A stretch of 64,000 nt of DNA from Cheilinus undulatus (Eukaryota; Chordata; Actinopteri; Labriformes; Labridae). Where the stretch lies: NCBI RefSeq assembly GCF_018320785.1, contig NC_054886.1:34842110-34906109 (forward strand), written 5' to 3'. The notes beneath the pieces are model-generated. The model saw only the letters and a list, made by a program, of their open reading frames with translations. It was not told the origin of the DNA and made no database searches. The translations under genes were made by a program, and so were the position numbers. Positions 1 to 64,000 of this stretch are shown here, piece by piece (position 1 is the first letter of the stretch; each line of letters starts with the position of its first letter).

Positions 1-26
1 CCACAAGAGTACCTTGATACAGACAA

Positions 27-279
27 GATGGCAGACATACATCCAATCCATACCGGAAGTCTCATCCGTACGTCTAAGGTTAATCTTAGGCATGAAAACC
101 CGAGTGGTTAGGTTCAGGGTAAGGCGGTGAGGAAGGTGATAAATTTGAGATCCAGCACCAAGGGTTAAAAAAAAAAACCGACAAACACTGGCAGCTGAGT
201 CCAACACGAAGAACAAACTTCCGCTTGGGACTTCCGGCATGGATTGGATGTATAGTGACGCCCATGTCGGCCATCTTGA
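27..279. repeat. Foldback element (inverted repeat)
   Basis: The left arm (about 27-61) and right arm (about 229-279) are inverted copies sharing CATCCAATCCAT and CCGGAAGTC, both ending outward in a CAAGATGG-type motif. The right arm has about 12 extra bases. This is a short foldback or MITE-like element. No clear target-site duplication was found. It probably lies in an intron or 3' region of the basonuclin-type gene. Confidence 0.55.
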
Positions 280-749
280 CTGCACTTGAGTCCGTCTCGA
301 ATTCCGAGACATGAGATCTGACATAAATCTTACCGAATGACCATTTTACATTTGACTAGTTTTTCCAGCTATTTTTAATAAAAATGACCCTTCTGGAGGG
401 ACCTGACCCCACTCTCGGAATCACTGAAACAAAGGATGCCTAGGTTGGTCTTGTCATACCCCAGGACACTGGATCGCTTCAGGATCTCAAGCTGGATCTT
501 GTAAGCCCCTTGATACAAGCCAGCCTATCAGTTCACACCTTGTGGAACCCCAGTATACAAGATCAGTCGAGGAACAAGATGCAAGAATATCAAGGATCTA
601 AAAGTTGACTCTGTGGAGCCTAGAGACTCCAGATAAGGGAATCTCAAACTGGAATCCTAGAACACGGTGATATAAGTTGATTTTGGAAAATCGAAGCCCA
701 GGGGACTCTAATACATCTGTGGTGCTTCAAAACAAGATTTCAGCAGGTT
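280..749. other. No gene seen
   Basis: No splice-bounded coding exon or recognisable element was found. The text has repeated phrases such as GGATCTTG and CAAGAT that suggest an old, decayed tandem repeat, which resumes at 1360-1860. Confidence 0.4.
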
Positions 750-762
750 ATCTCTACTTGCA

Positions 763-1076
763 GGCGGCACGGTGGCGCAGGGGTTAGCGCTGTTGCCTCA
801 CAGCAAGAAGGTCGTTGGTTCACTTCCTGGTCAGGGCCAGGGCCTTTCTGTGCGGAGTTTGCATGTTCTCCCCGTGCATGGGGACTCCGGCTTCCTCCAA
901 CCGCCAAAAACAAGTTCATTAGGTTAATTGGTGACTCTAAATTGCCCATAAGTGTGAATGTGAGTGTGCCTGGTTGTCTGCAATTGATTGGCGACCCGTC
1001 CAGGGTGAACCCCGCCTCTCACCCGATGACAGCTGATATAGCCCCCCCCCCCCCGAATTAGCGGTATAGAAAATGG
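763..1076 (+). mobile_element. tRNA-derived SINE, teleost type
   Basis: The element starts GGCGGCACGGTGGCGCAG and continues with an A-box-like region, a decayed B-box-like stretch, and the conserved fish text GAGTTTGCATGTTCTCCCCG and TAATTGGTGACTCTAAATTG. It is bounded by a perfect 13-bp target duplication, ATCTCTACTTGCA, at 750-762 and 1077-1089, as expected for LINE-driven insertion. A run of C near 1041-1054 marks the 3' part. Confidence 0.85.
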
Positions 1077-1317
1077 ATCTCTACTTGCAACATGGGGATC
1101 TAGCATATGAAAGCACGGCCGTGTATTGCTCTGGCCTCCTGCCCCATCTCTTCCAGCTAACCACTTTTAAGATGAATATCTTCCCGGATATTTCTCCCAT
1201 TCCTATTCCTCCCTGGGTCCCGGATAGTCCTCCCATTTATCCCTCCTTGTAGGCAGCACTGTCAGCAGATGACTGACATACAGTTGGGATCCCTGGTCTC
1301 TGGCACCTTTATTTTGG

Positions 1318-1352
1318 GGTCACAGGCTGAAAAGGTTGAGAACCCCTGCTTT
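1318..1352. mobile_element. hAT terminal fragment
   Basis: The text GGTTGAGAACCCCTG matches the outer end of a very common vertebrate hAT (Charlie-type) terminal repeat. The opposite end was not found, so this is a relic. The rest of 1090-1916 holds no gene that I can see. Confidence 0.4.
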
Positions 1353-1916
1353 AAGTAACAGTCAACATCCAGGCCTCACGAGAGTATAGTTAGACCAGAA
1401 GGACCAAGGACCGAAAGACTCTGACTTTTGTCTGCTAGCCAAGAATTAACTGGGTCATGCAAAGCCAAAAAACATGAGAACATTTGAGGACTTGGAATAG
1501 TCTTTTGGATTCTTAAGACAAAAGAACAGTCCTGGATCTTGAATGGGACCCACCTTGATCAAAAAACATGAAATCGACTAGTGGTCTCTGATTAGATCTG
1601 TTGAATACCAAGACACAAGATATACTGCTGCCAAAGCTCAGGCCACCTAATGGGGCCCTTTTGAGCCCTGAGATACAAGACTAGTTGTGGAGCTCAATTT
1701 GGACCTTGTGGAACCCCAAGAGGGGAGCAAAGGTCTTAGAGATCTTGTAGGACCTGTTGATACAAGAACAATCTCTTAGCTGTGTCAAGAAGCATTCAAG
1801 GATCTTGAATTGAAATTGGATCTCGAGGAACTCCAAACCCCACATGCATTAAGTTTGAAGGCGACTTTACTTTGACTCAATAAAAACTAAATACGGAGAA
1901 ACCACAGTAGTTGTAC

Positions 1917-4500
1917 CTTTGTCATAGAAGCTTTTCCCACAAACACCACAGCAGACCCTCCCTTTTCGGCCTCCTGCCGGTGAGAGAGAAGGGAGGGTGC
2001 AAAGGGATGAGGGCAGAGGGTGGAGGGAAGACGAGAAAGAGGAGGCAGGAAGAGGACAAAGGAAGGATGAGGAGAAAGACGGAAGAGGACTGAGAGAGTG
2101 TGGAGATGATCCTGGCAACTTTTGGGAAATCTTCGGGGCAGAGTGGGGAATGGAGGGAGCAACTGGAGAGGAAGGAGAGATGAATGAAGAACTGATGGAA
2201 GGAGAGGGTAAGGAGGTGTCCTCCTGGTTGGAAATGCTTCTTTGAGGGTCATAGTCCCTGTCATGGAGCCAGGGTTGCTGATGGCCTATTGACTGGGAAA
2301 GGTTTGGCTTGTCAGGGTCTGCTTTGATTTTTATTCTTGGTTCATTTTTGGGTTCCTGATCATTCTCCTGCTGTCTTCCAAACCCCTCCTGTCTGAGTCT
2401 TACAGACTGTTTGGAATTGCTTGATTTCCACTTGAATGTGACTTTACTTGGATGATCAAGCTCCTGGAGAAGAAGAGTGAAGAGGAGAGGGGTCACATTA
2501 ACCAAAATGATCCATGCCAAACCTAAGAACAATCATTTAGGTGGGAGGTTGTATTTAGAAAGGTGTTACCTTGGTGGGGAAGTGGAATGTGGAGTTTGGA
2601 AAGTGGAAAGGCAGAAGCAGGGACATTCTGCCTGGAAAGTTTTCCAAACGGTGAACGTTATTGTTCAGGTCAGGAGGACAGTTTTTCTTCAAACGGCAGA
2701 CATCAGCCGTAGAGCTGGAGTATCCTCGTCTGTTCTTGAACTCTCCTGGCGTTCCAGCGTTTCGTTGGATGAAGGAGCCGATGTTCACCTTCGGGATGGG
2801 GTTCAGCTCATGATTAGGGAAGCTGTTTGAAGGTTCCTGACACTGGAGTGTCATTAACTCAACAATGGGGCGGGTCTCGCCAAAGCGAAGGAACTGCTTT
2901 AGGATGAGCAGCTCTTCTTTGGGAGTCACCATCAACCAGTGGTCCAACACCTTCCCATTAGGTAACTGGATGGGAATAAACCAAATTTTGACAAATGTAA
3001 CTGCAGTATGTCTTACCCAATCGTATTCAAACTGAAACAAACAAGTTAGTAAGCTAAATAGAACCATTACAGCCTCATGGATGGGAAAGAGAAAAAACAA
3101 TTTTTTAAAGGTCTCTTCCTCCTTAATGAGAAAGTGCGACCAAATAGCCATAAAGAATTATGCACATTGGACGTGCACAAACATTTTATTTCCCTCTGTC
3201 TCGCCATAGTAGCATTCAAATTATATTTGTTGTTTTTAAAGATGTCAAGAAATTCAGACATAATAGGAAACCCAGCATCTTTTTCAAATATAACAGTATA
3301 GATAATTAAAGATCTCAATACATAAACAGAATTTACAGTCCAGTGTTTGTATTTGGAGCGTTTACCTGTAACATGTACCCTCGAACATAATCCCCCAGAC
3401 TCCAGCCCAGAGTGTGCAGAATGTGCCCGACCTAAAACAGACCAAACCAAAAAAAACTTTAGCTTCATTTTACATCCAAACTGACAAAATAACTTTAAAA
3501 AAAACTTTTCAGAAAGAATCAGAATCAGCTTCACATACCTGCTCCGGGGTCAGGACGCTGTAGAGACGATCCAGGAGGATTTTTAGGCGGACAGGAATGG
3601 CCTGAGCTCCGTATAAGACCAGGGAGCTCAGGTCGAACACCAGCCCAGGAAGGGCCACCTCTACTGGGCCGCAGCTGGAGGGAGGAGGGGCCTGAAACTG
3701 GAGCTTCTCTAAGGCTGGATGGAGGAAGACAACAACAAGAAGAAGGTCGAGATTCTCACTGTCACATCAGTAAAAGATAGTTTACTGTCAGCTTTTCTCA
3801 GACTGGGCTGATGAAGATTACTAAGGGTTACGGACTGACTGAGAGCAGTGGAAACATTATTTTGTTTATGCCTAGGGTTCTTTTGTTCTCCCTGTATGAG
3901 GCAGTCTTTAATGCATGCCAGTACACACTGCACCAGTACGACCAACCCAGTCTAGATGAAGCCGTTCCTGAAATATTAAAATAAGTGAACATGAATAATA
4001 AAAACTAAAGAACATGAAAAAAAGCAGTTAGAGCACCACCAAAGTTTAGTGATGTTCATCAGAGATGAGGAGATGAGGTGTGCGGGATGGTTCAGGGCTT
4101 GTGCAGATGTTTCCTCCAGATGTTGTTGGTGATGTGATGACAGCGACACCTGACTGAATGTCACTGAAGTGACTGAGCACATCTGCACCGTGTTTATCTA
4201 CGTGTCAGGATGGTGGCTGAAGTCCAACACCGAGCCGTTTTAGAGATTAAAACTAAAAACTTCCAGAGGTTGCTGCTATAAGGGTTTGATTTATCTCCAG
4301 AATAACATTCTTTTCTCTGAACCATGAAAAAAAGTGAGATTCAGGAGTTTGAGATGTTTCCTGGTTAAATTTCTAATTCTCAGAGTTACTGTTATCCATC
4401 ACTGCTTACCGTGTGCCACCCAGCTGTGCCCGCAGCGATCACATGACCTGAGCTGGACACTTCCTGGTTTGAAGCTCACACAGCTGCAGGTGGACGCCAT
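1917..4500 (-). CDS. Basonuclin-type zinc-finger protein, 5' five coding exons (partial)
   Basis: Exons in order of transcription: 4500-4410, 3714-3539, 3431-3366, 2965-2570, 2463-1917. Phases agree throughout and give 425 codons plus one base. Exon 1 starts MASTCSC and has the Cys-rich basonuclin motif [12 protein letters not shown]. Exon 2 carries [20 protein letters not shown], exon 3 [12 protein letters not shown], exon 4 KVLDHW, LRFGET and a LENFPG/LLPF segment, exon 5 a Ser/Pro-rich linker and the first half of a C2H2 finger (Cys 415 and 418, FYDKG). In vertebrate basonuclins the finger is split at the same KG codon. The donor at 1916 is GTACAA, so the big finger exon lies beyond position 1. 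Basonuclins bind DNA in the nucleus and regulate Pol I and Pol II genes. CCDC171 next door points to BNC2, but the sequence is more divergent than the very conserved BNC2, so a duplicate or BNC1-like copy is possible. An in-frame upstream exon cannot be excluded. Confidence 0.85.
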
Positions 4501-4559
4501 ACACCTGATGGACTGATGGATGAACAGGACACATAGAAATATAAACTTAACACAAATTT

Positions 4560-4985
4560 ACTTTTTGTGTTTAGTAGATTATTTCTTTGTTGTAACAATG
4601 CTTCTTGGTAATAAATCTTATACTGTTGTAAAGCCTGTTTATTACTCTTTTAAATGATGCCATATTTGTAAGGATCATGCATTTGTGGGATGAGCAGCAG
4701 AGCTGAGTATGTGGGTTGAGTATGTGGGTGCAGCACCTGGGGGTACCAGAATCTCAAAACAAGAATCAGTAGCAACAGCAAAATCAGCTGTGTGGCATTG
4801 GCAGAGAAGATTTGGCACATTTTTTATGGGTGCAACCCACATACTCAGCTCTGCTGCTCATCCCACAAATGCATGATCCTTACAAATGGGTAATAAACAG
4901 TCTTTCCAACTGTATAAGATTTATTACCAAGAAGCATTGTTACAACAAAGAAATAATCTACCAAACACAAAGTGCCTTAATTTTT
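4560..4985. mobile_element. Foldback element with ~150-bp arms
   Basis: The arms at about 4562-4719 and 4833-4978 are inverted copies. The inner 49 bp (4671-4719 against 4833-4881) match exactly, and the outer parts share TAGATTATTTCTTTGTTGTA and CAATGCTTCTTGGTAATAAA. The loop is about 113 bp. It sits directly upstream of basonuclin coding exon 1. No target duplication could be fixed. Confidence 0.75.
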
Positions 4986-5685
4986 GTTTTAAGTTTAGAT
5001 ATAAATATTAATATGAATGTTTATCAGACATTAAAGTTGAACATAGGAGAATAAATAAAAACACGAGAACCTCGTCAGTGTCCGGGGTCATCCTCATGTC
5101 TCGGTCCTAGAGAAGAGAAAAACAGTTCAGCCTCCTGATTGGTCAAATAACACTGAAGCTTCTTCTTATTGGTCATCAAACATTTGAAATCTTTTATGTG
5201 TTCCTAACAGTGACACAAGTACGACTGATGTTCAAGACAAGACTAATATTCAACTAAAACTGTCCAATAATTCAATACATTCTCTGGTGTGTAAAATACA
5301 TTTTTATAGAATATTTATCATATATATTCATTCTTAATAACAAATGGAAAGGAAAAATGTCAGGTATGTTTTTTTTCATATCTTTTTATGCATAACTCAT
5401 AGAAAGACAGAGATATTTCCCTCTCTCCACTGCCTCTGTTTTTGTTTTACTAACAGTAGGGTTTGTTAGGAGAATCTAAAGCCTACATGTAAATCTGTTT
5501 AAATGTATTATTCTTATGTATTGTTGAATGTCTGACTTCATAGAAACCAAGATTATTATAGTTAACTAAAGCTTACTATATACCTAAAAATTGAAAATCA
5601 TTTTATTTAACTGAAACTACATTGAAACAAAGCTTTTAAAAAACACCTAAAATGGTATTGTTTGTTTATAGAACTACCTAAAAAA
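4986..5685. other. AT-rich non-coding, possible 5' exon of the basonuclin-type gene
   Basis: On the minus strand, a TTCTCTAG acceptor at about 5107 opens a short frame reading DRDMRMTPDTDE, but the following donor would be a poor GTTCTC. It could be an upstream exon of the basonuclin-type gene. Nothing else is visible in this stretch. Confidence 0.2.
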
Positions 5686-5990
5686 AAAAAAAAAAACAAT
5701 TTTTTTCAAAATAGTGGACTTCCTGTTGGAGTTAGAGTTTTGCTCCTGTAGACTTTTTTGTAGATCTCGCTGAGCCGAATCGACACACCAAATTTCATAA
5801 CTCCACATCAAAGTCTTTTATGGGGCTGTTCCATAGAAGCATGAGAGGTGGCGCTATTGAGGCGATTCCTGAGGACCAGTTCTGAAACCTATATCAACCT
5901 GGCATTTTTCACACCGCTCATATGTGTGGCCATTTTCGTTCATTTTTGAGCATTTAAAGGGGCGCGATAAATGAATAAAAACGATGAAAT
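5686..5990. repeat. Dispersed teleost repeat fragment
   Basis: This stretch reads like a familiar fish interspersed repeat: GTAGATCTCGCTGAGCCGAA, CCAAATTTCATAACTC, GGGGCTGTTCCATAGA, GGTGGCGCTATTGAGG. No ends or open frame are visible, so the class is unknown. Confidence 0.4.
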
Positions 5991-8060
5991 CGACCAATCC
6001 CAGCAGCTCTCTCTCTCCCTCGCTGCTCTGATTCTAACTAGAGATTAAATCTCCTAGTTCTCGTCTCTGACAGCAGACTGACCGACATGAACAACCAAAG
6101 CCAGGAGATGTTAAATGGATGGATCTAATTGTTCAAGATTTTACACAAGAGTTAATTGTAGGTCTTAAGTTTAATTCAAACATGAACTTTAAATAAATAA
6201 ATAGAAAATGAAGAGTTGCCTGTTTGAATGGGTTTTTAAAAACCTATGAGGTTTCCTCACAAAAAAAATCCACTAAACTAAAAAAAACATTTTACAAAAC
6301 TAACAAAAAGCAGTAAAACTAATCAAAACTAGACTGAAATAAAAACAGGAGCTGAAAATAAAAACCCAGAACCATAATAGTGATGATTTTTGAATATAAG
6401 GATGTTCTACCATTCTCCTCTACCCCTCACGTTTCCACCTCTCTTTACTTTCACTTTAGAAATGGCATAAACAGTGTTTATTTAAATTCACATTTTTATG
6501 GGAATGGAATTTATTTGAAAAACTTAAGAAGAAAAGCCTTAAAAATAAACTTTTTACCGTTTAATGCTACTGTAGAATAAAGTTATTTATGTTCTTGTTT
6601 TCCATTCATAGTAACATATAAACATAAACTACAGCACATTTCTTTCTGTTTACCTTAATTTCTAGTTAATTTTATTGAAGTTTATTTCACATGTTTATTA
6701 AAAATAAAAAAAATCTTCTTATCTTTTTTAAAGCTTCTGTGTTAATATAATTACATATTAGAATATTTGAACATTATTCCAACATATTTTTTAAATATAG
6801 ATAAGCTACAAATCACAACAAAATCTAAGATATAGAAAAAATCTTCCTAATTCAAGAAATGATTTTTTAAATTGTTATTAACACCTTTATAGAAAATTTA
6901 AACTATTAATCACTGAGATTTATTGTGTCAAAACTTTTCATGAATTTTCCCATTCATTCTTTAAAATGTTATTTTCCTGCATTTTCCATCAATAACCTAA
7001 ATTTAAACATTCAATACTGATTTTCCACTAAATAAATATAAAAATCATTACGTTTTCATTTTACTGAAAGCTGACAATGAACAAAAAAAGTTTAACTCTA
7101 ATATTCCATTGAAAAGCTAAAGACATAACAGTGAATGTTACAGTTAAAAGATGAATTTTTAGAATAGCACACCAGAATGTTTTACATGCAGCTGAAAATG
7201 TTGAAATTCCTCAGTTTAAATCAGACTGACCTTTGTTTTAAACTGTTGAGAGAAATCCTTCTTATTCTCTGTCTCCTAATGGTCCGTCCACTTCCTCTCC
7301 ATCTCTTTCACAGATTTACCTTTATTTAATTCTGATCCAGTATTTCCTGTTTTTCTCCTCTCTGCTTTCTTCAGAACATCGTTGTTCTCTCCTCATTTCC
7401 ATCTATCCTGATCTTCTCTGTGTTTTCAGGTTTTTTTTAAAGTCTCTCCATCCTTTGACTCCGCCCTCCTCATGTGACGGATCAATCTGATTGGACGGGG
7501 AGTGTTTGTTCAGCATCTTCCCTCCTCTCCTTCTTCATCCTGAGACGGTTTGACTCCTGATCATGACGGTGAAGACGGCGCTCTGTCTCGCAGATTAAAG
7601 TGAGACCATGAAGCAGAGCGGTACTCAGATGAAGGTCTGGAGGTTGTTCTTAGGAGAACCCCCCTCTGGTCTAGAGGTAGACCAACAACTCCTGAGTTCT
7701 GTGATCAGATGGCTGTTTCTGTGCTGAGTTCAAAAACCTCTAACCCTGGAAGGATCTGGACTCCCAAACCCCACTTAAACCAGAACCATGGCCCCGATCT
7801 GCAGCTTTTATCCAATAATCCAACAAAAATGGTTCATTCCCCAAACATAAACACGATTCAGCTTCTCCTGGATAAAGCCAGGGCCTCTGCTATAGACTGT
7901 CAGTGGTGGACCACGTAGTCTTCACTGTCCTTGGTGCCCCAGTGTCCCCTGGGAAACCAATCCCCTCTGGGAGGAAGGTTCCCCCCTGAGGATCTGATTA
8001 AATCAGGGTGACGGTAGGGCAGCTGGACCGGCGCCACACTCAAACACAAGGTTAGATTAT
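5991..8060. other. AT-rich intergenic DNA with a promoter-like patch
   Basis: There is no supported gene. Around 7440-7620 the GC content rises and an ATTGG (inverted CCAAT) box is present. Read on the minus strand, this could be the basonuclin-type gene's distal promoter, with a possible donor (AAAG then GTAAAT) near 7319. This is weak evidence only. Confidence 0.25.
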
Positions 8061-9240
8061 AAACTTGGCTGATGCTTGTTCCTTCACCGAGGTTTATGTC
8101 TGAATTTACAGCAGGAAGAAACAAACCTCATCAGGATATTTCTGCCGCAGCAATCACAGCCACCGGTGGAGCCGTTAGCTTAGATGTAGCAGTTAGCTCG
8201 GATGTAGCTGTAGAAAAGCAGCAGTCTAACCAGACCTCCACCACTTTACAAAAAAAAGAGCTAGAAGCCTCACCGGAAGCTTCTCTTAGCAAAGATGTTT
8301 TCACATCGATCGATTGGCTCCTGCATGAGTTTTAGCCAATGACACGCTTCGCCGTTCAAACACTTGAGCAGCGCTAGCATGTGTAGCTCATGCCTACTAC
8401 CTCATTTTGTCTTGTGGCTCTGATTGGCCATTCTAAATGTGACGGACAGAACGTTAGGGTCCAGTCAGCTTCCAGGAAAATTGTGTGCCCTTCCCAAACT
8501 CGTTTTTTTATGAGAGGTTTCCCACACCGTAAAATAAACTAAGTTAAGCTAACTTTAAAAAGAGTTTAATTTTCTGCCTCGGAAATAACAAACTGAACTT
8601 GATTTTTGTGAGTTTGAATAACTATTTTAAATGAGCTACAATTACACCAACTTAATATCACAAACATTGATGCTAACTTTAGTTTAAGTTTTCAATACTA
8701 GTTTTATCTAACCTTGCAAAGCAGATGGATACGCCTGTTTCCGTGTTTCTCACTGGTGAATCCATCTTCAAAGCTCCCGTCTGAACCGTTTGGGCCCGGT
8801 TAGAAAGTGACAGGACCAATCAGCACCGAGGGGCAGTACTTTCAGGCACGACAGAGTCGTGACGTCAGCAAGCAGCAGCAAGAGCTGGTGCAGTTATGGA
8901 GGAAGAGATTAGCGTGGATGCTGCTAAAGCGCCAGTTTGATCAGAACTTGACGACATTTCTTCATTAAAAGAAGAACAAAGAACAGCAGTGAGTTGTTTT
9001 CCTTTCAAAAATGACAAAAGTCGAGTACTGACATGTCTACAGTCGCCATGGTTCGCGTTATTCCTCGGTAGCTGCGCACGCACACCTCAGTTGCGGCTGC
9101 GTCATGTTTTGTTGCTCTGATTGGCCCGTAGAGATGTGACAGACAGAACGCTCATCCGGTCACACTCCAAGTTTTTTTCAAAGCCTCTGCCCTTTCCCAA
9201 ACACTTAGTATTGAAGGTTTCCAGATGAATGTGTGAAACA
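8061..9240. repeat. Two diverged copies of a dispersed repeat
   Basis: The segments at about 8415-8510 and 9115-9205 share CTGATTGGC, GACAGAACG, a CCGGTCA/CCAGTCA step and CCCTTTCCCAAAC/CCCTTCCCAAAC. Between them are a CCAAT box (about 8816) and a full CRE, TGACGTCA, at about 8861, followed by a 14-codon frame from ATG that stops quickly. I read the stretch as repeat DNA with chance promoter motifs. Confidence 0.35.
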
Positions 9241-10029
9241 ACTCCACCTGGCATGTCACTTAGTTTTGAACACTAAGAATAATCCACTACAAACTTGAAA
9301 CTCCAATATTAATGAGAGTTTGCAGAACTGAAGCTTAATCATCTACTTTGAGAGTGAAATACTTCCTATTCAGTCATTGGCAGTGCACTGTAAAAGAAAG
9401 TTAAAGGTAACTGATTACACTGACAGCCTGAAAAAATAGTTTTTTTCAGACATTTTAAGTTACCGTTCAGTCTGAGGGCTAACTGAAGCGACCCTCTGAA
9501 CCAGGAGCTGATGGTTCATCACTAACACTGCTCCATAGGCGGGACATCTTCAACAGAGTCGGTAAACTCACTGGTGGTGCAACAGGGTCTAATGCCCAAG
9601 GGCATTCTGGGAAAACTTGAATAAAAGTGACTTCTCTGAACTCAGAAAAAAGAGATTTGAAAAAGTTATTATGGATTTTTAAGAAGACACAAATCATTTT
9701 TAACCCTTTCACTGTTCCGCCCTACCACTCTTAATCTGTTTAAAGAAGTAAACCTGAGTTAATGGAGCTCTGACACTTTTACGGCCAAAGAGAGCGAGAA
9801 CCTCTTAATCATAGGAGTTTAGAACAGGGAACAAAAACCTGAGTTAGTTTAATTCAGTGTTTCTGAGAAAAACTGGAGTTAGTTTTTACAGTGCAGATGA
9901 ATGTGAAATACATCACATCCATGCGACCGATTTATGAACCAGTCTATCAGGTTTTCATTTCACAATGCACAAAGAAATATATCAAAAAAATAAGTCACCA
10001 GAAAAATTCTATAAAGTTTTCAGGAAGTG

Positions 10030-10379
10030 TTTATATTTTCATACATGTAGTTGGTAATCTTTGAACCATCCAAGACTCTTATCACCCCAAAGCCCCATCT
10101 TTCTACTATTTATTTTATGGAAAATAATCCACTTTTTGTGGGGTTTTGTTTGCAGTAAAAAAATGAAATATTTCAAATAATCAAACTGGCATTTAAAGGG
10201 CTAAAATTCTGAGAATTATTGAATGTTTGGTAGTTTTGAGCAGGTCTGAAGTTGTTTAAGAGATTTATGAAAAAGTAGAAAAAACTATTGATGTATGCTG
10301 ATTTAACGGCAGTTTTTCTGTACATTTTTGCCTCAAAGGTGTCCAGACGGTAGCAAATTTGAGGAGGGCACAAGGGTCA
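10030..10379 (+). mobile_element. piggyBac-like MITE, 5'-truncated copy
   Basis: It matches the interior and right end of the complete element at 32284-33613: GACTCTTATC, GAAATATTTCAAATAATC, TTTTTGCCTCAAAGGTGTCC, ending GAGGAGGGCACAAGGGT. The TTAA site at the right end is changed to TCAA. The left terminus is missing. Confidence 0.7.
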
Positions 10380-10384
10380 AGAAA

Positions 10385-11204
10385 AGAGGGTAGAGTCGGG
10401 ACTTAAACCTGGGCCTCCAGCGTCCCCATAAATTCCTTTTACATTTTAATTTCTACTTTTCTTTGTTAAATCTTCTTTTGTTGATTTTTTCATCTGGGTT
10501 TTCTTTAGTTTTTACCCAGAGTTTCAGCCTTTTTCAGTCTTGTGTGTTTTGGTCATTTATGGTGTTTCCTCCTGTCTTTTGCTGCATAAATGAAGCTAAC
10601 CTGCTGAAGTGAACAGCAGGGAGAACATCTGATCCAGGAATGAGTTTTCTAAATGCTGTTATGCTTTATATCATAGAGTCCCAGCTTTTTTGAATGCAGA
10701 GGCATAAATGTACTATTCTGTGGTAAATTGGTGTTGCAGGTTCAGTTCCACCTCTCCGTGTAACTCTCAGAAAAAAAGAAGAAAAACTGCCGTCAAAAAG
10801 AACAGACAGAAATGTGAGATTCACAGAAATGACGACTTCACAGTTTTTCCTCCCTGGAGCAGAAATGACCTGGAAAGTTTCCCCGAGTGTCGATCAGAGG
10901 TGTACGCGCTCACACGGTGAAGGTAGGGCTGTTGGACAGGCTGCCGTCTGCTGGGATACGGTGGACCTCTTTCCTGTTTTGATGTCGTTCTAATTAGAAT
11001 ATCTGACGATAAATCTCCGTCTGTGTGTGATCACCGGCGCTCGCTGACACACTTCCCATCCTCATCGTCTCAGAGGCGTCGAGGGAGAGCGTTTGTGTGA
11101 GTCCTGGTCCTGTATTCTTGGCTCCAGCTTTTCTAAACTCGGTAAACCAGATCAGAGAAACTTCAATGCTCTGAAAAATCATCACTGCAGCTTCTTCAGC
11201 GACC
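10385..11204. other. Intergenic, no gene seen
   Basis: The text at 10390-10425 resembles the B-box side of a tRNA-like repeat read on the minus strand (GGTTTAAGTCCCGACTC). The remainder shows nothing recognisable. Confidence 0.3.
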
Positions 11205-11212
11205 ATTTAAAC

Positions 11213-12161
11213 CAGTGTTACTCAACCCTGCTCAACCAAACGGCCAAATTGTTGAAAAACACCTTTGCAAGAGAAACAATCTACTTGGTGAAGCAAAAAC
11301 AGCACAAAATACAATAAGAATTAGTTAAAGGTAGAAAAAAATGGTCAAAAAGCAACAAAAATGGATGAAAGGGAGTAAGAATGGGGTGGAAAGGGGAGAA
11401 AAGGGGTCAGAAAGCAGCAAAAAATGGGTGAGAAGTGACAAAAAAAGAGTTATATCTGATATTAAATGGTCCAAATGTGGCAAGTAATGAGTGAAAAGTG
11501 ACTAAAATGGGCAAAAAGCGGTCAAAAGTGGCAAAAATAGGCAAAAACTAGGAAAACAGTGGTATTTACTGACAAAAGGGAGCTTAAATGGGCAAAAAAT
11601 GTTAGAAAAAATGGTGAAAAAGGGGAAAAAATGCGATAAAAGCGGCAAAAATTGGGTAAAAAGTTGAAAAAAAATTGTAGAAATGGGCAGAAAGTGGGAA
11701 AAGTTGTATTAAAATGGCATAAGGTAGCTTAAATGGTCGAAAACTGGCCAAAAAAATGGTGAAAAGGGGCAAAAATGGGGTTAAAGTGGCAAAAAAAAAG
11801 TGTCAAAATGGGCAAAAACTAGGAAAACAGTGGTATTTACTGACAAAACGTAGCTTAAATTGCTGAAAAATGTTAGAAAAAATGGTGAAAAGGGGCAAAA
11901 ATGGGATGAAAGTGGCAAAAATGGGTATAAAGTTGAAAAAAGTGTCAAAATGGGCAAAAAAAGTAGGAAAAAATGGTATTTAATGGCAAAAGGTAGCTTA
12001 AATGGGTGAAAAGTTGAAAACAATGGTTAAAAAGGAGCAAAAAATTTTTCCTCTTTTAAAGTTTTTTGGGGGAATAATATTTAAAATTAAGACATAAAAG
12101 AGCCACAAATCATCACAAAAGGGCCACATGTGGCTCCAGAGCCACAGGTTGAGTATCACCG
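11213..12161 (+). mobile_element. Non-autonomous hAT element with minisatellite core (family A)
   Basis: The left end is CAGTGTTACTCAACC and the right end GGTTGAGTATCACCG, an inverted pair. The 8-bp target duplication ATTTAAAC at 11205-11212 and 12162-12169 is perfect, which identifies the hAT superfamily. Between the ends is about 700 bp of irregular tandem units built on AAAAATGGGCAAAAAGTGGC, followed by the terminal text GAGCCACATGTGGCTC. There is no transposase. Confidence 0.85.
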
Positions 12162-12289
12162 ATTTAAACCACATCAGATAAGAATGAAGCTCCTTGGTCT
12201 ACCGTCTTCGACCAGACCGTCCTACTTTACAGAACTCAGACCAAATTCAGCTGAGCCGTTCTTTCAGTGCTCTAAGGCAGATCAGGGTC

Positions 12290-12490
12290 TGGTTTTAGTC
12301 AAACACAATAAAATATTTTTACAAGAGCATGCAGGACATCCTAAACTCCCCCAGTGGTGTTCCTTAAGGGTCAGGTTTAGACCAACTGCTGTCCTCATTC
12401 GTATGGTGCTCATAATTAAGATTAGTCACCCAAAGCTGCACCTGTATGCCGATGACATCCAGTTATATCTAGCTTTATACACATTAACTT
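12290..12490 (+). pseudogene. LINE reverse-transcriptase remnant
   Basis: One frame gives SGVP, a stop, then GS, a damaged version of the SGVPQGS reverse-transcriptase motif. A second frame about 80 bases later gives LHLYADDIQLYL, the catalytic YADD motif of L2/Rex1/CR1-type LINEs. The frame change and internal stop show that it is dead. No 5' or 3' end was found. Confidence 0.75.
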
Positions 12491-12499
12491 TCACTCAGT

Positions 12500-14425
12500 A
12501 GCTTTCCGTTGCTGTATGCTCTTAGAGCTCCTTCAGCTTGTGAAGATCCTCATCTTTGGGACCACTAAAGTTGTCCCGACCCGACATTCCATGCTGGTCC
12601 AGCACTTCTCTGCATCAACCCTGGTCCTGTCCTGCTCTGGCCTCCTGGTGACCATCGTCCAGGACCATTACCTCTCCAGGTATCCTCCACAATGCACGCA
12701 GTCCAACCCACCAGTACCGGGGCACCCAGTATGCAGTGAGCTGGGTCAGGCCCGGGAAAGCGTGCAGAGGGCCTGCAGAAGCCCAGCTGTCATTCCCGTA
12801 TCTGCCTGAAAAAGCACCAGCAGGTCCCATTAAAAATGAACTGGCTGAGCTGGTTTTCCCTCTCTGTCACTTTTCTGTCATTTGTCACCACAAACGTCGA
12901 CCTCAGGAGCTCCGGAGGTGAATTTTACATGACTTTAAAAACCGTGTGTGGTGAATATTACGTATTTATCAGGACATTTTAGACCTCTTTAGCGCATGTC
13001 CCCTCACATATGGTTTCCGTGTGGGTCCTCCCTTTCTTCCCCCCGCTCTCCCCCCTTCCTCCCCTCTCTCCAGTCCCTTATCCCACCCCTCAGAGTGGAT
13101 GTGAGCGCGTGCGATCCCGCCCCCCTTTATATCTGTGTCATTACTCCACCCGAGAGCGAGGGGTTTCTCTTTGTAGCCGCTCCAACTTGGCAATACAGAG
13201 GTGGCTGCTGGGAAAAATGTGTGTTTAAGAGTGTGTGTTGTCACAGGTACAACTAGGACAGCAGGCAGGGAGGAACAAGGACTGGCTGAGATGAAACGTC
13301 AAGTTTTTGAAATAAAACGGTGAATATTCATAAGGGAGATCAGAACAAAAACAGGACACCGCCATCTATTCATGTATTCTTTCTGTACTTTTGTTTTCTT
13401 TGGATCTTCGCGCTCAAATTTGTGCTTTTTTCCCCCCAAACGAGCTTCAGCTCCAAGAACGCAACCCTTCTATCCTACTTAAAATGACAGAAAACACATT
13501 CAGTGTGTCCACGACTCAGCATGGCTCCCGTTTTCAATGAAAGGAGGGCCCTCTTCTATCCTTAATCCTGTTAGAGTTTAGGAGCGAGCCGAGGATTAGA
13601 GTCATTCACTTCAACTGTTAGGACTGGACAAAGTGGCAATGGGCTTTTTGGGAGGATAACATGGAATTAAGTTCAATTTGTTTGATGCTAAATGGTGGTG
13701 GAGTAAACTTTAAGGAATCACCCAATGACAGGACGGGCTTCAGTGATCTGACACGAGGTTTTTGTAGAACTCTGAATGTCCATCTAACACAAAGGTTGGT
13801 TGATGCTATATTAAATAAGACTATCATTGTAGTTCAGGAGAAGTTTTTGTCTGTTTTTCTCTCTATCAAAACTTCCTGATGTTGGTCCTGATGTCGCTCT
13901 GGTCATTCCTAAGAGCAGCAGAAGTCTGTGATCTTGTTGTGTCGCTCGGTTCTCGATTGAGCTGGTCTTTGTCGTCGGATTAAACGTTTTATCCTCAGAG
14001 GGGAATCATCTCTCCTCCGCCTGCTTCAGATTTGTCACTTAGAGCCGAGAACACAATCTGAGGAGCGCCGGTTCATCAGGAATTAAACTTAATCTGTCGT
14101 CTGAGAGCGGGACAAACTCTGACCGAGACACCGGACGTCTGAATAAAGCCGTCACTTCTGAGCGTGTGCGAGATGAATGGAAACTCTAGAGTCAGCTGTC
14201 CTGGCGCTGATGCCGAGCTAAGCCAGCCCCTCCATAGAAAACGGGTGACATGAGAATCAACAAATAGAGAGAGAGCTTTCATGGCTTCTGCTGACCGGCC
14301 GTCAGAAAAGTTTCTGTGAGGAATCAGAGAGAGGCAGATGGGAAAAAGTTAAACAAGCACGGCACCGAGGAGGACGCTGGGGAAGTTTATGAGTGTTGTC
14401 AAATAAATAAAAAATAAAAATATTA
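12500..14425. other. Intergenic, no supported gene
   Basis: A C-rich patch at 13020-13250 has a GC-box-like CCCGCCCCCC followed by TTTATAT near 13120. It resembles a core promoter on the plus strand, or a regulatory element, but no exon follows. The remainder shows nothing recognisable. Confidence 0.3.
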
Positions 14426-14429
14426 ATAA

Positions 14430-16200
14430 AAGAGAGAAAGGAATTTAGAGAGGAAGGATGGAGGCATGAAGGAAAGAAGGAAGGAAGGAGGCATGAAGGA
14501 AGGAAGGAAGATAGCAAGAAGAAGGCATGAAGGAAGGAATATAGAGAGGAAGGAAGCATGAAGGATGGAAAGAAGGAAGGAAGCAAGAAGAAGGCATGAA
14601 GAAAGGAAAATAGAGAGGAAGGAAGGAGGCATGAAGGAAAGCAGGAAGGAGGGAAGGAAGTAAGAAGAAGGCATAAAGGAAGGAATACAGAGAGGAAAGA
14701 AGGAGGTATGAAGGAAGGAAGGAGGCATGAAGGAAGGAAGGAAGGAAGCAAGAAGAACGTATGAAGGAAGGAATATAGAGAGGAAGGAACCATGAAGGAA
14801 AGAATATAGAGAGGAAGGAAGCATGAAGGACGCAATATAGAGAGGAAGGAAGCATTAAGAAAGGAATATAGAGGAAGGAACCAAGAAGGACGGAATATAG
14901 AGAGGAAGGAAGCATGAAGAAAGACATATTTAGAGGAAGGAAGGAGGCATGAAGGAAAGAGGGAAGGAAGCAAGGAGGCATGAAGGATGGAAAGTAGCAA
15001 GGAGGCATGAAGGAAAGAGTGAAGAAAGTAAGCAAGGAGGCATGAAGGAAAGAGTGAAGAAAGTAAGAAAGGAGGCATGAAAGAAAGAAGAAATGAAGGA
15101 AGCAAGGATGCATTAAGAAAGGAATACAGATAGGAAGGAAGCATGAAGGATGGAATATAGAGAAGAAGGAAGGAGGCAAGAAGGAAAAAGGAAGGAAGCA
15201 TGAAGATGTGAAGGAAGGGCTGAAGTAAGGTAGCAAGGAGGCATGAAAGAAGGAAGAAAGAAATGAAGGATGCAAGAGGGAGGGAATATAGATAGGAAGG
15301 AAGCAAGGAGGCATGAAGGAAGCAGGTAGACATGAAGAAAAGGAAGAAAGAGAAAGAACAAAAAGAGGGATGGAAGGAAAGCACAGAAGGAAGGAAGAAG
15401 GGAACAAAAAGAGACTGGGAGGAGGAAGGAAGGAAGGAAGGAGGGAAGAAGGGAAAGAGGGAATGAAGGAAAACAAAGAGGAAGGATATAGGAACAAAGG
15501 AATGAAGGAAGACGAAGAGGGAGGAAGGAAAGAGAGAAGGGAGGAAAGAAGGAAGCATAATAAGGAATAAGGAAGGAAGGAAGGGATAAAAAGAGGAATG
15601 AAGGAAGTAAGGAAAAAAAAGAGGAAAGTTGAAGGAGGGAAGGAAGGAAGGAAAACAAAGAGGAAGGATGTAGGAACAAAGGAATGAAGGAAGACGAAGA
15701 GGGAGGAAGGAAAGAGAGAAGGGAGGAAAGAAGGAAGCATAATAAGGAATAAGGAAGGAAGGAAGGAAGGGATAAAAAGAGGAATGAAGGAAGGAAGGAA
15801 AACAAAGAGGAAGGTTGAAGGAGGGAAGGAAGGAAGACAAAGAGGAAGGATGGAAAGAAGGAAGAAAGAAAAGAAGGAAGCATAATAAAGAGGAAGAAAG
15901 GAAGGAAGAAAAAGAAGGAAAGGATGGAATTCAACTGAATCAAAGAAGGAAGTGATGAAAGAATTATGGATGGATGGAAGGAAGGTAAGAAGGAAGGAAG
16001 GAGGGAAGGAACATTAAGAGGAAGGAAGGAAATAATGCCAAAGGAAGGAAGGATGGTGGAAGGAAATAATTCATGAAACACAGGAAGGAGGAAAGGATGT
16101 GAGGAAGAAATCTAACAAGGACTGGTTGAAGAAAAGGAATGAAGGGAATGAAAAAGGAAGGAAAGACAGACGAGTAAAATAAAGGATGAAAAAGACCTGA
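14430..16200. repeat. Polypurine tract (GGAA-rich)
   Basis: About 1.75 kb of almost pure purine on the plus strand, built on GGAAGGAAGGAGG. At 14.45-15.3 kb a longer unit is visible (GGAAGGAATATAGAGAGGAA followed by GGAGGCATGAAGGA). The segment near 15430-15580 recurs at about 15620-15770. Long open frames on either strand here are artefacts of composition. The mirror symmetry could allow triplex DNA. Confidence 0.9.
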
Positions 16201-17063
16201 AGACTGTAAAAACAAGCCTTTAAAGCCCTGAGCCGTCAGTGAGCCGTAGTAAACAGAGTAGTCACTTTTCTCAGGATGTTGTTTAATGACTTTAAAGAAT
16301 GAACGTTTGTGTTTTTCTCTCAAAGCCTGGACGGAGTCGTAGTCACTCACAGCGACCTTTAACCCTCTGAAACAGAGGAGAAGAAAACATTTTACAGCAG
16401 GTTTAATGTTGAAGGTGTGTGAGGAACTTCAGTGATGAAGAAACACTCAGGGAAACAGGAGTCTGAAACTGTGAGGATGAGGAGTGAGAGTGAAATGACA
16501 CCAACCCTCCAGAGGAAAAGCAGATCTACAGTCCGTTTGGCTGAATCAGCAGTTTGGAGACGGTCTAATAAAAGGGACTTAATCTGCTGCCACGTTCCCA
16601 GCCTGAGGGTGTGTGAGCGTTAGCATTAAGACATTCAGAGAAATCCTCAGAGGCAGAGACCCACACGGAGCCTGAGGGCCTCAAACACACTCAGAAAGAG
16701 TCCTGATGCTGACGAAGCAGTCAGAGCAATATTTGGTTAGAAAACTTCTCCAGCTTCGTTTCCACCCGCTGCTCTGGTTCAGCTCCGTCTGGCACCGTCA
16801 AACTCTGGACAAAGGTCCTAAATGAACCCTTCTGACCCATCCTGGTTCTCTGGCTCCCTTCTGCTGGTTCCTATCAGTGATTGTCCTGCAGTTTGCAGTC
16901 TTTCCTTCTCAGTACTTTGTTCAAGTTTTCCAGTCTTAAACTCCTGAAGTGTTCATAAATATTCCCTCCAGGCTTAAATTCCTGGAGGATCCTCCTCCAG
17001 GAACTCCAGGACGGCTGCTCTGATGCTACATGTCATTTAAAAACTACAAAAGTCCTAGTGCTG
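16201..17063. other. ccdc171: 3' flank / 3' UTR of ccdc171
   Basis: This lies directly after the stop codon of the minus-strand gene. No further coding exon is seen. An ATTAAA-type signal on the minus strand occurs at about 16403-16408 and could end the transcript; no better signal was found. Confidence 0.35.
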
Positions 17064-20000
17064 TCATTTTCTACCCGCTCTGGTCTTCTTCACGGCTTTC
17101 TTCTCTTTCCTTTTGGCTCGGGGGTTTTTACAGAGGGGGGATAGGGGGGTCTGGCTCTGCTGGAGAGGACTGGGGTCTATCTTAGAGGGGGCGGAGTTTA
17201 AGAAGACTGGCAGCTCCTTAGACGGACCAGGGAGGGGAACAGGCTGAGGGGTGTCCAGGTCAGTGAGTGGAGAAGCTTTAGGAATCTCTGAGACCTGTCA
17301 AAGAAATAAGAATGTTTAATTTATTGTTTTTAAGTTTAATAATAATAGAAGTATGAATGAATAGAAATAATAATAGAAGTATGAATGAATAGAAATAATA
17401 ATAGAAGTATGAATGAATAGAAATAATAATAGAAGTATGAATGAATAAAAATAATAATAGAAGTATGAATGAATAAAAATAATAATAGAAGAATAAATGA
17501 ATAAAAAATACTAGTATTCACCTCCTTGATGCTCGTCTCTGCAGTCCTGGTGATTCTGCTCAGACAGTCTTCACAACTACACCAAAAAGAAGAATTACAT
17601 AAAACTGACTGATTAAAAAATATCAGAAAGTTTGATTGGGCAATTTGTCATTGACAAGTTGGTGTCATAACCACATAGAAACTACTGCCCAAAGATATTA
17701 ATATGTGAAATACCAATAATATCACTGATCCAGTCTGTTATAACAGAGGAGGATTACAGCCACTGAAAATTAGTCTGAGATCCAACCCGCTGTCAAAAAA
17801 CAATCTGAATTCTAAGAAATGAGGTCAAAAATCTGAGATTAGAGTCTGGAGTTTGGAATTAAGGTCTGAATCCTGAGATCAAAGTCTGAATACTGAGATC
17901 AAAGTCTGAATCCTGAGATTAAAGTCTGAATCCTGAGATTAAAGTCTGAATCCTGAGATTAAAGTCTGAATCCTCAGATCAAAGTCTGAATCCTCAGATC
18001 AAAGTCTGAATCCTGAGATTAAAGCCTGAATCCTGAGATTAAAGTCTGAATCCTGAGATTAAAGTCTGAATACTCAGATCAAAGCCTGAATCCTGAGATT
18101 AAAGTCTGAATCCTGAGATTAAAGTCTGAATCCTGAGATTAAAGTCTGAATACTCAGATCAAAGTCTGAATCCTAAAATTAAAGTCTGAACCCTGAGATT
18201 AAAGTCTGAATACTGAGATTAAAGTCTGAATCCTGAGATTAAAGTCTGAATCCTGAGATTAAAGTCTGAATCCTGAGATTAAAGCCTGAATCCTGAGATT
18301 AAAGGCTGAATCCTGAGATTAAAGTCTGAATCCTGAGATTAAAGTCTGAATACTCAGATCAAAGTCTGAATCCTCAGATCAAAGTCTGAATCCTAAAATT
18401 AAAGCCTGAATCCTGAGATTAAAGTCTGAATCCTGAGATTAAAGTCTGAATACTCAGATCAAAGTCTGAATCCTCAGATCAAAGTCTAATCTCAGTATTC
18501 AGACTTTAATCTCAGGATTCAGACTTTAATCTCAGGATTCAGACTTTAATTTTAAGATTCAAAGTCTGAATACTCAGATCAAAGTCTGAATCCTCAGATC
18601 AAAGTCTGAATCCTCAGATCAAAGTCTGAATCCTAAACTTAAAGCCTGAATCCTGAGATTAAAGTCTGAATCCTGAGATTAAAGTCTGAATACTCAGATC
18701 AAAGTCTGAATCCTAAAATTAAAGCCTGAATCCTGAGATTAAAGTCTGAATACTGAGATTAAAGTCTGAATCCTTAAATTAAAGCCTGAATCCTGAGATT
18801 AAAGTCTGAATACTGAGATTAAAGTCTGAATCCTTAAATTAAAGCCTGAATCCTGAGATCAAAGTCTGAATCCTGAGATTAAAGTCTGAATCCTGAGATT
18901 AAAGTCTGAATACTGAGATTAAAGTCTGAATCCTTAAATTAAAGCCTGAATCCTGAGATTAAAGTCTGAATACTGAGATTAAAGTCTGAATACTCAGATC
19001 AAAGTCTGAATCCTGAGATTAAAGCCTGAATCCTGAGATTAAAGTCTGAATACTGAGATTAAAGTCTGAATACTCAGATCAAAGTCTGAATACTGAGATT
19101 AAAGTCTGAATACTCAGATCAAAGTCTGAATCCTTAAATTAAAGCCTGAATCCTGAGATTAAAGTCTGAATACTGAGATTAAAGTCTGAATACTCAGATC
19201 AAAGTCTGAATCCTGAGATTAAAGTCTGAATCCTGAGATTAAAGTCTGAATCCTGAGATCAAAGTCTGAATACTGAGATTAAAGTCTGAATACTCAGATC
19301 AAAGTCTGAATCCTAAAATTAAAGCCTGAATCCTGAGATTAAAGCCTGAATCCTGAGATTAAAGTCTGAATCCTGAGATTAAAGTCTGAATCCTGAGATT
19401 AAAGTCAGGATTCTTAAACTGAAGTCAAAGCTTTCTTCTTTCAAAAACATAAAAAAATGTATCCTGTGGCCCTCATCCTCTTCTGTACTTTTCTTAATAT
19501 TGATTGACAATAAACAATCCTGTCTCCTTCATTCAGGGTTGCTGTCTTTAAAAAAAGTTTAAAAAACATTTATCAGATCACAGTTAACATGTTTACTTGT
19601 TGTCTCCAATTTTTCCTTCGTTACATTCAGAATCTTTTTCTTTTAAATAGAACGATGGGGTTAAAAACAGACTCTTATATATGAGAAAGATGTACCTTAT
19701 AAAGTAGTTGTCAAAAACAAAGGTGCAGGTTTATTTATATCTGCTCATTTCCTCCTACTAAATTACAGACACAGCCCTTCCAGGGACCCTGGTCCCCGTT
19801 TACAAACCTCTACCCTCTACTAAAGCTAAATCTACCTGTTACCTGCTCATGTTTCTCAGCTGTTCCTCCATCTGCTGCAGCCTCTTCTCCAGCTGCTTCT
19901 TCTCCTCCTGAACCCCTGACAGGTGCTTACCCAGAATCCTCAGCGAGCGCTCCCTCACCTGCTGCTGAGCCTGTGACAGAGACTATAAAATATTTACACT

Positions 20001-23000
20001 GTTTAGAAATGAATGATAAGGAAACGCTGAGTTTTCCTCTCTGAGTCTTCACAGGTAATAACAGGTAAGATGTCAGTAAATGTCTGCTGGATTCAGAGTA
20101 GTTCACCTGTTTGCTCTCTCTCAGCGTCGCCTGAGTGTCGCTCTGCTCTGAGTGTGTACTCGCTCGCTGCTGCAGCGTGTTCAGGGCGTGTCTCTGTTCC
20201 TGCAGCAGCGCCTGAGCTTCCTGCTCTCTGCTCAGCGCCTGACGGAGCTCCTCGCACACGCTGACGAACCGATCAGCTGGGACCTGCAAACACAGAGCCA
20301 GGGGTGTGTTCACGGGACAGTACAGGTGTGTTCATGACTCCACTTAGCTTGGCTCTAGTCACTTTGACCACCAGACACTTCATTTTACATTACAGTATAC
20401 ACGCTGACTGTAATGGGCCCAGAAAAACTAGATCTGAAAAGTCCTGGACTATTGTAAAGGTGAGCTGTAAAAACCATATTCTATTTCTGACCTACATAAT
20501 AACCACTCTGATAAAAGCAACCAAAATGAATCTGGTTTATTCACACTGTAGTGGACAGCTTTAAAAAATATAGACTCCCTTTATTATATCAGAATTACCT
20601 TTTTGTTCTAAATGTTAATAGTATGGATGGGCAAACAGAGCTAGAGCAAAGGAGAGTAATGTCAGACTTCAGAGCTTAGCCATGATCTGAAAAAACGTCA
20701 TTATACCAGAAAAAAAGAAGAAGAAATTGAAATATAATAAAAATAACTGAAAAATGGCACACACAAAAATGTGACATTTGGCTAAATTGGTTAAAAATGG
20801 CAAAATCTGTCAGAAAAAGTGTTGAAAAGTGGTAACAGAGTGGCAAAATGGTTTAAAAAAGTGACAAAACTGGGTTAGAGCAATAAAAATGAGACACAAG
20901 AAAGCCAATAAGGGTAAAAAAATGGGTGGAGAAAAGCAGTAAAACTGTGGAAAAAAATAAAACTAAGGCAGGAAAGGGTCAAAAACAGATGACAAAATAG
21001 AAAAGAGTGGTAAAAAAAAAAGTGGAAAAGATGGGTCAAAGGAATCAAAATGGGAAATAAATGGCAGAAATAATCGAAAAGTGGCTAAATTGGTGACTAA
21101 AACTGTGGAAAAACTGTGGAAAAACTGGGAAAAAATTGGTTCAATGTGGTGAAAATGGACAGAAAATGGCATTAATTTGTTTGATAAGTTATATTAGGTC
21201 ATAAATAGGTTAAATAAGGCAAAAATGGATAACAAAGTGCAAAATAGGTAAAAGAAAAATTTTAAATGTGGGGAAACAGAAGCAAAAATGGAAAACTGGC
21301 AGAAAAATGGTGAAAAGCAGTTAAAAAGTGGCAAAAATTTGATAAAAGTGTCAAAACTGGGCAAAAGTGGCTGGCTTAAGAAGCGAAAAGGGGATAAAAA
21401 CAAGCAAAAATACGTTTAAATAGGTTTAAATATGGGAAACAAATGGCAAAAAAATTGTAAAAATATGGAGTCAAAAATATAATGGGCAAAAACAGGTCAA
21501 AGTGGCAGAAAAAAAGGTGCAAACGCCTCTAAGAAGTGGCAAAAATGGATTAAAGGTGTCTAAAAATGGGTAAAAAGCGAGAACAATGGTTGACAGAGGC
21601 AAAAATGGGCAGAAAAGGGAAAAATAGGGGATGTAGCACTATATTATGTAGTAATGCCGCATTTTGTAAGCCACTAAGCGGTTAGAGTAAGGGCAAGGTA
21701 TTTGGGTAGGGCATACCTTGGAGCCCACACTAAGTCCTATTGTTAGGGTTATTACATAATGTGGCATTATTACATAATGTGGCGCTACAGAGGACTTAGG
21801 TAGTGAAAATGGGTTAAAACAAGACAAAAATAGGTTTACAGTGGCAAAATAATGGGCAACGATTGGCAATGAAAGAGGCAAACACAGGGAAATGTGGCAA
21901 AATGGGAAAGAGAGACAAAGCAAGGGTCAGATGAGCAGACAAATGATGAAAAGCAGTTAAAAAGTGGCAAAAATGGGCAAAACCAGACTAAAAGAGGTAA
22001 AGCGCAAAATATGTGTAATAAGTTAAAGGGGGTTTCAATAGCAAGAGTGGTTAAATAAGGCAGAAAAATAGGTAAGAGAAACTGGTAACATGGGAAAAAG
22101 TAGCAAAATGGCAAACTGGCAGAAAAATGGTGAAAAGCAGTCAAAAAGTGGCAAAAAATTGCTAAAGGTGTCAAAACGGGGCAAAAATGTCTGGCTTAAG
22201 TAGTGAAAAGAGGATTAAAAACAAGCAGGAAAAGGTTATAAGTGGCAGAAATGGGCAACAAATGGAAAAAAAGAGGGTCAAACTGGCAGAAAAAGAGGCA
22301 AACCTCTAACAAAGGGGCAAAATAAATGGGTTACAGGTGTCAAAAATGGGTAAAAAGTGGTAAAAATGGAGGGTTTAGGTAGTAAAAACGGGTTAAATCA
22401 ACACAGAATCAGGTTAAAAGTGGCAAAAAAAAAAACTTGACAGAGGAGGGAAATAAAGGGAAATGTGGCAAACATGGGTAAGAAAGGCTAAAAAAAGGCT
22501 CCGACAGGTTGAAAGATGGTGAAAAGGAGCTAAAAAGTGCCAGAATGGTTAGCTGAGTAGTCCTGACTAAGTATAAGCTAGATTAGAGGGTGATACCAGG
22601 TGTGAGGTGTGATCCCTGATGGAGACTTTGATGAGTCTAGACCGGTTTAGTCTGAACCACATGAGGAAAAGTGCTTTAAACATTTTATTCTCACTGTTTT
22701 AGACGTCTCTCTTCTCTCCCGCCTCGATCCTCTCCTCAGATTGGACACCTCCAGCCTCAGGCTCCGCCTCTCTACCTCAGCGGAGTGCAGACGTTGGCTG
22801 AAGAGCAGGAAGTGCTGTTGGAGGGTGGAGACTAAAGCCTGATGGGAGGTGGGATAACAGAAACAACACGGTTATAAAGCCACGCCCCTTTGACCGATGG
22901 ATCACCTCATAATCCACTATCAAAGAGACCTTCATGTTTGTGGCATTGCTCTCTTTGTCTTCAACTCTGCCTGGAGACAGGCTGGGCGGGCCGTCTGATT

Positions 23001-26000
23001 GGTCCAGAAGCTGATCCAGGAGGAGGGACAAAGCTAAACGAGCTGCTGATATCACATCCAGAGAGGAGGAGCCTAAAAAAAGTCAAAGACAGACATAAAT
23101 ACTCACCTTTTCTCCACATCTGTAGTAGATTTGTGTTTGTGTCTTACCAGCGCAGTCGAGCGCCCCCTGGAGGTCAGACACGGACGACAGGATGATGGAC
23201 GAGAGGCGTTCAGAGCGAAGCCAGCGAGCACAAACACCTTCAACGCCGTCTTTATCTGAAACATCCACGCCCACAGCTGCCCCGCCTCCCCTCTCCACCC
23301 GAAACAAGACCGTCTTCTGATTGGCCAGCTCACACCACCTCCTCACCGCCACCACCACCCACAGGCTCCTCCTCCAACGCCTCACGGCTCTACTCCTCCT
23401 TCTTTTCTCCTCCTCTTCTTCTTCTCCTCCTAAAGCGTCAGCCAGCCTCCGGACCTCGTCCTCCAGCTCCTCCCGCTCTTTCAGTCGGCGAATCAGGAGA
23501 GATTTCTGAGTACAGAGCGTGAGCAGACGGCGGTGGGCGTGTCTGAGCGCCCCGACCAGCAGGGCGCAGGCTGACAGGAAGGAGGCCGACTCCTCATGGC
23601 TCCGAGAGAGGTCAGAGGTCATAGAGGAGAGGCGGAGCTCCAAAGAGGAGGCGTGGTCTCGGAGAGAGTCGCACTGAGAGCGACAGAGCTGAAGGGCAGA
23701 TATGGAGGAACCTTTTAAAACTAAAACCTGCTGACTCAGCAGAGCACATTTATGATTGGACTCCTGAGAGAGCGTTACCTGCAGCTCGTCCTGCAGCTGA
23801 GTCACCGCGGTAACGTGCTGGCGGCTCCATGCCTCCTCCCTCCTCTTCACGCTCTCCTCCAGACGAGACAACACACACTGCTGACTGCGCTGCAGCTCAC
23901 GCACACACACGCTCCTCTTCTTACACTCACTCTGCAGGTGGGCGATCTACAGGTGGAGAGAGAGAGAGCAAATTAAGGCTCTGATATCCTGAGATAGGCA
24001 GTTAAAGAAGTGGAGATCTGGAGGAAAACTCACCTTGTTGTTGGCCGTCTGGAGGTCAGAGGTCAGCTGGTCCACCTGTTCACTGATGACATCACACAGC
24101 TCCTCCCAGGTGAAGGTACCCAGGATGCTCTGGGGCTGATCGAGGAGGACACAGCCGGCGAGGAGGCGCTGGTAGAGACGGTAGAGGAAGGACAGCCGGA
24201 CCTGACAGCGACACAAACACAGAGGAGCTCAGTGTGTTTTTATCAGATTTACTCAGCATCAGCAACAGTCTGATTAAATGATTCCAGAGAGATGAGATTA
24301 AAACTCTCTGTGGGACGACAGCGCCTGAGGAGGAGGAAGAGGAGGAGGAAGAAAGGGACGAAACAACGAAAGAAGACAAAGACGAGAGGGAGAAGAAAAC
24401 AATACCGGAGGAGGAAGAGAAGGACAGAGAGGAGGAAGAGAGGGACAAAACAACAAAAAATATATATATAGACTAGAGGAAGAAGAAAACAACATCCGAG
24501 GAGGAAGAGGAGGAGGAAGAGAGGGACGAAACAACGTAAGAAGATAAATAAAGACAAAAGGAAGAAGAAAACACCTGAGGAGGAGGAAGAGAGGGACGAA
24601 GAAAGGAGGAGAAATAGGAATGAAAGGAAGAAGAGAAAAGAAGGATGGAAGTGACAAAAAAGGGAAGGAGCTAGGATCGAAAGAAGGAAGAAAGGAAGGA
24701 AGGAAAGGAAAAATTTAAGAAAGAAAAAAGAAGAAGAAGGCAAGGGACACAGGGAAAGAAGATAGTGGGTAAGGAAGGAAGGAAAGAAGGAAGACAAAGA
24801 GGAAAGAAGAGAGGAAGGAATGAATGCAGGAAGGAACAAAGGCAGAATGGAAGGAAGGAAGAAAGGAAAAAAGAAGGCTAAGAGAAATGAAAGAAGGAAG
24901 GAAGGAAAGAAGGTTGAAAGGAAGAAAGGAGGAAGGCAAGAAGGAAGCAAGGAAGGAAAGAAAAAGAAAACTGACAGAAAGGAAGGAAGGAGGAAAGATG
25001 GGAAGGATGGAAAGAAGGCTAAAAGGAAGAAAGGCTAAGGGAATTACAGAGAGGAACGAAGGAAAGCTGAAAGAAAGGAATGACAGAAGGGAGAAAGGAA
25101 AGAAGGAAAAATTGAAGGACAGAAGGAAGGAAGGAAGGAGAAAGAAAAGAAGGAAGGAAGGAAGGATAAAGAAAAGAAGGAAGAAATAAAAGAATGAAAG
25201 AAGGAAGTAACAAGGACGATAGGAAGGAAGGAACTGGCCCCCTAGCCTTGCATGCAACAGCTACATCCTGTTGTAGCTTTGACTTGTTAAAGCAGTCAGG
25301 GAGGTCAGAGGTCATCCTACAGGATAGCTTTTTATAGTTTTATAAAAAATAATTTTTCACAGGAATAAATACCTAAAATGCACAGAAACAGAACCAGGTG
25401 CTAAACGACAGAAAGCTAAATAAAAGTATTCATCACCTTTGACTCCTCTTCGTAGTGTTCCATTATTTTCTGCACTTGTGTCATCTTCTCCTCCTTCTCT
25501 CGCTCCCTTTCTCTCTCCCTCTCTTCTGTCCCTCGTTCCCTCTCTTTCTCCCTCTCCTCCCTCTCTCTCACTCTCTCCCTCCTCTCTTTCTCCAGCTCTG
25601 CCTTCAGGCCTTGATTCTGCATGGACCAATCAGAGCTCTCCTTGAGCAGGCGTGTCACTTCCTCTCCCAGTGTGATGGACTTCTGCGTCAGCTCCTGGAG
25701 AGTAAAGATAAAGTATGACATCTTAAATCGTTCCTTAGTTTAATTGCTCTGAGATGTTTTAGTCTGAACGAGGTCTGCTTCAGGATCCGACGTTCACCTC
25801 AGCGTGTCGGCTCTGGTCTGAGCTCAGCCGTCGGAGCGTCTCGTTCTCCTCTCGTAGTCTCTCTGACGCTGTGATCAGATCCTCCACCTGTCACAGGGAC
25901 ACACTCAGCTCACGGCCTGCTCCATTATAATCCATTTATCTGCTGTTTGTTTGTTTACCTGTTTATCTGTCATCGTCTGTTTCTGTCTGCAGCCGCTCAG

Positions 26001-29000
26001 CGTCGTCTTCAGGAGCTGCAGGACTTCAGCTGAAGGACTCATGTTCCCATCATCCTCTGCTGGAGGACTGCTGTCTGCTAACACACAAATATGAGTTACT
26101 GACCATCTAAAACTGGGTTTCTGTTTGCTGCAGGTGTTTCTGGGCGTTACCTGTGCTGCTGTGCTGCTGCAGTGTTTCTCTGACGAGTGTCACAAAGGTC
26201 ACAAAGGCCTCGTCGGCGCCGGACAGCCGCCGAGATGCCTGAAAATAAAGGAAGCAATGCACCTACATAACACTGGATGCACAAGTCTGACTTCTAATCT
26301 TTGACTTTAGCACCGAATCTCGAGTTTAAGGTAGGGCTGGGCAATTCATCGAAATGTAGATTAAATCACAATGTGACCTACTGCAATTTTCAAATCGCAG
26401 AGGGTGCAATATGTCTTTGACCTGACATGTGTTTTGAAATAACAGTTTAACACATTTTTAGAGGCAGAGGTGTTTTGCTCTACACATAATGGAAACATTT
26501 AAGTGCCAATATTTTCTAGAATTGACAAAAGTTCTTACTTTTCTTGTTTTTTGTATATTTTTGTCTCCTTCAAAATAAGAAATCCATAAAATCGTCACTT
26601 CTTCCATTACAATTCATATCAAATTTGCAATATAGGACAAAATAATTGCAATAAGACATTTTTGTTGGATTGATTTGAATTTTGGTGGATTTTTTGCTGT
26701 GAAATTTTTAGATATTTTTTGCAGAATTTGTTAAATGTATTTTGACATTTTTAGGAATTTGATTTGAATTTTGGGGGGAATTTACTTTGAAAATTTAAAA
26801 TATCTTCTTGAAAATTTGATAAATTTTTTGGTAAATTTTGGGGAATTTGATTTAAATTTCTTTGTAAATTTGTTTATAAATTGTAGGTATTCTTATGGAA
26901 ATTTTTAACATTTGTAAATTTTGGGGAATTTGATTCAAATTTCTGAGAGAACTAGCTTTGAAACTTGGAGGTAATTTCATGAAAATTTGAGAAATTTATG
27001 TGTAAATTTTTAAAGAAGTTGATTTGAATTTTTGGGGGAGGGGTAGCTTTGATTTTTTCAGTATTTTTATGAAAATTTTTAGGAATTTATTTCTAAATTT
27101 TGGGGAATTTGATTCAAATTTCCTGGGGAATAAGCTCTGAAACTTTTCAGTAATTTCATGAAAATTTAAGAAATTTATTTGTAAATTTTAAGAAGTTGAT
27201 GTAATTTTTTGGGGGGGTAGCTTTGATTTTTTTTGGAATTTCTATTAAAATTTGAGGAATTTATTTCTAAATTTTGGGGAATTGGATTCAAATATCTGGG
27301 GGAATTAGTTTGGAAACTTTTCAGGAATTTTATGAAAATTTCAGAAATGTATTTGTAAATTTTTCAAGAAGTTGATTTGATTTTTGAGGAGGGGTTGCTT
27401 TGATTTTTTTAGTATTTCTATGAAAATTTGAGGAATTTATTCATACATTTTGGGGAATTTGATTTAAATATCCGGGGGAATTAGCTTTGAAACTTTTCAG
27501 TAATTTCATGAAACTTTTAGAAATGTATTAGTACATTTTAAAAAAATGGTTTGATTTTTTTTTTGGGGGGGTGTGCTTTGATTTTTTTTAGTACTTTTAT
27601 GAAATTTTATGGAATTTATTTCTAAATTTTGGGGAATTTGATTTATGTTTTGGGGTGGGGGGCAGGTTTTTAATTTTTAGTTATTTTCTTGGAAATTTTG
27701 AACATTCATTTGTAGATTTTGGGAGATTTGATTTAAATTTCTGGGGGAATAGATTTGTGTTTTATAATATAAAATGGTTTGTAAGATGAGGAACTGGAAG
27801 AACAATCACATGTTAAATTGCAATCAAAATGTTAGATTAGATTATTTTCCCAAATCGCTCAGCCCTAGTTTAAGGTGAATATCCGACAGAGAAACTCAGA
27901 GGATACCTGCTCCAGTAGTGTTTGTGTTCCTGCGTGCCGTTTCATCTCCTCCTCCAGACTTTCTTTGAGCTCTGAGGTCAACTTCCTCTCCGTTTCCAAG
28001 GCAACGTTTAGGTCAGACTTACACTGCTCGTGCTCCTTCTGCAAACTGGTAAAACACACAAATCTGCATGAGTGATGGTCCAGCCAGCTTCAACGCTAGC
28101 ATCAAAATACACTAAATATGACACTAAACACTCTGATCATATGTGACACCAAAAAAACTAATGAAACGATCCAAACGTGAGCTGAAGGGCCTCACCGCTC
28201 CAGAGCATGCTCAGTGCTGCCGCTCCTCTCTCTCTCCATGTTGTAAGCCCTCTCCACCTCTCTGAACTGAGCCCTCAGCAGCTCCAGGCTCGACTGCGCC
28301 TCCTGGTGACCGGACCTCTCCACTGCCAGCGCCGCCTCCACGTCCCGCATCCTCAGCTGGCAGGTCACATGACCGATCACAGGTGAGGAAAAGGTTCAGA
28401 ATGCAGGTGTGTTTGTGTCGTTTGTTTGTTAGCTACCTGGACGACCTCAGAGTTGAACTTTGACTCCAGGTGAGAGGCTCGCTCCGCCTCGATGCTGGAC
28501 TCCAGACTCCTCGCCCTCTGATCGGACAGCTGCAGAGACACAGCACAGATCGTATTTCTCATCTACACTCCTTCAAAGCTTCTTCCTCTCCTTCCTCACC
28601 TCCTTCTCCCTCCTGCTCCTCTCCTCTCTCTCCGTCACGTATTTCAGCTCGTCGGCCTGTCGTCTGTTCACCTCGGCCTCCTTCTCTTTCTCCTTCAGTA
28701 TCTCCATCAGCCTCCTCTCTGACTCCTCCAGAGCCTCCTCCTGATCCTGGAGCAGAAACCAACACTAATGAGTGAACTGATTACCTAAACCGGATTAGTT
28801 AAACCTGATTAGTTAAACTGATCAACAGTTTTAACATCTCACTTTAGTGGATGGAGGATTAAAGGGTTAGAGCCAGTAAAAATACACCTCTGCTGCAGGA
28901 TAGGCAAAACTATTTAGGCCTGTTTCAGGAAGCAGGTTTACTAAAAACCCTGAATCTGTTAATCCTGAGTCTGTTAACCCTGTTTCTGCTAATCCTGAAT

Positions 29001-32000
29001 GTATTTAACCTGAGTGTGTTAATCCTGAATGTATTCTACCTGAGTCTGTTAATCCTGAATTTATTCTACCTGAGTTTGTTAATCCTGAATGTATTCTACC
29101 TGAGTCTGGTAATCCTGAATTTATTCTACCTGAGTCTGTTAATCCTGAAGGTATTCTACCTGAGTCTGTTAATCCTGAATGTATTAAACCTGAGTCTGTT
29201 AATCCTGAAGGTATTCTACCTGAGTCTGTTAATCCTGAATGTATTCTACCTGAGTCTGGTAATCCTGAATTTATTCTACCTGAGTCTGTTAATCCTGAAG
29301 GTATTCTACCTGAGTCTGTTAATCCTGAATGTATTAAACCTGAGTCTGTTAATCCTGAAGGTATTCTACCTGAGTCTGTTAATCCTGAAGGTATTCTACC
29401 TGAGTCTGTTAATCCTGAAGGTATTCTACCTGAGTCTGTTAATCCTGATGGTATTCTACCTGAGTCTGTTAATCCTGATGGTATTCTACCTGAGTCTGTT
29501 AATCCTGAATGTATTAAACCTGAGTCTGTTTATCCTGAATGTATTCTACCTGAGTCTGGTAATCCTGAGTGTATTAAACCCAAGTCTGGTAATCCTGAAT
29601 GTATTAAACCTGAGTCTGTCCTGAATTTGCAATCCTGGCGATATTAACATGAGTCTATCAACCCTAAATCTGTCAGCCCTGAGTCAGTTGATCCAGGTTC
29701 TGTTAATTCTGTGTCTGATAACCATGAGTCTGTTAATCCTGATTCTGTTAACCCTGAGTCTATCAACCCTATATCAGTCAGCCCTCAGTCTGTTTATTCA
29801 GAGTCTGTTAATCCTGATTCTGTTAACCCTGAGTCTATCAACCCTAAATCAATCAGCCCTCAGTCTGTTTATTCAGAGTCTGTTAATCCTGGGTTTCTTT
29901 ACCCTGAATCTATTAAACCTGAGTCTATCCCTGACTCTGTTAATCCTGACTATGTTGACCTAGGCTCTTTTAATCCTGAATTTGTTATCTTGGGGGTGTT
30001 AGCATGGGTCTATCAACCCAAAATCTGTCAGCCCTGAATCTGTTTATCCAGAGTCTGTTAATCCTCAATCTATTTCTGAGTTTGTTAATCCTGAGTCTGT
30101 TAATCCTGACTATGTTGATCTAGACTCTTTTAATTCTGAATTTGCAATCCTGGGGATGTTAACATGGGTCTATCAACCCTAAATCTGTCAGCCCTGAATC
30201 TGTTTATCCAGAGTCTGTTAACCCTGAGTTTCTTTACCCCGAGTCTATTAATCCTGAGTCTTTCAATCCTTAACTCTTTTTTCAGAGTATGTTAACCCTG
30301 AGTCTGTTGAGCTGAGTCTGTTGATCCGGACTATGTTGACCAAGACTCTTTAATCCAGATTCTGTTAACCCTGACTCTGTTGTCGCTGTGTCTGCTAACC
30401 CTGAGTATGTTAATCCTGAGTCAATTAACGCTGTGTCTGTTAATCCTGAATCTGTTAAACCTGCATCTGCTAACCCTCAGTGTGTTAATCCTGAGTCTGT
30501 TTTCCTAAATCAGTTAACCCTGAGTCAGTTAATCCAGAATCTGATAATCTTGGTACTGTTAATCCTTAGTCCTTCAATGTTTAACATGTTTTTACAGAGT
30601 ATGTTGACCCAGAGTCTGCTGACACTAAATCTGTTGATCCAGATTCTGTTAATCCCAAGTCTATCCTTGAGTCTGATAATCCTGAGTCTGTTAACTCTAA
30701 ATCCATAAACCCTTAGTTAACCCTGAGTATGCCAGTCCTGAACCCGTTAACCCCAAGTCTGCCTGTGCTGCCCCTGCTCGCCAACGCTGAACTCCAAGTG
30801 AACCTACTTAGAGTTTAACTAGCTCAAATCTGCCGTTCTGTTACTGAAAGGTCAGACGGGGTTAGACTGGAGTTTGTTGAACCTCCTTCTTGAACCAGGC
30901 CCCTGAAAACAGTCAGCAGGTTTTTGTCGCTTTAACACGTTTAGACATATAAAAAGAGCTCTTCAGCTATTTCACTCAAACATGTTTGGTATAATTAAAC
31001 ACAACAAAGAGACTTTAACCCTGATCTATGCCTGGGTGTGTTTAATCCATGTGTGACCTGCAGCAGTCGGTGCAGACGCTGATTTTCTGAGCTGAAGCTC
31101 TGAATCAGTCTGTCCCGCTCCTCCACCTCCTGTTGCAAAGCATGCTGGTCCTCCGCCCTGGCCTGCCGGGTGATCTCCAGAGCTCTCTGCAGCTCCTGAA
31201 CCTTCATGCAGAGTTCCGCTGCTTTCTCTGAAACAACGAAAAAACACGACCTTTAACTTCCCGTCCCACTGTGAAAACCGGCACAGCTCTCAGAGGGTAT
31301 GTTTGATTCATTCACCTGTGAGTGTTTCTTTGTCCCGGCTGAGCTCCACGGCTCTGTCGGTGTCTCTTTGGCTCACAGTCAGCTGGTACTGAAGCTCCAC
31401 CCGCTGAGCTTCTCCTCGCTCCACAGATGACCTGAGACGGGTCAGCTCCGCCTGCAGACGGCAAAGCTAAAGACGGGAAGAGGCCAGATTTGAAATATCT
31501 GACACGTCTGTTCAAACCACAGCAAAGCCACCAATAACAAAAGGATTAGAGGTTATTTTTTATCTTGTAAGCTGATTTTTATCCATCAGAGCTGTTATAA
31601 ACCTGGGAAATGTCTGTTTAAAGCTCGGTTTAATAAGAAAATCTAACTAAAATATTCTAGTAAAGTGCTTTGAAAGTTGTTTCTTTCTCACCTCCTGGTT
31701 GTGGCTCGACGTCAGCTCCAGTTTTTCTTTCTCCAGTTGATTCGCTCTCCTCCTCAGACTCTCAGATCGCTCGTCCTTGTCACTTCCTCCCGATGCCGCC
31801 TCCCCCTCCCTTTCTCTCCCCCTCCCTCCACCCCCTCGGCTCCTGTCCCTCCCTCCTGGCTCTCCTGCTACCTCTTCATCTTCCCTTTCAGCTCTTCTTC
31901 TTCTCCCTCCTGCTGGATTCTCTCTCTGCCTCTGCAGGACGGCAAAGGTCTCTATGAACCTGCGGAGGAAAAATTGCACCTTGTTTGAACAGCCAAGTTT

Positions 32001-35000
32001 TCCAGAATATAACCAGTGAGCTGTTTGGGCAAGTCACAACTTTATCCAGATAAACATACAGACTAAAAATGCACTGTGTTTGTGCCCAAGGCTAAATGGT
32101 TAGGGTTAGAGCCAGACTGCTATCGTTTCATGCTGGAGTAGCATTTTTTGAAAGTAAAAATCACCAGAACCCTTGCAATGGAAAAATATTGAACATGTAG
32201 AGTTAGTGCTGCCATTTATCCCTTTAGATTACATGCTGTAAGCAGTGATTACCTGAAAATATGATGTGAAAAACAGTTTTTAACCCTTGTGCCCTCCTCT
32301 AATTTACTACCCTCTCGACACCTTTGAGGCAAAAATGTACATGTACAGAAAAATTACCATTAAATCAGCATACATCGATATTTTTCCACTTCTTTTTCAT
32401 AAATCTCTTTAACAACTTTAGACTTGCTCAAAACTACAAAAAAATTCAATAATTCTCAGAATTTTAACCCTTTTAATGCCAGTTTGATTATTTGAAATAT
32501 TTCATTTTTACTTCAAAAAACACAAAAAGTGGATTATTTTCCATAAAATTAATAGTAGAAAGATGGGGCTTGGTGCTAATGAGAGTCTTGGATGAGTCAA
32601 AGATTAGCAACAAAATTGATTTGATTGCATTTATATTTTTTACGTAATGTCAGAAATACTCTCTGGGCACCTTCGAGGCAAAAATGCCCCCATTGACTTC
32701 CATTAAAACCAGGTTTTTTAATCTCACTGTCCTTTCAGTATAAAATCATGCATTCTTTAATGTCAGCATTTCAGTGTGAAGAAGTCTAATGAAATTTGAC
32801 ATTTTTACCGTATTCCACCAGATTCAACCATTTACTCATTGTAGGACCATGCACCAGATTCTTGTGTTTTTGCCCATTATTTTATGGAGAGTTTTGTGTG
32901 AGTTTAAAAGGGTTAAAATTCTGAGAATTATTGAATGTTTGGTAGTTTTGAGCAAGTCTGTAGTTGTTGAAGATAATTATGAATAAAAGTAGAAAAAATA
33001 TTGATGTATGCTGATTTAATGGCAGTTTTTTTTTGTACGTGTACATTTTGCCTCAAAGGTGTCCAGAGGGTGCCCTAATGTTAAAGCTGGCATTACATGA
33101 AAAATACAAGCACAATGAAATCAATTTTGTTGCTAATCTTTGACCCATCCAAGACTCTCATCAGCACCAAAGCCCCTATTTTCTACTATTAATTTTATGG
33201 AAAATAATTCATTTTTCTGTTTTCGGTAGTAAAAAAATATTTCAAATAATCGAACTGGCATTTAAAGGGTTAAAATCTTGAAAATTATTGAATGTTTGGT
33301 AGATTTGAGCAGGTCTGAAGTTGTTTAAGAGATTTATGGGAAAAAAAGTAGAAAAAAATATTGATGTATGCTGATTTAATAGCAGTTTTTATGTACGTGT
33401 ACATTTTTGCCTCGAAGGTGTCCAGAGGGTACAAAATTCATTGAGAGAGTATGAATGACATTTAAATTTTTTGGATTTAAAAAATTAAACTATAAAGAAA
33501 AGTTCCTGTAAAAATTCATGCCACAAGCTGTAAAACTGACAATATCATCACAAATTAAAAAAAAAAAAAAAGTTGAGAAAAATGGCCAAAAATGCCCGAG
33601 GAGGGCACAAGGGTTAAGTATTAGTCATAGTAGAGTATTAACTGAACTGATATCACTGAAAAGAAAGAACATATGCATTAATAACTGCAAAAACTCAAAT
33701 CCTATCAAGTCTAACTTTCATTAGAAACTCTGATAGCACTTCTTTAATGCCACATTACAATGAAAAGTCCAAGAAAAATCAAGTTTCAAGACATAAAAAG
33801 TAAAAATAAGGCCTGAATATGTTTTTGTTGTTGCACTGGCAGATATTATTTGCTTATTACAAACAACTAAGTCCTTCTAATTTGCTTGTTGTGTCGTCAA
33901 TAATTTGACTTGGCTTGTATTTAGTGTAGAAAACTATTTTGATTGAATACAGTGGGTGCATATTGAGATTTCCCGTGTAAAGTTGAGGTGTACCTTGCTA
34001 GCTGCTCCTCAGAGTTCCTCCCGGCGCTCTGCTGGGTCTCCCGGGGTTCAGCTCTGCTCTGCCCGCTCTCCCCCCGCCTGCCTCGGTCACGCAGCCTCCT
34101 CCGCTCCGCTGGTTCCACCTGCATAGCTCCGTTTATTGTAGTTCATTTATCAATCCTGAAAATTCAAATAATAATTACACCGCTATCGTCACACAAAGCA
34201 AATGAGCAACATAGCATTTGACTAAAATGGACATTTCAGAATTTCAAAAAAGGTTTTATTGTTGCACATTTACCTCATCTTTACACTTGAACCACCATGG
34301 ATCTCTATATACCTAAAACAGCCCACGGGTCAAATTCACCCGTCATTAAAGTGCCTTGATTTTCATAAATAGCACTGATCAAGGACTGTTAATTAACCAC
34401 TGACACTGAACAGCTTATTAACCACAGATGGAGAACTAGATCACTGTTGGAAGATGATCCGTCACCTAGAAAATCGTCTTTTTACTGACTGACATTTAAC
34501 AATGGTAAATGTCTCTTTTTCCCTGTAATATCCATGTTGAAGGCTGATCTATCGACTTAGGCTTTGCTGCAGTAGAGAGAAGGTATTTCCATTGCACCAT
34601 CTATTTATTGCTGGTGTGAAATGATACAGTGGCAAAATCAAGGCTTTTTATGGGGTAAATCTGACCTGCATGGTGGTTCTAGATATAAATGTACATTAAC
34701 AAAATTTGAGATTAGGCTAAGATTTATTTTTATGACATCAGGTGCGATAAAACAAGCTTTTAGGAAAAGGCAATGACTGACTATAGTCTATCAAACTGTA
34801 AACACATCAAATAAGATACAATTAAAAAACAACCCTGGGTAAATTTGACCCATTGGCAGTTCTAGAGTTAAAGCGGTTCATTTCACATATATCTCAGCTG
34901 TCTCCCTTTAGTAAATATCAGAGTCTCTGGAGGCTGGTTCAGGACCAGGGCAGGCTGGTTCAGGACCAGGGCAGGCTGGTTCAGGACCAGGGGAGGCTGG

Positions 35001-37633
35001 TTCAGGACCAGGGCAGGCTGGTTCAGGACCAGGGCAGGCTGGTTCAGGACCAGGGGAGGCTGGTTCAGGACCAGGGAGGCTGGTTCAGGACCAGGGGAGG
35101 CTGGTTCAGGACCAGGGGAGGCTGCTTTAGGACCAGGGGAGGCTTGTTCAGGACCAGGAAGGCTGGTTCAGGACCAGGAAGGCTGGTTCAGGACCAGGAA
35201 GGCTGGTTCAGGACCAGGGGAGGCTGGTTCAGGACCAGGGGAGGCTGGTTCAGGAGCAGGGGAGGCTGGTTCAGGACCAGGGAGGCTGGTTCAGGACCAG
35301 GGGAGGCTGGTTCAGGACCAGGGGAGGCTGGTTCAGGACCAGGGGAGGCTGGTTCAGGACCAGGGGAGGCTGGTTCAGGACCAGGGGAGGCTGGTTCAGG
35401 ACCAGGGGAGGCTGGTTCAGGACCAGGGGAGGCTGGTTCAGGACCAGGGGAGGCTGGTTCAGGACCAGGGGAGGCTGCTTGAGGACCAGGGGAGGCTGGT
35501 TCAGGACCAGGGCAGGCTGGTTCAGGACCAGGCAGGCTGGTTCAGGACCAGGAGGCTGGTCTAGGACCAGGAGGCTGGTTCAGGACCAGGGAGGCTGCTT
35601 TAGGACCAGGGGAGGCTGGGTCAGGCCCAGGGGAGGCTGGTTCAGGACCAGGGAGGCTGGTTCAGGACCAGGGAGGCTGGTTCAGGACCAGGGGAGGCTG
35701 GTTCAGGACCAGGGCAGGCTGGTTCAGGACCAGGGGAGGCTGGTTCAGGACCAGGGGAGGCTGGTTCAGGACCAGGGGAGGCTGGTTCAGGACCAGGGCA
35801 GGCTGGTCTAGGACCAGGGAGGCTGGTTCAGGAGCAGGAGGCTGGTTCAGGACCAGGAGGCTGGTTCAGGACCAGGAGGCTGGTTCAGGACCAGGGAGGC
35901 TGGTTCAGGAGCAGGAGGCTGGTTCAGGACCAGGAGGCTGGTTCAGGACCAGGGAGGCTGGTTCAGGACCAGGGGAGGCTGGTTCAGGAGCAGGGGAGGC
36001 TGGTTCAGGACCAGGGAGGCTGGTTCAGGACCAGGGGAGGCTGGTTCAGGACCAGGGCAGGCTGGTTCAGGACCAGGGGAGGCTGGTTCAGGACCAGGGG
36101 AGGCTGGTCTAGGACCAGGGGAGGCTGGTTCAGGACCAGGGGAGGCTGCTTTAGGACCAGGGGAGGCTGGTTCAGGACCAGGGGAGGCTGGTTCAGGACC
36201 AGGGGAGGCTGGTTCAGGACCAGGGCAGGCTGGTTCAGGACCAGGGGAGGCTGGTTCAGGACCAGGGGAGGCTGGTTCAGGACCAGGGGAGGCTGGTTCA
36301 GGACCAGGGAGGCTGGTTCAGGACCAGGGGAGGCTGGTTCAGGACCAGGGGAGGCTGGTTCAGGACCAGGGGAGGCTGGTTCAGGACCAGGGGAGGCTGG
36401 TTCAGGACCAGGGAGGCTGGTTCAGGACCAGGGGAGGCTGGTTCAGGACCAGGGGAGGCTGGTCTAGGACCAGGGGAGGCTGGTTCAGGACCAGGGGAGG
36501 CTGCTTTAGGACCAGGGGAGGCTGGTTCAGGACCAGGGGAGGCTGGTTCAGGACCAGGGGAGGCTGGTTCAGGACCAGGGCAGGCTGGTTCAGGACCAGG
36601 GCAGGCTGGTTCAGGACCAGGGGAGGCTGGTTCAGGACCAGGGGAGGCTGGTTCAGGACCAGGGCAGGCTGGTTCAGGACCAGGGGAGGCTTGTTCAGGA
36701 CCAGGAAGGCTGGTTCAGGACCAGTTAGGCTGGTTCAGGACCAGGGCAGGCTGGTTCAGGACCAGGGCAGGCTGGTTCAGGACCAGGGGAGGCTGGTTCA
36801 GGACCAGGGGAGGCTGGTTCAGGACCAGGGGAGGCTGGTTCAGGACCAGGGCAGGCTGGTTCAGGACCAGGGAGGCTGGTTCAGGACCAGGGGAGGCTGG
36901 TTCAGGACCAGGGCAGGCTGGTTCAGGACCAGGGCAGGCTGGTTCAGGACCAGGGGAGGCTGGTTCAGGACCAGGGGAGGCTGGTTCAGGACCAGGGCAG
37001 GCTGGTTCAGGACCAGGGCAGGCTGGTTCAGGACCAGGGGAGGCTGGTTCAGGACCAGGGAGGCTGGTTGCTTGGCTGCTGGTGTTGCCTTGCCATCAGA
37101 CGCTCACATGAAGCCAAAACAATCTCCGTTTACTCATTAACCGAATATAAACCGATTATACCTTTCTAATAACATCAGCAGGAGCAGAACAACCTAACAC
37201 ATTAACACAGAGACCCGGAACGACTAATTCAACATAAATCAATTTTAACACATATTACCGGTATTTTATGACTACAGAACAGCCTTCATGTTTTATAAGT
37301 GTGCTACAATAACGGAATTTACCAGTAGATAACAGAAAGGTCTTGTTTCGGATATATATTAACATACAACATGAACATCTTTAATATTCGGCAGTAAAAA
37401 CGTCTCTCCACTTTGTAAACGTAAATCTGTTCACAACACCAAAGACCAAAACAAAGCGCCGTTTAACGGTAAATGTCTTCAAAGGCCTCCAAACAAACTT
37501 ACATCGGTAGAAACGCTTCAAACAACTAACTGCTATCTGGTACATTTAATAGAAAGTGGAAATGTAATGTAATAAAGTTTTTATACACACTTACAGCAAC
37601 ACTACTACCGCAGCCGTTTGAATCTGACGCCAT
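17064..37633 (-). CDS. ccdc171: Coiled-coil domain-containing protein 171, complete
   Basis: There are twenty-one exons: 37633-37595, 34118-33994, 31959-31692, 31466-31316, 31227-31058, 28746-28600, 28529-28437, 28356-28196, 28045-27907, 26238-26151, 26077-25959, 25887-25798, 25694-25437, 24201-24034, 23946-23148, 23072-22906, 22838-22695, 20283-20107, 19982-19843, 17576-17522, 17294-17064. They sum to 3,729 bases in one frame (1,242 residues; human is about 1,326). The start is MASDSNGCG, with donor GTAAGT after residue 13. Family marks include LEKEKLELTSSHNQE, ESSIEAERASHLESKFNSE, YRLYQRLLAGCVLLDQP, WEELCDVISEQVD, SACALLVGAL and RLHSAEVERRSLRLEV. Almost all of it is heptad coiled coil, with an Arg/Glu-rich stretch near residues 560-610. 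The last 95 residues are unlike human and end in a basic tail (KRKEKKAVKKTRAGRK). The protein's function is poorly known. The weakest splice sites are the acceptors of exons 2 and 3; an alternative start at 34124 in exon 2 is possible. Confidence 0.92.
17336..17513. repeat. 28-bp tandem repeat
   Basis: About six copies of a 28-bp unit containing AATAGAAGTATGAATGAATA lie in the last intron of ccdc171, next to the penultimate exon. Confidence 0.9.
17820..19412. repeat. 20-bp minisatellite, about 80 copies
   Basis: The unit is AAAGTCTGAATCCTGAGATT, with variants ending CTCAGATC, CTAAAATT or CTTAAATT. It runs in near-perfect 20-bp phase for about 1.6 kb in the intron between the last two long ccdc171 exons. 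At about 18486-18562 a few units are inverted. No unique spacers are present. Confidence 0.95.
20750..22545. repeat. Family A hAT minisatellite, ends lost
   Basis: Long irregular arrays of AAAAGTGGCAAAAATGGG-type units, like the cores at 11.3, 53.4 and 60.6 kb, fill a ccdc171 intron. Two segments (about 21230-21420 and 22050-22260) are near copies of each other. I could not find clean terminal repeats. Confidence 0.7.
21633..21788. mobile_element. Small MITE nested in the minisatellite
   Basis: A 156-bp insert with inverted ends: the left end starts GTAGCACTATATTATGTAGT and the right end finishes CATAATGTGGCGCTAC. The inner text repeats the theme (TAATGCCGCAT against ATGTGGCATTA). It interrupts the purine-rich repeat around it. 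Confidence 0.7.
24310..25235. repeat. Second polypurine tract
   Basis: Over 900 bp of GAAGG/GGAGGAAGA repeats fill the ccdc171 intron between the exons at 24034-24201 and 25437-25694. The open frames within are compositional artefacts. It is similar in type to the tract at 14.4-16.2 kb. Confidence 0.9.
26332..27867. mobile_element. hAT element with expanded core (family B)
   Basis: The ends are TAGGGCTGGGCAATTC and CGCTCAGCCCTA, with a perfect 8-bp target duplication, GTTTAAGG (26324-26331 and 27868-27875). The 1.5-kb interior consists mainly of degenerate tandem units around AAATTTTGGGGAATTTGATT and GTAGCTTTGATTTTTT, with a longer period of very roughly 180 bp. There is no transposase frame. 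The right end stops only 39 bp from a ccdc171 exon. Confidence 0.85.
28925..30760. repeat. 30-bp minisatellite grading into 15-bp repeats
   Basis: From about 28985 to 29640 there are about twenty copies of a 30-bp unit starting TGAGTCTGTTAATCCTGAAT. The unit itself contains two related 15-bp halves. Up to 30760 it degrades to irregular CCTGAGTCTGTTAA motifs. It fills a 2.3-kb ccdc171 intron. Confidence 0.9.
32284..33613. mobile_element. piggyBac-like MITE, complete
   Basis: Both ends carry the TTAA target (32280-32283 and 33614-33617). The terminal repeat reads CCCTTGTGCCCTCCTC on the left and its inverse on the right. Inside, a segment around GCCTCAAAGGTGTCC and GAAATATTTCAAATAATC occurs three times, once inverted near the left end and twice direct on the right, so the element has grown by internal duplication. 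It lies in a ccdc171 intron. There is no transposase. Confidence 0.85.
34284..34867. mobile_element. piggyBac-like MITE, second family
   Basis: The left end is CACTTGAACCACCATGG. The right end read inversely is CTCTAGAACTGCCAATGG. Sub-terminal GGGTCAAATTCACCC and GGGTAAATTTGACCC are also inverted. TTAA is intact at the right (34868-34871) and altered to TTTA at the left. It lies in ccdc171 intron 1. Confidence 0.7.
34925..37072. repeat. G-rich 17-21-bp minisatellite, about 100 copies
   Basis: The unit is GGCTGGTTCAGGACCAGGGG plus A or C, with shorter forms ending in GGGA, GGA or GA. The array is about 2.15 kb within ccdc171 intron 1. Each unit contains a small inverted pair, CTGGT and ACCAG, around TCAGG, so single strands could form serial hairpins. 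Larger blocks are themselves repeated (36040-36180 resembles 36400-36540). The long open frames here are not genes. Confidence 0.95.
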
Positions 37634-37735
37634 CTTTGGCGTCGGTGTGTCATTTCCGCATTCGCTTCCAATTGGCTGAATAAGGAACCAATGGCGACAG
37701 CGCATTTCTCTACGTCACGAAAAGTCTGAAACGGC
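37634..37735 (-). promoter_or_regulatory. ccdc171: ccdc171 core promoter
   Basis: Immediately 5' of the proposed start codon are two CCAAT-type boxes in opposite orientations (around 37667-37675 and 37687-37692) and a CRE-like TACGTCA at 37711-37717. No TATA box is present. The start itself lies in a CCAAAGATGGCG context. The assignment is inferred from position and motifs. Confidence 0.55.
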
Positions 37736-37757
37736 CGTCAGTGGGTCTTCACTGTAG

Positions 37758-38021
37758 ACATTATATACGTAGACGCCTCATTGACTGTGTTTGCCCGCTG
37801 CCGCTATACGTCAACGTGTCCGCCATGTTACCAGAGGAAAGACCGTTCCATAAACAGTGTAAGGCAATGATAGATGAAGGGTTTTGTGATTAAAAACAAA
37901 CAAGTTTACATTTAAGTGGTCGTTATGAGTCGTTTATATATAACGTGGAATACCTCTGGCAAGATGGCGGCGGCGTTGACGTACGGTCCAGTGGCCAATG
38001 AGGCGTCTACGTATATAATGT
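37758..38021. repeat. Foldback element upstream of ccdc171
   Basis: A perfect 26-bp inverted pair (37758-37783 and 37996-38021; core TATACGTAGACGCCTCATTG) is followed inward by a second imperfect pair (37805-37837 and 37953-37984) that includes a CCGCCATNTT-type, YY1-like motif on both arms. It is probably a small transposon that carries promoter-like motifs. Confidence 0.75.
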
Positions 38022-38031
38022 GTATGGGTCT

Positions 38032-38033
<2 letters not shown>

Positions 38034-38087
<54 letters not shown>
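38034..38087. repeat. (TA)n microsatellite
   Basis: About 27 uninterrupted TA dinucleotides lie directly beside the foldback element. Confidence 0.95.
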
Positions 38088-38090
<3 letters not shown>

Positions 38091-38099
38091 TAGATGAGT

Positions 38100-39198
38100 A
38101 TGTGAATAGGCACAAACGATTACAGTCATTGATTTAAATGCAAGTACATAAAATGAAAACCACAACAAATGAACGAGATTTAAAAAAAAAAAATGCACAT
38201 TTTTACTCACACAAAATTCTTAAATTAGCATTTAAATTTCATCTCTACTTTGCACAATGTGTCATGAAAGATGTGTTTAATTTCTAATTTCCAGAAAATC
38301 TGTTAACTAGTTCATTTAAATGTTACAGCTCCTTTAAAAATTTAAAGGTAAGATGGAAATTGGATTTAAAATGGGTGAAAAAATATACATGTTCAATGGA
38401 GGATCTACTGATGTGTATTTAATTTTTAAAGACCTGGAAAAGCCACCCAAACCTAGGCTGGACAAGCTTCTGTAAGGGCTATTCACCATTCAATAATAAA
38501 ACCAGTAAAACCCCATAAAAATCTTTATTTCAATACATAATTATCAAACAATTAAAACAGAAGCCATATGTTCTCCGCAGCATTTATTAAACAACAAACA
38601 AAACACGAGGCATAGGGAACACACAATATGCAAGACTTTTGACAAATCGGAAACACATTTTTAGGTTATTTTATTTCAAGTCAACAGAAGAGGAAACCTT
38701 CAAAATGTGGAGAAAACAAAATGCCTCCATTCAAAGTTAAAAATTAAATAAGTTGTAATGCATGCAGTCTTTACATTTGAACTATTTTAAACCATTCAAC
38801 AGGTTTGAGAATTTTAATTTAATATTTTTGGTTAGAATTACTTATTTTGAACACCAAATCCTCAAGACTATAGATTCTATTTGATTATTAAACTCTGTAC
38901 AAATTAATATAATATTTCACTGATTATCAAGGTTAAGATTTAATTTTTATCTTAAACCGGTAACTAGTAAATGCTGAAATCTTCAACTCTGACAGAACAA
39001 GGGAAAGACAAGGAAGTGGCCGTTACTGTGGAGGTAACCCGTTTAACATATAAGCAGGTTTGCATGAGAATCAGTCGACTTCTGAGATGCTCTAGAAGTC
39101 ATGAAGTGAAAGCACAAAACTTTTTTCAGACCACAGTTACATTCTTTAAAAAGGACAAACTGGCAAAAATATTTCCGATTGTTTCCAAGTGATCTGTA
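38100..39198. other. AT-rich intergenic, no gene seen
   Basis: There are no splice-bounded frames and no recognised repeat ends. The short open frames match nothing that I know. Confidence 0.5.
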
Positions 39199-39206
39199 GA
39201 GGTTTC

Positions 39207-39476
39207 TTGAGATGCATGATAATATCAGTGTGATATCAGTCTCAGCAGATAGAAATTTGACATCTGCCGATATTTGCCGTTTTTTTAAGTTACTGACGAT
39301 ACTTCAGCTGTGAATATCAGCATATAATGACTACAAATTTTTAGTTTATATGGCTAAATTTACAGAGTTTTATGTTCGTAAAACATTTAAATATTGGTAT
39401 CCATACTGCTATCAGCTACAATCTGTAAACATCACCATATCAGATATTGACCAAAATTAACTAGCATGCATCTCAA
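39207..39476. mobile_element. Short hAT-type MITE
   Basis: The ends TTGAGATGCATGATAA and TAGCATGCATCTCAA are inverted. The flanking 8-mers GAGGTTTC (39199-39206) and GATGTTTC (39477-39484) match at seven of eight positions, fitting a hAT target duplication. The interior is AT-rich with GATATCAG-type repeats. Confidence 0.65.
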
Positions 39477-40288
39477 GATGTTTCCTAAGGTAATCTCATA
39501 TCTAGTAGTGTTCTTGCAAATAGTTACGATAAAAATGCATGTAACAATAGATGGTTGGATTAAAATTGTTAGCTGCTGGTAAAGCTACCGGAATCAGATC
39601 ATTTTTAACTCAAGTTAGATTTATCAAATCACAGCCAACATTTTTAATCCAATCATCTCTGCTGCTGTCACAGTCAGCAGGCAACAGAAGACACCTCAGT
39701 GTAAATTACACTACAGTTATTGACTACTCAGGATTATTGATCAATACCAGAATTTACAAGACAAACAACCTAGAGACGAGAGATTCTCCAGTTAAAGTTC
39801 ATTGTGATAAAACTTTATATGACAAATTCGAAACTTCAACAATAACAAAAAGTCAATCAAAGATTAAAAGCATGCGTTAAATTAAGGAAATGCAATTAAG
39901 AAATTGTGGCAAGGAAACAAGGCAGTAGGTTTAGAATGGAAAAAAATTAGAAGATATTAGGAAAGAAAATTATCAAGACCGTAAAACTCTAGACTTTGTA
40001 GAACAAACTATATTATGATCAATTTTCCCATATTTTTCAAAAAAAAAATTTTCCCAAAAGCTTTGGTTGCCATTTAATACGGGATTTTTAAATCAGTCAT
40101 CTTGTGTGTTTATAAAAAGAGCAATAAATGATTGTGTATTATTAGAAATACCATACTGGGTAGATAATACCAGGGCTGAAAAATTCTGTAAAAATAACCA
40201 ACTTAAAATATCTATTTTGACTTGTACTGCAAATTGGATTCGACTTTTTGGTACTGAAGGAAACGATCATTTTTATGTCAAATATACA

Positions 40289-40817
40289 CAGTGCTTAACA
40301 AATGTATTAGACCACCTGTCATATTTGTCTCAGAGACCATCCAGCATCATGAAGTGCTTTAATGCGGACTCTCATTTTCAGTCAGCTCTCTACGTTTAAC
40401 CATTTTGAACAGGAATGAGGAATTTCAAACTGAATTCACCCACATTTGAGCCGGCTCACTGGGCTTCTCTGAGAAGTCAGAAATCAATCAAGCATAACAT
40501 TCAACCACTAAAACTCATTTTTCTGTTCAGGAATGCAAGTAGATAACTATAATGTGACATATTAACCAAGAAATAATGTGCTTTACTATTTTCAGTTTTT
40601 TTGTAAATCAGTAAATTTGAAAATTTATGGATAACAATAATAGTTATATTTTAGCATTAAAAATATCATTTGGGTTAAAGAGCCTCTACATATTGGTGTA
40701 TTAACAATTTCAGAAACATACAAATGATTTTGGTAACTACCAATACTGTTAATTTAGAGCAGCTGTGGCATAAACCTTACTTTGGTTAGGGTGGTCTAAT
40801 ACATTTGTTAAGCACTG
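40289..40817. mobile_element. Non-autonomous Tc1/mariner-type element
   Basis: It has perfect 28-bp inverted ends beginning CAGTGCTTAACAAATGTATT, at 40289-40316 and 40790-40817. Flanking text (TACA on the left, TATA on the right) fits a TA target. The interior of about 470 bp has no transposase motif. Confidence 0.85.
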
Positions 40818-41693
40818 TATATATATATATAAAAAGTATAAACAGATTTTTGCAAATTATTCTCCAAAACTGAAACAAATGCTTGCATGATGTTGTGTAT
40901 TAAAATGGTATTTTGACACATTCAGCTAAAATAAAAATTGCACCTTTTGTAATCTGATAACTGCGATGGGCCAGACTATGATTTCATCTAAATTTTGCCC
41001 AACGACCAACTAAATATCCAGTATAAAAAACAACAAAAAAAGAACAAAACAAAACTAAGAGTTAATGAAAATAAAGATTAATCTAAACAAAAATAGGCCT
41101 AACAGACACGAGTCTATGCTGTACAAATGTGAGACTTCTCCCAACACTGAGCAGTCTTAAGGCGTTTGTTCAGGCAGACGTAGAGATAGACTAGTAGCAG
41201 AAATCCAGCACACTGGCGAGCTAGCACTTGTGAGGTTTCATTGAGAAAATATAATTCAAGATGACACTGCTGCGCAAGGCCAAGCAAACAAGACATGCTG
41301 CGTTTCACTGTGTGCACACTGAAAGTGAACCCATGTGGGGGAATTCACTCGTTCCTTGTATACTGAAAGTGACATTGTGTTTTAAAGGCAGCTGACATAT
41401 ATAAGAAACTGGTGCTTCACTTCTGAGCAAATGGAAGGGTGTGAGGTTAAGGCCAACCTTTCCTAGATCAAGAAGAGCTTCCTTGGAGCTCTTCCAAAGG
41501 GGAGGGCCAAAACTTTCAGCCATTAAAGTAGATGGTCCTCCCGCCTCCTCGGCCCCACCTGGCCGAGGAAGCTGGGGGCCGTTTTAGTAGAAGGCCCTCT
41601 GGCCTCATTTTAGTAATGGCCCTCAGCTTCCCTGGCCCTCCAGGCCGAGGTAGCTGGAGGCCATTGTTGTAATGGCTCCCAGCTTCCTCGGCA
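40818..41693. other. No gene seen; GC-rich imperfect repeats at the right edge
   Basis: From 41520 to 41693 three imperfect units containing AGTA, GGCCCTC and CAGCTTCC are arranged with self-complementary arms. Nothing coding is supported. Confidence 0.4.
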
Positions 41694-44600
41694 GAAGCTG
41701 CTGGTGAGGTTGTGGATGTGGCACCCCGTGTCGTCCAGTCCAGGCTGCAACAGGAGGACTGAGACCCCACTGACGCTGCCTGTAGAGCCTTTGGCCACAT
41801 TCAGCAGAGAGGTCAGGGCTACACCTGTACGTCAAGCTGCTGAGGAGCGCTTTAACGATCACTGGAGGCAACACAGGCCTGAGGTCGATTTCAGCAACAA
41901 TATGGCTTCCAGATTCCAGGAAATGGACCGAGATGGAATTAAACAGAAATGGAAAGTTGGAAATGGGACGTCTGTAATGGAATGCTGTCAGACCATCACA
42001 CAACCTGAACAGTGCAGAGCACAGACCCCTAGGAGGTCTTCACCATGACACATAGTTACTGGCCTCAGATTTGCCAAGTCCAGGCCTATCACATGATCAC
42101 CGGCGGACTTGTCAGACAGACACAAAACTCAAAGACATTGTGGGGCTGCAGTTTCAACTAAACTTCATCACTCAAATCCAGTGATGCTTACAAAACCGTA
42201 AAGTCAAACAGGTTTTAATCTACACCAACACTGTCTTGCAAGGCCAGTAAAGCCTTTATCTAACCATCATGCTGCTTTGAAAACGGCAGGTGCAGGTGGC
42301 ATCTGGTCATCCCACAGGCTCAGAATCCCGAAACCATATAAAAGTGTACCATGACAAACCCCTGAGCCGGCAGGACAACCAGACACTACCCACAGATGCT
42401 GCATGCAAAGGGCACAAGACTTGCCATCTCTGCCAATACAGGCAGTAATCCTGAATCTATGCTCACTGCCACAAACCATGTCTATCAGAAGATCCCCATC
42501 ACCTAACTGTGACATGACTGAACATCCGACTAGACATCATATCCCAATGGATCACACGATAAACCAACAATCAAAGACATCAAGGAGCTGGGAACAGACA
42601 CATCCCACCTGTGAAAACTGGAGTTCATTTGCACGGTGAAAAACCCATCCCTGGCAAAGATGTGATCAACCACAACCTGGTAGTCTCGTTGACATTCAAG
42701 GGTCAGAATCAGAGAACCATGCACACTAATCAGTCAGCCATCTGTCTGCAGGTTGTCCTGAGGAGTCTTCTCAAACCCAAATCCACATGCCTGGTGTCCA
42801 CAAGGCCTGCGAGGCTTCAGGGAGAGTCCTGAATCTCAGGACACAGCAACCACAGAACCATGATGCACCGAGAGCTCAGGGGTTTGTGTAAAAGGTACAC
42901 AATGATGTGGTTTCGGGATTCTGAGCTGTCAGGACACCAAGGCGTTTTCTGCAGTCACAATACGCCCAGACCCAAGACTCTACACCTCAAGCCTCACTGG
43001 TCCTGTGAAGCACCATGCACAAGGACAATGGGGATGACAAGACCCTCCAGGACAACCCACAGACAGACAGCTAACCGTCAGTGCAGATGCTTCTCTCACC
43101 CCAACCCTGAATGTAAATGAAGACCAACCAGGAAGCAGATGATCACAAGTCTGTCTGAGATGTTTCTTTCACTGTGAACAGGAAGTCAGCCTTCCACAGG
43201 TGGACAGCTCTGCTCCAGCCTTCACCCGAGTGTCCAAAGCATTCATCTAAACACCTGACTACACAACCACTAAGTTAACTGTTCATCTTTCACTCGGGTG
43301 ATCTACCAGCTACGATGGCAAACGACCCTGCCTTTTAACACTGCGTTAGCTATGGCCACTCAATGACCAGCACAGAAACCAACAACATATAAACCCTCAG
43401 GTTCATACCCGGCAGGCTATCCATGCCTTCCAGGACTGCAGCCAAAAACTTCACACAACCATCAACTCACCATCAGACAAACCAAGAGGAGAGGAAATGC
43501 CTCTCCTCCTAACACCCTAGACTAGGAACTCTGTAGGCCAGTAAAGCCTTTATCTAACCATCGTGCTGCTTTGAAAACGGCAGGTGCAGGTGGCATCTGG
43601 TCATCCCCCAGGCTCAGAATCCCGAAACCATATAAAAGTGTACCATAACAAACCCCTGAGCCGGCAGGACAACCAGACACTACCAACAGATGCTGCATGC
43701 AAAGGGCACAAGATGCTACTCTTACAGTCCTGCACTATTGTGGTAACACTGCACCCTCTGGGAAAAGACAACCTATCCTTAGTAAAGACCCTATCACCTT
43801 ACCTGTGACATGACTGAAACAGCTGACTACACCCGTCCCACTGGATCACACAAGATCCCAACAAACAAACATCCCACCTGTGAAAATTTGAGTTCCTGTG
43901 CACGGTGAAAAACCCATCCCTGGCAAAGATGTGATCAACCACAACCTGGTAGTCTCACTCACATTCAGGGTCAGAATCAGAGAACCATGCACACTAATCA
44001 GTCAGCCATCTGTCTACAGGTTGTCCTGAGGAGTCTTCTCAAACCCAAATCCACATGCCTGGTGTCCACAAGGCCTGCGAGGCTTCAGGGAGAGTCCTGC
44101 GTCTCAGCACACAGCAACCACAGAACCATGATGCACCGAGAGCTCAGGGGTTTGTGTAAAAGGTACACAATGATGTGGTTTCGGGATTCTGAGCTGTCAG
44201 GACACCAAGGCGTTTTCTGCAGTCACAACACGCCCAGACCCAAGACTCTACACCTCAAGCCTCACTGGTCCTGTGAAGCACCATGCACAAGGACAATGGG
44301 GATGACAAGACCCTCCAGGATAACCCACAGACAGACAGCTAACCATCAGTGCAGATGCTTCTCTCACCCCAACCCTGAATGTAAATGAAGACCAACCAGG
44401 AAGCAGATGATCACAAGTCAGTCTGAGATGTTTCTTTCACTGTGAACAGGAAGTCAGCCTTCCACAGGTGGACAGCTAAACACCTGACTATACAACCACT
44501 AAGTTAACCTTTCACTGGGTTTATCTACCAGCTACCTTTATAAACCACCTAACTGTGGCCACTCAATGACCAGCACAGAAATCTAACATCACAACACGTT

Positions 44601-44983
44601 TGTGTCTTGTGGTTGTGACAGACCTGTGGCGTGGATGACCACGCCACAGGTCGAGTCAGGACAAAAATGATGCCAGCAACCCTACGACCTGGTTCAGACC
44701 ACCTAGGTGTCTACAGTTGCAGCTGCCCTGGCTGTGAAACAGACTGAGGACACAGAAGACAGGAAGCAGCTGACGGAGCCTCGGGTGTGTGCTGCCTCCT
44801 GTGATCGCCGCGGTCACACGGCAGCGCGAGGTACAGGCTTAGCCATGGCCTCCAAGCTGAATATGGTCGAAGGCACAACAGGCAGCACAGAGTCTTAGTC
44901 CCGGCCGTCCTGTGGCAGCCTGGACGGCCCTACTGATGGTACCACACCTCCCAAGTTTCAACTTCAACCTCACCAGCAGCTTC
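41694..44983. repeat. 3.3-kb unclassified block with 19-bp inverted ends and internal duplication
   Basis: A perfect 19-bp inverted repeat, GAAGCTGCTGGTGAGGTTG, sits at 41694-41712 and 44965-44983. Inside, a unit of about 1.05-1.15 kb is tandemly duplicated (about 42241-43390 and 43535-44590; 1,294 bp offset, high identity). The block is clearly more GC-rich than its neighbours. The longest plus-strand frames (86 and 133 codons, ending HPNPECK) are copies of each other and match no family I know. It may be an unclassified transposon or a duplicated non-coding gene. Confidence 0.55.
44621..44652. other. Perfect 14-bp hairpin
   Basis: GACCTGTGGCGTGG, a four-base loop ATGA, then the exact inverse CCACGCCACAGGTC. 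It lies inside the 3.3-kb block, after the second duplicated unit. It is not followed by a T run, so it is not a simple terminator. Confidence 0.85.
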
Positions 44984-45178
44984 AGTGATTTTGATAAAAT
45001 TTCATTTTCAATAGTTTTACCTTTTTTATTATTAAATTGATTTAAGTAATACATTTTTTAGGTTATTAGACAGAGGACTTCATGTACCCTGTAATATTAT
45101 TTATTAAAATTTGCCCTTGTAGAGATTGAGAGCCTTTTGTGAGCCAAGGAACCAACTGGACTGTATGAATGTCCAGAG

Positions 45179-46189
45179 CAGGGGCCGGATTCGGGATTCA
45201 GGTCTAACTTGAGGGCCTAACAGGGTCAAGATTTAACCAGATCTGTCAACCTCATTTTCATCAGCAATAAAATATGAAAAAATAAACAGCACTGATGATA
45301 AATCATTTGGAAATCCATAAAAGTTAAAATAATAAGTTTAAAGGCTCAAATTATGAGTTCAAAAGATCAGAACACTATATCAAAAATAGAAAAAATGTTT
45401 TTGAAGAGCAAATATGAGGAGAAAAGTTTAAACCGTAAGTTTCAAAGGTGAAAATATGAGATCATTTTTTAAATCATGAGTTTAAGAGTCAAAATATGAC
45501 TTAAAATTCTAAATTGTAAGTCTGACAGTTCAAAATATTGGATTAAAAAGCCAAAAAATACAAATTGAAAATGTCAAAATAGGAGCTAGAATTCAAAATG
45601 ATGACTTAGAGTTAAAAATATCACTAAAATTCAAAATTCTAATGTAAAAGGTCAAAATATGATGTGAAAAGTAAAAATTAGTCATTTAAAATGTCAAAAT
45701 AAGAGGAATTAAAAAAATTTAAATCATGTTTTTAAAAGTCAAAATATGGAATTAAACAGCCAAAGGAGCTGAAAAGGTCAAAATATGACTTTAAATTTAC
45801 AACTGGGAATCTAAGAGATAAAAATGTGACATATAAAATCTAATTTATGAGTTGAAAAGGTCAAAGTATGAAATGAAAAGTCAAAATCATAAGTTTGAGT
45901 CATAATCTTGATACAAAATTGAAAATATGAAATAAAACAAATTATTTTCTTTCCCCCACATTCTTGACCTTTCATGAAATCTTTCTCACTCTTTACTTTT
46001 CAGATTTTTATGGCTTAACAAGGATATTTTAAATAATCAAGTTGAAGTTTACATTTTTATACTGGAGGAAACCTGCAGACCTCAGACTGGTGGGCCAGTT
46101 AGAATACAAATATGGTATGATCTTGTGGGCCGGATATAATAATTCCACGGGCCAGATTTGGCCCCCGGGCCTTGAGTTTGACACCCGTG
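45179..46189. mobile_element. hAT element with minisatellite core (family C)
   Basis: The right end is GGGCCTTGAGTTTGACACCC, the typical end of a common vertebrate hAT group. The flanking 8-mers GTCCAGAG (45171-45178) and GTCTAGAG (46190-46197) match at seven of eight positions. The core is about 700 bp of units such as AAAGTCAAAATATGANTTNAAA. There is no transposase. Confidence 0.75.
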
Positions 46190-46565
46190 GTCTAGAGTTT
46201 TTCTATTTGGGTGGCCTACATGAGGGAATGTTTGAATGAATGAAGCATTTTTCTGTCTAACCTCTAATATCCCACAGATGTTCTATTCCTGTGACGCTTA
46301 TTTGCTTAACTCTTAAATTTTAAGGGCTGAACAATCCTGCATGCCCAGTTTACGCTGCCTTTTTTAACGCTACTTTTTCTAAGTGCACACAGTTACTGCA
46401 ACAGTACATTTGGCCTGCTGGGCAACCAGAGTGGACGTCTGGCCTTGTTAAAAAGAAGGAACCATGCCCTCCTAGTCCAGGCAGCCATAGACATTCATGC
46501 AGGAGGCAGAGTCCTCCTGGCCAGAGTGGTTTCCTGTTTGTCTTGTTTTTTTGAGTGCAGCATTA

Positions 46566-48064
46566 TCAAAGGACTGATCTGAGTGTGTCAACATCGTAGA
46601 TCACCACTCCACCCTCTTCAGAAGAACCTAATAAGGGGAAAATAAATAATTTTAGAATAAAGAAAACTTTCCAGGTTTATTACCAATATCTTGGAGTTAA
46701 ATGTAACTACTAACCTGGTTTTTCATCAAGGTTCTTCATTGTCACATGAAGTCCAACACACATCAGCAGAGAGCTAAAAAAAAGAAAAATAGGATCAGAA
46801 TATCTCAAATACACCTGCAGATGTTTAATTTCATATATTCAACCCTATAGAACCCAGCGTAGCACCGGCGCTATGGTTAGCATGTTCATTTCTGATTGGC
46901 GGTAGATTTGAAACCGGATAAGATAGATCAACCATTCTTTTTGCATATAAAACCTACTCTTTCATTTCACACATTCACCGTGTTTCAGAGCGCTTTTTTG
47001 TTTAATGATTTAATAACAAAATAAGATACAATTCTTAATCATTAGTTTTAAAGGTCAAAATAAGATGTAAAAGTCAAAGTCAGGCGTTAAAAATGTCAAA
47101 ATGTGACAAAAAGTAAAAATCATGAGTTTAAAAAGGGCAAAATATGGAGATAAAAATCAAATCATGAGTTATGAAAGTCAAAACATTGCTCAAAATTTAA
47201 AATGGTTGATCTGAAAGTTCAAAATACAACAAAATCGTGAATTTTAACAGTTGAAATGTGAGATGAAATGAAAAATGATGGGTTTAAAAGATCCAACTGT
47301 TACTCAACATTTAAAACTGATTTTAAAAGGTCAAAATATAAGACAAAAAGTTAAAACCATAACTGAGTAATGATTGTGAGATACAACATTGAAAATATGA
47401 AAACAAATTTCTTTTGCACATTCCTGACTTTTAATCAAAGTATTTCTATTTTTTACTTTTCTTAAGTTTTATGACTCATCAGGGATATCTTAAATAATCG
47501 AGGTTAAGTTTACATTTTTATACTGGAGGAAATCTGCAGACTTCATACTGGTATAACCAGGGCCGGGTGTAACTGCACCATGGGCCAGATTAGGCCCCCG
47601 GGCCTTGAGTTTGACACCCTCGATTTATGTTTTCTAGGCTTTGTGATTTGGTTGATTCAGCCGTTACTTCAAACAAAAAAACAGACTGTGGACTCCTGCA
47701 CAACACCGTCTGCAAACAACAATCACTAATCAAATTTTACCTGAAGTCCAGGTACTTGGACACCTTTAGCCCCCATGTGTTAGTGAGGGTGTAATCAGTC
47801 CTGGTCCCTGCAAGGCAATCATGCTCATCCCAGCAACATGGAGGTCCAAAGGTCCTAAAATATAGGAATTTATTTAGCTGCATGCAAAAAATCTGCACCA
47901 ACCATACAAAAATTAAAAAACGTCTTTTAGTAAATAACTGTTCGTAAAGGATACAAACTTGCTATTTTCCAGTACGTACGATGTAATGCAGATGGGTCAT
48001 CACTTCTCTGCATCATGACAGGAGTAGTTCACTGTATCCTTGATATGCCATGGTGATCTCCATC
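46566..48064 (-). CDS. Unrecognised small protein gene, four 3' exons (91 codons)
   Basis: Exons in transcription order: 48064-47976 (coding from 48016), 47854-47741, 46773-46715, 46627-46566. All introns have GT-AG ends and the phases agree (41, 114, 59 and 62 coding bases; total 276 including the stop). The frame starts MMQRSDDPSALHR, just after an in-frame stop. It continues with the Cys-containing segment FGPPCCWDEHDC, then TNTWGLKVSKYLDF, and ends VVIYDVDTLRSVL. There is no signal peptide or membrane segment. I do not recognise the family. The promoter-like region and a possible 5' exon are at 50.39-50.62 kb. A decayed copy of the first two exons lies at 48336-48691. The closed phase across three introns argues for a real gene, while a non-coding transcript with a chance frame is the alternative. 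Confidence 0.45.
46990..47622. mobile_element. Family C hAT copy, partial
   Basis: The same core units (AAAATNNGAGTTTAAAAGGTC) and right end (GGGCCTTGAGTTTGACACCC) as the element at 45179-46189 are present, inserted in an intron of the small minus-strand gene. The left end was not found. Confidence 0.65.
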
Positions 48065-48335
48065 CTGCAGAAGCAGTAAGAGTACAGTGCTGCTTCACAG
48101 AACATCAACAGCCCTCCATTTAAAACAAGAGTACTGTGAGTGTTAGCATAATAAAATAATAGCAACAACGAACTGAAATCTAATGGAGCATCTAAATTTT
48201 GTATTCAAGGGCTAAGTGGAAGATTTTTGTTCCCACACGCTGTAAATAAGAACGTACCCGTTACTTTAAAAAAAGACTAGAATCCTGCATCAATACCATC
48301 TGCAAACAACAATCACTAAAATAAACAATATTTAC

Positions 48336-48691
48336 CTGAAGTTCAGGTACTTGGGGACATTTTTGCCCCCATTTGTTCGTCACAGTGTTGGTGAGGGGGT
48401 AGCGAGTCCTGCTCCCTCTCTCAGTCCAGGTCCTTGTCTGACTGGCTGCAAGACAGCCATGCTGGTCAGCAACATGGAGGAGGTCCAAAGGCCTTAAATA
48501 TAGAAATACATTTATCTGCATGCTAAAATCTGCCCCAATCACACAAGACATATAAATTAAAAATCTGCCTAACTTTGTAGAAAATTGGTATTTATCCTGT
48601 TCTTACCTTGGAATGCAGACGGGTCATCACGCCTCTGCAACGAGACAAAAGTGGTTCACTATGTTCTTGACATGCCATGGTGATGTCCATC
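48336..48691 (-). pseudogene. Tandem copy of two exons of the small gene
   Basis: Exon-like segments 48691-48608 and 48492-48336 closely match the exons at 48064-47976 and 47854-47741, and keep a TGCAG or TTTAAG acceptor and GT donors. Their frame differs: TTG replaces the second ATG of the start pair, and small indels break the reading of the Trp/Gly/Lys segment. They may still be used as 5' non-coding exons. Confidence 0.5.
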
Positions 48692-48889
48692 CTGCAGAGG
48701 CAACAATAATGATCACCTTCAATAAAGACTGAGTTTTAATTCAGGATGTTCTCTGGCATCCATTACCCCATTTAGCTAAACACCCATTTAAACTGGATTT
48801 AACCGACTAGTGTAAAAAGTAGGAAATACTAAGAAAACAGTCAAAATCCTCAGAGTCATTGTGTGAGCGGGTATGATAACTCAACCCTG

Positions 48890-50035
48890 CTCAACCAAAG
48901 AGCCAAACTGTTGAAAAATACATTTGAAAGAGCCACAGTCTAAGTGTTGAAAAGAGATAAATACCCAAATATCTAACCATAATTCATCAACTCTTTGAAA
49001 AGATCCTCATTGCTCAAACTCGGCTCGTTCAAATATCTTCAAAATTCTTGGGCCAGGTGGAACTTCGAAGATACCAGTCTTTGGCCCGACACCAGCATTA
49101 TCAAAGTCACCACTTTTCAGGGAATAAATAAAATATTATCTTGATATTTATTACTGATTTAAGATTGATTAAAACCACTGACACATGGAAAGGGTGACCA
49201 ACAGCACTGATACAAGGTTTTAACCTGATGTCAGTGATAAATAAAATAAATATATGCTCATTATCAGTGATATATGGTTTTATCTGACACTATACAGACA
49301 TTTGCATCCCTTTTAACCTCATAATTATCCACCAAGTCACTGTTTTATTTCAACTATGGATTAACTGCTCTATAATCTCCATGGTGAAAAGGGACAAGAA
49401 TGGGTTAACTTGGCAATGAAAACAAGTTAAAGTGGTAAAATGGTCGAAAAATGGCAAAGAAGTAAAAAAAAAAATGGATGAAAGTTGGCAAGCATTGGGA
49501 GAAAAAGAGGCATTAAATGGTGAAAGGCAGCTTAAATGTGCAAGAAGGGGGAAAAAATTCAAAAAGGGGAAATTTTAGAAAATAGCAAAAAGCAAGCGAA
49601 ACAAGGCAAAAACTGATAAGTTAGTCAAAAATGTGGCAAAAAATTAGTGTACAAAAAGCGGAAAGAAGTGACAAAAATGGTCAAAAACTGGGGAGAAAAA
49701 AGTGGCAAAATTGATTAAAAAATGAGTTAAGGGTGGAAAAAATGGTCAAAAACCAAAAATGTGGCAAAAATGAGTGAAAAGAGACAAAAATGGACAAGAG
49801 TGGCAAACTGGTCAAATCTAGCAAAGGAGTGGCAAAAAATGGCAATTATCTGGAGAAAAAGTGGTAAAATTGATTAAAAAATGAGTTGCAGGTGGCAAAA
49901 ATGCAGTAAAATGTGGCAAAAATAAGTAATTCAGATGGGAAAAGTGGCATTTCATGGCAAAAAAGCAGCTTAAATGTGCAAGAAGGGGCACAAGATGGAA
50001 AATAACAAAAACGAGGACAAACTAGTGAAAAATGG
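48890..50035. repeat. Family A hAT sequence, broken
   Basis: The left terminal text AACTCAACCCTGCTCAACC is at about 48890. Purine-rich AAAGTGGCAAAAATG units resume at 49380-50035 after about 400 bp of other DNA. The right terminal repeat is missing. Confidence 0.6.
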
Positions 50036-50168
50036 CACAAGAACCCAGCCCAATATGAAAGGTTTTTATCAGATTAACTCGTTAATCTCTGAATTACTTC
50101 AGGGCATCCCGCCCATAAAACAGGACATAAAGGTAAAACGGAGGGACAGGATCAGGAAAGCCTGGGGC

Positions 50169-50250
50169 TGAAGATCCAAGGACCAGACTTGAACCAGGCC
50201 TTCCTGACTTAAGTAGGCCCCGGTTTAACCATCGAGCTACCAGGAATGCC
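50169..50250 (-). other. tRNA-like relic
   Basis: The minus strand reads GGTAGCTCGATGG (A-box-like) and, about 45 bases later, GGTTCAAGTCT (B-box-like). The T-stem does not pair, so this is not a working tRNA gene. It is probably the head of an old SINE or a tRNA pseudogene. Confidence 0.4.
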
Positions 50251-50388
50251 AGCGTAGATGTTTCAGTGTTAGTGGATGTTTAAGCAGGCACACAGAGGCT
50301 TTATTCCTACACTAACACTTAAACGAGAACATCACGTGTTTTAGCACAGCGAGCTAGCACAGGCTAACGGCCAGTGTTTAGCACCCAC

Positions 50389-50650
50389 CTGTCCAGCACA
50401 AAACAGCCCAACTCTGGGTCGCTCTCCAGCCAAAACCCAGACCCTCTAACCGAAGAGGCTCCTCATGAGCCCACACGCCGCTGAAAGACAGCTTGGTAGC
50501 GGTTCTTGTCTGCGAACCAGGTCCTAGCTGCTCCTTAAACACTCTCACACAGGAGGATCCGCCATGGCTGCCTCAAACAGACCGTCACGTGTTAGCGGCG
50601 GTATAAATACGCTCCGCCCCCTACCGTTCTCCACGTGAAGCACCGCAGGA
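50389..50650 (-). promoter_or_regulatory. Promoter and possible exon 1 of the small minus-strand gene
   Basis: The minus strand has a GC box (GGGGCGG), a TATA-like TATTTATA, and CACGTG E-boxes near 50588 and 50632. Then comes CCATGGCGGATCC, whose frame stops after six codons. A donor GTGGGT follows at 50388. The region is GC-rich with a local CpG peak. An ATG-stop pair in exon 1 would act as an upstream open frame. Confidence 0.5.
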
Positions 50651-50754
50651 CTGGCTGTGACGTCACCCCGCTGCCCCTCCCCCTAGGTGACTTTTGCAGC
50701 TTTCATGTAATCAAGCTTCCATAAACAGATGCTCTTAGCCCGGTCTCTCACCCC

Positions 50755-51892
50755 ATAGATACTTTATCTGGAGTAACAAAGACTTTCTCTGCAAAATAAG
50801 TTAAAACCGGGTCAACAATGACATCATGCTGTCAGCCAGTTACTAAATCAAAATGGTCAGTTATATGGGTACACTGGATTCTTGGAAAAATACCCCTTCT
50901 CTAATATCATAGTGGAACAATGTTGAAGATGATCTACTTTGGAGAAGTCTGGTCTTTGCCTTTCCAGTTTTAAATCACTAACAAAGTCAGAGAAATCTCA
51001 TCTAAACGTTTCCCCAGACTCTACCCCGCTAAAGCACTCCTTCAGAAATATAAACATGATATTACTGACATAAACTGCTCTCTCTGCAATAACTCACCAG
51101 AAACCACCTCACATCTGTTTTGGACTTGTTCATTTACAGATGAATTTTGTTTCTGATTTACAGACGAGAGACACAGACAAACTTTTTGTTATAAACCTTT
51201 TATTTTTAAAAAGGTTTAAAACCTGGCTCAAAACCTTTCTTTCCAGCGTTTGTATCCGGACTCAAAATCTCTGTCAAGCGCTCTGAAAACACCAAAGTAC
51301 GGAAGAGTATTAGGGCCACTGAAGAAAAAATTAGAGACGATTTTTTTTTTTTCACTTGTGAGAAAAAAGTCAGGATTCTGAGATTAAAGTCAGAATTCTG
51401 AGATTAATCTCAGAATTCTGAAAAAAAAATTTGAGACTTTTTTTTTCATTTGAAGAATAAAGTCAGAATTCTGACTTTTTTCTCAGAATTCTGACTTTAA
51501 TCTGAGAATTCTGACTTTAATCTGAGAATTCTGACTTTTTTCTCAGAATTCTGACTTTAATCTGAGAATTCTGACTTTAATCTGAGAATTCTGACTTTTT
51601 TCTCACAAGTGAAAAAAAAAATTTCATCTCAAAATTTTTCTTTTTCAGTGGCCCCAATACTCTTCCATACCAAAGCTATTAAGACTTTGCAAATAATAAA
51701 AAAATATCTACACAGTGTTACTGTGTGACTGTGCAAGACTAGAAAAAAACAAAGTTGATGCTTCCTTACCCTTGGAAATATTTATTTCTATTATGTACTT
51801 TCCTACTTTTGTTACCGTTTATAATTATTTTTTTCTATGGTTGTATTTATGTTTCTGTATGTACCTTTGTGTTTCAGTAAAAAAAAAAAATG
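50755..51892 (+). pseudogene. L1-type LINE 3' fragment
   Basis: The start reads FIWSNKDFLCK in one frame. Later, CSLCNNSPETTSHLFWTCSF is the Cys/His module at the end of L1 ORF2. The fragment ends in TTTGTGTTTCAGTA and a poly-A run at about 51879-51890. It is split by a younger transposon at 51298-51669 and has stops, so it is inactive. Confidence 0.8.
51298..51669. mobile_element. MITE nested in the L1 fragment
   Basis: The inverted ends read TACGGAAGAGTATTAGGGCC and, inverted from the right side, TATGGAAGAGTATTGGGGCC. CCAAAG flanks both sides (51292-51297 and 51670-51675). The core is an alternation of AAAGTCAGAATTCTGAGATT-type units and their inverse, making the element largely palindromic. 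Confidence 0.85.
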
Positions 51893-51894
51893 CA

Positions 51895-52655
51895 CGGAAT
51901 ATCAGTTTATTTGGCAGGTAATTCTTTTTTTTGTTTGTTTGCTTGTTGTTTTGTTTGTTTTGAGAGGGATATTTATATATTATTTATTTAATAAATAACT
52001 AAAGCAAACAAGATCCAATTAAAAATAAAACAAAAGTAAATGTAGTATAATATGAATGTAAAAAATATCTATTTTAAGATCGGTATATTGATTACATTGT
52101 AATATTTTTTCAAATCTCTTTACTATTTCATAAAAATAATTTTCTATTAGTGTTATGTTATTTTTAATTTTATTTTACTGAACTGTATTTTTTCCCCCTC
52201 TTATTCAAACTCAATTTATTTTTTATTTTATTTATGTCAACTTAATTGTTCACGTTTTGATTAAATTGGAGGCATGTTAAATTAAAAAGATAAATAATCC
52301 AATTTATTTATTTCTTACTGACTGGTAAACTAATTCAACAGTTTATTTTCTTTTTCACTTTTCAAATACTTATCAGGTGAAAGAAATATTTTTTAGTTTC
52401 ATATATCTTTCAGTTCAAGGCATTAATTTAATTATTTTGTCGTCTATGAGGAATGTTTTTCTTGCAGTTTCATGTGATTATTTTATTTATATCCTTCATT
52501 TCTCTGTTTTTATCTTCCTTTTTAACATTTTTTTATTCCATCTGTTTCTCTTGGTTTGTTGATTTTTATTGAGCTAATGATAAAAACATTTTTTAAAATA
52601 TTCCGTGCCGTTTCTTTAAATTAAATTGTTTATAATCTTCTATGGTTTTAAAACT
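51895..52655. other. AT-rich spacer, no gene seen
   Basis: Very AT-rich DNA between the LINE fragment and wdr55. Only low-complexity open frames are present. Confidence 0.5.
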
Positions 52656-52657
52656 GT

Positions 52658-52735
52658 CCAGCAGAGGGCGGTGTGTTCGAAGGTGGTTGGTTTCTGCCGT
52701 TTTTCCAGCGTAGAAGAAGACAGAAAGCAAACATC
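52658..52735 (+). promoter_or_regulatory. wdr55: wdr55 promoter region with CTCF-like site
   Basis: CCAGCAGAGGGCGGTGT at 52658-52674 closely fits the CTCF core consensus. The start codon itself lies in a CATCATGGCGGCG context, which resembles a YY1 site. There is no TATA box. The upstream DNA is AT-rich, so the GC rise begins here. Confidence 0.45.
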
Positions 52736-55700
52736 ATGGCGGCGCCCTCAGAACACGTTGAAGCCGCCTCCCCAGAGACAGATCCTCCTAAAATGACCAT
52801 AAAAGAAGATTATGAGACCACCAAAGACCCGGAGACCTCAGACTCAGAACCGAAAGATCAGGACCAAGACTCAGGTGAAGATGAGGATGAGGATGGAGGC
52901 GAGCCTCCCGCACCGAGGATCCGAGACACCCCTCAGGACATCAGGCTGGAGGCGATCGCCAACACGGTCGCTCTCCACCCGAGCAGAGACGTCCTGGTGG
53001 TCGGGGACGTGGACGGGGACGTGTACGCCTACTCCTACTCCTGTACTGAGGGGGCGAACAAGGAGCTGTGGTCGTCCGGACACCACATGAAGTCCTGCAG
53101 GCAGGTCCGGTTCTCCTCAGACGGGCTGAAGCTCTACAGCGTCTCTAAGGACAAAGCGGTCCACCTGCTGGACGCGGAGAGGGGGCAGCTGGTGACCAGG
53201 ATCCGGGGGGCGCACGAGGCTCCCATCAACAGTCTGCTGCTGGTGGACGAAAACATACTGGCGACCGGAGACGACAAGGGGACCCTGAAGGTCTGGATGG
53301 GTCCTTTAAGGGTTTAGTGCCATGACCAGGATTAAAAAATACCCTTGCAAGAGCCACAATCTGAGTGGAGAGAAGTGGCAAAAACAGGTTAACTTGGAAT
53401 AAAAACAAGTTAAAGTGGTGAAATGGTCCAAAAGCCACGAAGAAGTGACAAAAAAATGGGTGAAAGTTGGCAAAAATTGATTAAAAATGTGTTAAAGGTG
53501 GCAAAAATTGATTAAAAATGTGTTATAGGTGGCAAAAATTGATTAAAAATGTGTTATAGGTGGCAAAAATGCAGTGAAATGTGGCAAAAATGAGTAACAA
53601 AAAATGGTAAAAAAAAAAAAAAAAAAGCCTTCCTTAAGAAAAGGCAGCTTAAATGTTCAAAAAGGGGGAGAAAATGGAAAATAACAAAAGCAGGCTAAAC
53701 AAGGCCAAAACTGGTGGAAAAAAATTGGTAATAAAAAATCAGTGAAAATGTGGCAAAAAGTGAGCGGACAAAAAATGGACAGAAGTGACAAAATGGTCAA
53801 AAACTTGGGAGAAAAAGTTTCAAAATTGATTAAAAAATGAGTTACAGGTGACAAAAATTCTCAAAACCTAAAAACGTGGTGGAAAAAAAGTGAAAGAGAC
53901 TAAAAGGGACAAAAAATGGCAAAAATAGGAAATAAAGTAGCATTCAAGATAAAAATTTGATAACAAAAACTGAGTTACAGGTGGCAAAATTGGTCAAAAA
54001 ATAGTAAAAATGTGGCAAAAATGAGTGAAAAGAGACCAAAATTGACTGAAGTGGCAAAAATGGGTAAAAAGTGGCAAATAATGGGTGAAACTGGCATAAA
54101 TTGGAAGAAAAATTGGCAAAATAGGTTTAAAAATGAGTTACAGGTGACAAAATTGTTCAAAAAATGGTAAAAATGTGGCAAAAATGAGTGAAAAGAGACT
54201 TTAAGGGAAAGAAGTGGCAAAAATGGGGAAAAAGTGGCATTTAATGGAAAAAGGCAACTTAAAGGGGCAAAACCCGGCAAAAATTGATTGATAATGGAAA
54301 AAAGGGGGGGAAATTTTTCAGATAAGGGCAAAGGAAATATACAAACAAAAAAATAAAGGTTGACCTTTTTCTAAGCCAACTACACAAGAGTGGGAAACAA
54401 ACTGATTAATGTTTCATGCAGTGTATAATTTCTGAGGTTAAATTTGACCTTTTTTAAGTTTTGGGGGGGAAATATCTCAAATAAAGACATTAAAGAGCTT
54501 CATATCACCGGAAAAGAGCCACATGTGGCTCAGGAGTTTCACTGATTTGAAGTATCCATGTAAATCCATTAAATAGATGACAGACTAATGTATGTCTGTA
54601 AAAAAAGCCCTGAACAGACCAATGAAAATCAAGCCTCCATGCACCCAGTCTGAGATGGCTGTACCCTCCTCTGACCGTTTGTTTGTTTGTTTGTTGTTGG
54701 AGGTGTGGGATATGAGGAAGGGGACGGCCATCATGGATCTGAAACACCATGAGGATTACATCAGTGACATCGCCGTGGACCAGGCCAAGAGGATCCTCCT
54801 CACTGCCAGGTAAACAGAATTTAACCTGCAGCTCATACTGGTGGACTGGTTTTCTCTGTCCATTCTGAACCACAAACTAAAACCACCGAGGTTTCAGAGC
54901 CTCTTTGACCCCAACAAGCCAAACTCTGACGTCTTAACCAAGCATTTATCCTGATTCAGCGGCGATGGTACCATGGGCGTCTTCAACATCAAGCGGCGAA
55001 GGTTCGACCTGCTGTCCGAGTTTCAGAGCGGCGATCTGACCTCAGTGGCGATAATGAAGCGAGGGAAGAAGGTGGTCTGTGGTTCCAGCGAGGGAACCAT
55101 CTACATCTTCAACTGGAACGGCTTCGGCGCCACCAGCGACCGCTTCGCCCTCAAGGCCGAGTCGGTGGAGTGCATCGTCCCCGTCACAGACAGCATCATG
55201 TGCACAGCGTCCATGGACGGATACATCCGGTGAGTTTGGCTAGTCCAGGGCTGTTTAAGAACGAAATGTCCAAGGCCTCAAATGTCACAGATCTGAACTG
55301 AAGTAAGAGTCTTTTCTGGGTCTTTTGAAGATCTAAAGCGACCAATCAAACAATCAGACATTTCCAGGTTAGAGTTTTGATTTCTTCGTTTGTCAGAGAT
55401 CTCAGGTGATCTTAAAGATCAAAATGACCAGTCAGCATATGTCTTAATTCTTAGAAATGTCCTAAAATGATCTTCTGATGGTCTAGGTTTGTCTGGAAGA
55501 GGTCCACAAGGTCTGTCAGTGGTCCATCCTGATGTTTTTGTACCCTAAACAGGTTTCGCTGCCTATAAAATCATTAAAAATGGCCATAAGATGGTCAGAC
55601 TTTTCTTAAAACCTTTGGGTTGGCCAAACTGGTGTTAATACCATTGACTGGTCCTTTAGATGGACCCGCTTGGACCTTCAATGACCTTCAATGACCCTGG

Positions 55701-57866
55701 TGTTTTCCAGAGGTCCAACCTGACATCGCTGTACCCTATTTATTTGACAATAGCCAAAAAAGGCCAAACAATTATTTTCAATGGTATAAATCAGCGTTTT
55801 GATACCCTGGTGGTCTGAAATGGTACATTATAGCCTGTCAATGCTCGTGTTGTCTTTAACCCTCAGACCCCTTTTGCTCTTACTTTGGCAGTTATCATGC
55901 TAAGATGATGATATTTGACAAAGATGTGATTTTTGAAATGTCATTATCCAAACTGTGTTGACAGAATTTTCCTCTGTGTAGACAAAAACTCACACTCTCC
56001 CCCCTAAAGCCCTTTTAGGCCTCACTGACTACCATTAAAGCCACTTATTTTCAATCTACTGCCACTGCAGTACAGAAATAAGAAATCCTGTCAATTCCTC
56101 TGTAATCCAGTCATTCAGAGGTAAAATTATTCGCACACCAAAAAAATGCCACCAATTTTCATTATTTTTCAATGTTTGCAGAGAGGCATTGTGGGAGATG
56201 ATGACCTTGTTTGAACTGATAGGATATGTCAGTGGCTGTAGGCCAGTGGAAACAATTATTTCAACTAAAACTACTTTGGGTGTTTTCTGTGGATGTCAGA
56301 GTCTGGTGAAAAATTTAAATTAGGAAAATAAATTCACATTTGTTATACATGATGAAGGACCAAAGATTAAAACAAGTTTTTTCTTTTATGTTGAATATTT
56401 CTGAATATATCCAATGTCCTCAAAGCATCTAAGAGGGAGGGTGTGATTTTTTTTGTGTCAGAAAATGTGGTGTTATGTAAATAAACTGGCATTTATAGGG
56501 TTAAAATTATGAAAAATAATTCACATCTGCTATACATAACGAGGACTGGCGCTAAGGACCAAAAATTAAAAATGAAGTTTTTTCATTCATTTTTATTACT
56601 TTTAGATATATCCAATGTCGTAAAAGGGCTTTAAGAGGGAGAGTGTGATGTTTTTAAAGGAGGGCCTGAGGGTTAAATGGTCTAACCCAATATGTCTGGA
56701 CTCCAAACTCCCTTATGGTTAAAATTGCCCAACAAAACAACAATATGGTCTTCTAGGTCGGCCATTTAATTAACAAAACCATGTTTAGTTTATGTTTTTT
56801 ATTGGTCCAGCCTGATGTAGCTGGACTTCAAAATTAGTATATTGAAAGCCTTTGATGGTTTTTCTAGAGCTAAAATTTGGTTTTATACTGGTTCCAACTG
56901 GTCTTTCTACGTTCCTGTTGATTTAAAATGGTCTATTGAGGTTTATCAGTGGACCGCTTTATTGTGTCTGGACTTTAAACTCTTTTTTTTAGAGAGAAAA
57001 ATCTGGTTTTTCAATGGGGTTTTTCAGTGGTCCACCATTGTGTACCTCCAGTGATGATTCTATGTATAAAATAGCCAAAGATGGCATTAAGATGGTCCCG
57101 TCTGGTTTTAGGCTTCCCAATTAGACCATGTCTTTGGCCAAACCAGTGTTTTTGACAGCCTTTGCTGGTTTCTCAATGCTTATTTGGCGGTACCATCTGG
57201 CTTTTTAACGGACCAGATGCCTTCAGTGGTCCAATGAGGTTTTCCAGTGGTCCAGTCAGGTCTTCTAATAGTCTAACTCAAGACTCGATTGCTCTTTTGT
57301 TATCTTAAGATAATGATCCAAAACAGCCACCACTAAAATCTCTGGTTTCTTTTCAGACGTGTGGTATCCCAGTCCTCTAACATCCAGAAGTTAAAGTGAG
57401 ATAATTCTGTGGTTGAATCCAAACTAAGGACAGTTTCCTCTCGAGCCAGCTATCTGGGATCAGTCCAGTTCTTCTAACTTCACCAGTCACGTAAACTTTT
57501 TAACAGTTAAATCTGTCTCTCCTCAGAGCCGTCAACCTCCTTCCCAACCGGGTCATCGGCTGCATCGGGCAGCACGTCGGCGAACCCATCGAAGAGCTCG
57601 CCACGTCCTGGGACTCCCGCTTCCTGGCCAGCAGTGCCCACGACCAGCTCATCAAGTTCTGGGACATTTCCAGTTTACCCAGTCAGACGGTCAACGAATA
57701 TCGCAAGAGAAAGAAGAAAGACGGACGGATGAAATCTCTCACGAAGAAAGCTCACGGAGACAACGACTTCTTCTCAGGACTGGTAGAGGAGACGGAGAAG
57801 AAGGAGGAGGAGGAAGAGGAGGAGGAGGAGGAGGAGGACGACGACAGCGACAGTGGAAGTGATTAA
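52736..57866 (+). CDS. wdr55: WD repeat-containing protein 55
   Basis: Four coding exons: 52736-53290, 54703-54809, 54960-55229, 57527-57866. The phases close on 423 residues (human about 383). The start is MAAPSEHVE. An acidic N-terminal stretch (about residues 25-60) precedes WD repeats that include [69 protein letters not shown] and [13 protein letters not shown]. The C-terminus has the basic patch [17 protein letters not shown] and a long Glu/Asp tail. WDR55 is a nucleolar protein needed for rRNA processing, and a medaka mutant is known. The exon 1 donor is a weak GTCTGG placed inside the Lys-Val-Trp codons; reading through it gives a stop after eight codons. Introns 1 and 3 are mostly repeat DNA. 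Confidence 0.95.
53330..54545. repeat. Family A hAT sequence filling wdr55 intron 1
   Basis: The array of AAAAATGAGTGAAAAGAGAC and GTGGCAAAAATTGATTAAAA units has left-end-like CTTGCAAGAGCCACAATCTGAG and right-end-like GAGCCACATGTGGCTC followed by TTTCACTG. The terminal repeats are damaged and no target duplication is left. It begins about 40 bp after the exon 1 donor. Confidence 0.65.
55230..57526. repeat. Degenerate GGTC-rich repeats in wdr55 intron 3
   Basis: Short irregular phrases (TTTTCAGTGGTCCA, AAGATGGTC, CCAATGACC-like) recur across the intron outside the transposon at 55860-56672. They look like an old, decayed tandem array. No exon is seen. Confidence 0.45.
55860..56672. mobile_element. 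piggyBac-like MITE, third family
   Basis: TTAA lies at 55856-55859 and 56673-56676. The ends CCCTCAGACCCCTTTT and AAAGGAGGGCCTGAGGG are inverted. The interior has two direct copies of a segment containing ATATATCCAATGTC and AGAGGGAG..GTGTGAT. There is no transposase. Confidence 0.8.
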
Positions 57867-58390
57867 CAAACAGCTGTCTGGGACTAATGTTTAATTATGG
57901 GATGTCTGCTTTATGAACAGATTCCTCCTACGTACCAGGATGTCTGTGGATTGATTGGCCATCTATGGTGCCTAACAGCGTCAGCAGTATGTGCGATAGC
58001 ATGGAGGCATCTATGGCTGTCTTTGACTGAACCAAGCTAGGCTTCAGTCTGTGAGGCCCTGTAAACTTAAAATAAGTTGGATGATTCTGTGTTTACACCA
58101 GGAGGTCAGTAGGGGAATAATCTCCTCACAGAGTCAGTAATGGAAGTCTGTACCATGTGATATGGAGACTGCTTATCAACCAAAATGTATTAGTCCATTA
58201 CGGACTGTGGTTATATCTCAGAAACTCTTTAAGGGCCATGTACATGAAATGTATCCTATGGCTGCAAAACCCTGTCATTGTATAATACAGAAAAATAAGG
58301 ATTCTTTTGGTACGTACCTAAAATGGTGTGTCCAATAATTTATAGCACTAAGCTATACAGATAAACATAAATAAAGGATGTTTTTGTGTC
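57867..58390 (+). other. wdr55: wdr55 3' UTR with polyadenylation signal
   Basis: The sequence after the stop shows no frame or repeat. AATAAA at 58369-58374 is the first good polyadenylation signal, about 500 bases downstream. Confidence 0.55.
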
Positions 58391-58950
58391 AGTTTGTCCT
58401 TGTATCCTGGATAATTTGTTGCAAAATGCAACTGACATTAAATATCTATGAAAAAATACACACCTTGTTTTTGTTTAGTCAAAAGAAAATGTTCCTCAAA
58501 TGTGAAAATTGGCACGTAAATGCCAGGGTTTAAGGAAAAGTGTTATAATGGTTAATAACACCGGCAGAGAGGGGGAGGTAGGGATTAACGGACAAATTTG
58601 TCAGACTTTCCTCATGTCCAACAGAAATATAAAGTGCAGAGTTCTTATGAATTAAGTATTTTTTCAGAATATTACCTTCCCTGTGTATGTTTTGTGTGAA
58701 ATAAATACCTAAATAATTTAGTTTGTATCTTTGTATCTTTTTTATTAGAGTGGTGTAATTAGTTTAATCATGTAATATAACACTTTATATTATCTGAGGG
58801 TTTTTTTTAATTTCACTTTAATGTACTACAACTTTACAAGGAGCCCCTACACATATGAAATAATTTCATAATTCATCATCCTGTGTCTACCACTGATTTA
58901 AACACCAATAACAGACAATATTTATTCTTAACATTCTTATTTCCTTTACA

Positions 58951-59290
58951 TCAGCAGTTTTCAAAGTGTGAGGTGGGCCTCCCCTGGGGGGCGCCACAGA
59001 GCTTCAGGGGAGGCGTGGAACCATAAACCAGAAAAAAAAAAGTGATTTGCTTTCCTACCTTCTGCTGTGCATGGAGGAAAATGAATAGACTTATAGTAAC
59101 TATAAGGCAGTGATACTCAATGTGTGATTATTAGTGGCTCTTTGATATCTTCTTTTAAATATTATTCCCCCAGAAAACCTTAAAACAGAGAAACTTTTTG
59201 TCCCTTTATACCATTTTTCGACTCTTTTCACCCATTTAAGAATCCTTTTGTCACTAAATACCACTTTTTTCTAATGGAAGCCAATTCCCA
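58951..59290. mobile_element. Two hAT relics
   Basis: The text 58952-59035 (CAGTTTTCAAAGTGTGAGG, then CCCCTGGGGGGCGCCACAG) is the end of a hAT family with a TTTCAAAGTGTG terminal repeat. The text 59106-59290 (CAGTGATACTCAATGTG, TTAGTGGCTCTTTG, GCCCATTT-like) is the end of a family A element in inverted orientation. Both are truncated. Confidence 0.55.
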
Positions 59291-59339
59291 CCACAGAAAA
59301 ATGTGGAAGTGGCGTCGTTTAAAAAGAAGAAGAATCCTA

Positions 59340-59545
59340 AATCACAACTATGAAAGCCAAAATTATGACTTTTTATCTCATGATTTCAACTTTGTATATC
59401 ATTTTTATGATTATCTTTTGCATAAATTTGATTGTTTTTCTTGTTAAAATGAGTTTTATTGCATATTTATGACTTTTTAACTCGTAATTTTGACTTTTTA
59501 ACTCATAATTTTGACTTTTTAACTCATATTTTTGACTTTTTTTCT
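59340..59545. repeat. Short array related to the family C core
   Basis: The units AACTCATAATTTTGACTTTT recur and are the inverse of the AAAGTCAAAATTATGAGTT units inside the hAT elements at 45.2 and 47.0 kb. No terminal repeat is nearby. Confidence 0.55.
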
Positions 59546-59889
59546 GGTAAATACGACTTAGGATTTTTTTTTTAATTTGCCTTATTTCACAGTTTCTTTT
59601 GTTTAATTTGGTGGATTTGGGCTTCCATAGTTTTCGTGATTTTTGTCCTGGTGAAATATTAAATTTGTTGGTACTCTATCACAGAGTATGAAACAAACCG
59701 ATAGTTGGTTGTTATTTAGAGTGAATAGCCCACCAGAGAACATTGTAATAAATGGATAAAGTACGGCTTCCAAAAATATTCGACGGCATTTTCTTTTACT
59801 TGTTGCTGTTGTTAAAAATATCGAAATTTTACATTTTTTTTGCTAGCATAACTCGGTTTTCCCTGAAGTGGTACGATCTGTTTTCTTGG

Positions 59890-60054
59890 TACGGTCCAGT
59901 AGTGGGCGGGAAATCACGCCTCACGTGATTCGAATTCAACGGCCAACATGGCGACTTGCAGGAGAGCGTAGCTTAGTTACAAGAGTCCTCCGGTATAACC
60001 GAGGAAGCCGTGAAACATTTAGCGCCATTTCAAGGAGATTATCAGCTTGTTTCG
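59890..60054 (+). promoter_or_regulatory. psip1: Promoter and non-coding exon 1 of the PWWP gene
   Basis: An E2F-like GGGCGGGAAA at about 59906 and an E-box, TCACGTGA, at about 59922 precede the probable first exon. The exon ends in TTTCG with a strong donor, GTGAGT, at 60055. The exon contains ATGGCGACTTGCAGG, which stops after seven codons and would be an upstream open frame. Confidence 0.55.
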
Positions 60055-60598
60055 GTGAGTACTCTTCTGCTGTCCCTTTAACCACGGAGTTTAAACATTT
60101 AACACAAAATTAGATTGTAAAAATGACAAATAACGAGCAGTAGGCTAGCATTAGCTTCAGTGCTAACATGAGTGTATTTGTAAACAATGAAAGAACATGC
60201 TGCTGATAATGAAACTACCGACTAACTCTGAAAGTTATCGCCTCAGTCTGGTAAGATGTAGCTGTAGAAGCGGGGGAACAGAGTGATTTAACTGTCGACA
60301 CGTTGAATCTGAGGTTATTCTAGACAACATTAGAAATGAATGGTTAAATCTTCAGGAGAGAGCAAGAACAGAAGTCAAAACTGCTCAAAAACCACATTTA
60401 TCACCCTCCAATGTGTTCATTTAAACGAACCTTAATGTATATGGAGTATGTTGTTTCTACGTGTATTAATCATCATAAATCAGTGTGAATATCGGTTTCA
60501 ACGGCTGGAATAAACATCACAAAAACTCACTGTGCTGCTCTGTTATGTTTTTCTATTAACTACGTAGAGAAATCCACATTGGTATTTATGGTTTATAT

Positions 60599-61945
60599 CA
60601 GTGTTACTCAACCAAAGAGCCAAATTGTTAAAAAGAACCTCAATCTAAGTGGTGAAAAGTGGCAATTAAAAAAAGTTAAAATTGGTCAAAAAGCAGCAAA
60701 CACTGGGAGAAAAAGTGGCAACAAAGGCCAGAATGTGGCAAAATGGGTCGGAAGTGACCCTACATTAAGTTAAGGGGGCAAAAATCAGCAAAAAGGTGGG
60801 GAAAATATGGCAAAAAGTGTCATTTTATTGCAAAAGGCAGCTTAAATGGGCAAGAAGTGGCAAAAACAGGCACAAAGGGGCAAACACTGGGGGAAAAGTG
60901 GCAAAATGGGTTACAGGTGCCAAAAACTTGACAAAAATGAGTGAAAAGCAACAAAAATGGGTAAAATATTATAATACAGTTGGAAAATAGGGAATTAACT
61001 TAAGTGGAATTTAACTGCAAAAGGCAGCTTTAATGGGTGAGAAGTGGCAAAAATAGGCAACAAGGGGCAAAAAGTTGCAAAAAAAGCAGGATCAAAGTGT
61101 CACAAATAGATTGAAACATGACACAAAGAAGTGGCAAAAATGCGCCAAAGAGCGTAAACACTGGAAGAAAAGGGGCAGAAAGTGGCAAAATGGGTGAGAT
61201 GTGGAAAAAAATGGTTCAAAAGTGGCAAAAATGTGGCAACAAATGAGTGAAAAGTGGCTAAAATGGGCAAAAATCAGCTAAAAGGTGTCATTTAATTGCA
61301 AAAGGTAGCTTAAATGGACGAGAAGTGGCAAAAATAGGCAAAAGGGGAAGAGTGGCAAAAATGGGTTACAGGTGGCATATATGGTCTAAAAGTGGCAAGA
61401 ATGTGACAAAAACAAGTGAAAAGCGACTAAAATGGGTAAAAAAATTAGCAAAAAAGGTGGGAAATAGGGAATTGCGTGAACTTTAACTGCAAAAGGCAGC
61501 TTAAATGGGTGAGAAGTGGCAAATAGGGGCAACAAGGGGCAAAAAGCAGTATTAAAGTGTTATAAATGGATTGAAAAGTGACAAAAATGGGGCAAAAGTG
61601 GCAAAAATGGGTGTGATGTGTTAAAAAAAAAGAGTTACAGGTGACAAAAATGGTCCAAAAGTGGCAAAAATGGGGCAAAAATAAGTGAAAAGTGACCAAA
61701 ATGGGCAAAAAGGTGGCAAAATGGGCAAAAAGCATCAGAGTGGCAAAATGGAAAATAGGTCGCATTTATTTGGAAAAGGCAGCTTAAATGGGTGACAAGT
61801 GGTTAAAAGGGTGACAAAAGGTGCAAAAAATTGCAGAAAGCAGGATAAAAGTGTCAGAAGGTAGTGGCAAAAATGGGAATATTGTTTCAAACTCAGACAT
61901 AAAAGCGCCACATGAGGCTGCAGAGCCACACGTTGAGTATCTCTG
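60599..61945 (+). mobile_element. hAT element with minisatellite core (family A)
   Basis: The ends are CAGTGTTACTCAACCAAAG and GCCACACGTTGAGTATCTCTG. The flanking 8-mers GTTTATAT (60591-60598) and GTTTTTAT (61946-61953) match at seven of eight positions. The core of about 1.25 kb is AAAAGTGGCAAAAATGGG-type units with a longer repeat marked by GGCAGCTTAAATGGG. It lies in the first intron of the PWWP gene. Confidence 0.8.
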
Positions 61946-61953
61946 GTTTTTAT

Positions 61954-62368
61954 GTGTCCGTCTGCCTGCCTCCACTGATGAAAGTAGACATTAGTCTATT
62001 GAGGATGCAGCCATTCTTGATCAATCCTGATGCGCTGTGATATCGCATTGTTGGCTGGAATTAAGTTGTTAGACCAATCAGCTTTAATAAGTAGTAAACT
62101 TTTGATGATCTGGCGTCCAGGACTGAAATAATTATTGTAGGAAAATTAGCAATCTTATTCACAAGATAACCTACACAAGAGATCCTAGTTTACTTTATTG
62201 GTCAGAGCAGACGGGCCAGTTTGAGGATATTTTGCCCTATTTTTGTACTGATGGAGATGACTCACATTTTTAACAGTCAGTGAGTAGCTCAAAGGTTTAA
62301 CAGGAAACTCCTTAATGATGATGGAGGTGACGAGTTTTCTACAATGGCAGTGTTTTTTCTTTCTCTAG
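61954..62368. other. Intron DNA of the PWWP gene, nothing recognised
   Basis: This stretch runs from the hAT element to the acceptor TTTCTTTCTCTAG at 62356-62368. No exon or repeat is seen. Confidence 0.5.
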
Positions 62369-62390
62369 GGTCCAGCTCTGAAGCAGCAGG

Positions 62391-62865
62391 ATGCCCGGGA
62401 AAAACGGCGACCAGTTTAAAGCGGGGGACCTGGTGTTCGCCAAGATGAAGGGCTTCCCTTTCTGGCCTGCCAGGGTCAGAGACGCACACACACACGCTGA
62501 TTCAGCTGTTTAAAAATAATTCTGTGATGAAGGACGTACGTGATAAATGTTCTCTGTTTTTTTTTTTCAGGTGTGTAAGTCAGAGTCTGGCTACAAGAAG
62601 AGAATCCCGGTCTTCTACTTTGGGACTCATCAAGTGTACGTAAACACTGCAGAGCATTCCTGACATCACTTCCTTTTATACCATGAACGTCACTGATTGA
62701 TCTGTGATCGGTTTATCTTCCTTCCTCAGAGGTACCCTCCCTCCAGAGAACGTCATCCCCTTTGTCGGCAACAAGATGAAATACGGCAGCGGCGTCCGAA
62801 TCAAAGGCTTCGCCGAGGGCATGTGGGAGATCCAGAACACGCCGGGGATCGGGAGTAAACTCAAA
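62391..62865 (+). CDS. psip1: PWWP-domain protein, HDGF/PSIP1 family (5' part)
   Basis: Coding exons 62391-62474, 62571-62635 and 62730-62865 join in frame to 95 residues. The start is [20 protein letters not shown], followed by the PWWP core FPFWPAR, the aromatic strand FYFGTH and [14 protein letters not shown]. This matches the N-terminal PWWP domain of the HDGF/PSIP1 family, which reads methylated H3K36 and binds DNA on chromatin. The PSIP1 assignment rests on its nearness to CCDC171 and a basonuclin gene, as in human. The loop between PAR and FYFG is shorter and the GTHQVGTLPP stretch is unlike the usual GTHETAFLGP. Two donors are weak (GTCAGA, GTCAGT). The C-terminal exons, including any integrase-binding domain, lie beyond the window. 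Confidence 0.8.
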
Positions 62866-63161
62866 GTCAGTGTTTGTTATTCTCTCATGTTGTTCTTGTC
62901 TTGTTTTAATAGTGAGCACATGCTCTGTTCAGCTGCTGTAACAGTCATTCATGCATAGACGCCACAATCCCAGGATATTTTACTTTGGTACAGTTCTGGT
63001 AAAAACCAAATCATCCATGTTTGATACCACGGCAACAAAAATGAAGTCTTAAGCAACCGAACGAAAGGTGCAGAGTTGTTTCCAGTGGGTCTCAAAGGTG
63101 GGCTGAAAAAGGTAAAACTGTGCCAAATTTTTTTTACATACGATGTATGGAAGCCCTAAGC

Positions 63162-63930
63162 CAGTGATACCCAACGCGGCTCTTTTGTGATGATTTGTGG
63201 CTCTTGTTTGTCTTAATTTGAAATATTTTTCCCCAGAAACCCTAAAAATAGAGACTTTGACCTCAGAAATTATCCATTGCAAGTCTCATTAATCAGTTTA
63301 TTTCCCACGCTCATACAGTAGGTATTAATGGTCAAACTTTATTGTCCACTATTTTTTCTCTGTGTATTTCCATTGCCTTTATCTGCATTTTTTGTCCCTT
63401 TTTACATTTTTGTCACTTTAAATCCATTTCTGCTGCTTTCAGTCCATTTTTACCACTTTAAGCCACTTTTCATTCATCTTTTGCTACTTTTGCCCCATTT
63501 TTGCCCTTTTCACCAGTTTCAGCCACTTCTATCCTGCTTTTTTGCTATTTTTCCTCCTTTTTTGCCACTTTTCATACATTTAAGATGCCTTTTGCCATTC
63601 AATGCAATTTCTTCCCCCATTTCCCCATCTTTTTTGCCCATTTTAGTCACTTTACACTAATTTTTTGCTGCATGTTTGACCAGGTGGGACTCAATTTCTT
63701 GTGACTTTGCACCCATTTTTGCCACTTTTCACTCAGTTTTGTCCATTGTATGCCTATTCTTCCCCACTTTTATCCCCATTTTTGCTGCTTTTTGACCATT
63801 TTTGCCTCCTTTCACTTATTTTTATTGCCAATTTAACTGTTTTGCCATTTCTCAACCCTTAAGTTGGGGCTCTTGCAAAAGCATTTTTCAGCAATTTGGC
63901 TCCATGGTCGAGCAGGGTTGAGTAACACTG
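63162..63930 (-). mobile_element. hAT element with minisatellite core (family A), inverted
   Basis: The ends CAGTGATACCCAACG and GGTTGAGTAACACTG are inverted. The flanking 8-mers CCCTAAGC (63154-63161) and CCCTAAAC (63931-63938) match at seven of eight positions. The core reads CCATTTTTGCCACTTTT-type units, the inverse of the other family A copies. It lies in an intron of the PWWP gene. Confidence 0.8.
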
Positions 63931-64000
63931 CCCTAAACAGATTTATATCCGTGTATTTTATTTGACCCAGTTTTGCCATGATAACAAGTACGTTTAGGTT

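Follow-up and report, generated by a model that had tools for sequence, protein, structure and literature searches.

The element E1, at positions 11213 to 12161 of the 64-kb stretch of DNA that we analysed (hereafter the window), is, as far as its sequence indicates, one copy of a large non-autonomous hAT-type family (family A) with Buster-like target sites and a tandem array carried as cargo. The array was largely inherited rather than grown from a seed at each site, since its order is common to most sampled pairs of copies and the last unit of one copy usually matches the last unit of another. Its inner units of approximately 124 or 144 bp vary in number and turn over locally. The ends, the duplications and the common order are best read as transposition of the element with the array as cargo, and we consider it very probable that transposition spreads the array already formed and that it is then edited in place, the inner units turning over fastest.

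E1 is divided into a left arm of approximately 110 bp, a core of approximately 725 bp and a right arm of approximately 115 bp (Table 1). Its ends, CAGTGTTACTCAACC on the left and CGGTGATACTCAACC inverted on the right, are alike at 13 of 15 positions and ATTTAAAC stands on either side as an 8/8 target site duplication (TSD), so that the perfect 8-bp duplication and inverted ends reported in the initial annotation proved exact to the base. hAT elements have short terminal inverted repeats (TIRs) beginning CAG/CAR-G, as does CAGTGTTACTCAACC, and 8-bp TSDs were present at E1 and in both of the genome samples described below. Members of the family are short (443-1493 bp among the E1-query copies), numerous and have common ends, and no ORF of transposase size was found in E1, where the longest (123 aa) extends beyond the element; these are features of a MITE. 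With an array that lies between the ends, varies in number and is dispersed with the element, family A has the form of a MITE with internal tandem repeats, and the ends, TSD and A-rich tandem core support the original description of a hAT-type MITE with a minisatellite core.

Table 1 Coordinates within the window of E1, its component parts and related sequences
Feature	Position	Strand	Basis	Description
E1	11213..12161	+	TIR + TSD	Complete non-autonomous hAT-type element, 949 bp
TSD, left copy	11205..11212	.	Flank sequence	8 bp, ATTTAAAC
TSD, right copy	12162..12169	.	Flank sequence	8 bp, ATTTAAAC
Left arm	11213..11322	+		With terminal inverted repeat, conserved in other copies
Tandem array	11323..12046	+		~10-bp A-tract monomers (period 10.3), landmark spacing 144, 126, 144 bp
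Landmark 1	11564..11592	+		3 edits from ATTTAATGGCAAAAGGCAGCTTAAATGGG
Landmark 2	11708..11736	+		5 edits from ATTTAATGGCAAAAGGCAGCTTAAATGGG
Landmark 3	11834..11862	+		6 edits from ATTTAATGGCAAAAGGCAGCTTAAATGGG
Landmark 4	11978..12006	+		1 edit from ATTTAATGGCAAAAGGCAGCTTAAATGGG; border unit, its closest match being the last unit of L011
Right arm	12047..12161	+		With GAGCCACA repeats and terminal inverted repeat
E2	48874..50050	+		Relative; left end and core, core collinear with E3 (global z 9.2)
E3	53326..54545	+		Relative; left end eroded, right end kept; right arm with ~125-bp unique segment
Expansion in E3	53452-53570		TRF	31 bp x 3.8
E4	60599..61945	+		Complete relative; TSD GTTTATAT/GTTTTTAT 7/8; five landmarks, spacing 187, 280, 192, 283
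E5	63162..63930	-		Complete relative; TSD 7/8; one landmark within 6 edits
E6	59108..59278	-		Right-end fragment; one landmark; best match is the last unit of E1
X20	20740..22545	+		Like monomers in an array lacking the family ends and the landmark; not counted as a copy

We searched the genome (1.173 Gb in 46 contigs), which its size and the gene-like sequences in the window suggest to be that of a ray-finned fish, and obtained two samples of family A, which have E1 and L011 in common. The E1-query sample, made up of 30 loci from the 40 scored of 6842 candidates and of 11 further stretches (one overlapping L015), comprises 41 loci at 40 places, L015 and L041 overlapping; it was picked by likeness to the whole of E1 and therefore favours E1-like cores. 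The right-end sample comprises 30 loci selected by the right end alone, blind to the core, from a search with 2639 candidates, all 40 of the 40 that were scored having matched. Right-end patterns gave 0 matches in the collections viral_contigs and genome_contigs. Both ends, accepted in the E1-query sample where the TSD reached at least 5/8 or the ends had at most 3 mismatches and at least one landmark was present, were found in 32 of its 41 loci, 24 of which have a TSD matching at 7 or 8 of 8 positions; the corresponding figures for the right-end sample are 24 of 30 loci and 19 of 24. Among the 24 right-end copies a single pair, L054 and L059, has a common 3′ flank. The ends and 8-bp duplications show that the element inserts as a unit. 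The Buster group of hAT elements is described as having the TSD consensus nnnTAnnn (PMC3517528). The left TSD copies of both samples are of this type, with T at position 4 and A at position 5 each in 23 of 24 E1-query copies (six of the 24 from one insertion) and in 18 of 19 and 19 of 19 right-end copies respectively (two of these loci being also in the E1-query set).

The core of E1 is an A-rich minisatellite with TRF periods of 20, 23 and 126 bp, built of monomers of approximately 10 bp (AAAAATGGGC, AAAAAGTGGC and variants). We identified a second level of the array, absent from the initial annotation, in which units of approximately 124 or 144 bp are marked by the landmark ATTTAATGGCAAAAGGCAGCTTAAATGGG, four of them in E1. 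Landmark counts in E1 to E6 are 4, 2, 2, 5, 1 and 1, taken as matches within 6 edits except for one E3 match at 7, two more E5 matches at 7 being left out; in 500 shuffled sequences of E1-E5, matches at 6 edits numbered one and those at 7 edits six. Copies carry 1-9 landmarks in the E1-query sample, where at least one was required, and 0-8 in the right-end sample, with none in 2 of 24. In E1-type genome copies the landmark spacing is often near 124 or 144 bp and the last interval is usually near 144. The periodic excess seen in landmark spacings lay at 10.15 bp for one sample and at 10.90 bp for the other, and we make no claim for this periodicity since the two disagree.

Five related bodies had been reported in the window, and those at 48.9, 53.3, 60.6 and 63.2 kb (E2 to E5) are of the same family, as is E6 at 59.1 kb, which was missing from that list. 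Matching of ends within the window did not locate the right end of E2. At the boundary of its left arm and core, 48954-49375, lie approximately 420 bp of non-repeat DNA flanked by GTTGAAAAG and GGTGAAAAG (by eye), probably a later insertion. The unique segment of approximately 125 bp in the right arm of E3 is found also in E5. The array at 20.7 kb (X20) has like monomers, two stretches scoring 190 and 161 in local comparison with the E1 core (0/200 dinucleotide shuffles each). It did not match the family ends, contained no landmark within 7 edits, had no bracketing inverted repeat at the settings used and in 10 comparisons showed no collinearity of unit order with E1-E5 (local z -0.9 to 2.3), and being without ends, landmark and common order it was not counted as a copy. 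X20 contains a long internal duplication, its two stretches being collinear with one another (local z 10.2), and a short insert that has the inverted ends TGTAGC...GCTACA (by eye) breaks the array near 21632-21786.

Other tandem repeats were observed in the window. At 51283-51690 inverted ends (GGAAGAGTATTRGGGCCACTGAA..., by eye) surround a 20-bp tandem core of TCAGAATTCTGACTTTAATC; the whole resembles a further, unrelated element of MITE type whose body is a 20-bp minisatellite. Arrays of approximately 20-bp GTCAAAATATGACTTAAA-like units lie at 45400-46195 and 47020-47280, the former followed by GGCCCCCGGGCCTTGAGTTTGACACCCGTG, which resembles a transposon end. Two long minisatellites were detected by TRF at 17833-19406 (20 bp x 78.7 copies, 88% match) and 34929-37069 (21 bp x 103.5 copies, 94% match), and a period of 20-21 bp is common to several unrelated arrays in the window (TRF).

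Inheritance of the array is seen in the order of its units. We compared the cores of 22 right-end copies against versions in which units of approximately 20 bp were shuffled, with 40 shuffles per pair, and 182 of the 231 pairs had a common order that beat all 40 (median z 5.1). With deeper trimming of the ends (160 bp left, 280 bp right), done to control for unique arm sequence left in the cores, the figure was 162 of 231 with a median z of 4.1; the 231 tests are not independent because pairs share ancestry. Forty-nine pairs (69 with deeper trimming) failed to beat all shuffles, and the order is weak in L045, L052, L056 and L065 (median z 2.4-2.9). Within the window five of the ten pairs among E1-E5 are collinear, with a global z of 9.2 for E2-E3 and 4.6-4.9 for E1-E4, E1-E5, E4-E5 and E3-E4, while in E1-E2, E1-E3, E2-E4, E2-E5 and E3-E5 the order is weak or absent (0.7-2.3). 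The original statement that each copy has a different unit order thus describes half of the window pairs, and fails for the other half and for most of the sampled genome pairs.

The position of individual units points in the same direction. We determined the nearest relative of units from the E1-query sample (115 units in 30 copies, four copies deriving from one insertion) and from right-end copies with at least two units (69 units). In the E1-query sample the nearest relative of a first unit was the first unit of another copy in 24 of 29 cases, and that of a last unit was another copy's last unit in 25 of 29; the right-end sample gave 10 of 19 and 15 of 19. As a control for bias from the arms, unit windows were compared without the sequence after the landmark for last units or before it for first units. 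With the right arm removed last units were still nearest to last units in 14 of 19 right-end and 14 of 20 E1-query cases (complete copies, those sharing a site excluded), whereas for first units, compared without the sequence before the landmark, the match to first units was seen in 7 of 19 and 11 of 20 cases only. The unit beside the right end is thereby shown to be inherited by position.

Change after insertion could be followed in copies that share a single site. Ten E1-query loci carry a family-A element at one place within a second repeat, the outer repeat, which has the ends TAGGGCTGGGCAAT and TTCAGCCCTA; the TSD of the inner element there is CTTTATAC or close to it. Outside the outer repeat the loci have different sequences, and in some of them 8-bp repeats can be seen there by eye (GTTTAGCC/GTTTGGCC at L037), so the outer and inner elements seem to have spread as a pair; it appears that a family-A element landed once inside another MITE, which then spread both. 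Searching with the outer 3′ flank of L024 produced 2662 candidates, of which 40 were scored as matches, and we sampled ten of the 12 best, five on contig C9 near L024 and five elsewhere. In each of these the family-A right end stands at the same junction, in altered form in L075, although having been picked for likeness to L024 they do not allow the frequency of empty outer elements to be read. On C9 of genome G000 the loci L024 and L072-L076 lie at 1.36-1.61 Mb as a cluster of composite MITEs with outer 3′ flanks 91-96% alike to that of L024, which looks like a recent local burst or segmental duplication. Genome matches of the E1, right-end and outer-flank searches lay within 10% of a contig end in 22 of 30, 21 of 30 and 32 of 39 cases respectively (20% expected), the outer MITE thus showing it as well, these counts being of best-scoring matches clustered on C22 and C9 and not of a random sample.

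The 14 inner elements measured at this site are 140, 647, 679, 681, 690, 706, 721, 727, 730, 732, 737, 748, 922 and 1170 bp in length, such that 11 fall within 647-748 bp, two (922 and 1170 bp) are enlarged and one (140 bp) is without the array. Array growth in place does occur after insertion. The outer 3′ flanks of L007 (922 bp) and L029 (730 bp) differ by just 5.6% and their inner left halves by 6.9%, and the 192-bp change therefore fell within the divergence time of these two loci. In both of the enlarged copies, L007 and L033, the 5′ outer flank matches over just 26-33 bases beside the element, so recombination between copies is possible at these loci. Mechanistically, a hAT transposase supplied elsewhere would move the element by its ends, array included; slippage between like units or their unequal exchange may account for gains of units, and microhomology or gap-repair deletion for loss of the array, as in L080.

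Changes in length might instead arise during transposition, through abortive gap repair after excision templated with slippage, and not during residence. Such a process could leave a copy like L080, where both ends and both outer flanks are kept, the array is gone and the junction has an overlap of CCTTT (by eye), and it agrees with the range of lengths among insertions (443-1493 bp); however L080 could equally be an ordinary microhomology deletion. Copies at the shared site retain the inner TSD and the outer flanks and have similar divergence, yet their lengths differ. Among 21 pairs of 7 such copies the inner left half diverges by 4.4-11.5% and the outer 3′ flank by 5.6-14.2%, and since the two parts diverge similarly no later jumps of the inner element are needed. 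We therefore regard change at transposition as rather unlikely to be the source of the length differences, and editing of an inherited array in place remains the preferred reading.

The initial annotation had proposed that each insertion brings a short seed from which an array grows independently at its site. The window considered by itself suggests as much: its landmark units are more alike within copies than between them (0.83 vs 0.56; 0/10000 label shuffles), and E3 contains a recent expansion within one copy, a 31-bp repeat whose two middle units differ at 1 of 31 bases and whose unit is not repeated in E2. Clustering of units by copy, read as growth in place, was overturned by the larger genome samples, the window having misled because it holds few copies of several subfamilies. 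Once more genome copies are included the units of E1 match other copies best, all four being nearest to another copy in the 30-copy sample and one having its closest match within E1 in the right-end sample. A signal of local amplification does persist, in that the nearest unit came from within the same copy for 12 of 114 units of the E1-query sample (label shuffles predict 2.6) and for 20 of 69 of the right-end sample (2.2 expected). Of the inner units 11 of 56 behaved in this way in the former, where their likeness was 0.946 between copies and 0.949 within them, and 16 of 31 in the latter, which makes local amplification more than negligible. The enlarged L007 and L033, as copies of one insertion, also accord with growth from a seed. 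Against it stand the core order common to most pairs, before and after deeper trimming, the inheritance of last units by position, and the 11 of 14 shared-site copies that stayed at 647-748 bp. The suggested check of core length against terminal divergence showed no rise (Spearman 0.16, p 0.39, 32 copies of the E1-query sample), length being independent of divergence. We also tried dating copies by in-copy unit divergence against terminal divergence, which was too weak and was dropped. Expansion of a seed at each site is on this evidence improbable as the main process, collinear order between copies, which the initial annotation itself had named as the refuting result, having been found, while the part of the proposal that stands is that arrays change length in place.

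A function for the array itself would give its composition another meaning. The cores of E1-E5 and two stretches of X20 show an A-tract periodicity of 10.0-10.6 bp, a signal reached by none of 200 dinucleotide shuffles in six of these seven stretches, including each of E1-E5, and by 1 in the seventh; across 54 complete copies the period is 10.30 bp (IQR 10.25-10.40). Tracts so spaced could form long curved DNA that aids the transposase in pairing the ends, but a 10-bp monomer with an A-run yields such a period by itself, and the phase is kept only slightly better than in spacing-shuffled arrays (the median z was 1.78 over the cores of 54 copies and 1.08 over the left part of 43, the copies not being independent). 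Indels among 11 shared-site copies were not tied to the monomer, with 8 of 18 at steps of 10.3 bp where 5.2 were expected (p 0.19). A functional array is accordingly a little less credible even than growth from seeds, and its specific form, a bent-DNA spacer favouring end pairing in which turnover is tolerated mainly when helical phase is kept, is the least probable of the proposals considered.

One source that has been proposed for satellite DNA is transposons that carry tandem repeats, and arrays that were inherited can seldom be distinguished from those grown at their site. Copies of one insertion show how frequently units of an array are kept, gained or lost after insertion, and the shared-site copies of family A provide a ready system for measuring array change after insertion. 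MITEs with internal tandem arrays have been described from Xenopus (Xstir, miDNA4), bivalves, lepidopterans and Porphyromonas (PMC9659126, PMC12628747, PMC4596501). Among the papers listed in our literature searches none described a fish hAT MITE whose core is a minisatellite, although the family may be catalogued in Repbase or Dfam.

The closest known system is miDNA4, described as a Tc1/mariner MITE of Xenopus tropicalis with an internal satellite (Scalvenzi and Pollet 2014, via PMC9659126 and PMC12628747). Its interior, like that of family A, holds from one to many tandem monomers and changes in copy number; family A differs in being of hAT type, in its two-level array of 10-bp monomers within 124/144-bp units and in the test afforded by shared sites. 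The Xstir/Xmix MITE of Xenopus likewise bears tandem repeats (Hikosaka and Kawahara 2004, via PMC9659126 and PMC12628747), which are said to derive from its own internal or TIR sequence (PMC9659126, PMC12628747). BrickBuilt of Porphyromonas gingivalis, as described, also has a minisatellite (23 nt) between a leader and a tail with inverted ends (PMC4596501). Tetris/TIR-220 of Drosophila virilis resembles family A in its transposon-borne tandem repeats of variable number; it is, unlike family A, reported as a foldback element with the repeats inside its TIRs, and its arrays are reported also to grow to satellites outside the element (PMC4079207). In superfamily the parallel is mar, a hAT (Buster) MITE of Drosophila that is likewise non-autonomous with an 8-bp nnnTAnnn TSD and a TIR beginning CAG (PMC3517528), although the main text of that paper describes no tandem core and does not use the word "tandem". 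Family A thus belongs with the known MITEs that carry tandem repeats, and differs from them in its superfamily, its two-level array and the evidence from shared-site copies.
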